Positions 1 to 64,000 of a DNA stretch of 64,000 bases are shown in pieces. The stretch comes from Monosiga brevicollis MX1 (Eukaryota > Opisthokonta > Choanoflagellata > Craspedida > Salpingoecidae), in assembly GCF_000002865.3 (NCBI RefSeq), contig NW_001865077.1:17820-81819 (forward strand), written 5' to 3'. The notes beneath the pieces were generated by a model. That model was not told the origin of the DNA, made no database searches, and saw nothing but the letters and a program-made list of their open reading frames with translations. The translations under genes and the position numbers were made by a program. How positions within the stretch are numbered: the first letter of the stretch is position 1; each line of letters opens with the position of its first letter.

Positions 1-616
1 AGAAAAGCCATGAGGAAAAACGGGGGAAGGTATTGACCTTGGCTTTTGCATCAGCGCCAAACTCCAACAGCATTTTCACCAACTTGACGCGGCTGCAGGC
101 CAAGTATAGTGGCGTTATGCCAGTCTGCGGGTTGATGCAAGACCATGCGTCCAGTAATACAATCAGCCCTTATGTCCCCTCAGCACAATTGAATCAAGAG
201 GAAGAGGAAGAGTAAACAGTCATTAAATAAGGTTAGGAAAAAGAGGTGCTCACCGCGGTTTTGGCGTCAGCATCAACGCCATGCTTCAGCAGTATCTCCA
301 CCACCTCCACGAGACCTTTATCGCAGGCATTGTGTAATGGTGTAAAACTGTGCGTGGAGTACATACAGGTGCATCAGCATGCGTTTCAGGTTACACCATG
401 ACTATCACCGTGAAGATCTGTCCACCACATTCGAAGCAAAAGTGACCCACTCGACACAATACTATCAAACGCCATACGTACCCAACCACCAGTGAAAGTG
501 GCAGCGGAACGAATGCGTTGAGAATCCCAACTGTTCAGTAGCCGCAGCGCCTCTCGTGATCTACATGATTTACACGCCTCGTACAGCTGTTTTCCATCAT
601 CCGAACTCATGGCCAT
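1..616 (-). CDS. Ankyrin-repeat protein, 3' end outside the window (gene A)
   Basis: The start is at 616 or 610 (MAMSSDDGK...), and the gene reads leftward off the window. Exon 1 encodes a cap similar to that of the ankyrin gene at 5869-7939: MSSDDGKQLYEACKS here, MMSSEEDDGERLWRACG there. Both exons end in an FT-x(1-2)-W sequence before a GT donor (482/481 here). The second exon ends at 254 and carries an ankyrin repeat with TPLHNAC and a VVEILLKHGVDADAK helix pair. The third exon (124-38) has another, TGITPLYLAC...LLEFGADAKAK. The junction between exons 1 and 2 is unsettled, because the best acceptor (348-349) does not keep frame with the donor after 482; a donor near 469 would. The function is unknown, and ankyrin arrays usually bind other proteins. 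It is a likely tandem paralogue of the 5869-7939 gene. Confidence 0.7.
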
Positions 617-1830
617 TGGTCTTCTTCCCCCTCTGCTATGAATCTCACTACTCAAACTCAAACACCAACCGATAGGGACCCCAAACACAAATATTAGTCT
701 CATGTGCGCGAGTCAAAAAAAAGGGAGCGGGGCAGCCACAACGCTGCCTGTCGTCCTTGACAAGCCCGGAAAAAAAAAGAGTTGATCTTCTTCTCACCTC
801 TGATTGATATGACGGTAGTTGCAGAACAAAGCAGGGTGCTCGCATGTAGGCAGGCACGTAAAGTGAGAGCACTGGTGCCAAGTGAAGAAAGAAAGAAAAA
901 TACAACGTGGTAACAGCGTCTTTATCCCACAGTTGACTCAAAAAAATGCATGACCGCCTTGCCAAAGAGTTGACCACTTTCTTCTCCGTAAAGAATTTTG
1001 TAACCTATATTTAGGCGATGCAATTTCGGTGGTCTCGCAGAAATGGCAAAAACGATCACGCACGCCGTCAAATGTGAACGGCGCAAGCCCCGCATCAGTA
1101 TTCATTGTTGTGCCCTCAGGCAGCAGTAAGCGCGGGAGTGCCGTTGCACCATCCATGCTCTCTTGATTGTACCGTGTGTGTTGGCTTTTGAGCAGATGAT
1201 GAGGGACGCTGCCACAGAGGACGTGGCATTGCCACATTATCAACGCAGAGGTTACAAGGCAACCATGTTGACCGTAAATACACTTGAGCCGCAACGACGC
1301 CGTGCTGTGATTTGAGGTTAATCCCACGCCTTGGCACACCGGTGTGCGCCTTCTGACATACCGGTGCATCGGTATCAGGCATTTTATGCGAGGTCTGAAC
1401 ATGGCTGCCAAGTTTGTTGCTCAAAAAGCGATTAATAGCTCGACCTTTTGCTTGCCCCGTTCTTCACGTTTCGCAATGTTGAGCAGCTTGTTCATTCGCT
1501 GCCGCCCTCATTTGCGTCATGCTAGTTCCTATCCTCATGGAGCTGCCCCTTTTCCTTTGCTGCCCTTGCAGTGGCCCAGCCACTGCCCAGCACCGCAGTG
1601 TCGAGGTTATATATTTTTTAAAAAATCAGCAGAACGTCCAGCACGGTCAAACTTGCCCTACAGATGGATCGAGTCAACTTGATTTGCTCCTCGTTCTACA
1701 TCTCGCTCATCCCGTCTCCCGTCGAGGATTGAAGATGGCTTGAGGCAATTCCATCGTCCCTGGTTGTTGGTCTGCCAACAGTTCTCAAGACTCGAAAATG
1801 CCGTGTTACAAGCCTCGGCTGTTGCGGCTG
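617..1830. other. No gene supported between ankyrin gene A and the coiled-coil candidate
   Basis: This stretch of 1.2 kb contains the 5' flank of the leftmost ankyrin gene and the 3' flank of the candidate at 1831-3122. Open frames on both strands (for example 938-1411 minus) lack recognisable domains, and I could not build a consistent spliced model from them. A 3' extension of the 1831-3122 gene into this area is possible. Confidence 0.4.
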
Positions 1831-3122
1831 TTACTCTTGAGTCACCGTGGTGGTAAGATGTATGTTCGAGTCGGACTCCGATCCTCGAAACCAGTCATTG
1901 CTCAAACGCGCCTGGCATACGGTGTTGTCCGAGCTTTCAGCGTCTTGATGACGAGTAAGAAGAGCAAGCTCGGCAGAGCTGAGTTTGGGAATCCGATCAA
2001 GCAATTTGTTGTTCTCATTGAGTGCGTTCTCTCGGGCACTGCGACGAATTTCAAGAAGCTCGCACACAACCTCCACGATCATGCCATGGCTCGTACACGC
2101 ACGCTTCTCACTGCAGGTCTCTAGCCGGTTTGTCAAAGCTACGCGCTCATGTGCCAAAATAATCAGCCTGCCTTCAAAAAGTTGAATGCCTCGCTGTCTC
2201 CGCCGTTGCGCAGCCACAAGATCTACTCTGGTGATACCGTACAGCTCCAGAAGCCCGTTGGACCGATCAGGGCGCCCCCGGCACTGCACTCGTAGGGGGG
2301 TTGACTAGACTGCCAAGTTGTTGATGAGGACGGCCATCAACCCCTATATACTGTTGAACTTTAATGGATGTCATCGAGCCCGCCGTGAGCTGACGTAAGA
2401 GCTGGGATGCACGATCTGCCTTGGCTCGACGCTCGGCCTTTAGGCACAAATACCACTGTCAGCTGTATGCGAGGTTTCAGCACCAAAGAGCCACACAGTG
2501 AAGCGGTTCCCAACACCAAGGCGCACCGACATCCTTGGAAACCCCAGCTTCCATCATACCCGGGCGTTGCATTGCGTGGACATGCCTGATTACCCCGGCG
2601 ATGCCGCATGCCGGCGGTCTGTCAGCAGAGGCGGGCTGACCCGAAATGGCAGCCATCAATCAGTGAAATCCGAGAAGATGAGCATTCAAAAGCTTTGCCT
2701 AAATCATAATTAATGGTGCAAAACTAGTATCTAACCTTTTATTTTCTGAAGATTGATCAACTGGCCACCAGGGCGCTGCCGTTTATCTTGCCAGACAGCT
2801 CCAGCCTATAACAGAGGGAAAAGTGAACGGGGAAAAATAAGGGCACAAAAATACCCTTGGTGGTAACTGACATGTGAACATCCTACATTAGCATGTTACG
2901 TAAGTCTGTCACCAAATTCATCGTTTCACATTATCGTTTTAGTTTGACACCCACTCAAAAAGATGATGACAATTGTCAACAGTGGAATACACAAACATCC
3001 GAAAGGACTCTATAGGCTCGTTGGTCTGATGCAATGGCTGCTCCGGCGACGTCCATCCGATGATTGGCGTGGTTGTCAAAAATCTTGCCCAAAACGGCCA
3101 TGGCGTCGCCACCCTTGAGCAT
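1831..3122 (-). CDS. Candidate helical/coiled-coil protein, divergent from the SHAW-TPR gene
   Basis: This is an uncertain gene model; I do not recognise the product. Exon 1 (3122-2997) starts MLKGGDAMAVLGKIFDNH and ends at a GTTTGT donor in phase 0. Exon 2 (2805-2736) follows a CTGTTATAG acceptor and reads AGAVWQDKRQRPGGQL. Exon 3 (2698-2641) follows a TTTAG acceptor and ends at GTCAGC; exon 2 to exon 3 keep phase. The next link is unresolved. A charged helical stretch then ends near 2360 (KAERRAKADRASQLLRQL) before a GTTCAAC donor. The last exon (2283-1831) begins in phase 0 after GAGTGCAG and gives 150 residues rich in Leu, Glu and Arg, including RSARENALNENNKLLDRI, which fits a coiled coil. 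The start lies 246 bp from the divergent gene at 3368, so the two may share a promoter. Transcript data would settle whether the pieces are one gene. Confidence 0.42.
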
Positions 3123-3367
3123 CGCGCGCCTTTGCATTGTTGTGGAGTGTGCCCTCTTGGTCCACCGCGACCGGCGGCTTCCGATCTGCCGCACAGGCAC
3201 ACGGCCTTGCCCCGCCTGTATTTTTGTATGCGTTGACAGATAATTTTTGGCCAGAAATCAATTCAAACGATCAACCAACGAATGGACTGGACCGACGACC
3301 GCCGACGCCACGGCAACGCGTTGTTTGCTCGGCTGACACTTTTCTTGCCGACACGGAGATCGGCAAC
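3123..3367. promoter_or_regulatory. Putative bidirectional promoter region
   Basis: The 245 bp separate the ATG at 3368 (plus) from the candidate ATG at 3122 (minus). No TATA box or named site is evident. The assignment rests only on the head-to-head layout. Confidence 0.3.
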
Positions 3368-5341
3368 ATGGGCTGCTACCAGAGCTGCGCGAAGCACACG
3401 GGGCCCACAAGTTAGCCAACCCTGCGCGCTCCCTCCCTCCCCCTCCTCTCGGCCTTTGCCCCTCCTGTGTGGGCCCACCTGTCTACCGCCCTCTTCTGTC
3501 TCATACTGCTGCCCGCCCCCTATCCCCCTTGTCCACCTTGCCCTCTCGCTGCCGTGCGGCATCCTTCTTTCACCGCCTGCTTGGCCGCAGATGCCGAGCG
3601 CGCCCTGCTCGGGGTGAACGCCGCCTTCCTCGAAAACCTTAAGTTACGACTGCACAGGAAGTTTGGTCGGGCATATCTCGACCTCACCACCACGGAGATC
3701 TGCACTCAATACGTCATGCCCCTCACCGAAGCCCGCGCCTGCGCCTGGGTCGATCTCCTGCTCAAGGATCCGGTAGATAAGTTCAACCTCGCTCCGGCCA
3801 CCGTCTTTGTTTCCCACGCCTGGAAGTACAGCTTTGCCACCACAGTCGATACCATCCTGCGCCACGAGTTCCGGGAAGCGCCCGGCGCTTACTATTGGAT
3901 CGACCTCATCCCCAACAACCAGCACATCGCCACCAATCTCCCCTACGAATGGTGCGTTGGCGGTGAATGGAGGCTGCAAGAAATGGACGTGCCTGGAGGT
4001 GCCCGTGATCCCTCGCCTCGCTCTTTGTTTCTCTCTCTCTCTCTCTCTCTTTTTTTTTTTTTTTTTTTTTTTCCTTCTTCTTTCCTTTACTTTTTTTCTT
4101 GCTGACCGTCCTCCCACCGCAGGTGGTGCAACACGTTCCAGGAGAACATCAAGCGCATCGGCCGGGTGCTGCTAGTGATGAGCCCCTGGCGCGACCCGAT
4201 TCCCATGACGCGTGCGTGGTGTCTGTTTGAGATGATGAACGCCCTCCACGGCAAGGTGCAGCTCGACATTCGGCTGCCCGAGGCCGAGGTTGATGGTTTT
4301 GTGGAGGCCCTGGCCGACAACCACAACGAGGTCATGGACATGCTGGTGCGCGTGGAGGCACAAAAGGCCGAGGCGTTCAAGGCAAGCGACAGGGACATGA
4401 TCTTCAAAACAGTGGAGGAGACGGTCGGCTTTCCCGAGCTCAACACCAAGATCAAAGCGCAGCTGCGCGCCTGGTGCCTGGAGCAGGCGCTGGTGGCCGT
4501 CAGGAACCGTGAATCTGAGGACGGCAAGAGCATGAAGTTTGCCCATTTTTGCAATCAGGTTGGGCTCGTGCTGTCAGCCTTTGGCGAGTTGGACAAAGCC
4601 CTCGAAATTTCAATCAAGGCCCTGGAGATTTGCTTGGCCACACGGGGCGAGGAGCACATTCACACTGCCACCATGTACAACAGAGTTGGCGTTATCTACC
4701 GACAACAGCATGAATACGAGCAAGCATTGGAGTACCACGACAAGGCGCTGAAGATTACGTTGAATTCGCAGGGCGAAGAGCACCTCAGCACGGCCTCCAC
4801 CTACAACAACATGGCCCTCGTCCACAACAACCTCAAGCAATATGAGTCGGCGCTCGAGTATTACGACAAGGCCTTGAAGATTATGTTGGCAACGCTGGGC
4901 GAGGAGGACGAGAACACGGCCGGCGCCTACAACAACATAGCCACCGTCCTCAAGAGCCAGAGGGAATACGTGAAGGCGACTGCGTACTACAGCAAGGCGC
5001 TGAAGATTTTGCTCCTGAAGATGGGCGAGAAGCACCCGAGCACAGCTGCCGCCTACAACAACATGGCCATCATGTACAAAAAGCAGGGCCAGTATGAGCA
5101 AGCGCTTGAGCATTACGACAAGGCCTCGATCATTTGGACGGCAGTGTTGGGCGAGGAGCATCCCCGCACGGTGTCTGCCGTCTGCAACCAGGCCATGGCC
5201 TACCAGAGCCAGGGCCAGCAGGAGCAAGCCCTCGAGCACTACCGCAAGGCCTTGAGGATTCGAAAGCGGACGCTGGGCATGGAACATGCAGACACGCGGC
5301 GTGTTCAAAAGGCCATCGACAAGCTCGAAGCTTCTTCCTAG
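3368..5341 (+). CDS. TIR-like 'SHAW' domain protein with six kinesin-light-chain-type TPRs
   Basis: Three exons (3368-3410, 3591-3951, 4123-5341) join in phases 1 and 2 to give 540 residues. The N-terminus is MGCYQSC: Gly2 could be myristoylated and Cys3/Cys7 palmitoylated, so the protein may sit on the inner face of a membrane. Residues 86-92 read VFVSHAW, followed by DLIPNNQ (119-125), a WW pair and an RAWCLFEM motif near 165-172. These fit an alpha/beta TIR-like fold seen in many protist and invertebrate TPR proteins; the catalytic status cannot be judged by eye. Residues about 274-540 are six 42-residue TPRs of the kinesin light chain type, with motifs such as GEEHxxTAxxYNNxA and ALEYYDKALKI. 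The second intron has a (CT)n-T(n) tract at its 3' side. The layout (sensor-like domain plus TPR scaffold) suggests signalling, which is inference. Confidence 0.88.
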
Positions 5342-5348
5342 GGCGAGG

Positions 5349-5350
<2 letters not shown>

Positions 5351-5384
<34 letters not shown>
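5351..5384. repeat. (GT)17 microsatellite
   Basis: This is an uninterrupted GT dinucleotide run starting ten bases after the TPR gene stop codon, probably in its 3' UTR. The rest of 5385-5868 holds no supported gene; it is the convergent spacer between the TPR and ankyrin genes. Confidence 0.95.
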
Positions 5385-5387
<3 letters not shown>

Positions 5388-5868
5388 GAGCTCTCTTTCC
5401 CCCAAACCCGTCCCCCCCCGCCCCTCGGTCCGTGACCGGTAATTGCCACATAGGCGTGGTGGGTGCCGTGAAGTTCGTCTGAAACGAATTGAGCTTGATG
5501 CTGCAACGGGTCTGTGAATACTCACTAACGGAGCCTTGATCTTATCTGATATTTTCGGCTCTTGTCTGCTTGCAAGTTCATTGATCGGTTCGGTGGTATT
5601 GGACTGTTCTACTTCAGCTGTTTGGTAAAGCCCACCCTACCCGTTGATTTCATTTTGCATAGCAATCGACAAGCCACCTTAAAGCGCCACAAATTTTAAT
5701 TTGTAAAAAAGTGTCAAGGTGCAGCTACAGAGGCGGACGTTAGGGCGCCCACGCGGTCACTAAGCGTTTGTAGGTCTTGGATATTGAACAATTGAGGATT
5801 CAAGCGCCAGCCGACGCTACAGAGAACAGCAGCAGCGCACCGCCAGCGTTTGACCTGCTGCGCATGAA

Positions 5869-7939
5869 TCAAGTCTCGGACTGGCGCCACGTTGAAATCC
5901 AATGAGAACCAGACAATGCGGACAATGACATGTGAATCAAGTTTGCACCTTCGGAATTTGAAGTTCGATAGGAGCAAAGGGTTTGGGTTGCGCCCAACAG
6001 CTCTGTAATCAGCTACAACGTGAAACAGATTCACCGGTAAGCAAGCTTGCCTCTGCAAACAGTACTGAAAATACAATAAGAAAGCCCACCTCCAGCTTGA
6101 TGCGACTCCTGCTCAGGAGCAGATCCAAGGGCCGTGCACCCGTCTGTCACAGCAGGTCATCAGGTGTCAATCGCAGGTGCAGGAGAACAGCGGAAAAGCA
6201 CGGCATCGCGGTGAAAAGCTTACACAATCTCTTGCGTCCGGGTCGGCACCGTGACTTAAGAGCTGCTGGGCAACCTTCTGGCGGGCAGAGAAGGCGGTGC
6301 AGGCTGCATGGAGCGGCGTTTGGCCTTCCTATATAATAACCAGTGTTCGGGAACATGAGGAACACGTCATTTCGAAGGGAAGAGACAACAGAATACCATC
6401 AATGTTATACGGCAACGAGCTCAACTAACGTGATTGGTGGTGTTGGGGTCGACATTGTGACTCAACAAACGTTGTACCGCATTCATGCTACCACTTTGGC
6501 AGGCGACATGTAATGCTGTTGCCCCATCCTAGCCGCAAAAACAGATCCATCAGACAGAGACAGGCACAAGCAACCAACTGGACTTTTCCAACACCAGGGG
6601 ACAGGCAAGAAGCTTCTTACATGATTCCTCGCGTTGGCGTCTGCACCATGACTTAGAAGGATTGAAACGATCTCAGCGTGATCATCGTCACAGGCGAGGT
6701 GTAGTGGTGTGTTTCCGTCCTGCCGAGGAATTTGCCGGTCAGCAGCGTCAGTGTTGGGGCACGACGGACAAGCAGCGCAGCACAGAGGGTCCGGATGACC
6801 CAGCGAAATCCAGAATGTGTTTTGCCCGAGCAAGAAGATGCGACACAAGAGTCATTGCCAGGTAGAATCACAAACCAAATCCTTGACTTCAACATCGGCG
6901 TGGTGCTCCAGAAGCAGCTGCACGACGCGCACACGGTTGCCTTGGCAGGCATTGTGCAGCGGTGCGCAGCCATTCTATTTTTTATTTTGTTTGAGGAGGT
7001 GGGTGGGAAGAGGGGGGGGGAGGCGTGGTTTGTGCATGTCGAATATGTCACTTGGGTTGCGGTCATGAAACATTGGATAGCAAGCTCGCTCAGCTTCAAT
7101 GATGACATGTAGACCAACACACCAGGTCCTTTGTGTTCAGCTCCACGCCGTGCTTCAACAAGAGTTCTGCCACGCCAGCGTGGCCGCGGTGACAGGCCTT
7201 TTGAAGGGGTGTTCCACCACTCTACGCCACACCAAGGCACATTTTCAGTCCAAACAGCCGTTGTGCCAAATGGCAGCGAGCCATGGGCAGCGGCATGGGG
7301 TTAAAAAAACAAAGTCAAGGAAAAAAATGAAGCGTGCAAGAACGCTTCCCGGCGGAGCTTTGGTTTCAAACACAAATACACAGGGAGGGGGGTCTGCATG
7401 GAAGGGGCGCACATTGATTTTGGCTTCGACGTTGACGTGGTGTTCCAGAAGTATCTCGACGACTTTGACGTGTCCATTTTCACAGGCCTTGTGGAGCGGC
7501 GTCCAGCCGTCCTGGTGGTATGGAAAAATTTGGGCCCACGGCGAGGATAAGCTTAGATCAGGTGCTCAGCATAGGCAGGCTGAGAGCCATTCGGGGCAGG
7601 TGCACCTTGTTTCGCGCCGTGGCGTTGATGCATTGGCTCAGCAAGCCTTGTACCACGTCTATGCGGCCGCCAACGCAGGCCAGATGCAAAGCTCCATTGC
7701 CGTTCTGATTGGGCGTTCCACCACATCAGAAACAAAGACATCAGAAACCAATAACGCACCGTTCTAGCCTTTCAAGATCACCCCAGAAGAATCATGCAAC
7801 CAACCCAATCTGTAAAGGAGGCGGCCGCACGAAGACGCGACTGATCCCAGTCCTCCAGCAGCCCCAAGGCCTCGCCCGAATCCGCAGCGCCGCACGCCCG
7901 CCACAGCCGTTCCCCGTCGTCCTCTTCGCTGCTCATCAT
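5869..7939 (-). CDS. Ankyrin-repeat protein with one repeat per 99-nt exon (gene B)
   Basis: Ten exons give 343 residues, all joined in phase 0. Exon 1 (7939-7805) is the cap MMSSEEDDGERLWRACG. Exons 2-7 (7704-7606, 7511-7413, 7221-7123, 6974-6876, 6719-6621, 6528-6430) are each exactly 99 nt and encode one 33-residue ankyrin unit, for example DGNTPLHLACDDDH and DGWTPLHKACENGH. Exon 8 (6328-6224) encodes a 35-residue unit. Exon 9 (6143-6090) is a half repeat (TGARPLDLLLSRSRIKLE). Exon 10 (6012-5869) is a 47-residue Ser/Thr-rich tail ending at TGA. Every boundary has GT and AG. The product is probably a soluble protein-binding solenoid; the partner is unknown. The cap matches the leftmost ankyrin gene, so the two are probably duplicates separated by the TPR gene. 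Confidence 0.85.
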
Positions 7940-8263
7940 GAACTTGCCCTCAAAATTGAAAATGATGACAATTCCATCGCAACAAATTAGATAATGAAGT
8001 AAAATACACACTTGTTGCAGGTATTATTTTTGATGACAATACTTAAAGGTATGCCCCACGATAAATTCATAATGTCAGATAAAGATATCGTACAGAAGAT
8101 TCATGTATGTGTTGAATTCACAATTTTTGATGTGCTTGCTTGCTTGATATGGAAGATCAAGCGCTGGAACGATGGCCTGCAGCTGTGACTGTGGGGCCTC
8201 ATCGCCACGCGTACGCCGATCGTGCACAAACGCCGTGTGGAAGAACAATCAAAGGTCCACCGC
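7940..8263. other. AT-rich spacer, no gene seen
   Basis: This is the 5' flank of ankyrin gene B and 3' flank of the DnaJ-X gene, both on the minus strand. It is clearly richer in A and T than the genes on either side. No structure stands out. Confidence 0.5.
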
Positions 8264-9769
8264 TCAAGTGCTATGCTCGGCGCGAATTTCTGTCCTCTTG
8301 GCCAGTGCCCAATCGAGGTTGAGAAGGCGAGCGTGGGCATGTTGGGCCGTGTATTCCACAGAGCCTGCCACCTCATCAAAGACGTCTGCCATCAAGCGAA
8401 GGGCGTCGGCACGGGATTCTTGTCGGCTGTCATCTTCTGTCAGGATCTGTTTGATAACTTTGTGCAAGAGCTCAGCCATGTCGGACGTAACGTCATACCA
8501 TAAAACGTTGACGATGGCCTCGCGTGCTTGGGCGTCCAGCTGTTCTCGCTCTTCATCGTCCAGGAGTGGCTCGTCGAGCGAATCCTGCGCCTGCCAACTC
8601 GCCGAATCGCTCGGGGCGCGAGTGAGAGCAGTGTTGGTACCATCCGGGTGACTAGCGACCGCGGCCGTGGCGGCGTTTTGTCGAGTGTCAGCATCCACTG
8701 GCAGGTGATAGAAAACCTCGACAAAATCATCCTCTTGATCCTCATCAACCTCGTCACGGTCGTCCCCATCCAGCCTTAGCTTGCGCGTGTGAATGCGTTG
8801 GGCGTACTCGCGCCCTCGCTGGCGAAGAATCAGCGTTCTCTCTCTGTGCTCATTGAAGGCGACCAAAGACTCAAGGGCCTTCTCCGAGTCGCATTCACGG
8901 GCTCTCGCTGCAAAGTAATTGCCGAGCTTGGCACGCCAGGCTGATGGGCTGAGACCACTGGCCTCGGCACCAGATCGGTAGATGGAAGCAAGAAGCTGAA
9001 GCAGTGGTGGGCCATACGGGGCTTGCACCAAGTGCCTTGCATCGGCCAGCACTGCCTCTCGCGCATCAGTTCGGGGCGCACTTTCAGATCCCTCTGTCTT
9101 TTCAAGGGTCTGCAGCTCGACGAGCTTATCGAGGCGATTCAGTAGGCGTTGCTTCACATCTAACGTGCGTTCCATTAGAGCGACCTCGACTTCCCATTGG
9201 GGGCAAGGACTCGATCGTGCCTGGTCCACAAGAAGAAACATCGGGGCGCCACAATGCTCTGCAAACAAATGTAGCCCGAAGATGTCAACGACAACACGGC
9301 TGGCGTCAATCACGCACTCGGACTGTGCCTGCCGAAGCGTCTCCTCCGGCTGATCGTAGGCCTGTCGCAGAACGGGATCAGTGAGGATTTGATGGGCAAG
9401 ATCCAGTGCCTCCCGCTCTTGCGGTTGCCCCTCGACATCTTGTAGGCACCGGTTGTATGCACACTCTATTTCGGCTGCGGTGGCATCAGATGCCACCCCC
9501 AAGCGCCGATGCAGACCACAATGGTCTTCTGGCGCTCGGTCGCCATCATGCGCCGATTTGCAAAGATTTTCCAGGGCCTCGCGGGCATTGCGATTTCGTT
9601 CATAGGGTGCAGCACGTTTTCGAATAGCGGTTGCATGGAGCTTGTGTCTCATCAGTGTGGCGAGAGAAAACGCCAGCAAGGCGGTGCCTGGGTACTCGAC
9701 TGCAAGGCATAAGAGATATGCCTGAGTGAAAGCCTGCGGCGCGAGAACAGACAATATAGGTAGAAGCAT
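8264..9769 (-). CDS. DnaJ-X domain protein with a J domain lacking HPD
   Basis: This is a single-exon frame of 501 residues. The first ATG is at 9769 (MLLPILSVLAPQ); the open frame extends further upstream but only from a TTG. Residues about 8-42 are hydrophobic and could be a signal anchor. Residues about 82-139 have the outline of a J domain: LHRRLGVASDATAAEIECAY, then LAHQILTDPVLRQAYD. The loop that should hold HPD reads CLQDVEGQPQ, so the Hsp70-stimulating tripeptide is absent. From about 150 onward the sequence fits the DnaJ-X family: a hydrophobic VVVDIFGLHLF, then YGPPLLQLLASIYRSGAEA and, after an acidic insert near 350, VNVLWYDVTSDMAELLHKV. In yeast and plants DnaJ-X proteins are Hsp70 co-chaperones such as Caj1. 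Here a role without Hsp70 activation is likely, or a divergent fold. The divergent neighbour begins at 11707. Confidence 0.8.
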   Translation of the reverse strand: MLLPILSVLAPQAFTQAYLLCLAVEYPGTALLAFSLATLMRHKLHATAIRKRAAPYERNRNAREALENLCKSAHDGDRAPEDHCGLHRRLGVASDATAAEIECAYNRCLQDVEGQPQEREALDLAHQILTDPVLRQAYDQPEETLRQAQSECVIDASRVVVDIFGLHLFAEHCGAPMFLLVDQARSSPCPQWEVEVALMERTLDVKQRLLNRLDKLVELQTLEKTEGSESAPRTDAREAVLADARHLVQAPYGPPLLQLLASIYRSGAEASGLSPSAWRAKLGNYFAARARECDSEKALESLVAFNEHRERTLILRQRGREYAQRIHTRKLRLDGDDRDEVDEDQEDDFVEVFYHLPVDADTRQNAATAAVASHPDGTNTALTRAPSDSASWQAQDSLDEPLLDDEEREQLDAQAREAIVNVLWYDVTSDMAELLHKVIKQILTEDDSRQESRADALRLMADVFDEVAGSVEYTAQHAHARLLNLDWALAKRTEIRAEHST

Positions 9770-10079
9770 TCTTGCTTTGACGCCACACGGAGCTTTGGCG
9801 TTTTCTTTGTTGTATGTCAACGAGCGACGGCACCTTGTTGCACGAGCCCGGCAGCGTCGACAGAGAAACGGGAGCAAGGTAAAACAAAGGGACAAGGGCC
9901 AAAAAAAATGCTTCAAGGGACCTTGCCGGCGAACGTGCAACAAAAGTGCTTGTGACTGTGTCTACATGAGAACAAGCGAGCACTATTACAAGCAAACCCA
10001 GGCCTTGGCGTCATCTGCTTGTATGACATTGATCGAGTTGTAGTTTTGAGTTCGTCATCATCAAAAAAAGAATGGCATG

Positions 10080-10215
10080 TGTCTCTCTGCCTGGTGTCTT
10101 TGTGCCTCGGTCTCTGTGTTACTTAGGTCTCTGTGTTGGTCTCAGTGCCTTAGTCTCTATGCCTCAGTCTCTGTGTCTCAGGCTCTGTGTCTCGCTCGGT
10201 CTCTGTCTGTCGATC
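10080..10215 (+). repeat. Degenerate CT/GT-rich repeat (tctctgtg/cctcag units)
   Basis: Words such as 'tctctgtg', 'gcctcagtctctgtg' and 'ctctgtgtct' recur with irregular spacing, giving a pyrimidine-rich plus strand. Confidence 0.75.
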
Positions 10216-10605
10216 TCTCCAGGCTGCCTCGGTCATTTTGCACTCGCTGTTCACGGTGAGTCGACGCGTTACCATCTGCACAAGGCCGCGCCAGGGTGAC
10301 TTGGTTCTGCGTCTCTGTGTGTGCATGCACGCCGGGGCTGAATGTCCGGATGCCTTGAGCCGATTGCACATAATCCGACGCGAATATGCCCCGAGCATAG
10401 CTTGACTCATCTCTAAAGCGCTGATTCATTCGATGCACATCTCTCTTATTACCTTTATTTTAACGTTTAAAAAATGATTTCCGTAGGCACTTCTCTACAT
10501 TTATACTCGCTTGCGAACATCTCTCTCACTCCGAGTTGTATCCAAAAAAAAAACCCCCACAACATCCCATTGTGTGATACAAAGTTCAATGTTCGTACCT
10601 CTCTC

Positions 10606-10718
10606 TCTCAAACTCTCTCTCTCTCAAACTCTCTCAAACTCTCTCAAACTCTCTCAAACTCTCTCAAACTCTCTCAAACTCTCTCAAACTCTCTCAAACT
10701 CTCTCAAACTCTCTCAAA

Positions 10719-10749
<31 letters not shown>

Positions 10750-10750
10750 C
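10606..10750 (+). repeat. Minisatellite of a 10-bp unit ctctcaaact, then (CT)n
   Basis: Positions 10621-10720 are ten perfect head-to-tail copies of ctctcaaact. They are flanked on the left by imperfect copies and on the right by a CT run. The same unit, less regular, returns at 27100-27260. Confidence 0.95.
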
Positions 10751-11157
10751 CTGCTCAAAAGTTCGTGCGACTGATCCACCTGTGATGATGTTGCTACGAA
10801 CCTTCACACCTCTAAAATACTTTCACGAATCGATCAAACCTCTCGAAATAGCACCAAACTGTCCGCTACCCTGCAGTGAAATTGAAGCAACTCTCTACGT
10901 ATCAGACCAAATTAGAAAGAGTCTCTAATCTCGCTTCGCGTTGACGAACCCTTCTCTTTTCTAGGACCACAGTCTCTTCACATTCTCTGACTTTGTCGCA
11001 ACAGGACAAATGTCCCGTCCAACACTTATTTTAATACGCTAAATTGGAATTAGTTGAAGGTTTCATAACATGATCAGAGTGACTTTGTGCGGTAAAGAGT
11101 TAGCTTCTCAACGACGTTGTCAAAAACTGGACATTTGCTGGCGCCATCTCTGTCTCT

Positions 11158-11158
11158 T

Positions 11159-11220
<62 letters not shown>
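11158..11220 (+). repeat. (CT)n tract abutting an assembly gap
   Basis: A pure CT run continues to the first N at 11221, so its true length is unknown. Confidence 0.95.
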
Positions 11221-11567
11221 NNNNNNNNNNNNNNNNNNNNNNNNNNNNNNNNNNNNNNNNNNNNNNNNNNNNNNNNNNNNNNNNNNNNNNNNNNNNNNNN
11301 NNNNNNNNNNNNNNNNNNNNNNNNNNNNNNNNNNNNNNNNNNNNNNNNNNNNNNNNNNNNNNNNNNNNNNNNNNNNNNNNNNNNNNNNNNNNNNNNNNNN
11401 NNNNNNNNNNNNNNNNNNNNNNNNNNNNNNNNNNNNNNNNNNNNNNNNNNNNNNNNNNNNNNNNNNNNNNNNNNNNNNNNNNNNNNNNNNNNNNNNNNNN
11501 NNNNNNNNNNNNNNNNNNNNNNNNNNNNNNNNNNNNNNNNNNNNNNNNNNNNNNNNNNNNNNNNNNN
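11221..11567. other. Assembly gap (N run)
   Basis: 347 undetermined bases upstream of the secreted coiled-coil gene. The gap may hide part of its promoter or 5' UTR and more CT repeat. Confidence 1.
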
Positions 11568-11706
11568 TCGTGTGGTGTCGTGCGATCCGGTGAGTGGCGC
11601 GCTTCGACGTTGGAACTCACGTGCCGTGCGCGCGCTCTCGTTCTGCTGACTCACGACGCCTGGGGTTCCTTTTGCTCCGGCTGGTCCTTGAAATTTGGCA
11701 GTAGAG

Positions 11707-14352
11707 ATGGCACGAGCAAGCCTGCTGTGGCTTCTGGTGGTCGGGGTCACCGTCGTCGCTGCCACTGGTGAACCAGGCATCACCACGAACGATGGAGCCA
11801 TGATCATTGAGGCCGATGCCGTGACCGTCACCACTCCCAATGGCGACTACACCATTGGTCATGCCGATGCTCAGGTTCCACTTTCCTCCCATCCGCCTCC
11901 CCCACCCCCATTCCAGCCTCCTCTCCTTCTTAATTTGTATTCCTGAAGAAGAACAAAATGCCCTTGTTCCCTTTCCGATCCCCCAAATACTGCCCGATTC
12001 CTTCCTCACCTTTTGTGCGACTGGTCCACAGGCCGAAGCGGCTCACGAACGCATCGATGCCGTCAACGCTTCGCTGAAACGGGCCGAGCAAGTCGCCGAG
12101 GAAAGCAACCTTCGGCTAGAGGCCACTAGGGCCGACCTTCAAAAGGTCAACGCCTCCGCTCTTGCCAATTCAGCCGTCAATGGCCAATTGGCCAGTTCCG
12201 TTGATGCCCTCAACGCCTCCCTAGAAGCCCTGGTGCACTCCGCCGGCACGACCAGCCAGGCTCTGTCCGATCGTCTTGACGCTGTCAACGCGTCGCTAAA
12301 GCGGGCCGAGGAGACCGCCGAGGAACGCAACCTTCGGCTCGAGGCCATCATGGCCGACCTTCAAGAGGTCAACGCCTCCTCCCTTGCCAATTCAGCCGTC
12401 AATGGCCAGCTGGCCAGTTCCGTTGATGCCCTCAACACCTCGCTGGAAGCCCTTGTCCACTCCGCTGCCATGACCAATCAGACCCTGTCCAATCGCCTCG
12501 ATGCCGTCAACGCAGATATTCACGCCCTTGTTCGTTCCTGCTTTTTTTTTTTTTTTTTTTTTTTTGCCTTCTCCCTCGGTCCCTCCCGACTTGTTGCACG
12601 TTGAACTTTGAATGTCGCTCTCTCCGGAGCTCACGCCCATTCCTCCTCCTTTCCTCAACTTTCCTATGCCCGCTAGAATGCCACCACCGATCGCATGGCC
12701 CAATGTGCGCGCAGCGACGGCATGTGCGTTGCCCGCCAAGCTGCTCGCTGCTGCTCCCCACGCTCCACAAATTTCCGTCTTTGACAGAGACCTGCCCAGC
12801 CTCATCCATGCCGTGTTGTCATCGCAGCTACAACGCCGATACAGACGACTGCGTTATCTTGAAGCGCAGAGAGGCTGATGCGAGCACCGCCCCATTCACG
12901 CGCCATCGGTGCCAAGTCCCGGAATGGAATGAAATCACACAAACAGGCACCATGTCGTACACATTTACACCCTATGACTGTGGAGGGGTTTTGCCCATGG
13001 GTGATTGCGATGGCATGATGAAGCGCAACAAACATTGCGGCTCGGACGAGGATTTCCGAATTAATCTGTGTGTTTTCGCGCCTCGCCCCATTTGCTTGCC
13101 ACCTGACTCCCCCGTCCTCCTTGTCGGGCTGATCAACTGCCTGCCTGACCCGCCTTCCCCCTGCCACAGACCAACGCCGACAGCAGGTCCATCGATGGTA
13201 GTAAGTCACGGATCCGCCTCCGACCCCTAGTTCCTGGTATCAAGCAACTTTACCTTTGCCAACATTTTCCTCGCCTTTCTCATGATCATTGCTTTCCGTT
13301 TTCCACAAAACCTCGTGCGCACAGTGGTGGGTGGGCTCGGCTTGCGGTGCACCATCGATTGAAGGTATGGCAAAGCAGATGCTTGCGCATGGTTCACAAC
13401 GCAAACTATTGCGTCCCCTGGTCATCGCTCCCTCCTCCTAACTCGCCGTGTCTGACCCTTTCTCCTCTGGAACCCAGTCATCTTCTATTGCTACAACAAC
13501 GTACCAGCGCCAGCAACGGCCTACGGCGTGGCCAATCGTCTCGAGAACGAGTACTTTACACGCACGCTTTGTCATGTCCCAGCTGGCTACGACTCTTCAA
13601 GTGACACCCATGACTACACTTTCACCGCAAGCGATTGCCGCGGCGTCTACCCGACCGGCGACTGTGACGGCTTTTTGGTCAGAGCAAGTCAATCTGGCTC
13701 AGATCAAGACTTTCAAGTATGGTACCGCGCCCGATAGCTTGCCCTGCATCATGCTCAAACCCTCAATAATGTTTCCAAATTAGGTCTTTACTCCCGCCAC
13801 CTCAGGCAACAATCAACCCAGAGTCTCTTGGTACACAGGTGGCTCATCATCTAACCCGCCCGACGTTTCGGCACTCTACTATTGCTACAAGAAGTCGCCC
13901 CCGTGGGAGCGTGTAAACTGCAGGGTCACCAACCTTCCACGCACGGAGTCATCAAACAGCAAATCCTGTAAGAGCAACGCCTTGTCTCTACATTTATGTT
14001 AACTTTTGCTAGCTCGGAATCTCAAGCCTGAACACGACATCTGGCCGACCTTAGACACGTTTACAGCCGCTGACTGTGGTGGCAGTCTACCCCAGGGCAC
14101 CAACTGTGATTCTTTCTTGGTGGAAGCAGCTCAGGTACGGTTCATTCAAGTTGGAACGAGTGCAGACAGTGTGTCATGTGCCTATTGTACTCACTTTTTT
14201 TTTTCTGCGGATAGAATGGTCCCGATGAGGATTGGGGAGTCGCTGGCCCCGAAGACGGTGTGGCCCCCACTCTCACCTGGTACAATACATTACACAACTA
14301 CGCCCTCTCGGCTTCAGTCAATGTGTACTGCTATGACAATCTAGTTGCTTGA
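11707..14352 (+). CDS. Secreted coiled-coil protein with three copies of an unnamed Cys domain
   Basis: Ten exons (11707-11874, 12032-12529, 12677-12723, 12828-13067, 13170-13200, 13325-13364, 13478-13716, 13784-13967, 14013-14134, 14215-14352) keep phase throughout and give 568 residues. MARASLLWLLVVGVTVVAA is a clear signal peptide. Residues about 57-222 are a heptad-like helix made of two 74-residue tandem repeats and the start of a third, with units such as RLDAVNASLKRAEE and SSVDALNASLEALV and many NAS/NTS sites. The rest is three repeats of about 100 residues, each with a Cys-x-Val start, an FTxxDCxGxxPxGDCDxF core, an acidic DxDF/DEDW element, then WY/WW and a closing YCY. I know no family name for it. 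The architecture (stalk plus tandem heads) suggests an oligomeric extracellular adhesin or lectin, which is inference. It converges with the receptor gene 339 bp away. Confidence 0.85.
12050..12529 (+). repeat. 222-bp coding tandem repeat (two full copies, third partial)
   Basis: The phrase encoding R(I/L)DAVNA starts at 12050, 12272 and 12494, a constant spacing of 222 bp. Copies one and two are nearly identical in the stretch encoding NSAVNGQLASSVDALN, so the duplication is recent or kept homogeneous. Confidence 0.9.
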
Positions 14353-14691
14353 GGGCACTGTTCCACCCTGCAAGCAGCTGTGCAGACCCCTTTTGATTTC
14401 AAAGCAGAGCAACCCGCCCCAGTCGGTTGACCAAGACTTAGTTATATTTCCCCTTGATGGTGTGGCCCTGTCGATGGCTATTTTCAATTTACAAGTTGAG
14501 AGAGCTGGATTGGTATGCAAGGCACAATTTTGCGTAAATTTCCGCGTTAAACAAAAGAATTTGCTCATGCATGTGAAGAGGAAGCACAACACAATCGGGT
14601 ACAAGTATGTACATGAATCCATTTGGAGGTCCGTCGCTAGCGTTGCAAAGGAGTCACAATGTGGTGCGCCAAGCGGCTTTTCCGTGGCGTT
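14353..14691. other. Convergent 3' spacer
   Basis: The 339 bp between two convergent stop codons hold no supported gene. Confidence 0.6.
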
Positions 14692-17600
14692 TTAAATGTA
14701 TGAGGAGTTTGCATCGTCATCCTCGGCTACGTCCAAACCAGCTGTAGCGTAGGTGGGGTTTGCATAGCTTGTGTGTTTGCTCGCTTGCGGTTTCTCCAAC
14801 ACTGTGTGGGCACTCGCGCGACGATGGCGAATGTACACGACTACAATCACCACAAGAACCACAATGACGATGACAACTCCAACAGCAATGCCTACGCTAC
14901 TGCCGCCTCCACCACCCCCACTCTGATCGGCGCCGGCACCACCAGCCTTTGTTGATGATGGATTGGGGAACAAAGTTGAGTCAGGCTGCTGAATTGTACC
15001 ATCACGCAGAGTTGTCATCGAGTTGATCGTGCTTGAAGCAGATGGCGAAACGCTTGATCCGTCACTCGATGTGGTTGTTGGATTTGAGGTGGTCGAGGTT
15101 GCATTACTAGCAATTTCCACCGGGTCGGGCGCCAGCTGGGCCTCGTAATCAAAGACTCGCGGCGAGAGATTGTTGTCCGAGTCCACCACATACAGTGTAC
15201 TCGTGGTCACGCCGGCATCGTTGCGGCGACGCCGCTGAAAGTGATCCGTCACATGAATAACCCAGAAGCTCGAGACGGGCAAATCGACACGTGTTCCATC
15301 AACGCTGCGCGACACGCGGGTGGCCTTGAATCGACCCGGCAGCACAACCTGGGTCAAGCGGGGGCCCGTGACAAGGGTCTGTGATGCAAAGGTACCCACG
15401 CGCGACGAGGCGTTAAAAACCATCTCCACCTCGCCCGTGGGATTGGCCAATGGGATGACGGAACGTGGCTCCCAGCTGTGAATGAGGCAAAACAGACCAC
15501 TGATGCTCGGCGAGCGGACCACAAAATCAAAGCCGCTGCTGACCGCAGCCATGTGCAACAGTTTGTACGCGCTCACAGACTCGACGAGAGCCAGCTCGGG
15601 CTTGCCAAGCACGTTGCTGTACTTCATGTCAACCTCGAATTTGGTAAAGCGACCCTGAAGTGTGGTCATGACCTCCCATGCCACGACCTTGCTAGTATCG
15701 GGCGCCAAACTGCCCACGTCCACGTCCTCGAGTTGCGGCGGGGTGACAGGCACACCATTCAAGCTTGTGCTCTGAAGCTCAAACCCGACAAGTAAGCCTT
15801 TTTCATTCTCCGTGATCTGAGGCTGCTGGGAGGACACCGATAGTCCTATAGCGGTGCCGTTGCCGTGGTTGTGCACCACAACGGCCAAGGTCGCCGGCTG
15901 GGCTGCTTCCTTCACGTCAGTGAAAGGATCGTCAGAGACAACGTACTCCTGCAAAAAGTAATGCACCGTCATCCGAGGATCAGGCTGCACCACGATCGTG
16001 TCAGGAAAAAGTTCCACCTCGACCCGAATGCCATTAATCGTGTAATACAACATCCCACCGACGTAATACTCCTCCATGGAGGGCGAGGGCGCAGCCAGCC
16101 GATTGGGAATCATCAGCCACGTGGCAGTGCCTACGCCAGTGCTTGGCAAGTCTGCCCCTTGCCCAGCCATGGGTTGCAAATCACCCAGGTAGCTGACGTT
16201 GCCAATCTCAAAGACGTGCAGTGCCACAGCACCGGTGGCAACATGCGTGATCACAAACTGCACGCTAATGTTCGTCAAAGGTTCAGCATCTTCATTGGAA
16301 ATTTGAAGGCGAGCTTCAAACGCCGAGCGGGTCAGAACCAGCTCCTGCTCAATCATGATGGTGACCTTGGCACAGACGCCAGCTTTACGCGCCGCCGCGT
16401 CTCGCGCCACTCGAAACGACTCGACCGCGCCGTGATATGCGCTTAGAATATCAGGGTACCCCAGCATGCGCGCCGATGATGAGTCGCTTCGCAACTGCTC
16501 AAACCGATGTTCAATCTCCGTGAGATTGAAAAGCGACTCCTCTGCAATGTCAAGACTCCCAGCAATCCAGGCAGCTGCGGTAGCGTTGTACTTCTCATAC
16601 CATGCGCGCGCCTTGCTAGCATTCACATCAGCTGGCAGGGCCGTCATCAGGCTTTGAAGCTCGCTTTCAGACACAAGAGCCCCCATGTCTCCACTCTCTG
16701 CCAAGGCAGGCATAAAGTGTGTCGCTTGAAATGATGGGTCGTAGCTGAAGGCCAATGTGTCGTTGCCGGCGCCAAAGACGGCATGCAGGAAGAGCGCGTA
16801 GTTCTCCAACCACTGAGCAGCCTGGTAAGCTGTCTCAGCCGCAAGATCTTCGTCCGCATCTCGACGCACCACCTCCCAAAATGATGGCGTCATGTCACGA
16901 CGCCGACGCAAGCCTCCAGCACTGATTGTTGAGCCAATGGTTGCCATGCAAATGGCTCCAGCAAAAGCAGCCTCCGCCACTACATGCGATGCAGCACCTG
17001 ATGGTTAGCTAAAATATGCAATCAATGTCCCACCCTCTTTCTTGCCCAAAAGCCCTTGGTAAACGGCCGGCACAATTCCCCGCCCTCAAATTTCCTCTTT
17101 TTGCATGCTCTCCCCTGTCTCCAATATCTCTCTACTTAACTTTGTGGCAGCGAGTTGACTTACAACGACCATAGGGGCCGGTACAACCAAGGACAATATT
17201 GCCGGCGCATTGAATAATGCCAAGAGCGTTGGCATCACAGAATGGAACGTTGAGAAGAGCACCCGGGCAGCCACCAATGAGGCAGTCAATCAAGGCACGT
17301 GGGATGCGCTTGGCCATGTCCTTGGCATTTTGGCACTTTAAACTCAGCGCCGCAGCCGCTGCAGATCCGAGGCATGTATTGCCCATACAGTTGGCCACAA
17401 CGTCGCCCATTGAGCAAAAGTCGCCACAGCCGCCCCCAATCGTATTACCTACACCAGTGACCCGGCCGCCGCCGTTCCCAGCGGTACGAGCCACGGATCG
17501 AGCTCCTCCACAAAAGCTTGGGCGAACGCTGCCGACTCTGCCCTGCCGAAGCTCGATGGTCGTGCCTCGAGTTTCCGTGCCACGACATTGAAAGGAGTAA

Positions 17601-20600
17601 GTGAAGAGGCCAGCTCTTCCACCACAGATGAATCGGTCCTCTTCACCGGGGCCACCTGAGCCACCGCCGCCCCCGTCGTTCCCTCCGTTGTCACCGCCAT
17701 TGTCACCGCCATTATTTCCCCCGTTACCGCCAGGCCCGTCGTCATCGTTGCTGCCACCACCACCATTGCCGTCGTCGTCATCAGAGGGATTGGAGATGGT
17801 GGTATTGTCATCATCATCGTAGAGGCCGTTGTCGCCATCTGCGAAGCTAGCCACTCGGTCATCGCTTTCATCGTCATCGTTGTCAGCTCGTCGCATGCGG
17901 GCCGTGCTGGCGTTGCCATCTGATACAATCACCTCGTAGGAGTAGATGATGGTGGTCTGCGCTGGTAGGCGATTCACGGGCTCGTAGAGGGGTATAAGCT
18001 GCACGTTTGGATGCACGCTTGGCAAGGATAGGCGAGGCTCGTCGGCTGCAATCAGACCGTGGTTGGTAATGATAAAGTCAATCTGCTCAATGTCTCCATA
18101 TGCCAAGCGGTCCACGTCCACGAAAATGGGGTCGATGGTCACCACAGGCACGGGAACGCGCGTCTCAAAGACGGCTTCAAGCGTGAAGCTATACTCGTCG
18201 TCAATCTGAGTCGGGCTGACTGACCAGATGTAGCTGACGGTCTTGCGAGCTAAAAACAAAGGTGTCAACCCCAAATTGTCGTTGACACGAATCACAGCAG
18301 AGTCAACGTCATGACCCAAGGCTTGCGCGCTGACTTGATACGTGCCCTCGGGCACATTGCGAAATATGACGGTGCCATTGGGACCGGTCGTCAGCACTCG
18401 ACTGAAGGCTCGACTTTGCCCCACCAGGCGCACCACTGCATCTGACACGTTTGGCGCACCTTCTGCAAAAAATGTATACTCATCCTCCACGACGATGGCG
18501 ACGTCAAAGGTCGCAGTGCTGGCTACCACGTAGTCGATCTGTACTTGAACAGAGTTCAGGAATGTGCTTGTGGCGGCGGATCGCACGACCACGGTGGCCG
18601 TGTCGCGTTGGAGGGTGGCATCCGCCTGCGGCGTGAACACCAGACCAATTTGCAGACTCGTATTTGCCGCGAGGCTGGGGATGGTGGCCGTCGTGGTGGA
18701 GAGCAGCGAGTGGCCTTCGGGCAATACCACCACTAGTGGGGGCGTGCTCGTACTTCCGACGTTTCGAAGAGTGACGACGCGGCTCGTTGACACATTTCTC
18801 ACGGCTGTGACAGCCATATAAGTCGTCGATATTTCAAGCTGGGCGCGGGGCGGGGTAAAGGTCACCACCACCGTTACTGGAACAAACACACCATACTTGG
18901 CCTCAGTGACCCGCACACCCAGCACGAGGGTGCCTGCAAAGGTTGGCGCCGACGAAACATGCAAACTCAAGTCGGTAAAAGACCCAGCCATTAAAGATTC
19001 CTCATGTACGGAAGCGGTGAGACGTATGCCTTGAGGGATGCTGGCACCGTACAAACCCGCTAGGGCTACGTGAAGCTGATCAATGGCCACAGAAGAAGGA
19101 TTTGTGATGCGTGCCAAAAACAGTGAGCCATTGAAGCCGGAATCGAGTGACAATTGCACGGCTGACAGCGAGCTTTCCAAGCCTGCCACCTCAACCACAG
19201 TCGAGTCCTCTGGCGATGTGGCATTGGGATGCGAAACGCCAAGGGAATAAGCCCCGATGTTGGACAAGCTGAGCTGCACGGAAAAGTGACCGGTCGAGTT
19301 TGTCTTTGCCGTTAAAACGGAGGCTTGTGAAACGCTTCGACGGCGACGACGCACTGCAGGACCGCTTAGTTGCTGCACCCTAGATATGGAAAAGGCATTG
19401 TGACCGTCAAGGAGTCGTTAGCGCGCTGCGTGGGAAAGAAGTCTGAAGAGACCCTGGCATCACATCTGTGTTCACTTACCAGATTCGAACGCCAAGGTCA
19501 TTTAGACTACCCAGGGACACTCTAGGATGAGTTTTGGACACCACCCCCGCTAACACAATTTGGACTGGTGCTCCCCGAATACCCGCACCCCCCGTCGACA
19601 AAATGCTCGTCGTGTAGGGAAACGGTACCTCCACATCCCAGGCTGCAACACCGGCTGCAAAAGAGTTGCGCGCCTGCACCAGAAACTCGTGCGGCTCCGA
19701 AGCACTCGTGGCAACTGGCCAGACAACTGTATTCCCGTCAATAAAGGCGCCGTTTGGGCCGTCCATCAAGACCCAGTGGATCTCTCCGTTTCCGGCTTGC
19801 AGTTCCAAACGCTGGGAGAAACGATCGCCGGGCAACAAAGTGCCCGAAGGTATGGGTCGAATCACGGGGCGCACATACTCCTGAGCACACCGATCTCCAA
19901 AGTACTGCAGCCGGCAGTAGCACTCGCCAAAGACGCAGTAGGCCCGCGATGGAGGGCAGTCCGTTTGAGGACAATCTCCAACGTAGGTAAAAGCCAGACC
20001 CGTAGCAGGGCCAACAAAGGTTTCTCCGCCGTCAAAGGACACTCGCACTTGAACTGAGGCCGGTTCTTGCCGGGGTGTCTGGCAAGCAACGTGCTCATCG
20101 TCGAGAACGGCGGCTGTGCTTGTCAGCGTGCCAAACTTACACACAACTTGACTGCGCTCGGCCGGCATGTTGTGTACCATCAGCACCACTCTGGTGCCAC
20201 CGTAATCTAGGCCGACTGGAGGTGAGAGGCTAGCAACCCATGGCAAGGGCAAGCAGTCCTCCCCATAATGACGATCGACGCATTCGTCGCAAGCAGCTCC
20301 CGCAAATGTGTTGTTTACACACACACAGCTGCCGCCTTCTCCACAGACGCCACGCGCTGAGCAAGGAACGCAGGGTTTGCAAGTAGAGCCGCCGTAGCCC
20401 GCAGCACAGCTTGAGCAAGCGTCGCCGGTAAACCCCAAAGCACACTCGATCACCACGGCAAGAAGACCAGTCACATTGCGAGCAGGAGACCCCGAGTCCG
20501 CCACAGCAACCTCCAGGACAAAGCCCTCGGGGTGGGTGGCCTTGCTGAGGGCGCACAACAGACTGAGCTGTCCCGTCGTCTCGTCCAGACTGAAACAGCC

Positions 20601-23600
20601 CGAGGGATCGTCGACGAGGATATATTGAAGACCAAACCCATCTCCTGTGTCAGGATCAGTGGCCTCCAGCCAGCGATGGGAGCCGACTTCATGCTCACGA
20701 ACCACGAGAACGGCCATGGACGCTGAGCTGAAGACAGGTGCATGGTCATTGACAACAGCGAGGTCGCACGGCAAGCAGCCGCAAGCTCCGGGGTAGTACA
20801 ACAGATTTGTTCCATCCAGGAATTGACTGTAACTGTTCTCTCCTTGCACCGTAACTTGGAAACTGCAACTGTATTGGGTCGTCTTGTAAATTTCCAGCAA
20901 TAACGGTGCAGGCACTTGTCCTGCGAGGTACACGCTGGCACTCCATCCAGAGGAAATTGGAAGTACGAGCTGTCCGGCCACGCGCAAAAGACCCTCCATG
21001 GAGTTGGTGACCAAGTCAAACCGATACCAACCGTCATGGGGCGGTGTGAAGAATGCTTCGTAGCGCACCCCAAAGTAGTCACTGGGGACACCAGAATAAG
21101 GTGCCTCCGAGCCAAAGTTTGATTCAAGGTGCAGAATGCGGTCGGTTGCAACTAGAGTGCTAAAGGTACGATCGGTATAGTACCGCACAATGGCGCCTGT
21201 GACAACGGTTTCACTCTCGATGGCGTCACACGACGGCAGTGGCTCGTTGCACAGGGCACCAGACCAGCCCGGCTCGCACATGCAGACCCCATCAGCTTGA
21301 CAGCACCCATGCACACACCCACCACACGTAATGTCGTGACCCAGTTGCCAGTTGGCGGGCTGCCAAAAGCGGGAGGCGTTGGCCGCAGCTGCTTCGGTGT
21401 CAAAGGGACCGGCCACCTCCCAAGCAAAAGCAGCCACCGATGTTGTGTGAGAAACGTTGATATGAAATGGAGCCCATCGGCTCGCAGTTGTGGCATCAAG
21501 GCGAACGGGCCCCACAGAGCCTGCATCCCCGAGTTGCCAGGTGCACGTCACCTGCGACTCAGTGCAGCGGGCGCGGTACCATCCCGCACCAGGAAACAAA
21601 AGCAACCCACGAAGCTGCACAGCAAAACCATCAGCGCCGATTGACGGCCACGGCGAATGGTCCCACTCGGCGGCCGTCGTTGCGAGCAACCCGCTTGCTG
21701 TGGGCGCATGCATGGATACATCATCAAAGTATGTCACACGCACGCCAGCACGTATACCGGCTCTGTGTGCGCAGCTGGCGTATTGACAAGCGTTGCCAGA
21801 GGCATTGACTGAACAGCTACAGCCGTGTGCGCCACATGTGCCGCCCGCGCCGCACGTGCTATCTCCAGGGCAGGCTGCAGCGGAGCAGTGAAAGTCCGTA
21901 AACGTTGTGAGAGAGGCATTGTGGCTTGGGTTGCCGCTATTACTGCTGCTGACATTGCTCGCTGTGGCAGCGTTGGCATCACACTGACACTGGCCGTTGA
22001 TACACACGCCTTCACCACCACACTCGTCGTACGCCGACCCAAAGGCAGGATGAAAACAGTTGTCATGAAAGAGACAATCGTCCGCTCGGCATCGAAGCTC
22101 CGCGCAAGTGTCGCCGGTGAAGCCACGACGGCAGCTGCAAAGGCCATTGAGACAGGTGCCTTGGCTGCTCCATGTACAATTCAAAGGGCAACTGCACATG
22201 TTGTTGTCGCTCCGTGAAAAAAGCGCAGAGGAGGGCACCAGATGCTCCATGAAGCCAGGCCCCTCCCAGTAGAGGCGGGCTGCAGCTGTGAACGTCTCTT
22301 CTTGAATGTCAAAACGGATTTGGTAATACCGATCCTGAGCAAGATGGATGGCTTGGGACCAGCCGGTCGTCCAGTCGATGAGCCTGACGTTTCCGACAAA
22401 CAGGCGGGCCACAACGCCACTTGTCCAAACACGAAAGGTGTACCAGCCCGATTGTGGTGGTTTCACCAGTCCAGACCACACGGCAGTAAAGTAGTCGGCA
22501 GGAACGGAGGGCCCTGGACTATCATAGCCGTAATCAAAATTGATGGTGGCTGCACGACCCACCTCAGCAGGATAAGCAGAGGTGACAGCATCTTCCAAGA
22601 TGCCATCAAATGCGCGAAACTGAAGGCCGGGGCTCAAGGTTTGATCAAATGTCGACCCAGAACAGGACGCTTCGGCTAACTCACATTGAGGCCCAGTATA
22701 ACCGGGCTCGCATGCACACGTCTCCGGTGCCACGCAACACCCGCGCCCCCCGCAGCCCCCCGTACACACAACCTCATGCAACAGCGCATGCGACGGTACT
22801 CCCACAAACAGCGACTCGTCCGCGCCCTGCGCCACCGCAGCGCTCTCATACGGACCCTGCCACTCAAACACCGCCGTCGTGCCGTAGCTCGTATGCTGCC
22901 ACTCCAGCTTCACGCGCACCGACTCGCCGCCCACAAGCAAAAGCCCGTTGCCAGAGTCCGCATAAGCGCTCTGGTTCAGATACATGCCGCAGGCCCCATT
23001 GGTACACCGCAGCCGAAACCGATACCAGCCCGTCGTCGTTGGCCGCACAAACCCCACAAACGTCGCGCTAAAGTCGTCCACAGACACGTCCGGACTCGGC
23101 CCGCCGTTGCCCAGGTCAAACGCCACCTCCGGCACCGCCAGCCCTATCCGCCGCTCATCAAACGCATATCCCTCATAGTACGTCGCATACAAGCCCGGCA
23201 CAATCGCCCGCTCGTTCCCACACACGCTCAGCTCGCACGCCTCGCCCATGTATCCGGCCTCGCACACGCACTGCCCGTCGCTGCCACAGCTTCCATGTCC
23301 CGAGCACCCCTCGTCCGTGGCACAGCCCGTCCGCGTGCATTGGCTCAGATCCACAAACCCGTCATAGCATTCACACAGTCCTGCCACACAGCGGCCCTGT
23401 CCGTTGCACTCGGCGTCCTGGCTACCGTAGGCTGGGTCGTGGCACGCATCTGTAAAACGGCACTCATCCGATCGGCACCGAAAGTGCTCACACGAGGCAC
23501 CAATATACAAGGCTGGGCAGACACAAGCGCCGTTGACGTTTATACCAGCATGATTACAGTCGATAAAGTCGGGGTAGCCACACCAAGTTCCACTTGTAGG

Positions 23601-24986
23601 GGCCAGTAGCTGATCTGACGAGATGGCATGAAGGGTAGCGTTGTCTGGGCTTGTCCACAATACTTGAAGACTGGTGGGAGCAGTACGGCTGGAGCTGAAG
23701 CCAATGTGAATGTTGTAACGTCGGTTACCCGTCAGGAAAACTGATCGCGGGCTCGACTCGGCGCTGGTGGCTGGCAAGATGACGGGATGCGGCCCAATGA
23801 CGAGAGAGGCACGGCCACCTGAGGGAGTGATTTGAAACGTATACCAACCCGTGGTGTCAATCTGGATTTGGCCGTAGAGGACGGCAGACCATCCACTGCT
23901 CGCTCCGGCGGGAGCAGCACTGAAGGAAAAGGCAGCTTCTTGATTCGTCAGGTTGGCAATGGCGGGTGCATTACCACTGGCAGGGGAGAACACGGCCATG
24001 TTCAAGCCTGCTGGGGTATAAGGTAGCTGGGGAAAAGCATCACCACAGTTTTGCTGGTCGATGGCGAGGTTACAGTTTGGACCTGTGTAACCGTCAGGAC
24101 AAACGCAGCGTTGATCGGCTTCACAGCAACCAAGATTATTGCAGCCGTTGGGGCACGCTACGCGGTGTTCCAGGTTTGTAGCTGGGATCGGAACGAGTTC
24201 AGCCGACAGGGCGGCGGCTGACGAGGGGTGTGGACCCGACCAATCAAGGTACCAATTGGCCTGGTAGCTGGCGTGTTGAAGTTCGGCCTTGAGACGCAAG
24301 GGTTGTCCCGCGACCAGAAAAATGGGGTCTGTGGTGGAGGTGACAAGGGTGCCATTGAGAAAGAGGTGGCAGTTGCCGTTGCGAGTGCGACATTGAAAGC
24401 GCGCAAAGCCGTCCTGATGCGCGCGAAGAAAGCCAGCCGCGACCACGCCAAAGTTGTTGGCGGGGGCCGGTTCTGGGCTGTCGTATCCCCACTCGAAGGC
24501 GATTTGAGGCCAAGTGGCAAAGGCTATTGGGGTCAGCAGATTGTAGTCGCTGAAGAGTTGCACGCTCAACCCAGGGCGTTGGGCTTCGAGCGGGTGGCAA
24601 GATGGAAAGGCGCATGTGGGACCCGAGTAACCAACATCGCATTGGCACAAGCCGGTGCTGACTGAGCAGGATCCATGGTCGCCGCAGACGTTGGCGCTAT
24701 CTTCCCGGGTACAGTTGAGACCTAAGGATGAGTGGTTATTTTTCATGAGTCGAAGCGTCGTGTTGCTCGGTACCTGAGATTCCAAAGTTTGTATCAAAGC
24801 AGCTTGCAAAGGGCTTCTGCACGAGAGCGTGTCGTAAGCAAAAGAGTGGGCAATTGTCCTTGACAAACCTTGGACAGCAACTGAAGAGAGAAGCAATGAA
24901 AGCAAGCCCGTGGCCAGCCAGGTGTTGTGGCTCGCGGCTCTTTGCCAGGACCTGGCACACGGCCTAGCTCGGCGTGGGCATGGCAT
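14692..24986 (-). CDS. Single-pass receptor with six PA14 domains, EGF, cadherin and IPT/TIG modules, NPTY tail
   Basis: Three exons (24986-19480, 19379-17164, 16979-14692) join in phases 2 and 1 to give 3,336 residues. A signal peptide (LLSLLLSSVAVQG) is followed by six PA14 modules at about 130-260, 318-460, 590-722, 778-918, 1075-1203 and 1253-1395. They are separated by EGF-like modules with CxCxxGYxGxxC patterns. A cadherin repeat (1408-1515) has NDHAPVF, ATDPDTGD and AVADSGSPA. A laminin-type EGF (1518-1578), an IPT/TIG (1582-1665), another EGF and an Ig-like module follow. After a polybasic RRRRRS site come beta-sandwich repeats, including a carboxypeptidase-regulatory-like unit near 2155-2230, then an acidic Gly/Asp linker, a Cys-rich block and a region I cannot name. 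The membrane segment lies near 3268-3290. The cytoplasmic tail holds SYANPTY and ends NSSYI. PA14 and cadherin modules suggest binding of carbohydrate or other surfaces, and NPxY suggests PTB-domain or tyrosine kinase coupling. Confidence 0.9.
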
Positions 24987-25687
24987 GCTGACCGTGCCAG
25001 CGCGCCCTCGGCCCCTTTTGAACGTGTTCCGGCGTTTTGCGGTACTATGGAGAATTGAGAACGAGCGGTGAGGTTCAGGCTAAAGACGTACGCGCACGCA
25101 GATGGTCCAAGTCCAGCATCAAGGCGTGTGTGCCCATGTGCGCGGACACCAAGGGCGAGGTTTGATTCGAACAGCAGCAGCGGACCAATGCCTTTCTGGC
25201 GGTACAAGAGGTGGGGGTTACGGCTCACCTGACGGAAGGAGGGGTCAGAAAAGCATTAAACTGGCAAATAGCGTCGAAGAATGGGGAGAGAAAAAAGGTT
25301 TTGTGTTCCGTTGGTGCGATGGCGCACGGGTCGACCGGATCTACATTGAAGTGGCAAGCAGCAGGTGCTCGTTAGGGGGAAGAATCGAAAAAAAAAAGGG
25401 GGGAACGGGCGGGACATAGCACAGAGTGTAGAGAGGAGCAGAGAAAGAAGACATCAAAGACACGAGTGTGCAGAGAGAGAAGAAAGAGAAGAGAGGAAGG
25501 CGGGGCCGGGGTATGGAGAGGAAGATCTGAGACTGGACGGGCCAGGCGCTGGCCGCGCAGGCAGATAAGAAACATCCAAGATCGAGAGAGAGACTGAGAA
25601 GGATTATGAGGCTGAGCCCTTGACCGCGACCGTGGCCGAGAGGAAACGAGCGCGCACAAACGGAGAGAAAGGCAAACACGACACACA

Positions 25688-25790
25688 CCCGGGGGCACAC
25701 ACACACACACACACACACAGAGGGCACACAGACCGACCGGCGCCCAAGATCAATCCGCCCCAAAGACCAAGATCAAGACGAAGACCGAGC

Positions 25791-25827
<37 letters not shown>

Positions 25828-25846
25828 CGACCGAGCGACCGAGCGA

Positions 25847-25888
<42 letters not shown>
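25688..25888 (+). repeat. Cluster of (CA)n microsatellites
   Basis: Three CA runs (about 25690-25720, 25793-25823, 25850-25888) are separated by short GA/CG-rich spacers containing 'gaccgagcga' words. Confidence 0.9.
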
Positions 25889-25890
<2 letters not shown>

Positions 25891-26246
25891 ATACGATGTG
25901 GCAGCAGAGAGGACAAAAACCGCAAACCATTGAAAAAAAAATGACATTGTGATGGAATTTCAGAGGTTTGGGTGGAGATGATGTTATGCAGCGTTGTAAA
26001 GTCAAGGTATAAGCAGAGAGTAGTGAGGGTGAGAGATATGAGCGGTGTGAGAACAAAAAGTATGAAGAGATGGGATGAGATTTTGATCAGATTGAGAGAT
26101 GAGAGATAGAACCGTCAAAAGGGTAACACATTTAGCTCTAGAATCAAACATGTGTTAGAGACTGATAAGAACAGAGAGAAAATCCAGAGATGTGATGCGG
26201 GATGGGGAAGCGCAAGCGAAATCCGAGAGTCAGCCGACGATTAACA

Positions 26247-26270
26247 GAAGAGAGAGAGAGAGAGAGAGAG
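26247..26270 (+). repeat. (GA)n tract
   Basis: A short pure GA run; it is CT on the sense strand of the receptor gene upstream of its start. Confidence 0.9.
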
Positions 26271-27089
26271 GGCGCGGGCGCGGAGGGCAAAAGGGAATTG
26301 AGGTCATGTCTTCAGGACACTGAACTCGACAGCCATAGGATCGGAAGAGGCAACCGGGGTTGTCGATCAGCCGCGCTCAGGAACAAATGATGGGGATTCA
26401 AGAACAATCCCATGCCGAGGCACTGGCAACCGACTCTGGCCGACAAATGGCAGCCTGGGCACCAGCCTCACATCAACGACCAGTCTTGACTCACCACTCC
26501 CAGAGTCCAAAAACATGAAAAATGAAACGGCATCCACCACCGTCCGCCCGTACCAAAGCGACACACACACACACCAATACGAGCCTTGCCCGCGAATAGG
26601 ACCCGCGGCTCGTTTTGCATGAGATGACGCTGGTGGGACGCTGACCGCGTCGTCGTCGGTGTCCCCCTTGTGGTTTCCAAGGACGACCATGATGCTGACG
26701 CGCCAGACCTGTGTGGGTCGCTCGTGCTCGTGCTCGCTGCACTCGACTCTCTGCACTGCTCTGGCCGTCATCATGCGCAATCAGAAGGAATCATCAACTT
26801 TCCCCCCCCAAACCAGCATCAACCCACCCCTTAACAATGCGCTTCAACGCCTTGGCCCTGCTTAAGAGCCCACGGTCAAATGGACCGACCACCTGATGGC
26901 TCGGCGCTGGCTGCCATTCACAGGGATTCAGGGCGTCAACCAACAAGGGGCCAAGGGAGGTCCAAGGCGTTCAACGGACCGGACCGTTCAGGTGCCAGCC
27001 AGTCCAAGCCCCATAGGCACAGTCCTCTTTTCTTTTTATCCCCTAAACCTCCCAGAGGTCGTGGATTGCTCGTATCGTCAGCACTTTGA

Positions 27090-27275
27090 GATGTCTCTCA
27101 AATTCTCTCTCTCTCTCAAATTCTCTCTCAAACTCTCAAACTCTCTAACTCTCACACACACTCTCTCCTCTCTCTCTCAAACTCTCTCTCAAAAACTCTC
27201 TCAAGCTCTCTCTCTCTACATCTCTGTCTCTCACTCAAATCTCTCTCTCTCAAACTTTCGCTCTCAACCTTCTCT
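27090..27275 (+). repeat. Degenerate ctctcaaa-type repeat
   Basis: CT runs punctuated by 'caaa' resemble the minisatellite at 10606-10750 but are less regular. Confidence 0.85.
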
Positions 27276-27699
27276 CTCTGTTTTCTTTCTATTTCCTCCG
27301 CTTGTTCTCTGATAACAGCTTCAGAACAACGTTGTCCCGCATACAACGGCCCTCCATCCCTCTGAAAACGCCCTCCAGAACCTTATACCACTCTGCACAG
27401 GTAACTAGAAACAAAGTGTGCCAAGTGTCATACATAAGCACTAAAAAGTGTCCATGGTGCAAAGACGTGATTCTGCACGGTGTGACAACAAGTGACCCTC
27501 CTCACCCATGGCTTTGTGTTGTTAATTTCTCGGTTTATGTATATCTGACAATGTATTAAGCTTATATTGTGTTGGAAACGTAATCCATTTTGTGTAGGTA
27601 TATCTGTACTTTATGAAGCCGCTGAGGTCCTGTTCTTGCAGAAAGAGTGAAGTGTGCGCACGCCCTTGCTCGACTCAAAGGCCTCTGTGCCCCTTCCCC

Positions 27700-27845
27700 T
27701 CGACCCTCTCGACGCTTTCTCTTGACCCTCGACGCTCTCGACGCTCTCGACGCTCTCGACGCTCTCTCTTGACTCTCTCTCGGCTCTCTCTCGACTTCCT
27801 CGACTCCCTCGACTTTTTCCTCTCTCTCGCTGCATCTCACTCTCT
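27700..27845 (+). repeat. Minisatellite of a 9-bp unit gctctcgac
   Basis: Four or so adjacent gctctcgac units lie around 27733-27770, with variants such as 'ctcgacttc' and 'ctcgactcc' to about 27830. Confidence 0.85.
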
Positions 27846-28664
27846 CTACACACACATATCACGCCTCTTTCCAAACTTGAACCGTCGCACCTCTCTCTGC
27901 ACCTGCTTCTGTTTTTCTGCCAAACTCCCTCCAACTCGCTTCGTCTCAGTCACACTCTCTGGATTATCTTCCTGCGCAGCCACTTCTGAATTGTCAGACA
28001 GTTTCATCATCTCCAGATGTTGTTGAAATCGCCCGTGTATCACCATCACACGCCACCAGCCACTTTACCACACGCTTGATCAGTCTTTTCCACACCCGTA
28101 CACTATACCTTCACACATAAGTACCAATATCAATCTTGTACATCATTCGATGTTATCACACGTATATACGGCTTTTCCACACGCTAGTACACTCTTCCCA
28201 CACCTATACACCCTAATTTCCACACACACACACACCCCTAGCTTCTGGTTCACAGCACGCGGCGCAGCGCGCGCCGTTGAGCCATTTTCCTGCACCGTCA
28301 GCCCCCGAGTACTAGATAGATAGCTAGCTAGCCAGCTGTCCAGCGCTCAACTCGTTTGGACCAGAGCCCCTTGGATCTCCAATCACGCCATACGCGTGCC
28401 TCCCTCCTCCTTCTTCCTCATCTTTTGAACGAGCCTTGACGCTTCCCAGCTCAAAGCAGAGCAGCAGCTGGCTGCGCCGTCACCTTCAATTCACCCCTCC
28501 TCCCCCTCGTCCCCGTCTTGTCTGGACCACCGCGCGCGCTTGGTCAACGAGCGGGTTTCTATGCTTCTTGCACCACTCTAATTCCTGCTCAAGTCTTGGC
28601 CCTTCAGCCGACCCACCAGTGAGGCCTGGTCCCGCCGAGCCTCGAGTCCTTCTTCACCGCCACC

Positions 28665-31600
28665 ATGCGTGGGCTGGAAACTTGCGACCGTAGCGGCGAC
28701 GAGTCCGTCTTTCTCGTCGTCATGGGCACCATGGTTCTCTTTCTGCAAGCCGGTACACACATATATGCACACACAAGTCTCCCGTCTTGGCTTTCAAAGC
28801 TCTCGTCTCTGCGCATCACCCGGGCCAACGGCCAACGCCTCACCACCCACCCTTTCGGCTTGCTCCGCCTCTAGGTTTTGCCATGCTCGAAGCCGGATCC
28901 GTCTCCCATCACAGTACGTTGTCTTGAAAGTCATTATCTGCCCTCAAAAAGCCACCTCAGCCATCTCACTTGCCCCTGGCCTGCCCAGACGTCACCTCGG
29001 TGTTGACCAAACAAGTCTGGGATGTCATCCTTGGTGCCCTGGTAAGCCCAGCTTCGGCGGCAGCCCCCCTCCCCCCCCCCCNNNNNNNNNNNNNNNNNNN
29101 NNNNNNNNNNNNNNNNNNNNNNNNNNNNNNNNNNNNNNNNNNNNNNNNNNNNNNNNNNNNNNNNNNNNNNNNNNNNNNNNNNNNNNNNNNNNNNNNNNNN
29201 NNNNNNNNNNNNNNNNNNNNNNNNNNNNNNNNNNNNNNNNNNNNNNNNNNNNNNNNNNNNNNNNNNNNNNNNNNNNNNNNNNNNNNNNNNNNNNNNNNNN
29301 NNNNNNNNNNNNNNNNNNNNNNNNNNNNNNNNNNNNNNNNNNNNNNNNNNNNNNNNNNNNNNNNNNNNNNNNNNNNNNNNNNNNNNNNNNNNNNNNNNNN
29401 NNNNNNNNNNNNNNNNNNNNNNNNNNNNNNNNNNNNNNNNNNNNNNNNNNNNNNNNNNNNNNNNNNNNNNNNNNNNNNNNNNNNNNNNNNNNNNNNNNNN
29501 NNNNNNNNNNNNNNNNNNNNNNNNNNNNNNNNNNNNNNNNNNNNNNNNNNNNNNNNNNNNNNNNNNNNNNNNNNNNNNNNNNNNNNNNNNNNNNNNNNNN
29601 NNNNNNNNNNNNNNNNNNNNNNNNNNNNNNNNNNNNNNNNNNNNNNNNCGGCGGACAGGCTTTGCCCTTGAAGGCGTTGCCACATGCAACTATTCAGTTT
29701 ACTTTTACCAGGTCAGACACTCCTTCGCCAGATCCTCTCGAGCCGGTCGCCAGCCAGGCTCACTTGCACGTCCGCCTCGAATCGCTTTTGTCTGATTCAA
29801 AACTACGCCAGTACTCGTTTGCCGCCACGGCCACGACCATTCTCTCGGGTGCCATCGCCGAACGCGCTACCATCATGGCTTACATGACCTATGCCATTCT
29901 CATCACCGGCTTCATCTACCCCGTGCGTGTGCCCATCGCCCACCATGCCCGTCGCCTCCGCACCAACCGCACGCTGCAGCCCCTATCCAATCCTCAACTT
30001 TATGGCCGTTCCCCCGCCTTTTCTTAGTGCGTTGTCTACTGGACTTGGAGTCAGGATGCCTGGCTCTCCAAGCATACGCTGGATGGCCACCACACGGGCT
30101 ACACGGACTTTGCTGGCTCTGGGTATGTCTTTTCCATTTGCCCCTTACCCCTCTCTCTCTCTCTGCCTGGCCATGCCCCCCTGGCCATGCCCAACTCACC
30201 TTCGAGGTACACCTCTGTGTGGCTCGGGTGCATTCCAGTATCGTCCACATGACCGGTGGCTGTGCCGCGCTCGTGGGCACGTGGCTGATTGGCCCGCGTA
30301 TGCGTCGCCTGGGTCCGGATGGCCAGCTGCTCGACCTCAAGCCCCACTCGACCCCCCTCATTGCTCTGGGCACCTTTATTCTCCTCTTTGGCTTTTTTGC
30401 CTTCAACGCCGTACGTCTTGAACGCTTGACTCATCACCCCTCCTTTTTTGGCTTGCGCTTTTGCCCAACCAATCACACTAGCTTACCACCGATTTGAACA
30501 TGTTTGTAGGGTACTATGCCATGCTTTGCGCTTCAACATGTGCCCTTGCGCCTGTCACACTTTGTCCGGCTCATTCCTGTGTGCCGTGCTTTGGTGCGTT
30601 AGGCTCACAATTGCAGCTCTCCGAAGAAGACACGATTGACAACGGCGAGATTGTGGCCATCACGGCCGTCAACACCATTCTGGCCGGTGCGGCGGGTGGC
30701 TTTGTGGCCGGCGTCCTGTACATGATTCAGACCGATCACCTGCACCTGAGCGTGACTTGCAACGGCCTGCTGGCGGGCATTGTGGCCGTCTGTGCCGGTG
30801 TCAACTCGTATCGCCCCTGGGCCGCCATTGCGGTCGGTGGTATCTCGGGTGGCCTGTACGTCCCGCCTCAGACCTCGCCTCAAACCTCGTATCTCCCCTG
30901 GCTTGGTCTGTATTTTGTATAATAACCTTGGCATGTTCATCGGTGGAACTATTCAACGCTGTGGCAGGTACTACCTTTCGAGTCGTACTATGCCTCGCCT
31001 GAAGATCGACGACGCCGTTGATGCCATCAGCGTGCACTTGGTTGCGGGCGTGGTTGGTGTTTTGCTGCAGCCCATCTTCACTTCGGAAGATGGCCTGGTC
31101 TTTAACCCATCCGCCAAGCACGCCTGGTTGCATCTTGGATGGAACACCCTCGGCGTAAGTCGTGCCTGTTGACAGCACCCCTCTCCTTGGGGATCTATCA
31201 TTTTGTGATGAATAACATTTATCAGTCTCTTCATCATCATCGTCAACATCAACAGCAACAGCAGCAAAAGTTTGCTTAGCAACAGATTGGCGCTAGTGCT
31301 CATCCTGCCACTTTTTTTCTCCGTGTTTCATCAACAGGCTGTGGTGATTTTGTCCTGGACCGCTGCAACCTGCGGCATCATGTTTTGGGTACTCAAGGTC
31401 ATGGGTCGCTTGCGCGTCAGCGAGGAGGTCGAGCGCCAAGGTTTGTTGGCTCGGGTTGCTCGCCACAACCTCTCCCGCGTTGTCCTCTCACACGTGTGGG
31501 CATTTGGTTCTCGGGCTGTAGGCTTGGACGTGGTGGAGTATGGAGAGGCGGCCTATTTCATGCCCTCGTCTGTCAATCACGAATTTTCAGAGGCCACGCG

Positions 31601-31691
31601 CCGTTTCTCGAGTGTCCCTGTCAACGGAGACCCCAACGCTGGCGATGACGCACCGCTTCTTCGCCGAACCCGCCTCAGCGGCGTGTACTAA
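28665..31691 (+). CDS. AMT: AMT/Rh-type ammonium transporter, interrupted by an assembly gap
   Basis: The start has a strong Kozak context (gccaccatgc). Exons 28665-28752, 28875-28913 and 28989-29041 encode [27 protein letters not shown] and [18 protein letters not shown], the first two helices of AMT proteins. The gap at 29082-29648 removes the next part. Coding resumes with [17 protein letters not shown], then [30 protein letters not shown] and [15 protein letters not shown]; the His in the last is the first pore histidine. [19 protein letters not shown] holds the second. A final in-frame intron (31441-31521, 81 nt) joins VERQ to [13 protein letters not shown], the usual AMT C-terminal activation region. 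The family moves ammonium across the plasma membrane. The junction after 30410 is ambiguous (see findings). The tail after residue GEAAY is about 50 residues. Confidence 0.9.
29082..29648. other. Assembly gap (N run) inside the ammonium transporter
   Basis: 567 undetermined bases right after a C homopolymer. Expected missing content is the exon(s) for the region between transmembrane helices 2 and 3. Confidence 1.
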
Positions 31692-32134
31692 GGCCCCATT
31701 CCGCTGACCCGTTCTATGCCTTGATGTTCGTTTATCTGTTCCTTTGCATGTCTTTTCTCGGAAACTCTGTGATCGTCACGTGGTCGAGCCAGGTCTGGCC
31801 CGTGCTGTGGTATCCGCCTGTGGTGTATGTGTCGTTTTAGCAAGTGCTTGCTACGGAGTGTAGCGAGCCCCTGGTCGTAGTCTCCATCATCAGCACACCA
31901 ATTGAAATCCAAACCCCCTCCCCTCGATTTGAGCCCAAGGTAATCACTCCACGTCTGTCACGTCAACGCCCCAGGCCACACCACCTGTTTAAACAACCCC
32001 TATGGTCCACATCACATTCACATCGTGATCGTCAACTCTAGATTTCAATCTGAATCCATTTCCCCCTCATCACCAGACACCTTTCAAGTCCTCAGGCTCT
32101 CTCTCTCTCTCTCCAAATCTCTCGAAATCTCTCT

Positions 32135-32185
<51 letters not shown>

Positions 32186-32349
32186 AATCTCTCTCGTTCT
32201 TTTAAATTTCTCTTTCTCTAACATGTCCATGTAATGACATTTTTAAATCTCTCTAAATCCTTTTTCTCTTCAACCTTTTTTTTTTTTTTGAAATCGAGAG
32301 AGAGCGCGCGAGAGAGAGATAGCGCGCGCGCGAGAGAGAGAGAGAGAGG
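31692..32349. promoter_or_regulatory. Spacer and probable promoter of the ABCB8-like gene
   Basis: 658 bp between two plus-strand genes. It contains a CT tract (32098-32181), a T run, and a GA tract (about 32297-32349) that ends directly at the ATG at 32350. No other gene is seen. Confidence 0.5.
32098..32181 (+). repeat. (CT)n tract facing a (GA)n tract at 32297-32349
   Basis: The CT run and the downstream GA run are complementary, so the 5' leader of the ABC gene could form a long hairpin if both are transcribed. Confidence 0.85.
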
Positions 32350-33869
32350 ATGGCGGGGGGAGTGGTCAGTGGAAGCGGCGGGCGGTGGCTCGGACGATTG
32401 CTGCTGCAGTGTGGGCGGGCAAGGGTACCAACGGCGTCGCGTGCACTGATCCGAAATGGTGTGATGGTACCATGGCGGCGGTGGCATGCCACGACCGCCA
32501 TCAGCTCGACGAGCTCCGCCTGGCTGCGCCCGATCAAGACCAACTCGCTGGTGATGGCGACTGGGATGCGCCTCGGAGGCTTGTCGGGGAGTGTTACGGC
32601 TGCCTGGACCTCTGCGCTTTGGCGACAAGCCCTGCCTCTTCGCATCTTACACTGCAACGCTGTCTGCTGTCAAGCCGAGGCCCAGGGTATGTACGTCCGC
32701 CTGTGATCCTAAGCCCATTCCTCCATTCCTCCCCTCCCTCCCCTCTGGTGAGAGCTCACACCGCCTTTGCTCCGTCATCGCGGCTTCTAGCGGCCCCGCA
32801 AAACTTTCGCCACCTGGCCCACCAAAAGCGCCCTGTCGAGGATCGCGGCTTCAATTGGGCCTTGTTCTGGGAGCTGCTCCGTCCTGATACGTTTTTGCTT
32901 GCCGCAGCGGTCCTGGCTGCCATCGCCGTGGCCTTTCTCAACGTCCAAATCCCCTCGGCGCTTGGCCAAGTCAGTGCCCGTCCCAGCTACAAAAACAAGC
33001 ACCTTTGCGCCTGTCTTTTGCTCCCCTCCCATCCCGCCCGCCTCCCACACATCTCACCCCTGGGCTTCAACGACCACCAACCCAGCTGGTCAACATTGTG
33101 ACAACCACCCGAGCTCCTGGCGAGATGCGAGCTTCTGCCCTCCAGCTTGCCGTGCTCTATCTGGCCCAAGCTACCTTCACCTGCGTCTACATCTCCCTGC
33201 TTGGCATGGTCGGCGAACGCTTTGCTGAACGTGTGCGCAACCGCCTTTTCGAATCACGTACGCTGCCTGCCATCGGCCTCCGATTTCAAGGACCTGTGCC
33301 CAAGCAGCCCACCAGCGTCGCTGCGCCCGCACACACACCCTCACCCACCAACACACTACTCTCTTTTGCCTTCAACATGCAGTTCTCCGCCAAGACTTGG
33401 CGTTCTTTGATACGCGCCAGAGTGGCGAAATCGTCTCCCGCCTCTCCGGCGACGTCCAAGAATTCAAGGTACCTTTCAAACGAATGACACCAACCACTCA
33501 CACAAACCTGGGACCCGCAGCCACCCGAGCCACTCTTATCAAACAATCATGCGTAGAGCTCTTTCAAGCAAGTCGTCAGCATCGGTCTACGCAACGGCCT
33601 GCAAGCTGTTGGCAGCCTCATCTCCATGTATCTGGTCTCACCACAACTCACAAGCTACTTGGCCGTGGCTGTGCCGCTCGTCATTGCCGTCGGCACTTCA
33701 CTCGGTGCGTCATTGATGCCTCAACGCCTGCCTATTCCAGCATCGTCTTACACTCTGCATCCCAGGCTCGCTGCTTCGCTCCATGTCAAAGGACGGCCAA
33801 GCCATCGTGGCCGATGCCAACGGATCGGCCAGCGAGGTTGGCTTATCTCTCACTCCGCGCGGCTTTTCC

Positions 33870-33903
<34 letters not shown>

Positions 33904-35992
33904 CTTTTGTTTTTGTTTTATTTTTTCTGTAAAAAGCCCCGCTGATACATCTCGTTCCTTTTTTTTTAACCGCAGGTGATTGGCAACATTCGCACCGTGC
34001 GTGCCTTTGGCATGGAAGATCGTGAGGTCAACGAGTACAGCAGCTTGGCCGCAAAGTGCCGCACGCTGTACATCAAACTAGGTACGCTTGGCTTGCCTCC
34101 TCCCATAAGGACAGATTGCTGTCGCCCAATGATCGGTTTTGGCTTCTTCGTTGACGCATGCCTTGTGGAATGTGGCAGCATTCGGCATTGGCGTTTTTAC
34201 GGCGGGCTCCAACCTCTTTGTCAACAGCCTTGTGCTGAGTGTCATTTATTTTGGTGGCAAGCTCATGGATCAGTACGTCATCCCAGCACGACCATAAGGA
34301 GCATCCATACTAAAACGTAGCAAGGCTCACGCCAGCGTTGAACTTATCATTTAGAGGAACCCTGGGTGCTGGCAATCTCATGGAGTTTCTAGTGTGTACG
34401 CAAACCATTCAGCGTGCGCTGTCCCAGACCTCTGTCCTCTTTGGCCAATTGGTCCGAGGCACGAGCTCTGGCTCGCGTGTCTTTGAGTACCTGGATCGTG
34501 AACCCATTATCCCAACCAAGGTATCATTGCCAAAGCACTCGCCATAGGCGTCGCCTGTCCTGGTTCTCCAAGCTCCTCACGCAAGCTGTGATGTCATATC
34601 CAGGGCGGCATGACCCTGTCGTCGGTCGACGGCGACATTGAGTTTGTGCGCGTCACCTTTTCCTACCCCTCGCGCCCAGAGCAGGTGTGTGCCTGCTCCC
34701 TGATGTCACATGCTAGCCCTTTTTTGTTTTTCGTTTTTTCTCTCTCAGTCATAAGAGGACCCATCATAAACCCAACACACATCTGTTTCTTTTATTTTCT
34801 TTTATTTTATTTTTTCTTGGCATGTACCAGGCTGTGTTGCGGCACTTTGACTTGCGTCTCAAGGCTGGCAAGAAAACGGCACTCTGTGGGCCCAGTGGCG
34901 CCGGCAAGTCAACCATTGCTAACCTGGTTGAGCGCTTCTATGATCCCACTGAAGGCGCTGTGATGTTGGACGGGCATGACATTCGCACCCTCGACCCGCA
35001 ATGGCTCCGGTGCGTCCGCCTGTCGAACCAAGAATAAGGGGGGCGGCCTGTGATGCCACTCACCCTTTTGTCCCGCGCCTAACCTTGCAGCTCCAAGGTG
35101 ATTGGCTACGTGAACCAGGAGCCGGTGCTGTTTGCCACCTCAGTGCTGGAAAACATTCGATATGGTCGCCCAGATGCCACGCCTGAGGAAGTCTACGAGG
35201 CCGCTCGGAAGGCCAATGCCCACCAATTCATCTGCGGTTTTCCCGAAGGTCTGTAGTATTGACAAGAGTTAAGACCGGGCTTTCAAGGCCAGCTGGCGCA
35301 CATCTGATCTGGCTGAACCTCGATGCGCTTTTTTTTGTTGAACCGTACATTTGGCAGGCTACGACACGGTGGTGGGCGAACGCGGTGTAACATTGAGTGG
35401 TGGTCAGAGTCAGAGGTAAGGCGACCTTCTACCCTGTTTGTCCCCATGACCAACTTGCCAGGCGCTCTCTTGCTATCATGAAGCACTCATGAGGTGAAAT
35501 GGGCACTAGAATCGCGATTGCACGAGCCATCTTGACGCGCCCTCGCATCCTCATCCTGGATGAGTCGAGTTCAGCCATGGACGCTGAATCGGAACACCTG
35601 GTGCAAGAAGCTCTGGATCGCCTGACCAAGGACAAGACGGTGCTTGGTGAGGACAGCGTAGTAGTCCAACCTGCAATGCCTCTCTGCGTTCCCCAACTTT
35701 GCGCGGTTGCTCATCGCCCGGCCTCCCTCGTCTAGTCATTGCACATCGCCTGTCTACCATTCGCAACGCCGGTGAGTGTGACCCGACAGCTGGGTAATGT
35801 AAGACGAGCACGTCCACTGCTGTTGTATTGACGCCAGTCTTGTGCTTGCTTGGCTTGGCAGACGAAATTGCCGTTCTTCATGGGGGCGAGGTGGTGGAGT
35901 TGGGCACTCACCGTGAGCTTTTGCGCAAGCAAGGCGTGTACGCCAACTTGGTCAAACACCAGCTTTCTGGTGAAGGAGGCTATGTCGTGTAA
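32350..35992 (+). CDS. ABCB8: ABCB8-like mitochondrial half-transporter (ABC)
   Basis: About fourteen exons; examples are 32350-32686, 32791-32969 and one from 33086. The N-terminus ([15 protein letters not shown]..., then WRRWHATT) is Arg-rich and lacks acidic residues, as in mitochondrial presequences. The membrane domain matches animal ABCB8: [61 protein letters not shown]. The nucleotide-binding domain is complete: Walker [11 protein letters not shown]-loop [11 protein letters not shown], signature LSGGQSQR, Walker B ILILDE, H-loop IAHRLST. Family members sit in the inner mitochondrial membrane and are linked to iron export and K(ATP) channel activity; the substrate is debated. Introns are short, one with a long T run (33873-33903). 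It ends convergent with the acyltransferase gene. Only the exact first and internal exon borders are uncertain. Confidence 0.92.
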
Positions 35993-36142
35993 AGGAGACA
36001 CAGTGTCCTAGCTCCATTGAACCAGACATTTGCTTGCTTCACTGCATGCATGTGTGTTTGCGCCGCAATTGCGTCGCCCGAATACTTGTCGACAAACAAA
36101 GCGGAAGAGGACACAGCTTTTCGAATTTTTAAGAAAAAAATC

Positions 36143-36174
<32 letters not shown>

Positions 36175-37193
36175 CTTTCCAATAACGAACGGATGTTCAT
36201 ATCATGAATAACGAATCCGAACAGGTTGGCCGAAAGTGAACGCATCATGGCGTTCTTCCATAACGAGGATCGAACCCTTCCATGATGACCAAACCAGAGC
36301 GACAGAGCTGGATAAAATCGGCACATTTAACGAGCAAAAATCTTTTGATCCAGAACGAGTTGTATAAGATTTCCAGTAGTGTGGATCGGGTCCTACGCCA
36401 AATGCTCAAATTTGCAAGTCATCTCACATATTTGCACATGCAACCAAGCGTTTCGGATCCTACATGCTCAAATCCATGCCCTCTACGACACTCGATCATC
36501 AGCTTTCTGGATAAATTCTGGTCTTCATCGCAACCCGAATTGGCGTACACAGCACGGTGGAAAAAACGCATTTAAGGGGCGGATGACAAAGGGGCCCGCA
36601 TCACGCGACACAGTCAAGTGGGGCGGAAGACACGCCGTTGCGGCAGTGGAGTCGCTCGAATACACACGGGCACGAGGTTGCAAGCAAGGACAAGTGGGAG
36701 AGAACAGGCTTGCAGTCAAAAAGTGTGTGGACCACATGCATGACATATAAACACATAGAGGAGACGAAAAATCACAAACCAGGAAAAACAAACAAGCAAG
36801 ACAGGTGGTTTAAAGAACAGGAGGTGTTGTTGTTGTTGCTGTTGCTTTGACAGCATCCAGCTCAACGGAAGCATGGTGGCCAAAAAAAGGTAGCCAAGCC
36901 ACACTTGGGTGCTGAGCTAACGCGCACAAGATAAAAAGCGTGCTGAATCGACGGTCGCAACATATCCATGTCGTGTTGGTGCGCAGCAGCCAACCGACAA
37001 AAAAAGGAGAGCACAGAGCTTTGGCTCGACACAAAAAGGGCGAGGACATGCTGATATTGATGAAAGAAAGGAGGTGAAGAGAAGGACATGTGCCAATCAT
37101 GGCTCAGAAGGAGCACTCGGTAAAAGCAAATCAGCAACGGCCTCGCTAGCCCAGCTTGATGCGGGCAGAGAGGCAAGTCCTCATGCTGATTGC
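35993..37193. other. Convergent spacer, no gene seen
   Basis: 1.2 kb between convergent stop codons with a T homopolymer (36145-36173). A B-box-like GGTTCGATCC occurs on the minus strand near 36265 but no tRNA folds around it. Confidence 0.6.
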
Positions 37194-39965
37194 TTAGGCG
37201 GTTTCTGAGATGGCGCGCCGCCGGGGCTCGGTGATCCGGGATTTGGTTGCCTCGTGTAGGCCCAAGGCGGGTTTGCCCAAGGAGGAGCGAGCCTGCTGGC
37301 GAAGACGCAAGACGGCACGGGCCTCATCGTTGAGGTCTGGCAGTGCTTCATCCGGCTTCAGCTGGTCCTTATTGGACAGCTTTCCCAGCGAGAAAGAGCC
37401 TTGAGGGCCTGCGACAAACAAGTATCATGAGCAACGATCGAGAGCCAGACAGACACCAGGACACAAAAGTAGAGATGTCACTTGGACTAGACGCCCAACG
37501 TACTGCGGGAGGTCGTGGGGGTGCCAGAGGGGGTGAGGTTGAAGCGGCGAATGAGTTGGTCAGTAAAGACCTGTTGGCGACGGCGTTTGTACTCGGGCTT
37601 TGGCTTGAAGTACTTGTAGTAGCCATCCCAAGGAACACTCTTCAGGCCAGCCACGCTACAAAAAAAAAACAAAAAAAAAACAAAAAAAAAACAAAAAAAC
37701 AAAAAAACAAAGAGATATAACACAAAACATGCCGGTTAGTGGAAAATGGGGCGTATCAACTACACAGCACAAACGCAAAGGAGTGGGCCATGTGACGATT
37801 TCAAGAAGCGACGCACTTTGCCATCATTTCCTTGACACGGGCAGCAAATTGGACCGAGGTTTCGCCTTCGCGACGTGTTTGGGGGTCGAGGTAGTAGACA
37901 TCGGCAATGAGGGCCCAGGAGGTCATGAAATGGAAAAGATGCATTGGGAAGCTGGTCTTTTTGGAGTTCCAAAAGGCGTCGGTAATGTTGTTGTTGTACT
38001 TGATGGCAACGGGAACGATAACGCGGCCAAGGTCAAAGGCACCACGTTTGAACATAACGACAAACTCGTTGTTCACGCAAGTGCCTTCCGGGAAAACGAG
38101 AAGTGGTGCCTTGGATGTATCAGCAGCGTGCTGCTTAATTTTTTGAGCCACGGTCGTGCGATCGCGGCTTTCCATGCTAGGGGACAAGCAGAGCGAACGG
38201 GAAGAAGCAGGCGTTGGTGCCGGGATGAGAGGTTGCAAATCAAGGGTCAAGTGGTGACGAGAAAACTCTGAATGGCGGGATTCGTACCGGTCAAACCACA
38301 GGTTGTCGGTGCCAAAGTTGAGAACGTATTTTTGGAAAAAGCCAATGACGCCGCCATGACCCTGCCCGGTGAGGCCGTACACTTGGTGGGAGAGCATGAT
38401 GACAATGTCGAGGACGGTGGTGTGGTTGGCCACGTAGATTTGTCCAGGTTCACGAGCAGGAATGTTTCCATGCTTATGAATGACGGCTGTAAATGCAAAG
38501 CCTAACAAGACGTGGAATGTTTTGGGGTGCAACATTCCCGGTCAGAGTGTGTGGAGGAAGAGAGAGCGAGAGAGCAAGACAGAGGGCAAGGGATAAGGGT
38601 GGGACCAGTAAGCAGGGTGCACTGACAAAAGGCGTTGTTGACAATGCCCATGGCAAAGCGGCCAATGCGGCGCTGGATGGTCGCGGGAAAGAGGCGGGAG
38701 ATGAGGAAGAGGTTGATGAAGATTGTCATGGCCAGGATCAGAACGGTCACGCGTAGCGGGAAGAGAATGCTGTGGGGGCAGGCGTGAGAGTGTGATGAGC
38801 ATCAAAGCAAAGTGAGAAAGCAGTTGAGGCCATGGGACGAGGGATGGGGGGCAGTCTCAAGAGGCGCACCAGTAGCGGATAAAGACGCCGCAGTAATAGG
38901 CCAAGGCCAAGTACCACGTTTGGTTCCATCGCGTCTTGGGATGGCCCTAGCGTGCCAGACAGGGCGAGGAGAGAGCTGATGAGAATTATTGCGGCGAAGA
39001 AGCAAACGGAAGAAAAAAGAAAAACAAAACAAGAGAGAAAGAACAAGGGAAAAAAAAATAAACAATAAAAAAAAACCAAGAGCGGGTTGGCACGAGAAGA
39101 GGTGCAGAGGGCTTGAAGCAAACCTCGAAGCACTGAGTGAACGAGTCGTGGACGATGGCTTCAAAGCCGTTGCGGGCAAAGGGTACAATGTCGCTAAAGG
39201 CAAAGGTGGTGGTGCAATCGTAGGATTGCTCGTTTGAGATTTGGGAGACAAAGTCGGAGACGCATTCGCGATCAAAGGCGTTGAGGAAAACGTCCAGTTC
39301 CGTCTCCTCGAGTCTTGCTCCAAAGCCTTCGGCCACCAGGCCCTCGGCCTTGGTTGTGGCAATCATGTTGGCGGGCACGCGTGCTTTTCCGGGTGAGGTG
39401 GTCGAGGCAGAGCTCGAACTGCCGACCGCCCCATTCTGGGGCTTTGTCGAAGAAGGCATCGAGCCGAGCGTCGCACTTGAATTGACGACGACTGTGCGTG
39501 ACAAGAAAAAAAAAAAAAAAAAAGAGAAGGAGGAGAAGGGGGAGAAGAAGAAGAATGGCAGTTGGTGAGATGCAACCAGCACGGGCACGGGCACGGGCAC
39601 AGGCAGACACGTGCACGCGATCGATCCAAATCGCCCCCGCCGTCGGTCACCTCCTCTTGCTCCTCGCACCTCCAACAAGATGTGTATGACGTGAATGATG
39701 TATATGATGTCAAAGGCTGTGCGGTGTGAAACAGCCGTCCGCCATCCGTGGCACGCGCGACGCACAAACAGCGAGAGACAGTGACAACTCCTCTGTCTGT
39801 GTGTGTGTATGAGAAGCAAGCAAAAACGGACTGACACACACACACACACACACACTCCTCTTCAAACGAAATCAACAAAAGTGTGTGTGTGTGTGTGTTG
39901 TAAAGGGGGTTTAGCCCCAAAAACCACAAAAAGTGCGAAACCACCAGAAACCCTCTCAACACACA

Positions 39966-40027
<62 letters not shown>

Positions 40028-40598
40028 GTCTCTCTGTCTCTCTGTCTCTCTGTCTCTCTCTGTCTCTGTCTCTCTCTCAAAGGGCAGCGGGGAGGCGGGC
40101 ATGAAGGGGGGAAAAGGGTTGACGGGAGAAGGGGGAGGAGGAGTGGGGATCAATGGCTTTGAGAGGGTGGAAAGGCCATCGACACCGGAGGAGGGGGTCA
40201 GTGGGGTGAAGCAGAGTGTGACGTTGGCTTTGAGGTGATTGGCGTCCGAGGCCACGCCTCCAGGTGAATGGACGAGCGGGGTAGACGGAGGGGTGAAGAA
40301 GAAATGGGGAAGGGACAAGGTGGGGGAGGGGAGAAACGAGGCAAGAACGAGGGCGAGGGCGAGGGCAAAAGGGGGTTTCGGTCGGTTGGTCGGTTGGTCG
40401 ATATCGGTTCGGATCGGTCTCATCAAGAGGGTTGTGTGATCGAGAGGAGTTACGCACGACTCACCTGCTGAAAGTGAAATGAGATGGCAGTCAAACAGCA
40501 GCTGCAGCAGCTTCTGGTCAAAAGAGCCAGACGCGTTGCGCCGACAGAGAAGCGCACGGGCAGTAGCAATGGGCAAACCAATGGGACACGGGCCAGCT
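37194..40598 (-). CDS. GPAT3/4-like: Glycerol-3-phosphate acyltransferase of the GPAT3/GPAT4 type; 5' end incomplete
   Basis: At least eight exons, including 40598-40465, 39491-39124, 38946-38870, 38769-38627 and one starting at 38501; every junction checked keeps phase. The enzyme adds an acyl chain to glycerol-3-phosphate in the ER, the first step of glycerolipid synthesis. Evidence: ELSDI-like FAFSDIVPFARNGFEAIV, hydrophobic IRYCILFPLRVTVLILAM, motif I VANHTTVLD (NHx4D), GQGHGGVIGFFQKYV, FPEGTCVNNEFVVMF, VPVAIKYNNNITDAFW and MTSWALIADVYYLDP, in the same order as human GPAT4. The C-terminal exon is longer than in animals and basic (ITEPRRRAISETA). The 40598-40465 exon (GLPIATARALLCRRNA, QKLLQLLFDCHLISLSA) was accepted because its donor phase matches 39491 exactly. 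The true ATG lies further upstream and was not found. The 973-nt intron between those exons holds CT, CA and GT microsatellites. Confidence 0.88.
39838..40079 (+). repeat. CA, GT and CT microsatellites inside a GPAT intron
   Basis: A CA run (39836-39855), a GT run (39881-39899) and a long CT run with CTGT variants (39971-40079) all lie in the intron 39492-40464. Confidence 0.9.
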
Positions 40599-40851
40599 CT
40601 ACACCCAGAGAGAGAAGAGAGAGAGAGAGAGAGCGAGCGAGAGAGACGACAGCGTGAGCAAGAGCGCAAAGAGAAAAAAGAGAGAGAGTGCGGGCGTGTG
40701 AGGGGATGGCGCGTGGGGGTGGGCGGCGAGTCGTCAATGGGCAGGCTGCCAGTCTCGCACCAACAGCACAGGGCAACACACACACACGACGGCTCCACCA
40801 AGGAAGATGAACAGAGCGACAACGGGCAACACGCTCGTCGCGCTGGCAAAC

Positions 40852-40885
<34 letters not shown>

Positions 40886-42853
40886 CGAGAGAGAGAGAGC
40901 GAGAGCGAGAGAGAGAGAGAGGGAACAAGACACAGAGCAGGGAACACACGAAGCACAAGAGGTGAACAAGTCGAGCAACAAGGTGTGGCGTTGCGGCACG
41001 GATCAGGATCGTACGCCAACGCGACAGGAGGCGCTGCCCTTTGCCCTCATCAATGTGGCGTGCGCCCCCCGCACACACTGATGTGCTTGGAGTGCGCCCC
41101 TGCTGCTCCGGATACACGTCTCTCCAAACAAAACCCACCCACCCAAACCAACCCATCACAGGCCCACGTTTCCTCACCCACTCCCCCCCATGCCACCCGC
41201 ACGACGGCGCTGCCGTTTCGATCGATCAACGCCGCCGCCGCCGCCGCCGGACCGGACCGCCAGCGAGGATCCACAAACCCGGTTAAAGTCGTCGCAGAAA
41301 GACCACGCTTTGCTTACGTTGGACGTCAAGAAAAATAAAAAAAAAAACTCTAAAAGCCACGAAAACGACAAAATAAATATTTTACTTTGACGTCATGTGT
41401 GGAGTTGTCTGCGCTCGAGTATAGAAATAGCACGTGTAAAGCTTATGGAAGCGTGTATCCATGTATGGGCTTGATGTCGTATATGTGTGTGTGTCTGTGT
41501 GTGTGCCTCGGGCGTGCTCGAGTTTGTGTTCGGCGAAGCCGCCCTGGACGGACCCCTTCTCTTCCTCGACACTGACTGGTTTGGATTCTAACAGCCATAG
41601 TCATTGTCCACTTCTTGTCATTGACGACCGACCGACGAGCCAGGGCACAAGCACGAGCGGCGAGTTGTTCCAAGAGCCGACCGGGCTACCTCATCGATTG
41701 CGAAACCTGGGTGTGGCATTGCGTCGGATCTTGTGCTCCGGATGTTGGCTGTTTGCGCTGGATTTGGAGGGTATGAGACACTTGAGCTGGCTCCGGTCAG
41801 CAGAGCGTGATTGGGGGATCGGATCGGACCGCGCAAGGAACGTTCGGATCACTCAAGGTATTGTTCGCCATCTGTATCCGATCGGGCGACCGCCATTCAG
41901 AGAGATGGCGTGCAGGAGAGCGACCAAGCGCAGAGAGACGAAGCGAGGAGCGTTAAAAAGAAGAGGAATAGCCAAACTGAACAGATAACTACACACAAAC
42001 TAAAAGCAAAAACAGAGGCAGAGACAGCGAGAAAGAAAGACACAGAGAGTGAGACAGACACAGAACCAGCGACAGAGAGAGAGAGTCACAGTGTGTGTCA
42101 GCCCCCAAACGCAACCCTAACCCCTTAACAATTAGTGAGACATATGTTACACTTAACAAGCTGTAAAGTGTAACATTAGCCAGACATTTTAGTCCCACCT
42201 ATTGCCACATAGGGGTGACACGTTGGCAATGCCCTTTGATGACTTTCGAAACCAGCGCTTGCTTCACCTCTGCCCATTGCGCAACCGGTTGCAACATCGA
42301 GAGAGAGAGGAGAGAGAGAGAGAGAGAGAGAGAGCGAGCTGTGGCGCAACGCACGCGCAGGCACACGCACCACGCACGGGCAGGTTGAACAGGTACAATC
42401 GCAATCGATCGATCGCACAGGGTGACCATCGTCAGGAGTAGTCGAGGCTCGCAGTCGCAGTGGGGGGGTTGGGTTCTTCAGATGAAAGAGGGTCAGAGAC
42501 TCAAAATGAATTTCATTCATGATCCAAAGACGCAGTCGCGCGGGGACACCTCTCAAGAAAAACAACAAAACAAGACAGAAATAAAATCCTAAGGCCTCTG
42601 GCTCCCATTCCCGCCCAGATCGGCTGAGGCGGCAAAGGGACGCAACTAGAGGCAGACTCTCATCGACTCGGTGGACAAGCACACACATACAAACACAAAC
42701 AGGCGAGGCAAACCCAAAATCGTGACCAAAATGGCCGCAATAGGCTTGCACTCGAACATAAAAGAGGGGGAAAAAAAAAAAAAGCTATTGGCCGGAGCAT
42801 CTCAATAATCTCAAGACGCACGGCGAGCTCACACACGATTCGCGCGGAGCGCC
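40599..42853. other. Repeat-rich spacer between GPAT and the giant gene
   Basis: 2.3 kb holding the unresolved 5' part of the GPAT gene and the 3' flank of the giant gene. GA runs occur at about 40604-40640, 40851-40921 and 42299-42334, and a CCG run at 41230-41250. A frame around 41080-40960 (minus) reads DEGKGQRLLSRWRT and could be a GPAT 5' exon, but no donor gave the required phase. Confidence 0.5.
42131..42187. repeat. Perfect 11-bp inverted repeat within imperfect 13-bp direct repeats
   Basis: ATGTTACACTT (42144-42154) and AAGTGTAACAT (42166-42176) are perfect reverse complements around an 11-nt loop. They are flanked by ATTAGTGAGACAT (42131-42143) and ATTAGCCAGACAT (42175-42187). Confidence 0.85.
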
Positions 42854-45800
42854 TCAATTCGAGTCCTCCAAATGAGATACGTTGGCCTCGGCGTCAGTGT
42901 CCAAGGCGGCGCTGTGACGCGTCGCCACTACGGGCGCTGGTTGCGGCGGTGATGCACCGGTCGAGGACTGAAAGTCAACCGGGTCGTAGACCTCCTCCGT
43001 AGAACCGGCCGACTCGCTGATGGGCGCATATGCCCCTCCAGACGCGGGGACCGCTCGCCAAGCCAAAACTGATAGCGCCACCAGGCTCATGGCTTGCAAC
43101 AAAACCAGCGCGCACAGTCCTCCGGCCGTGGTCTTGCTCGACGTCAAAACACCCAACAGACACAGACCCAGGACCAGCACCGAGGCCGCCGACGCGAGGA
43201 CCGGCACGGACACATCCGCCCGCGTCCGCGGGAATGCACCGGCCTGGGCACTCAAGCCGCGCAGCGCGTCCAGACACGCTAGGACCAACACCGTGAGCCA
43301 AAGGAGCCAGGCCACTGCCCATCGGCCGCGCGACGAGGGCTGCGCGCCATCGGGCAAAGTCGTCACCGCCGCCACGCCCACAAGGAACATGAGCGTCGCA
43401 TAGGCCCCGAGGTGCACGTAGCGCACCATCACGGGCGTGGCTGGATCCTGGCGCGCCACGCGCCAGCCCTGGTCCTGGGCCGACACCGCCCCGCAAAGGA
43501 GTGCAAAACAGGGCACGACACAGACCGCCGCCATAAAGTGCACCGCCGCGGCCGGCATCACAAACAGCAGCAACACCACCAAAGCCACCGACCACAGACG
43601 CGAGCTAGTCCAAAAGGCCAGCCAGCCTTGGGTACCAGAAGCCGCAACCACTCGCAACGAACCGGTCGCACCGGCACCCCCGAGCAAGCTGTTGGCCTCT
43701 TCGGAATGGTCCACAACCGATTGCTGCTTTCGGGCAGACCACCAGCGATACAAAACAACGCCAGCCCCCACAATGGTCAGCGTGACCAAAAATACCAGGC
43801 CCGCAACCGCCACCGGAGGCGTCGAACCACCGCACGAAGTTTCCTCCGCCGCACCGTAGTCACGCAGCACGTGGCGCAGCTCTACCACAAACACGTGCCG
43901 TGCATCCAGGCCCTCCCCGAGCGCGCTACCAATGGCGATCAAAACGCCGTACATACCCAGCGCCACCGGCCACGCTGCCGGTCGCCAAATGACGAGACCA
44001 GCGATAAGCAAGAACGTCAACGCAAAACACGCCGAGGCCAGGCGTCGTACTTTGCCCTCGTTGGGCACCGAGAATTGACCCTGCGATGCGTCGGAACCTA
44101 GTTCCAGATGCGTGGCATTGGAGTGGCAGGCCACGTGCTGGCCCACGGCAAACGCCAACGTTGCTGAAGCATGGTCTCGGCACTGGGCTTGCGTCTGCTC
44201 GGGGTGGCAAGCACCACGCCCGTCAATCTCAATCTCAGCCCACGTGGCTACGCTGCAGTCCGCCACCTCCAAGCAGTCGCTATCCGAACGCCCAGCCCCC
44301 GCAATCAAAGTCTGATCGGCCGGCCAGAACCGCACCTGCGAAGCCAAGCGCGTCGATCCATCCGTCACAAAGCTAAAGCCAGACAAAAACTGCACCTGCG
44401 GCTTGGCCATAACGTCGGCGGCGGCCGCCGCGGGTAACACGACCCCGGCAAAGTCCGATGTCAGGTTCATGCTCCAAGATGGCGCCCGCGTCGCTGTCGG
44501 CGTCGACAGAGCTTGCGCTTTCAGCACGCCCGCCGTGGCGACCTCGGCCTGTAGTTCAGGCAACGCCACAGCGACCGCACCGCGATGATTCACCGACACC
44601 ACACCCGAGGCGTTGAGCCAGTCCGCATCCAGAACCAGGTTGGAGTGCCCCAGCCCAAAACCCAGCGCATAGACACCATCGGCACCCACGCCCAACGTGC
44701 CAGAGCAGCCATGCGTCGCCTTCCAAGTTGCCTCGGTGTTGGCAGCCCCACTTGTCGAGGGCGCCAAGGTGGCCGAGATGGTGCCGGTAAAGCCATCCGC
44801 CGACTGAAGGCAATTGAGCTGCAGAGCTGCTTCCCGCATCGTCTCCGACGCAATTGACAGCGTCACATGGGCCGCTGCACCCATCAGCACCCGCGTGGCC
44901 GATAACGGCGGCAACGCGGTCGTCACTTGCAACTCAGCACCTTGCTGAGTCACGTTGCCGCTGGCGTTGAGATGCACGGCACTGGCGTGGGTGGCATCAA
45001 TTTGTGCCGCCACGCGCGTTACACGTGTGCCCGATAGCGTTTTTGTTGTTGTCGTCCGCATCAGCGCCATGCCTGTCACGTAGGCTGGGCACGCCGGCGC
45101 CGCCGCAGCTGCCTCCGTCACACCCAGAGTGCTCAGCTGCGCGCGCAACCACGCGGACAGCTTCAACTCGTCCGTGCGGGATGCCGAGCCCACGCAAGCA
45201 CCAGTCAGTGTCACTGCCGAGGCGTCTGAGAGTTGCACCGTGCCATTTGCTTGCGAAGTGTTCCATGGCACCGCAGCCACCCAGCTGTTGTTGACAGCGG
45301 GAGACCACTCGCAAGTTTGGCAGCCCACGAGCAGCACGCGCCCTCCAATCACGGCCGGGGAGCTGGTGACCAACCCAGGAACGGCCAGCACCAGGTCGGG
45401 CGCTGTGTCGCCCCCAGAGGCGACAAAGTTGACCGTGGCGGCAGCTGTGGCTGTGACATAGTTGTGCGCGGCTGAGCTTGTCACGCGCGTCCATGCGCTT
45501 GCGAAGACCGACGTGCCGCTGTCCGACGTCGTAGACACGTTGAGCTGGGTGCCAAAGGTCGCTGTTGCTTCCAAAGCCTCAAATCCGCCCACGGACCAAC
45601 TCACCGGCCAGTGCGCATCAGTCGTCACCAGCGTGGTGGGGGTGCTTCGCGGTGTATGTGTTATTTCCATCAGGGCCAAGGCCTCGCTCGCGTTACCAGC
45701 ACCCGCGACACGGAAGTTCAGCGCCTCGAGCGCCGTCAAGGAGCCGCCGCAGAAAGGGGCTGCCCATGTGGCTTTCGTTGGTGTCTGCGTACCACCCATG

Positions 45801-48800
45801 GCCTGCACCGCCACATGCAGCGCAACACCACTGGGCGCGGGCGCATCACATGCCAGCACGACCGTCGAATAATTGCCCGCGAGTGTCACGTTGGGGCGTG
45901 CGCCTGCTGTCGCGCTGCTCACCACCTCCAGCGTTAGAACGTTCGCCACGACGAGGCGGTCCGCTTGAATCGTGCGTGTCTGGGTAAAGGCCGGTTCGCT
46001 GAGGACAGCAGTACCAAGGCCTTGCACCGCCACATAGGCCGTGGCCTTGCCTACGTTCACACCGGTCAAGTCCGTCACGGCCAATCCCACTCGTCTCGTG
46101 CCGTTGACTGTTACAGGGCATCCGGAAATGGCTGTAAAGCCAAGCTCCTGGGCCTGCGACGCAAGTAGCCAAGGCATGGCGGGCGTGTGCGTGGTGTTGC
46201 TAGCCAGACACCGCTCGTTAAGACTCAATGGGCCCAAAGGATTGCCCGTGCTTAGAGCGGTGGCGCTGCCACTGAGCACAACGGTCGGTCCACTGGCATT
46301 CCAGAAAGCCGCAGATAAGTTGCAGTCGATGCAGTTGTGCAGCAGCGCGTTGGCGTCCAGCGCTTCAATGTCCCCGACCTGTAGCTGGCTCTCGCCAATC
46401 AGGGCCACATTGCTTGCCAGGGCGGTGCCCGTCATGTCCAGCTTCTGGGCAGACACGCGCAAGTTGGTCAGCTGTGACACCAAGAACTTGAACGTGCTGC
46501 CCAAGTTGATTTGACCATAGTCGGTGTAAGCCCGTGTCCACACGCTGAGATCAGACGCCGTGCTCACGTCCAACGTCGTGTTGGCGCCGCCATGCACCTG
46601 AATGGTGGAGGTCTTGTCCAAATCGGCCGACGTGAGCGTCAGCTGAATTGTCACGTTGCTGCTGCCCTCGCAATTGAGGGCCAGCGATGAGTCCTCATCG
46701 ATGGGCCCCAGACAATAGACTGTGTTGCTCACGCAATCCAGGGAAAAGCCGCCCCCACTGTGAACGACCTCGTGTTCGCAGGTGGCGTTGTCTGCCACTG
46801 CCGGCAGTGAAGGATCGTAGTGCAGCTCCACCAGGTCGTTGTCGTTGAAGGGCTCCGCATACAGGATGACCGTGTCCCCGGCCTTGATCGTGTTGGCCGA
46901 GTCCATGACAACGGGCGAGCCAAACGTGGCATAAAAGTTGTTGCCCACATGCGATTGGTTATCCACCAAGTTGCCCTGATTGACGGTCACCGAGCTCAAT
47001 GGAGCCCGCAAGGCCACGTCGTCCGAGGCGGGGCCCTGATCCACGGTCATCGGGCCCGTGCAGTTGCTGATGGTGGCAATGTCCTTGCCTCCGCCTTGTA
47101 CAACGCTCAGGCTAAGGTCGGCGCGGCAGCCCACAGCGTGCAGCTCGTCCCGACCGCCACCAGTCTGAATCAAAAGCTCGGCTGGTTGCACCACACTCAA
47201 CGGGCAGGTAGTGTTGCAGAGCTCGCTCAAACCAATAGCCTCAAGCTGATCACACAGCCACGTGGACGTCGGGTACCGCTGCAATAGGTCTGAAGCCGGG
47301 CGAACGCCACCTGCTCCATCGGGCACACCGACGCAAGCACCGGCCACCTGCAGTTTTTGGTCGGGCGCGTAGTCCTCCACCGCTCCCGGCACGGCCACAA
47401 TAACGGGTGCGCTGCCATGAAGAACCAGCACGCTGTACAAATGGGACAAAGGATCAAGAGGGTTGGCTGGGTGTGAGGGCGTGCCCACGACGACGGTGTC
47501 AAAGGCCGCGCCCGTGACAAGCGTGGGCCCCGTCGTGCCGCGCACGTGGATGTGACGACGCGGGGGTGTTGCAGCGACGGCGCGCATTGTGCGCCGCGAC
47601 GCTGACACCGAAGCCGCGTCCGTCAAGTTGACCATCGTGTTGGTCATAGGTTCCACCTCGCCCATCTCAAGGAGAGCTTGTGCCGGTACCGGGCCTTCCA
47701 GTCGCACTTGTGCCACGTGCGCCACCCGCACTCGTAAGAAACTGCGCTGGCTGGCACTGCGCACGTGCCAGGCGTCCTCGTCAGCTATAAGATGCAGGTC
47801 GGAAATGCCACTGGCGCCAACAGTGCTCGGATTGCTAGACGTACTCAAAATCAATGCATTCGTTTGATTCTGATAGGTCAGGCCGTTAAACGAGATGGCG
47901 CAGGTCAGGTCCAAAGCCGCGGGCAGCTCCACGCGGTGGATGCCGGCTGCGCGGGGCACGACAGCCCGGAAGGGCATGTTGTTGCATCCATCCACGACGT
48001 ACACGTGCGTGTGGCCATCGCTGCTGGTCGGCGCGACCAAAATGTCGGCCATGGTGACGGTGGGTGAAAAAGAGGGCACCGGGTCCGGCAATCCAGCTGG
48101 CAGCGGGGCACTGGCCAACTGCTGTGCGCATGCTGCACAGGGTTCAATGTGCGGGACCACTTCAATGTCGTCCCCCGGCACGACGCTGGAGACCACGAGA
48201 CTGCTGCTCGTGGCCTCGGCGTTAGCTTCAAAGAAGCGGATGGCACTCGGGTCAGCTGTGTCAGCGCTCTGAATGACGCCGTTCCCTGCCGGGGCGAGGC
48301 GCACGTGGTTCATGTCGGCACCAAGATCCACGGCACCAGAGCAAGGGAAGGTGCAGGTCACCTCATCATAGCCCTCGCCAAGAGTGGCCGTGACATTGGT
48401 CACGTTCTGCATGTGCAAACTATCCTCCCCGCTGCGCAGATCCAAGCTAATGGGCATGGGTGTGTCGAGCACAAACACTCGATCGGCACCGCCTCCACCA
48501 AGCAGGCGTACGGCCGTGTTGGCACCCAAGCGCAAAGGTGCTGCGCCCGCACAGAGAGCTGGATTCCACAAGCCGGCACAGAAGCGGGTGGACAGAGCAG
48601 GAGCACGCACTTGCCAGGCTGTGCCGTTGGGCAGGGCTTGGTAGACGCGGTTCTCTTGCACCAGCGTAAACTGGTCGGGTGCTGCACCAGCCGAGCCGGA
48701 TTGAAGGACCAACGAGGTCCAGCCCGTGGACCCGTCGGCCTCAACAATCACAGGGGCGCGAAGTGCACTGAGTGGATGAGTCAAGCACCAGCGACCGCCG

Positions 48801-51800
48801 GCACTGCAGTCACAGCCGGGCTCGAGGCTGGTCACGCAAGGATTGGGCCCCAGTGTGACGCCATGCACCATGCCTTGGATCAAGATCGGCGCATTTGTGC
48901 CCAAAACTGTTACATCGTTGCGCCAGACCCGGCGCGTGGGAATGAACTCTTCCGGCACGTTATCCGTGTGGTTGGCCATGATGATATGTACCTCAGTGCC
49001 ATATTGCGACACGTCCAACTCGTCATCAATGGTGAGTTGTCCATTGAGCTCAAGCACCAGCAAGTCCACGTGCGCAAAAGACAGGCGGAAAATATCCTCG
49101 GCCGGGCTCGCCGTGTCCACGACCGTCAACATGTTCCGACGCAACTCATACTGAAGCGTACGAGGGTCGCTCTGGGCCTGCACGCGCAGCGTCACGGTCT
49201 GGTCTGGTGTGGCATCGCCCGTTAACATGATTGTGCCTGCATGGTCGACCAAGGAGCCATCGGCCCCCACCAAAAAGTCGTGTGAACCAGAGCCGGTCAC
49301 GACGTATTTGAGTTGGGCACCCAAAGCACTCGCGGCCACGCGGTGTTCAGATGTGCTCTGCGTCGAGGCCACCAGGTTGAGCAGTGTCATTTGCCCAGCT
49401 CGGACCGAGTTCAAGAAGGTGCGGTAGTGTGCTCCAGCCGTGAGGTGCACGTTGAACAGGCGCACTTCAATATTACGCGTAAATGCGTAGCGAGCCGAAT
49501 TGTTGACTTCATGTGCAACCGTCTCCGTGCTGATGTTTGTCGAGCTGCCGTCCACGGCGGTCAGGGTGAGCGTGCAGCCGTCCTCGCCCGGACCACCGTT
49601 AAGCAGGACCGGTGCCGCCAGCGTGTCAAAGGCGGGCACAACAAAGTTGTCATTTTGAGTTTGGCCAACTACTTGCGTCGAGGTCTCGGGGCGCACCGAT
49701 GTGATGATAAAAGTGGTATCGTGCAGGTTTGAACCCAGAAGGCGAAGCGCGGAGATGAAGTCGGCTGTCGACAAGACCACATTCAGACCCGCCGAAGACG
49801 TGAGAGCATCGGCCGTCATCTCAAAGGCGGTGTCTTCCACGTTGATATCCAACGATTGCAGATCGGACACGGTCAAGGGGTGGGCGGCCACAAAATCAGA
49901 GCCTGCTTGTCCACGAAGCGTCACGTTGTTCGAGGAGATACTCTCGATCGTCACGGGACACCATAGGCGCGAAACGGCAAAGGTGCTGGCCACGTGGACG
50001 TTTTGCACGAGCATTGTGCCGCAATTTGACTGCGTCAGCAGGGAAAATGTACCCGTAGCTGCCACTCCTGCGGCAGTGAAGGCGAGTTGCGGGGCCGTGG
50101 GGTAGGCCTCAAGGTCGATGAGGACATGGAAGAGATTGCCCGCAGGCAGGCGCAGAGTGCTCGTCAGGCCAGCCACTAGAATATTGAAGGCCTTGCCGTT
50201 ATAGCTGTTGCCAGCAAAAGAGAGCGTGCCGGCCTTGAGCGTGCGGCTGCGCACGGGGTCTGTAGGTTCGGAGCCGGGGCTGACAGTGTCGCGCAACTGC
50301 ACGTTGGTCAAACCAGAGCCGACGGTGGTAACCTGCACGGTCAGCACGCTGTCGCTGGTGAACAGGGCGGCGGCCGGGTTGATGGCGCCTGCGCTCGAAA
50401 TTACAGGCATGGGCTGTGAAGTCCAGAACGGTTTGCGATACAGAACCCAGTAGTGGTTCCACTTCAAAACGGTCCAGCACATTTCGTGAAAGGGGATGGG
50501 GATACAGGCCTCGATGCCCGCGGTCAGGAAGGCATCCAACTCGGCCACGCCCGTGACCAGGCTCAACAGGTTACCACCGGCCTTCACCAGGGCCACCAAG
50601 TCGGCCACTTCAAGAATACCCGTGCCCTCAACGTCCTTGAGGCCGAAACTGATGGTACCGCGCAAACCCAGGCCGACCGAGCCCTTGAAAATGAGCACGC
50701 TCACATCAACCTGCACCCCGAAACCCACGTAGAACGACAGCGGGTAGAGTTGTCGTCCCGCGTCGTCTTTGACCCGCATGCCAAAGCGTTCCAGCAACTG
50801 AGCAGGGTCGCGTGAAGCAACGGCGGTGGTGAGGGCTGAGAATGGCAGTGAGAGGTGGATGGGTTGCACGGTCAAACCAATGTCCAGTGCCGCCTCAACC
50901 ATGACAAGGGGAACACTCCAAACAATGTAAGGGCCAAAGGGTACGCTTGAACCCAAGGAGAAGGAGGGAAGCTGAAGCGACACGAGGTCATAGGGAACTT
51001 CGTTACCCAGGAGCAAATCCTCGGCGATGGTTTCAAGATGATGCAGGAAGGGGAAGGTAATGCAAAAGCTGGCGCCGGGACTTGGGTTGATGCCGCGTGC
51101 GAGAAACTCGCTGAGCTGCTGTGTCACCATATTCTTGATTCCGTCTGGGGTTGTATCGTTTTTGAACTGCGGAATCGGAGACGAGGGAACGGTCCGGTTC
51201 AACAAGCTCAGAGCGTAGTTCAAGCTAAAGTTGCCGAGGTCGAGCACCGCCGGGTACTGGGAAAGAGAATACACCAAGTTTTCAACCTTCATCAGGTCCT
51301 TCTCAATCGAATCAAAGCGATCCATAAAGGTGATCATGGCCTTGACCATGGCAGAGTGGGTGCTGGCCTTGAGCTTGGAGAGAAGCTCTGCGATGGTCCA
51401 AGCCCGGCCGACGAGGTAACGGAGCAGCTCGAGGTGGGTATTCAAAATGTCGTAGACCTCGCGAGCTGGCTTGAGATACTTTTCCAACTTGTCCCACAGC
51501 ACCTGCTGTAGGTAAGTGAAGTAGGCCCCGAGATGCAGAGCCAAGCTGGTGTGCATGACTGGCGGTGCCAAGGGGTGACCAATTGTCACGTTGGAGGTCA
51601 GACTAAATTCGCCCTCCAAGTACGGCAGGTTGGTGCTTAGCGCCTTTTGCTGCACAAAGCCGAGACGTGCATCGGCTTGGAAATATTGCTTTGACTTGAG
51701 CATGAACTCGTCGGGCATGTTCGAGGAGCTGGAAGATGACTCAGCAATGGCGCTCGTCCTGAAAGAGCGGCGACGGCGCAGGTTGGTATCCCGATTGATA

Positions 51801-54800
51801 TCTTCCAAGTCATGCTCGATGCTTTGGCACTTGCGAGCCAAGTTTGGGCTCAGGATCATCAGAAGCTCCATGAGGCCCTTGCCGCCACTGAACCAATCGT
51901 CGTCCTCAAAGGCCTTGACAAGGTCCTCAACCATGAGTGGCACCTCCGAGGCGAGATGCGTGTCGCGCAGCAGGGTCCAGGCAAAAAAGGGCAGGGCGGC
52001 TTCGGGATCCAGCATCTCGAGCAGCGTGGTTACGAGATCCGTCACAATGAGGTTGATGAGCTCGCCACCCATGGCGGTCAGCGCCTGGTGCAATTCATCC
52101 GACGTGATGTTTGGATTGGACAGCAACATCACGGCCAAGCGGGTGCCGTCACCCTGAACAGCATGGGCTGCGTCTTGGCCAGTTTTGGCCAAGCCACCGC
52201 GGATGATTTTAAGCATGCCAGCAGCCTGGTAACTGGGCTTGACTGAGCCTTCTTTGGGGAGTGAAATTTCACACTCGAGCTGCTTGACCGAATCCACAAC
52301 GGCCTGGACATCGCCAAAGGCAGTGCGCAGGGCCTGATAGCCCGCAAAAATGGGCGTGACCACGCCAGTGCGCAGAGCTTCGAGATCGGCTGGCAGATCA
52401 TCCGTCAGATCGGGCATGTTGATGGACGCAAAGCTCTTCTCTGCCACGTCAATTTGATGCAAGATGTCTTCAACCCGCTGTTCGTCCTGCTCCAGCACGG
52501 CCGTAAGGTTGGTGCGACAGCCATCCGAGAACTGAAGCCCCGTGCATGAGGAGAGAGTGCCCTCGAGTAGATGCAGGAGATCGTCCACCACCTCGACGGT
52601 ATTGCGGCGCGTTCGCGCCTGTGGGACGGCTGAACGGCGCAGGCGCCGATCGGCGACGGCTGCCTCGGCTTCAGCACCTCCCCGTGCTTGCTGGCGCGCA
52701 GCGGCTACGTCCGAAGGCGGCGTGCCGCTCGTGGCGCCGACACCAAACATGACGGAGAGGCCTGCGTCAACGTGGAGGTCGGCCCCCAAGAATGCCAGGC
52801 GGCCGGTCATGAAATCGTTGATGCCCAAATCGGCAGAGAAGATGACAGCAGGATCGGAGAGGAACTGAAAGGTCAGACCAAAGTGTTGCGTCAGGCCAAG
52901 ACGTACAGGCATGCTGAGGGACACATCAGACGTGATTGTGTCTGTTGACTGCAGGTGCAGAAAGCGCAAGCCACCCAGATTATTATGCACGTGTGTGTGC
53001 TGCACCGTGCTGGCCTTGCCAAAGACAAAATCCCACGTGCAGACATCGGCGCACAGTTGAAAGCTGTACGAGTCGGGCATGGCCACTGGAGGCGGCGGGC
53101 AGCCGGAGAGCAGGTAGGGAGTAAAAGTCTTGCAGAGGGCGTCGGTGATTTCCTGCAGAATGATTTGGCGCAGCTTATAGACGTCATTGAGGATCGTCTG
53201 ATTCAGGCTCTGTATGACCTGCACAATGCGGTTGGCGTTTTCCGTGAGAGCCTGCTGCGTCTGAGGTCCCGTTATTTCGGCCAAGGTTTTGGTGATGTGA
53301 GCATCGTAGTCGTTTTGCACCAAAGGCAGCTCGACGCCATCGCTAAAGGCGCCCCCAGCTTGATAAAGCACGCGCGGGCCCACTTCGGAGAGGCGCTGCA
53401 TTTGCGCTACCAGCCGCGCGGGGTCGGCGAAAAAGCTGACGATGTCATGGCGGTGCAGCATGTCGGTCAAGCGCCAAGGAAAGCCGCCATCACCGCACAG
53501 GATCTGTTCCAGCTCAATGCCCCGGGCACCATTGGACAGCAAGTACTCAGAGTCGGTGCGAATGTCGACGAAGCAGTCTGGCGCCAGCTCCATGGACGGC
53601 TCAGCCGTAAAGTGGCTGGATGCATTGAGCGCCTCCAACTCGTACACGGCACCAACAGCGGCATGAACGTGGAGGTCAGCCGACAGTTGCGCAGAGGTGC
53701 GCTCAAATTGGATCGGCAGCATGCCAAAGTACAAAAGTTGGTCGCCCTTGATATCATAATTCACCGCCAGCTTCATGGTCGTGTTGCGCAGCTGCAGCGT
53801 GTCCAGCGTGGCGTCGGTAAAGTTGAACACAAGCTGTGAGTGAAAAGTGCCACTGTAGACGAGCGTCAGGTGGTCTGTCTCGCCCTCACCGAGGGGAAGC
53901 GTCTGATTGCCGGTCAGATTGCCTTCGGCTGGCTGCGGCGTAAGGTGGAACAATTCGTTGGTTTCAAAGACGAGGCCCGCGGGCAGCGTCGCATTGTTGA
54001 TCGCAAAGGCCAGGTCGACGGTGACCAGGTCCTCTTCCGGACGAAGGACGATGGCTTGGCAAACATTGATGCCAAAGACGGATGCAAACTGGTCGCACAG
54101 CTGGCGCAAATCCTGCACCTGGCCCTGGGAGCACTGCTGCTGAAGCCGCGCGATCTTGTCCTCGAAAACGAGGTTGTAGAGCTTGAGAAGACTCTCGTCA
54201 ACCATGGCAAGGGGGTGTTGTAAGGCCGGGATGGCGCGGATGGAAGCATCCAGGTCCGCAAGGAGATCTAGCTCCTCGCACAACTCAGTCGCGTTTTCCA
54301 AAGATAGGCGCTCAAAGAGAGCGCGGGTGGGGCCTTGAAACGTGGCGTTGAGGGTCCCAAGATCAACAAGTAAGGCCTGCAGGCTGGTGCTGTCAGAGGC
54401 ACTGCCGGCCGCATTGACCGAAAACATGAGCTCGGGTTCCACTTGTTCGCCTTGCTCCACAACGTTGATGGTGACGTTGGCGGCCGTCACGGTACCAGAA
54501 GCTGCAGCCTCGATTTCAAAGTATTCAGGGTACGTGGCCATCTGGCGCAGACTGGCCAGGCATTGAGTGGTGGTGGCCACGGTGGGCACCAGACCAAAGG
54601 CAAAGTTGAAGTTGGTGTGCGCCTGGCACCCGGAGTAGGAGCTGGGGATGATGCCAATATCACCGGGACCATCAAAGGCGGCAGCTAGAACACCGTCCAC
54701 CCGCACATCAGCCTGGTGAAGGATGGCGGCGGAAAAGAACGGCTTGTACAGATGCGGGTGAAAGTAGGCTAGCGAGGCGGTGGCGGTCACTGGCTGCACA

Positions 54801-57800
54801 CCCATAACGGTGGGAATGACCCATGCGTTCTCGCCTTCCTGCACGCCATCAAAGTCCAGGACGACTTGCGCAACGGAGTCGGCAAACCGAGGGTTGGCAG
54901 GAGCTACGGAGACGTTGATCATGCTGGCAAACGGGGCCGGTAGAGCCGGGGGAATGGCCGCGAGCAGGGCAGACTGAACAGTGGCGCCCGTATTGAGGGG
55001 CAAGACCACGTGCACGTTGGCCGACAGCGGCGTGATGGTCAAGGCGCCGGGCTCACAAAACTCGCCAGCCAGCTTTGAGCAGACGCGGCGTTCAGCGGCC
55101 ACGACGATGACAAACTCGTTGCCGTCTGAACTGACTGGCTCTTGCAGCTGCGTGGCGTTGGTAAAGTTGGTCTCAAGGCGATACCAGGACACGTTATCGT
55201 GGGTCTCAGCACCGGCAAGGTCGGGCGTTTGATAGACGATGCCGTAAGAGACGTTGACACATTGATGAAGGGAGACCACAGCAGCAGTGGTGGCAGGTCG
55301 CACGCGAGTGTTGCCTGCGGCGACTGTGGCGTTGATGTTGCTGGGCACGGTACCGACTGTACAGGCTTCAAAGTGACTGCGCCAGGCAGGAAGACGCGCG
55401 GGCAACAGCGAGCGCAGGGCGGCGGGAGCTAGGTCATCCGGGGCAAACTGGCTCAGATCCAGACTCTCGGTACGGGGCTTGTAGTAACGAGTCAGGTCAG
55501 GTTGGTACAGCATCTGGTAGAGGTAAGCAGCATCGGTGAGGGAGCCAGCAGTGGCCACGCGCTGAAAGGAAGTTTGACCATCAAACACGGGGCTGTTCTG
55601 GGTGTAGGTGGAGACCGTGACGGCGTAGGCGCCGCCAGTGCCAAGGGTACGCAAAGTAAATTGGCCGCAAAGCTGTTTGGCCTGATTCCGCTGCACCTTG
55701 GTAAGAACGACATCCAGGAGCCAATCGAGATCGCAATCGGCAAGGCCGTTGTTGAGAGCTTCAGACGCGGCCTCCAGGCTGCCGTAAGTCATGGGCATGG
55801 TGCAGTTGGTCAGCGGGCGACCGTTGACCGAGACGCTGAGGCCGAGCGTTTTGGCATAGCTGCCGGCGGGGCAAACGAGTTCCGTGGTCGCCACCTCGAG
55901 GTTGGACATGGAGAGCGGCTGCAGGGCCCAGAGGGAGACGTTGCCAAAGTCAGCGGCGTAGGAAGAGAGGTTGGTCAAGGTATTGACGAGACCTGGGGCT
56001 GGAGCTTCCACATGTTGGAGAGCATCAGGCACCAGGCGGACGAGGCTTTGGCTGAGGAGGTCATGCAGGAAGGCCTGGCTGGCGGAGTGGGGTTCGTCCG
56101 TGTCAGAGGACCAAACCATCGAAGTGGCGCTGTTTGCGCGGGTGTAGCAGGTGGCGGTGCTCAGGGGGCCGGTTGGGTCGTTCTTACACAAGCTGGAGGC
56201 GTCGTTGGAAGAGGCACGATTGTCGATGGCGCCCGTCAGGGTGGTGTTGGTGTCGGTGGTCAGGGCGACACGGACGTTGACCTCGGCATCGACGATGCTG
56301 ATGATGTCCTGATCTGAGTAGGAGTGGATGTCGAGGCGGGCCTGGTAAGAGCTGTTGCGAGAAATCCCGTGCATCATGTCCTTGGCCACGGGGAGGGCCA
56401 GGTGGGTGGCCAGGGTGTTGCCGGTAAGGTGGGAGTCAAAGTCAAAGCCGCGAAAGTCAAGGCGCATGGTGGAGTTTGTGACGAGAAGGGTGGGAAGCTG
56501 GAGGCGAGCGGTGCCGACAACGTCGCGGGTGCCGATGCGATCGCCGCTCATGGACATCCAATGCAGGGAGACGGAGTTGATGGTCAGCAAAAAGCCGTCA
56601 TTGTAGGAGGAGCGGCCATAGACGAGCACGTTGTCGAGGTCTGAGGTCCAAGCACCGAGCGTGGCATCAAAGCGGTGAGCCACGTCGCTCATGAGGGTTG
56701 ATCGAACGTTGCCAATGTCTGCCAACAGGGCAGCAAGGGCACCCTGGACGTTGGCTTGATCAACGACAATGTCAAAGACGTTGGCGGCTTGGCTGACGGC
56801 AAAGTATTCAAAGACGTATTGCTGAAGGTATTCGAGATTGTCACGATAGTGCTCAAGGAGGAACTCGTTGGTCCACTCAAAGTCCCACCACCACCACCAG
56901 TAGTCGTTCCAGTAGACGCAGAACATTTCCTCGCTCCACCACATGGGCCAGTCCCGGGGGCAGTTGTCACAGTTGTTGGGCGTGTAGCGAACGTGGACGG
57001 CGTTTTCGTCGACGTTGCCGGTGACGGCTTTGACGGCAACCGTGAGAAAGACAGGGTAGTAGCGCTCGTTGCGATCAAAGTCCTGTTGAGACACTGTCTG
57101 CATGTGCCACTGCAAGGGGGCATCCAGAGCCCAAGCGTTGGGATTGGCGGCAAAGTTGTCGAGGCGACCGATAAAGGCGACCAAGAGATCGTTTTGGGCG
57201 GTGGTGGCGCCGTCGAGCTTATTCTCGTAGTAGTATTCCTCCCAGGCCTCGGGAAAGCTGAAGTAGTCAATGTAACCTCTGAAGTTGTCAGCGACGGCGG
57301 CTTGAACACGAGAAAAGTCGACGCTGGCGTCGAGGCGCGCGCCCGTGGCAGTGAGATGAAGACCAATCTGGGCGACAAGTCGCTGACCCGTGTGATCAAT
57401 GTACATTTGGAGGCCTAGGCGTTGGGCCACGTAGGCAATGGCGCCGGGCGTATGCGGATGCTTGCGTAGACCGGCGTACTGGGTGAGGAGGGGCTGGATG
57501 ACCGTTGGACCGAGGTGGGCCGCCAGCATGGCATTGGCATACGTGTTTCCAGTGTCGAGGGCGCGGGTAAGGAGGGAGTTGAACACGGCAGCAGCCGGGG
57601 CAGTATCCAAGGTGGTGGCGGCGGTCACGGGGATGAGGGCTCCGCCCTCAGCGGCTTCGTTGAGGCTGTAGGGGAGCGCGAAGAGGGCTTGGTCGCTCGA
57701 GGCGGCTGGGGTGGGAAACAGCAGGCCACGAAGATGGCCAGAGACGTTGGCAGGGATGCGGTTGACAAAGGCCCACAAGGCTTGGTCGTTGCCGGTCACG

Positions 57801-59056
57801 AGGTCGCTATGGGCTGTGACTTGGAGGTGGTTGCCTTGGGTGGAGAGGTGTAGGTCAAGGAGGAGGTCGCCCTCGGCGCAGCGAATGGTGGCCCAGGTTT
57901 GACTGTGCACGCCGACGACCTGGAGAAGGGCGGCATCGGTTGTGACGGCGGTGGCCACGGTGGCGCGCGCCCCAAAGGCCTCGGGGACGAGGGTGGGGTT
58001 GGAGCAAGCCGGAGTGGCATGCGCCACCTCGTAGAGGAGGGCGTCCGGGATGCTGGGACAGGAGTTGGGGTCGGCACATTCCAAGGAGGAGCGGCAGAGG
58101 CGGTCCAAGCCGCTGCTGCTTTGGCCGTAACATTCCGTGGACATGGGTGCATGCAAGGCGTGTAGAAAGACGGGGCGCAAATGCCAAGCGGTGGTGGTGG
58201 AAGCGTCGAGACCGTGGAGGCGCGTGGGGGTGAGCATGGCGCGGGCCAGCTGCGTTTCCAAGGGCGTGGGATTGACGGGTTGGGTGGCCATGGGCGTGGT
58301 GTAAAACTGGGTCCCGTCGCGCAGGTCCATGTCGAGGAGGAGGGCGCTTGGGCCGCGGGCCCAGAGGTGGCCTTGCAGGAAGGGAGGGCTGTCGGTGAGG
58401 GCATTCCAGTCGCCGGCGGCATGGGCGTTGAGTTTGACAATAGCAGTCGCGCCCGTGTAGGGAGCCGTGGCGAGTGCGAACGACAGCTCCATCTGGGCCT
58501 GCAGCAATTGGCAGGTTTTTTGGGTGTTGCCAGTGCAGGCGCTAATAACCAAGGAGCGTTGGACCTGCAACGGGCACAACGAGGTGCAGGCAAAAAAGGG
58601 GGTGAGGAGAATATGCGCGCGTGTGTGTGTGTGTGTGTGTGTGCGCGCGGGCGGGCGCGTTGAAGTGTTGGAAGGCCTGCGATCCAGGCTTGAGGGGCTG
58701 GGTCTTGAAGGAGAGCTTTGACGCACCTGGGCCGTGTAAGTGGAGGCATTAAAGGCCAGGGAAAGGATGGCGGTGCTGTTGGCGACGCACGGCAAGGCGT
58801 TACAAGCGGCCGGCAGCCATGACCAAGAGATGGCGTCGCCCGTGAGACTGTCGAGAGATTGTGCATTCAAGGCATCTTCCCAACTCTTCAGGGCCAGGTT
58901 CAAGGCGGCGGCGTCGTCATCGCCATTGGTCGGGGTTGAACAGCTGGCCAGCAATAACAGGCCAACCGTCACCCACCAAACTGGCGTTGACCACCGTCTA
59001 CCCCCGCCACGACCCGACCGCCGACCGGCAGCCGTCGCGGCGGCAACACCGACCAT
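42854..59056 (-). CDS. Giant membrane protein: about 4,900-residue ectodomain and about nine C-terminal membrane segments
   Basis: The ATG at 59056 has a perfect Kozak context (GGCCATGG); the frame upstream opens only at a TTG. One intron (58726-58565, 162 nt) leaves 5,346 residues, almost all in one 15.7-kb exon. A signal sequence (VTVGLLLLASCSTP) leads into a region rich in N-glycosylation sites. Residues up to about 2,900 are mixed alpha/beta, with dibasic sites near 2081 (RRLRRSAVPQARTRR) and 2373 (NLRRRRSFR). Beyond that the sequence is Thr/Val/Asn-rich, beta-helix-like, with RTX-like GGGGADRVFVLD near 3463 and a Cys motif repeated near 3853, 4227 and 4564. About nine hydrophobic segments lie at about 4951-5286 (e.g. 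ALTFLLIAGLVIW, VALVVLLLFVMPAAAV), then a 60-residue acidic tail ending LEDSN. I do not recognise the family. A huge ectodomain plus multi-pass anchor suggests an adhesion or sensory receptor; this is inference. Confidence 0.88.
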   Translation of the reverse strand: MVGVAAATAAGRRSGRGGGRRWSTPVWWVTVGLLLLASCSTPTNGDDDAAALNLALKSWEDALNAQSLDSLTGDAISWSWLPAACNALPCVANSTAILSLAFNASTYTAQVRQSSPSRPSPSSLDRRPSNTSTRPPARTHTHTHTRAHILLTPFFACTSLCPLQVQRSLVISACTGNTQKTCQLLQAQMELSFALATAPYTGATAIVKLNAHAAGDWNALTDSPPFLQGHLWARGPSALLLDMDLRDGTQFYTTPMATQPVNPTPLETQLARAMLTPTRLHGLDASTTTAWHLRPVFLHALHAPMSTECYGQSSSGLDRLCRSSLECADPNSCPSIPDALLYEVAHATPACSNPTLVPEAFGARATVATAVTTDAALLQVVGVHSQTWATIRCAEGDLLLDLHLSTQGNHLQVTAHSDLVTGNDQALWAFVNRIPANVSGHLRGLLFPTPAASSDQALFALPYSLNEAAEGGALIPVTAATTLDTAPAAAVFNSLLTRALDTGNTYANAMLAAHLGPTVIQPLLTQYAGLRKHPHTPGAIAYVAQRLGLQMYIDHTGQRLVAQIGLHLTATGARLDASVDFSRVQAAVADNFRGYIDYFSFPEAWEEYYYENKLDGATTAQNDLLVAFIGRLDNFAANPNAWALDAPLQWHMQTVSQQDFDRNERYYPVFLTVAVKAVTGNVDENAVHVRYTPNNCDNCPRDWPMWWSEEMFCVYWNDYWWWWWDFEWTNEFLLEHYRDNLEYLQQYVFEYFAVSQAANVFDIVVDQANVQGALAALLADIGNVRSTLMSDVAHRFDATLGAWTSDLDNVLVYGRSSYNDGFLLTINSVSLHWMSMSGDRIGTRDVVGTARLQLPTLLVTNSTMRLDFRGFDFDSHLTGNTLATHLALPVAKDMMHGISRNSSYQARLDIHSYSDQDIISIVDAEVNVRVALTTDTNTTLTGAIDNRASSNDASSLCKNDPTGPLSTATCYTRANSATSMVWSSDTDEPHSASQAFLHDLLSQSLVRLVPDALQHVEAPAPGLVNTLTNLSSYAADFGNVSLWALQPLSMSNLEVATTELVCPAGSYAKTLGLSVSVNGRPLTNCTMPMTYGSLEAASEALNNGLADCDLDWLLDVVLTKVQRNQAKQLCGQFTLRTLGTGGAYAVTVSTYTQNSPVFDGQTSFQRVATAGSLTDAAYLYQMLYQPDLTRYYKPRTESLDLSQFAPDDLAPAALRSLLPARLPAWRSHFEACTVGTVPSNINATVAAGNTRVRPATTAAVVSLHQCVNVSYGIVYQTPDLAGAETHDNVSWYRLETNFTNATQLQEPVSSDGNEFVIVVAAERRVCSKLAGEFCEPGALTITPLSANVHVVLPLNTGATVQSALLAAIPPALPAPFASMINVSVAPANPRFADSVAQVVLDFDGVQEGENAWVIPTVMGVQPVTATASLAYFHPHLYKPFFSAAILHQADVRVDGVLAAAFDGPGDIGIIPSSYSGCQAHTNFNFAFGLVPTVATTTQCLASLRQMATYPEYFEIEAAASGTVTAANVTINVVEQGEQVEPELMFSVNAAGSASDSTSLQALLVDLGTLNATFQGPTRALFERLSLENATELCEELDLLADLDASIRAIPALQHPLAMVDESLLKLYNLVFEDKIARLQQQCSQGQVQDLRQLCDQFASVFGINVCQAIVLRPEEDLVTVDLAFAINNATLPAGLVFETNELFHLTPQPAEGNLTGNQTLPLGEGETDHLTLVYSGTFHSQLVFNFTDATLDTLQLRNTTMKLAVNYDIKGDQLLYFGMLPIQFERTSAQLSADLHVHAAVGAVYELEALNASSHFTAEPSMELAPDCFVDIRTDSEYLLSNGARGIELEQILCGDGGFPWRLTDMLHRHDIVSFFADPARLVAQMQRLSEVGPRVLYQAGGAFSDGVELPLVQNDYDAHITKTLAEITGPQTQQALTENANRIVQVIQSLNQTILNDVYKLRQIILQEITDALCKTFTPYLLSGCPPPPVAMPDSYSFQLCADVCTWDFVFGKASTVQHTHVHNNLGGLRFLHLQSTDTITSDVSLSMPVRLGLTQHFGLTFQFLSDPAVIFSADLGINDFMTGRLAFLGADLHVDAGLSVMFGVGATSGTPPSDVAAARQQARGGAEAEAAVADRRLRRSAVPQARTRRNTVEVVDDLLHLLEGTLSSCTGLQFSDGCRTNLTAVLEQDEQRVEDILHQIDVAEKSFASINMPDLTDDLPADLEALRTGVVTPIFAGYQALRTAFGDVQAVVDSVKQLECEISLPKEGSVKPSYQAAGMLKIIRGGLAKTGQDAAHAVQGDGTRLAVMLLSNPNITSDELHQALTAMGGELINLIVTDLVTTLLEMLDPEAALPFFAWTLLRDTHLASEVPLMVEDLVKAFEDDDWFSGGKGLMELLMILSPNLARKCQSIEHDLEDINRDTNLRRRRSFRTSAIAESSSSSSNMPDEFMLKSKQYFQADARLGFVQQKALSTNLPYLEGEFSLTSNVTIGHPLAPPVMHTSLALHLGAYFTYLQQVLWDKLEKYLKPAREVYDILNTHLELLRYLVGRAWTIAELLSKLKASTHSAMVKAMITFMDRFDSIEKDLMKVENLVYSLSQYPAVLDLGNFSLNYALSLLNRTVPSSPIPQFKNDTTPDGIKNMVTQQLSEFLARGINPSPGASFCITFPFLHHLETIAEDLLLGNEVPYDLVSLQLPSFSLGSSVPFGPYIVWSVPLVMVEAALDIGLTVQPIHLSLPFSALTTAVASRDPAQLLERFGMRVKDDAGRQLYPLSFYVGFGVQVDVSVLIFKGSVGLGLRGTISFGLKDVEGTGILEVADLVALVKAGGNLLSLVTGVAELDAFLTAGIEACIPIPFHEMCWTVLKWNHYWVLYRKPFWTSQPMPVISSAGAINPAAALFTSDSVLTVQVTTVGSGLTNVQLRDTVSPGSEPTDPVRSRTLKAGTLSFAGNSYNGKAFNILVAGLTSTLRLPAGNLFHVLIDLEAYPTAPQLAFTAAGVAATGTFSLLTQSNCGTMLVQNVHVASTFAVSRLWCPVTIESISSNNVTLRGQAGSDFVAAHPLTVSDLQSLDINVEDTAFEMTADALTSSAGLNVVLSTADFISALRLLGSNLHDTTFIITSVRPETSTQVVGQTQNDNFVVPAFDTLAAPVLLNGGPGEDGCTLTLTAVDGSSTNISTETVAHEVNNSARYAFTRNIEVRLFNVHLTAGAHYRTFLNSVRAGQMTLLNLVASTQSTSEHRVAASALGAQLKYVVTGSGSHDFLVGADGSLVDHAGTIMLTGDATPDQTVTLRVQAQSDPRTLQYELRRNMLTVVDTASPAEDIFRLSFAHVDLLVLELNGQLTIDDELDVSQYGTEVHIIMANHTDNVPEEFIPTRRVWRNDVTVLGTNAPILIQGMVHGVTLGPNPCVTSLEPGCDCSAGGRWCLTHPLSALRAPVIVEADGSTGWTSLVLQSGSAGAAPDQFTLVQENRVYQALPNGTAWQVRAPALSTRFCAGLWNPALCAGAAPLRLGANTAVRLLGGGGADRVFVLDTPMPISLDLRSGEDSLHMQNVTNVTATLGEGYDEVTCTFPCSGAVDLGADMNHVRLAPAGNGVIQSADTADPSAIRFFEANAEATSSSLVVSSVVPGDDIEVVPHIEPCAACAQQLASAPLPAGLPDPVPSFSPTVTMADILVAPTSSDGHTHVYVVDGCNNMPFRAVVPRAAGIHRVELPAALDLTCAISFNGLTYQNQTNALILSTSSNPSTVGASGISDLHLIADEDAWHVRSASQRSFLRVRVAHVAQVRLEGPVPAQALLEMGEVEPMTNTMVNLTDAASVSASRRTMRAVAATPPRRHIHVRGTTGPTLVTGAAFDTVVVGTPSHPANPLDPLSHLYSVLVLHGSAPVIVAVPGAVEDYAPDQKLQVAGACVGVPDGAGGVRPASDLLQRYPTSTWLCDQLEAIGLSELCNTTCPLSVVQPAELLIQTGGGRDELHAVGCRADLSLSVVQGGGKDIATISNCTGPMTVDQGPASDDVALRAPLSSVTVNQGNLVDNQSHVGNNFYATFGSPVVMDSANTIKAGDTVILYAEPFNDNDLVELHYDPSLPAVADNATCEHEVVHSGGGFSLDCVSNTVYCLGPIDEDSSLALNCEGSSNVTIQLTLTSADLDKTSTIQVHGGANTTLDVSTASDLSVWTRAYTDYGQINLGSTFKFLVSQLTNLRVSAQKLDMTGTALASNVALIGESQLQVGDIEALDANALLHNCIDCNLSAAFWNASGPTVVLSGSATALSTGNPLGPLSLNERCLASNTTHTPAMPWLLASQAQELGFTAISGCPVTVNGTRRVGLAVTDLTGVNVGKATAYVAVQGLGTAVLSEPAFTQTRTIQADRLVVANVLTLEVVSSATAGARPNVTLAGNYSTVVLACDAPAPSGVALHVAVQAMGGTQTPTKATWAAPFCGGSLTALEALNFRVAGAGNASEALALMEITHTPRSTPTTLVTTDAHWPVSWSVGGFEALEATATFGTQLNVSTTSDSGTSVFASAWTRVTSSAAHNYVTATAAATVNFVASGGDTAPDLVLAVPGLVTSSPAVIGGRVLLVGCQTCEWSPAVNNSWVAAVPWNTSQANGTVQLSDASAVTLTGACVGSASRTDELKLSAWLRAQLSTLGVTEAAAAAPACPAYVTGMALMRTTTTKTLSGTRVTRVAAQIDATHASAVHLNASGNVTQQGAELQVTTALPPLSATRVLMGAAAHVTLSIASETMREAALQLNCLQSADGFTGTISATLAPSTSGAANTEATWKATHGCSGTLGVGADGVYALGFGLGHSNLVLDADWLNASGVVSVNHRGAVAVALPELQAEVATAGVLKAQALSTPTATRAPSWSMNLTSDFAGVVLPAAAAADVMAKPQVQFLSGFSFVTDGSTRLASQVRFWPADQTLIAGAGRSDSDCLEVADCSVATWAEIEIDGRGACHPEQTQAQCRDHASATLAFAVGQHVACHSNATHLELGSDASQGQFSVPNEGKVRRLASACFALTFLLIAGLVIWRPAAWPVALGMYGVLIAIGSALGEGLDARHVFVVELRHVLRDYGAAEETSCGGSTPPVAVAGLVFLVTLTIVGAGVVLYRWWSARKQQSVVDHSEEANSLLGGAGATGSLRVVAASGTQGWLAFWTSSRLWSVALVVLLLFVMPAAAVHFMAAVCVVPCFALLCGAVSAQDQGWRVARQDPATPVMVRYVHLGAYATLMFLVGVAAVTTLPDGAQPSSRGRWAVAWLLWLTVLVLACLDALRGLSAQAGAFPRTRADVSVPVLASAASVLVLGLCLLGVLTSSKTTAGGLCALVLLQAMSLVALSVLAWRAVPASGGAYAPISESAGSTEEVYDPVDFQSSTGASPPQPAPVVATRHSAALDTDAEANVSHLEDSN
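58619..58641 (+). repeat. (GT)n microsatellite in the only intron of the giant gene
   Basis: The run reads CA on the gene's sense strand and lies between the GTGCGT donor (58726) and the TTGCAG acceptor (58565). Confidence 0.9.
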
Positions 59057-59363
59057 GGCCGGGCACTTGTGGTGCCTCAAAACCTTTTCGCCCGCCGGGG
59101 AGGGTGAAGGATCACTGCCACTGTTCCTCGGTCAGAGCTCTGACTTCGCTCGAATGACCCGCGTGGCGATACTTCGAAGAAAGACGCGCCTGCCAAAAAA
59201 AAAAAAAAAACCTCGGTCGGACTGTCTTCCTGTGAGCAAGTTGCACACCCAAATGCACGCACACGCATTCACGGGCTCCGTATCCTTGTAGTCCACGGGA
59301 GCACTTGTGCGCGCGTTCCTTGAACGACTAGAGGCGCTGCCGTTTGAGAGAGAAAAAAAAACT

Positions 59364-59419
59364 CGAGAGAGAGAGAGTTTTGGAGAGAGAGTGTGTGTTA
59401 CACAACACAAGAGAGAGAA

Positions 59420-59460
<41 letters not shown>
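59364..59460 (+). repeat. (GA)n tracts upstream of the giant gene
   Basis: GA runs at 59364-59378 and 59424-59458; they read CT on the sense strand of the giant gene, 300-400 bp before its ATG. Confidence 0.9.
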
Positions 59461-59461
<1 letters not shown>

Positions 59462-61329
59462 TAGTGGCAGAGAGGAAGGGATGGGTGAAGAATTTTCAAG
59501 AGGGAGGGAAATGACCACGACTACTTTGAAGAGAATGGGCGAATAGATGGAAACTCTAAAAGGGAGATGGCAACGCAAATTCAGAGACTATTAAAGGTCC
59601 CGAGGTAATGATAGAGGTGGACAAGAATTGCTGCGTTGGAAACAGAGCTTGACGATTCCACAGGAAAAGGTACAAGAGGTACAGAGTGGGAGCCGTCTGG
59701 TAAGAGAGAGAGTCCGGCCGCAAAGGAAAGCGCAGAGGTATGCATTGACTGATTCAATTCTTTCGCCCAATTGGCTTGCAAATGCAGTGGTGAGCAGAGC
59801 GTCAGGGTAGGCAGCGAGGTTCTGAGAGAGACACTCTGTGTGTGAAAGTGATGGGAAAAAATTGGAGTGGGGTGAGTCTGGACGCGTTCACACGTGTGAC
59901 GGTTTTACGTTGCTTACACCTTGAGCAACATCCTTGGTGTGTGACAGCGTGGCCGGGTGGTAGGTATCGTAGATTTGACACAATGTGGCAAGAGATGGTG
60001 CCGTGCAAGGGGTTGAGTTCAGAGAGTTGTCACTGAACGAGAATCAAGACACGCTGATATTCAACGGCAGACAAGAGACGCTGTCAATGATTCTGAACCT
60101 TTCAGAGGTTTCATTGGGGCAACATTTGAAGAAAACAAAAGTCTGACAAAGGGCTTGACATGCGCAGTATGACTCTACTTTGTTAACGGTTAATGCAGAA
60201 AAGTCTCTGGTTCGTGCATTTTTGTTAATGAGTCGTATTATGTATTGTGGTGAAAGTATTTACGTTATGGAAGCATGTCTCAATACCAGTAACCGCAGGA
60301 CTTTATCTATTTCATGAAGTTTTCTTCATGTTAACAATGGTACTTCGTGTAGTAATAAACACGTTTTGTGTAAGTTGACATTGGCAAAAAAGTGTTGTTA
60401 CGAGCATATCGGGACACGGGACATGTGGACTGCAGCGGAGACGGACGGAGAGGGCGTTGTGTTGTACCAAATGAGAGTGAGGGCCAGCCCAACAAGGCCA
60501 GCGACCTCTCGTGCCTGCTTCATTCTCTCCGGAGGAATGGTTAAGAAGCTGGTACAGTGTGCAACCCTTTTTACTGATGCGCTTGAGCCAAACTTGTGCA
60601 CTCGTCCACCTCTCGCTAGGGCACGCTGCATCAGCAGGGACTGCGGCAGTGATCCCGGTGGCCAGGAGGCCCGTCACGCTCGTGCATAGCTGATGCCATG
60701 TTCAAGGGCGGCGACAGCGCCGCAACAAGAAAAAGAAGGAAAGAGGGCGCCCGCTTGCATTCGCAGCGCCCAAGTTCCGATACGAAGCTCGCACTAACCG
60801 GAGAGCATCGTCGAATGCAAAGCGACACAAAAAAAAAAAAAAAAAACATATGACGTGCGAGCGCGCATGGCCGCAGCCTTGTATCCTGCCGTAGATTGTG
60901 ATGCGCTACCATGCACTGCTGGGCGCTGCGATCTGCGGGCCATTCCATGAATTTGAGACGAATAAAAACTTAAAACCCATGGTCTGGGCAGAGGGAGAGG
61001 GAAGGAAGGATGCGGGTGATGAATGTTGACAAAGGGCAGGAAAGCACTTTGATGCACGCGTGTCGGAAAGTCTATCCGCTAGCATGTATTAGTCGAGAGG
61101 AAGGCCGCGGCCCTTGACACGGAGACGGCAAAACAAGCAGACGACGAGATGGCCGACAGACGCACACAAACGCACAGAAAGACAAGAAGAGTGAGAGGGA
61201 GTGAGTGAGGGAGAGGGCGTAGCGAGAGGGGGGGAGAGGGATAGATAGTGAGAGGGAGAGAGGAGATGTCTGATGCATCGATGGACAGACGGACGGACAG
61301 AGATAGAGACCTCTGTAGAGACACGAAGA

Positions 61330-61501
61330 GTGAGTCAGCGAGACACACAGAGAGACACAGAGAGAGACACACACAGAGAGAGAGACAGAGACACACAGAG
61401 AGACACACAGAGAGACGCAGAGAGAATCGCAGAGAGAATCGCAGAGAGAATCGCAGAGAGAATCGCAGAGAGACACACAGAGAGAGAGACACACACAGAG
61501 A

Positions 61502-61535
<34 letters not shown>

Positions 61536-61682
61536 CACACACACAGAGACACACACAGAGACACACAGAGGGACGCAGAGAGAGACGCAGAGAGAATCGC
61601 AGAGAGAGACACACACACAGAGATACACAGAGAGACACACAGAGAGAGAGACACACACAGAGACACACAGAGAGAGAGACGA
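61330..61682 (+). repeat. Compound GA/CA array (gagacacacaga and gagaatcgca units)
   Basis: Includes four adjacent 12-bp units of gagaatcgcaga near 61419-61465 and recurring 'gagacacacagag' words, giving long repeat-encoded open frames on both strands. Confidence 0.9.
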
Positions 61683-61777
61683 GTCAGTCCGCCGCTTCCC
61701 CTCCTGCTTCCCTTTTCTACCATAATCTTGAATAGTACTACCTAATCTTGAATTTGACCTTTTTGAATGTGTGTCAG

Positions 61778-62146
61778 TCTCTCTCTCTAAATCTCTCTAA
61801 ATCTCTCTCTCTCTCTCTCGAAATCTCTCCCTCTATGTCTCTCTCTCTCTCTAATCTCTCTCTTCTCTCTCACCAATTCATTCTCTCTCCCTCTCTCCCT
61901 CTCTCTCTCTTCTCTGTCTCTTCTCTCTCGCTTCTCTCTCTTTTCTCACTCTTTTCTCTCTCTCTTTTCTCACTCTTTTCTCTCTCTCTTCTCTCTCTCT
62001 TCTCTCTCTCTTCTCTCTCTTCTCTCTCTCTTCTCTCTCTTCTCTCTCTTCAAAACGTTCTCACACACACACACACTCTCACTCTCACTCTCTCACTCGC
62101 TCACTCTCTCGCTCTCTCCCACACACACACACACACACACACACAC
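61778..62146 (+). repeat. CT-rich array (ctctctt units) followed by (CA)n
   Basis: Degenerate CT repeat to about 62052, CT/CA mixtures to 62118, and a pure CA run at 62120-62146, ending 12 bp before the ATG of the ankyrin gene. Confidence 0.9.
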
Positions 62147-62157
62147 GTTGGGGCGTC

Positions 62158-62568
62158 ATGTCGTCGCAAAGTCGAGATGGCAGTGGGGGAGGTCGGGGAC
62201 GTCGTCGGGGGCAGCAGGAGGATGAATGGGAGGAGCATGGCGCTGCTGGGGTAGAGGAGGATGGTGATGGTGGTGGTGGTGGTGGTGGTGGTGGTGGTGG
62301 TGGTGGAAGTCACAAGCGGCCGCCGAGAGAGCCGCGACCTCGGTCTCACATGAGCGGGACGCCGTTACATGCTGCCGCCTCCTCGGGTAACCTTGGCACC
62401 CTCGTAGTACGTGCTGTTGGACCGTATGCCCTGGCACCTCTCCCTCTCCCTCTTCCTCGCGTTGCCCAGCTGATTGGCAGGCCCCATGATCTTTGTATTG
62501 AACCCTCTCCCTCACTCACTCGTGCCCCGCGCGTTTGGCTCGGTCGGGTGGGTCCCGTCCGCGCGCGC

Positions 62569-62606
<38 letters not shown>

Positions 62607-64000
62607 CTCATCGCTGAGCGCATGACCGATGTGGACATTCACGCCTCGGACGATGGCGAGACGCCCCTGCATCGATGCTGCCGCACCGTCAGTCTTCTGA
62701 TCCCACCTTGGTCATCGCAGCAACGCGCGGGGCCCTTGGCCCGCCTCACTCACATCCATATCCCCGTGCCACGCACCCCCCTTCCTTCCCCACCCCCTTC
62801 CTATTAGGGCTCTATCCCCTGCGTCTCGTGTTTGATTGATATGGGCGCCAACATCAACGGGACTTGCTTTGCCGGCCACACCCCGCTGCACGTGGCCTTT
62901 GAGGCTTCACACCACGAACTCGCCCAGTGGATCCTCGATCACGGGGGTCACCCATGCAACCGCACCTGCACCCGCTGCAAACTCAACCTCAAACTCCTCG
63001 AGCGCCGCCGACAGCGCTCCCTCCCCGCCCAGCCCCCACCGACCCAACCCGCGCCCTCCCCGACCAACACGCCCGCCACCACCACGAGCAACAAGCGCAA
63101 GAAGAAAAAGAAAAAAGCCACCAAATCCCGCACCCGCACCCCCGACGACGCAGATGCACACGCAAACGCAAACACAAACACAAACGTTGCCGCTCCTCCA
63201 CCCCCCGTCCATCTCAATGGCACAAACGAGATGTGGGGCACAATCACACCCCCACAGTCACCACCCCTTACCACCACCGCCAGCTCACCCTCGGCCCTAA
63301 GCTCCCAGCCCAGCTCCAGCTGTGACCAGTTCGACCCCGACCCCGACTATGGTCATAACCATGGCCACAACCAAGAAGAAAACCACAACCACGACCATGA
63401 CCACAATCACGACCAACAAGAACCAGATTCGCTGGATTTCAACACCTTCCTGGACCTCGACTCTGAAATCCAAAAGCTCAAGCAGGAACTTGGCGGTCGC
63501 TCCTTCACCGATGCCATGCACCAGGACGCCGCGGCCAAGCGCGAAGAAGCCATGGCTTTGACTCGGCGTCGCCTTCGCAACGATCAGCGCCGAAACGAAC
63601 GCGCACAGGTCAATGAAGCCGCCGCCGCCCAAGCCGCCCAAGCCGCTGATCAGCAGGCCCGCCAGCGCCCCGCCGTTCCCACCGTTTCTCGCGCCGTTCA
63701 GGTCTCGGAATACGACCTTGCTGACCTCCCCCTCGACGCCTATCGTGCCTCCACCGACCTGGGTGAAGAAGTCCCGCCCGAAGAAAACTCCCGCTGGCGC
63801 GTCCGGGCCGGTTCCCGCTTCTACTGGCAGGTCCAAGGCCGCCCAGCCACCAAGCGTTTCTTCTTCCAAGTCAACCTGGCCCAAGGTCCTCAATTCGATG
63901 TCCGCGTCCCTCGCATCCGCAACCCTCACAAGCGCTCCGCTTTTGAACTCAAGTTTATCGATATCAATCGCATCCTCCCTCGTGCCGTACGTCGGCATTG
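62158..64000 (+). CDS. Ankyrin-repeat protein with His-rich segment, 3' end outside the window
   Basis: Exons 62158-62406, 62607-62687 and 62808-63986 join in phase 0; a GTACGT donor at 63987 suggests further exons beyond the window. The N-terminus is Gly/Arg-rich, with a poly-Gly run from a (GGT)n repeat. Ankyrin units follow: SGTPLHAAASSGN, DGETPLHRCCRT, LIDMGANINGTC and GHTPLHVAFEASHHEL. Next come CNRTCTRC (a possible metal knuckle), a Pro-rich linker, a basic [13 protein letters not shown] stretch that could be a nuclear signal, and a His-rich stretch GHNHGHNQEENHNHDHDH. A Glu/Gln/Ala-rich coiled coil and a conserved-looking module (WRVRAGSRFYWQVQGRP, FFFQVNLAQGPQFDVRV) end the visible part. 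I do not recognise that last module. Role unknown; nuclear location is inferred from the basic stretch only. Confidence 0.8.

What the first reader, a model, noticed from the sequence alone, without database searches (positions are those of the whole stretch)
42854..59056. Unrecognised 5,346-residue multi-pass membrane protein
The protein has a signal sequence, about 4,900 extracellular residues without any domain I can name, then about nine hydrophobic segments and an acidic tail. Known choanoflagellate giants (cadherins, PA14/EGF receptors) are usually single-pass, and adhesion GPCRs and polycystins have recognisable domains before the membrane part. A huge ectodomain of this kind on a multi-pass anchor could be a new receptor or adhesin family.
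Basis: partly seen in the sequence, partly recalled or inferred. Interest (0 to 1): 0.85.

Follow-up and report, generated by a model that had tools for sequence, protein, structure and literature searches.

The report
Bacterial-type giant protein, membrane-anchored, in choanoflagellate
A single-celled relative of animals carries a 5,346-residue protein whose outer part is related to giant secreted proteins of cyanobacteria and other bacteria but ends in about nine membrane segments, which looks like a bacterial surface protein captured and re-used, as has been proposed for the animal teneurins.

Summary
A 16-kb minus-strand open frame (59056-42854) with one in-frame intron encodes 5,346 residues: signal-like start, about 4,900-residue ectodomain, about nine hydrophobic segments, acidic tail. 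Pfam, NCBIfam, PDB sequences and the rest of its genome give no usable match. Yet residues 1887-2799 are homologous to a ~670-residue module of giant bacterial secreted proteins: a profile of 46 bacterial rows, none from this protein, scores 95 bits (E 4.4e-27); the best of 100 shuffles scores 7.5. Three bacterial modules searched against the whole 39.5-Mb genome each returned only this frame. The module occurs in 45 of 291 genomes sampled from one cyanobacterial class. The region after it has six RTX-type GxGxD motifs (0 of 5,000 shuffles reach six). The only three furin-type sites lie in an insert inside the module. Best reading: a captured bacterial giant surface protein made eukaryotic by signal peptide, glycosylation and cleavage sites and a multi-pass anchor. 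Direction of transfer, topology and function are inferred; structure prediction failed.

The parts
58727..59056 (-). coding exon 1: ATG, signal-like sequence (residues 1 to about 40) and residues up to 110
   Evidence: signal sequence by eye
58565..58726 (-). in-frame 162-bp intron GTGCGT...TTGCAG
   Evidence: the only in-frame candidate with a negative coding score
42854..58564 (-). coding exon 2, 15,711 bases, residues 111-5346 and stop
53255..58936 (-). N-terminal ectodomain, residues about 41-1880 (interrupted by the intron); no significant relatives; one weak, non-significant partial module copy at about 1527-1745
52775..53236 (-). bacterial-type module, first segment (residues 1887-2040)
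51710..52774 (-). insert in the module (about residues 2041-2395), helical by eye, with R-x-R/K-R sites near both ends
52604..52645 (-). furin-type sites RLRR (2084-2087) and RTRR (2094-2097)
51767..51778 (-). furin-type site RRRR (2373-2376) before a serine run
50498..51709 (-). bacterial-type module, second segment (residues 2396-2799), the best-matching part
44075..50497 (-). C-terminal ectodomain (residues 2800-4940), rich in Ala, Leu, Thr and Val; six GxGxD motifs between 44678 and 49594
43055..44041 (-). about nine hydrophobic segments (residues 4952-5280)
42857..43054 (-). acidic C-terminal tail (residues 5281-5346), cytoplasmic if the segments number nine; contains YAPI and YDPV (YxxPhi-like, motif recalled)

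Best explanation
A single-copy giant cell-surface protein of a choanoflagellate, derived from a bacterial (cyanobacterial-type) giant secreted protein by horizontal transfer. Shown here: the central module is homologous to the bacterial module; the region after it carries RTX-type GxGxD motifs, as the bacterial relatives scanned carry RTX repeats there; almost the whole protein is one exon; the ectodomain is enriched in N-glycosylation sites; the only furin-type sites lie near the two ends of an insert in the module; about nine hydrophobic segments end the protein. Inferred: a signal peptide brings it into the ER; it is glycosylated; a furin-like protease cuts at both ends of the insert and leaves a two-chain ectodomain; the multi-pass domain replaces the bacterial secretion route as the anchor; the ectodomain, stiffened by beta structure and perhaps by calcium, works as an adhesin or capture surface for prey bacteria, matrix or other cells, and sorting motifs in the tail recycle it.
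For: Homology: hhalign of 5 bacterial rows against residues 1901-3100 of the unspliced frame gave probability 96.2, E 2.6e-9, 339 columns. A second run gave E 2.4e-7, while the four other segments of the protein gave 0.18-0.61, the reversed sequence 0.12, 20 of 20 shuffles 0.22-0.94 and the PA14 neighbour 0.7. A 46-row profile gave E 4.4e-27 for an assumed 20,000 sequences, 95.0 bits; best of 100 shuffles 7.5 bits, reversed 0.0. Direct blastp at E<=0.01: 8 of 26 bacterial frames match, all 8 between residues 2407 and 2822. Whole-genome searches with three bacterial modules returned only this frame: E 4.5e-4, 1.1e-3, 8.1e-5 (3 of 3). RTX: 6 GxGxD in the tail against 0.68 expected, 0 of 5,000 shuffles; 0 in the N-part, the module, the reversed tail and the PA14 neighbour; in the three bacterial relatives scanned, the best RTX stretch lies after the module. 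Distribution: 45 of 291 genomes of one cyanobacterial class, two of them already found as seeds or by the scan. Secretion genes (HlyD or TolC) lie near the bacterial gene in 3 of 8 plasmid loci, one of the 8 being unannotated. Eukaryotic adaptation: 62 N-x-S/T sites in the ectodomain against 34.5 expected, 0 of 2,000 shuffles; the reversed motif gives 43. Furin-type sites: 3 in the protein, all in the insert; 13 of 2,000 shuffles of the ectodomain reach 3 sites.
Against: The N-terminal 1,880 residues show no significant relation to the bacterial N-parts. The tail shows none by profile: a three-row profile scored the protein above all 100 shuffles, but this was lost from the second iteration on (also 114). 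Module position is not diagnostic: in eight bacterial proteins it starts anywhere from residue 18 to 3426. Pfam's RTX model does not hit, and the GxGxD test was framed after a scan in which one of nine pattern-region combinations stood out. The insert is unrelated to bacterial inserts near the same point. Charges do not settle the topology: 10 K/R in the loops that would be inside, 9 in those outside, and the segment number is uncertain. Codon usage resembles the neighbouring PA14 gene (RSCU correlation 0.85 without M, W and stops; 0.46 with all codons), so no trace of recent transfer. The unrooted tree is unresolved: support 70 and a branch of 2.6 substitutions per site. Structure models were poor (pLDDT 54 and 38); the fold search gave nothing at E<=0.001. 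No other eukaryote could be searched. Function is untested.
Confidence: 0.65

Rival explanations
1. An old eukaryotic family: the module was present in early eukaryotes, or moved from eukaryotes to bacteria, and this choanoflagellate merely kept it.
For: 14-21% identity to the bacterial rows and a very long branch mean great age or fast change; no other eukaryotic genome could be searched; host-like codon usage.
Against: One copy found in this genome against 45 of 291 genomes of one cyanobacterial class, in many different giant frames; the 15.7-kb exon fits a prokaryotic single-frame origin.
Confidence: 0.15
2. A signalling receptor first: the multi-pass part is a divergent GPCR-, polycystin- or transporter-like domain and the ectodomain is its sensor, as in adhesion GPCRs.
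For: Large ectodomain before a multi-pass part; acidic tail.
Against: No Pfam match in the C-terminal 2,408 residues of the frame. The only NCBIfam match there is DsbB at 18.1 bits (E 0.002) against a cut-off of 168, over the first two hydrophobic segments.
Confidence: 0.2
3. The resemblance to the bacterial module is compositional convergence of long amphipathic strands and helices, not homology.
For: Identity is only about 20%; the lead came from memory while reading this protein.
Against: Controls; co-linear match over most of the module with one insertion; three genome-wide searches return only this frame.
Confidence: 0.03
4. Two neighbouring genes: ectodomain and membrane part are not one protein in the cell.
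For: No transcript data here.
Against: One open frame and no in-frame intron candidate with a negative coding score near the boundary.
Confidence: 0.03

Closest known systems
Giant bacterial secreted proteins carrying the same module: LEPR-XLL protein of Thalassospira marina (WP_101286450.1), Geminocystis WP_066122221.1, Dolichospermum WP_168204493.1
   Same: Giant length; the ~670-residue module (E 4.4e-27); an RTX or RTX-like region after it; large inserts near the same point of the module in L080, L083 and L084
   Different: Here a signal-like start, N-glycosylation sites, furin-type sites, a multi-pass anchor and no RTX array that Pfam detects
Teneurin of Monosiga brevicollis
   Same: Works-like parallel: a bacterial extracellular YD protein proposed to have been taken over by a choanoflagellate, with almost the whole ectodomain on one huge exon (passages of PMC6297184)
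   Different: EGF and YD repeats and a single type-II membrane segment in teneurin; no teneurin match here. Not a member.
Adhesion GPCRs and polycystin-1
   Same: Giant ectodomain on a multi-pass anchor
   Different: No Pfam match to their domains

Membership tests
bacterial LEPR-XLL / RTX giant secreted proteins | central ~670-residue module | tested here: met
   E 4.4e-27 with a 46-row bacterial profile
bacterial LEPR-XLL / RTX giant secreted proteins | RTX nonapeptide array (PF00353) after the module | tested here: inconclusive
   Pfam model does not hit; GxGxD enriched in the tail, 6 against 0.68
bacterial LEPR-XLL / RTX giant secreted proteins | LEPR-XLL N-terminal motif (NF012209) | tested here: not met
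   no NCBIfam match; of two bacterial relatives scanned, one has it
bacterial LEPR-XLL / RTX giant secreted proteins | export without membrane anchor (type I secretion, recalled) | tested here: not met
   about nine hydrophobic segments at the C-terminus
adhesion GPCR | GPS/GAIN plus 7tm domain | tested here: not met
   no Pfam match at E<=10 in the C-terminal 2,408 residues
polycystin-1 | REJ/PKD/PLAT/GPS and 11 membrane segments (recalled) | tested here: not met
   no such Pfam match; about nine segments
teneurin | EGF repeats, beta-propeller, YD repeats | tested here: not met
   no such Pfam match
cadherin or PA14/EGF choanoflagellate giants | cadherin, PA14 or EGF repeats | tested here: not met
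   no such Pfam match, whereas the neighbour at 19476-24986 matches PA14 and EGF above and cadherin below the cut-off

The most novel reading that the evidence does not exclude
The whole ~4,900-residue ectodomain came as one unit from a cyanobacterial-type giant gene, was fused to a multi-pass membrane domain of unknown ancestry, and gained a furin-excised insert: a second teneurin-like capture of a bacterial giant surface protein among the closest relatives of animals, giving a new class of multi-pass giant surface protein.
Probability: 0.42. Interest if true: 0.85.

Novelty: new variant of a known kind. Interest (0 to 1): 0.72.

Why it matters
Teneurins, which help to wire animal nervous systems, have been proposed to descend from a bacterial giant protein captured by a choanoflagellate (passages of PMC6297184). 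A second, unrelated bacterial giant protein turned into a eukaryotic membrane protein would suggest that such capture is a recurrent source of giant surface proteins near the origin of animals. It also points to a bacterial module that no Pfam-A or NCBIfam model covered in the two relatives scanned, and makes a question testable: is the module adhesive in both bacteria and choanoflagellate?

Tried and rejected
Plus-strand reading of the coordinates: full of stops. Internal repeats: none above a reversed control (best 0.5 against 0.091). Rfam and tRNA scans of the window: nothing. Searches with this protein for relatives in other collections: viral contigs with both halves, phages with the C-terminal 2,908 residues of the frame only, plasmids without the N-terminal 1,200: no relative; three plasmid matches at E 3-6 and one PDB match at E 2.6 are taken as chance. 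Two weak matches elsewhere in the own genome (L012 E 0.031, L015 E 0.049) were not followed up. Flanking DNA of the contig (L002-L009) was fetched to look for tandem copies and not examined, since the genome-wide searches found none.

Extra module copies in the N-part: one suggestive stretch at about 1527-1745 (E 0.034; E 0.021, against 0.34 reversed), not above shuffles (best 0.0098). One phmmer match outside the module (residues 1269-1316 against L076, domain E 0.011) was taken as chance. Tail against the Dolichospermum tail repeats: 8.6 bits against a best shuffle of 2.5, lost on iteration. Pontibrevibacter N-part and tail by single-sequence hhalign: nothing. Insert against the inserts of three bacterial members: E 0.66. 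AlphaFold: pLDDT 54.2 for the bacterial module, 37.9 for residues 2457-2942 of the unspliced frame; the PDB fold search of the former gave 177 matches at E<=10 and none at E<=0.001, with query TM-scores of 0.04-0.14 in the 50 rows shown, so no fold is claimed. Of the 28 bait matches the 23 from Rhizobium (those listed at E 0.1-0.2) were dropped as chance. Of 67 frames with module hits 46 entered the profile after filters on length and coverage and removal of identical rows.

Literature (search listings only unless stated). No listed paper, by title and start of abstract, describes this protein or this module in choanoflagellates; the library lacks most subscription journals. Passages read: PMC7971027, PMC6428715, PMC12716839, PMC6297184, PMC4046809.

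Full report
WHAT IS THERE. The minus strand holds one open frame from 59080 to 42854. The first ATG is at 59056. A GT-AG intron at 58726-58565, 162 bases and in frame, is the only in-frame candidate that scores as non-coding (-4.9; next +0.6). Mean codon score favours this frame (0.23 against -0.40, -0.35 and -0.07), with two of 90 windows below zero: the first 60 codons and the intron (the reference was trained on this ORF). The protein begins with a short hydrophobic, signal-like stretch (by eye; hydropathy peak 1.25). Its ectodomain has 62 N-x-S/T sites against 34.5 expected (0 of 2,000 shuffles; the reversed motif gives 43). It ends with about nine hydrophobic segments at residues 4952-5280 and an acidic tail. 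One stretch of 50 residues was counted as two segments and the second segment is weak, so the number could be eight to ten. Charges do not decide the orientation: 10 K/R in the loops that would be inside, 9 in those that would be outside.

SETTING. The neighbour at 19476-24986 matches PA14, EGF and TIG above and cadherin below the Pfam cut-off, which with a 39.5-Mb genome fits a choanoflagellate; the species was not told and this is inference. Codon usage of the giant frame resembles that neighbour (RSCU correlation 0.85 without M, W and stops; 0.46 with all codons), GC3 is higher (0.718 against 0.604), and the intron is GT-AG, so the gene looks resident and not a contaminant.

NO KNOWN DOMAIN, NO PARALOGUE FOUND. 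Pfam-A at E<=10 gives only sub-cut-off matches, E 0.025 or more; NCBIfam the same, the best being DsbB, E 0.002, 18.1 bits against a cut-off of 168, over the first two hydrophobic segments. PDB sequences: one chance match at E 2.6. Searches of the own genome with five pieces find the gene itself plus two weak matches, E 0.031 and 0.049.

THE LEAD AND ITS TEST. Reading residues ~2400-2800 I was reminded of giant bacterial surface proteins. A 97-residue bait written from memory found 28 plasmid records at E<=1. The five that were not Rhizobium were fetched: Geminocystis, Dolichospermum, Gloeothece, Microvirga and a LEPR-XLL protein of Thalassospira. They share a ~670-residue module. hhalign of these five rows against residues 1901-3100 of the unspliced frame gave probability 96.2 and E 2.6e-9. 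In a second run, with E 2.4e-7 for this region, the four other segments, the reverse, 20 of 20 shuffles and the PA14 neighbour gave E>=0.12. Wider sampling gave 67 frames with hits, of which 46 entered a profile (overlapping loci leave some near-duplicates: 44 distinct bacterial rows after trimming). The profile, which contains no sequence of this protein, matches it at E 4.4e-27 for an assumed 20,000 sequences (95.0 bits; best of 100 window-shuffled copies 7.5 bits; reversed copy 0.0). The match runs from model position 39 to 615 of 669, residues 1887-2799, with one insertion of about 350 residues after position 191. Because the lead came from looking at this protein, I also asked the whole genome: three bacterial modules (Dulcicalothrix, Thalassospira, Iningainema) each returned one place, this frame (E 4.5e-4, 1.1e-3, 8.1e-5; 3 of 3).

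THE BACTERIAL FAMILY. At E<=1e-15 the module occurs in 45 of 291 genomes sampled from the class of Dulcicalothrix (the genomes of L025 and L026 among the 45); 42 of the 56 listed matches lie in frames of 2,000 residues or more (a few frames counted twice), up to 11,299. In the class of Rubellimicrobium only the seed genome of 385 matched. In 13 of 24 long frames with the module there are further partial copies of about the first 260 positions upstream, at domain E<=0.001. In the three proteins scanned with Pfam the best RTX stretch follows the module. HlyD or TolC genes lie near it in L021, L022 and L023 of eight plasmid loci (L020 has no annotation). L080, L083 and L084 have large inserts after about position 186-214. 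The choanoflagellate insert is unrelated to them (E 0.66), so the site seems to accept inserts.

THE REST OF THE ECTODOMAIN. Among eight bacterial proteins the module starts anywhere between residues 18 and 3426; in three of them (Thalassospira 1659, Pontibrevibacter 1804, Gloeothece 1812) it starts about where it does here, so position alone says little. Homology of the N-part and the tail is not shown. The tail does hold six G-x-G-x-D motifs, the core of RTX repeats (recalled), against 0.68 expected (0 of 5,000 shuffles); none occur in the N-part, the module, the reversed tail or the PA14 neighbour, and a seventh lies in the membrane part. The test was framed after a broader scan in which one of nine pattern-region combinations stood out, so it supports but does not prove a degenerate RTX region.

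PROCESSING. The protein has three R-x-R/K-R sites in all, at 2084, 2094 and 2373, all within the insert and near its ends (13 of 2,000 shuffles of the ectodomain reach three sites anywhere). A furin-like protease would cut out some 280 residues and leave two chains. This is inference from motifs.

HOW IT MOST LIKELY WORKS. Shown: module homology, single giant exon, glycosylation-site enrichment, cleavage-type sites in the insert, about nine hydrophobic segments. Inferred: secretion into the ER, cleavage, plasma-membrane display, adhesion or prey capture, and recycling through YxxPhi-like motifs in the tail (YAPI, YDPV) and an E-A-N-S-L-L stretch in the loop after segment 3 (motifs recalled; short motifs are weak evidence). 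I rate capture of a bacterial giant gene as likely, adhesive function as plausible, direct signalling as possible.

DIRECTION AND AGE. An unrooted tree of the second module segment joins this protein to two Rhodobacterales rows, but with support 70 and a branch of 2.6 substitutions per site. It is 14-21% identical to the bacterial rows. That is old or fast divergence; the donor cannot be named. The parallel is the teneurin of Monosiga brevicollis, whose third exon encodes almost all of an ectodomain closest to bacterial YD proteins (passages of PMC6297184); another author favours a different route for teneurin (passages of PMC6428715). In Salpingoeca rosetta at least 175 candidate transfers were reported (start of abstract; passages), and in M. 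brevicollis 405 genes closer to prokaryotes and/or algae, more than 80% of them with introns (passage), so transfer as such is common and introns do not exclude it.

WHAT FAILED. Structure prediction was too poor to use (mean pLDDT 54.2 and 37.9) and the fold search found nothing at E<=0.001. The membrane part has no known relative in any search made here, and its family is open. No other eukaryote could be searched and no transcript was at hand.

VERDICT. Novelty: a new variant of a known kind (bacterial giant RTX/LEPR-XLL-type secreted proteins), in a eukaryote and with a new anchor.

Noticed in passing
19476-24986 (-): 1,836-residue open frame with PA14, EGF (teneurin-type EGF models) and TIG matches and a cadherin match below cut-off: a choanoflagellate-type surface protein, open over 5.5 kb.
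   Followed up: partly
4166-5341 (+): TPR-repeat frame, with a sub-cut-off match to the nephrocystin-3 TPR model.
   Followed up: no
28669-30027 (+): Frame with a partial ammonium-transporter match (42 residues), perhaps one exon of a transporter gene.
   Followed up: no
12050-12513: Tandem repeat of 222 bases, about 2.1 copies, inside frame 11840-12604, which has only weak Pfam matches.
   Followed up: no
61336-62306: About 1 kb holding several CA/TC/GA-rich simple repeats, some 2.3 kb upstream of the giant gene's ATG.
   Followed up: no
L084, within residues 2150-2760 of its 4,644-residue frame: The insert in this cyanobacterial module contains GHSLGA (seen), a lipase/hydrolase-like motif (recalled): bacterial members may carry enzymes at the insertion site.
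   Followed up: no
L018, L021, L024, L072-L077, L079, L082, L085, L086: 13 of 24 long bacterial frames carry partial copies (about model positions 1-260) of the module upstream of the full copy; no Pfam-A or NCBIfam model covers the module in the two relatives scanned with both.
   Followed up: partly
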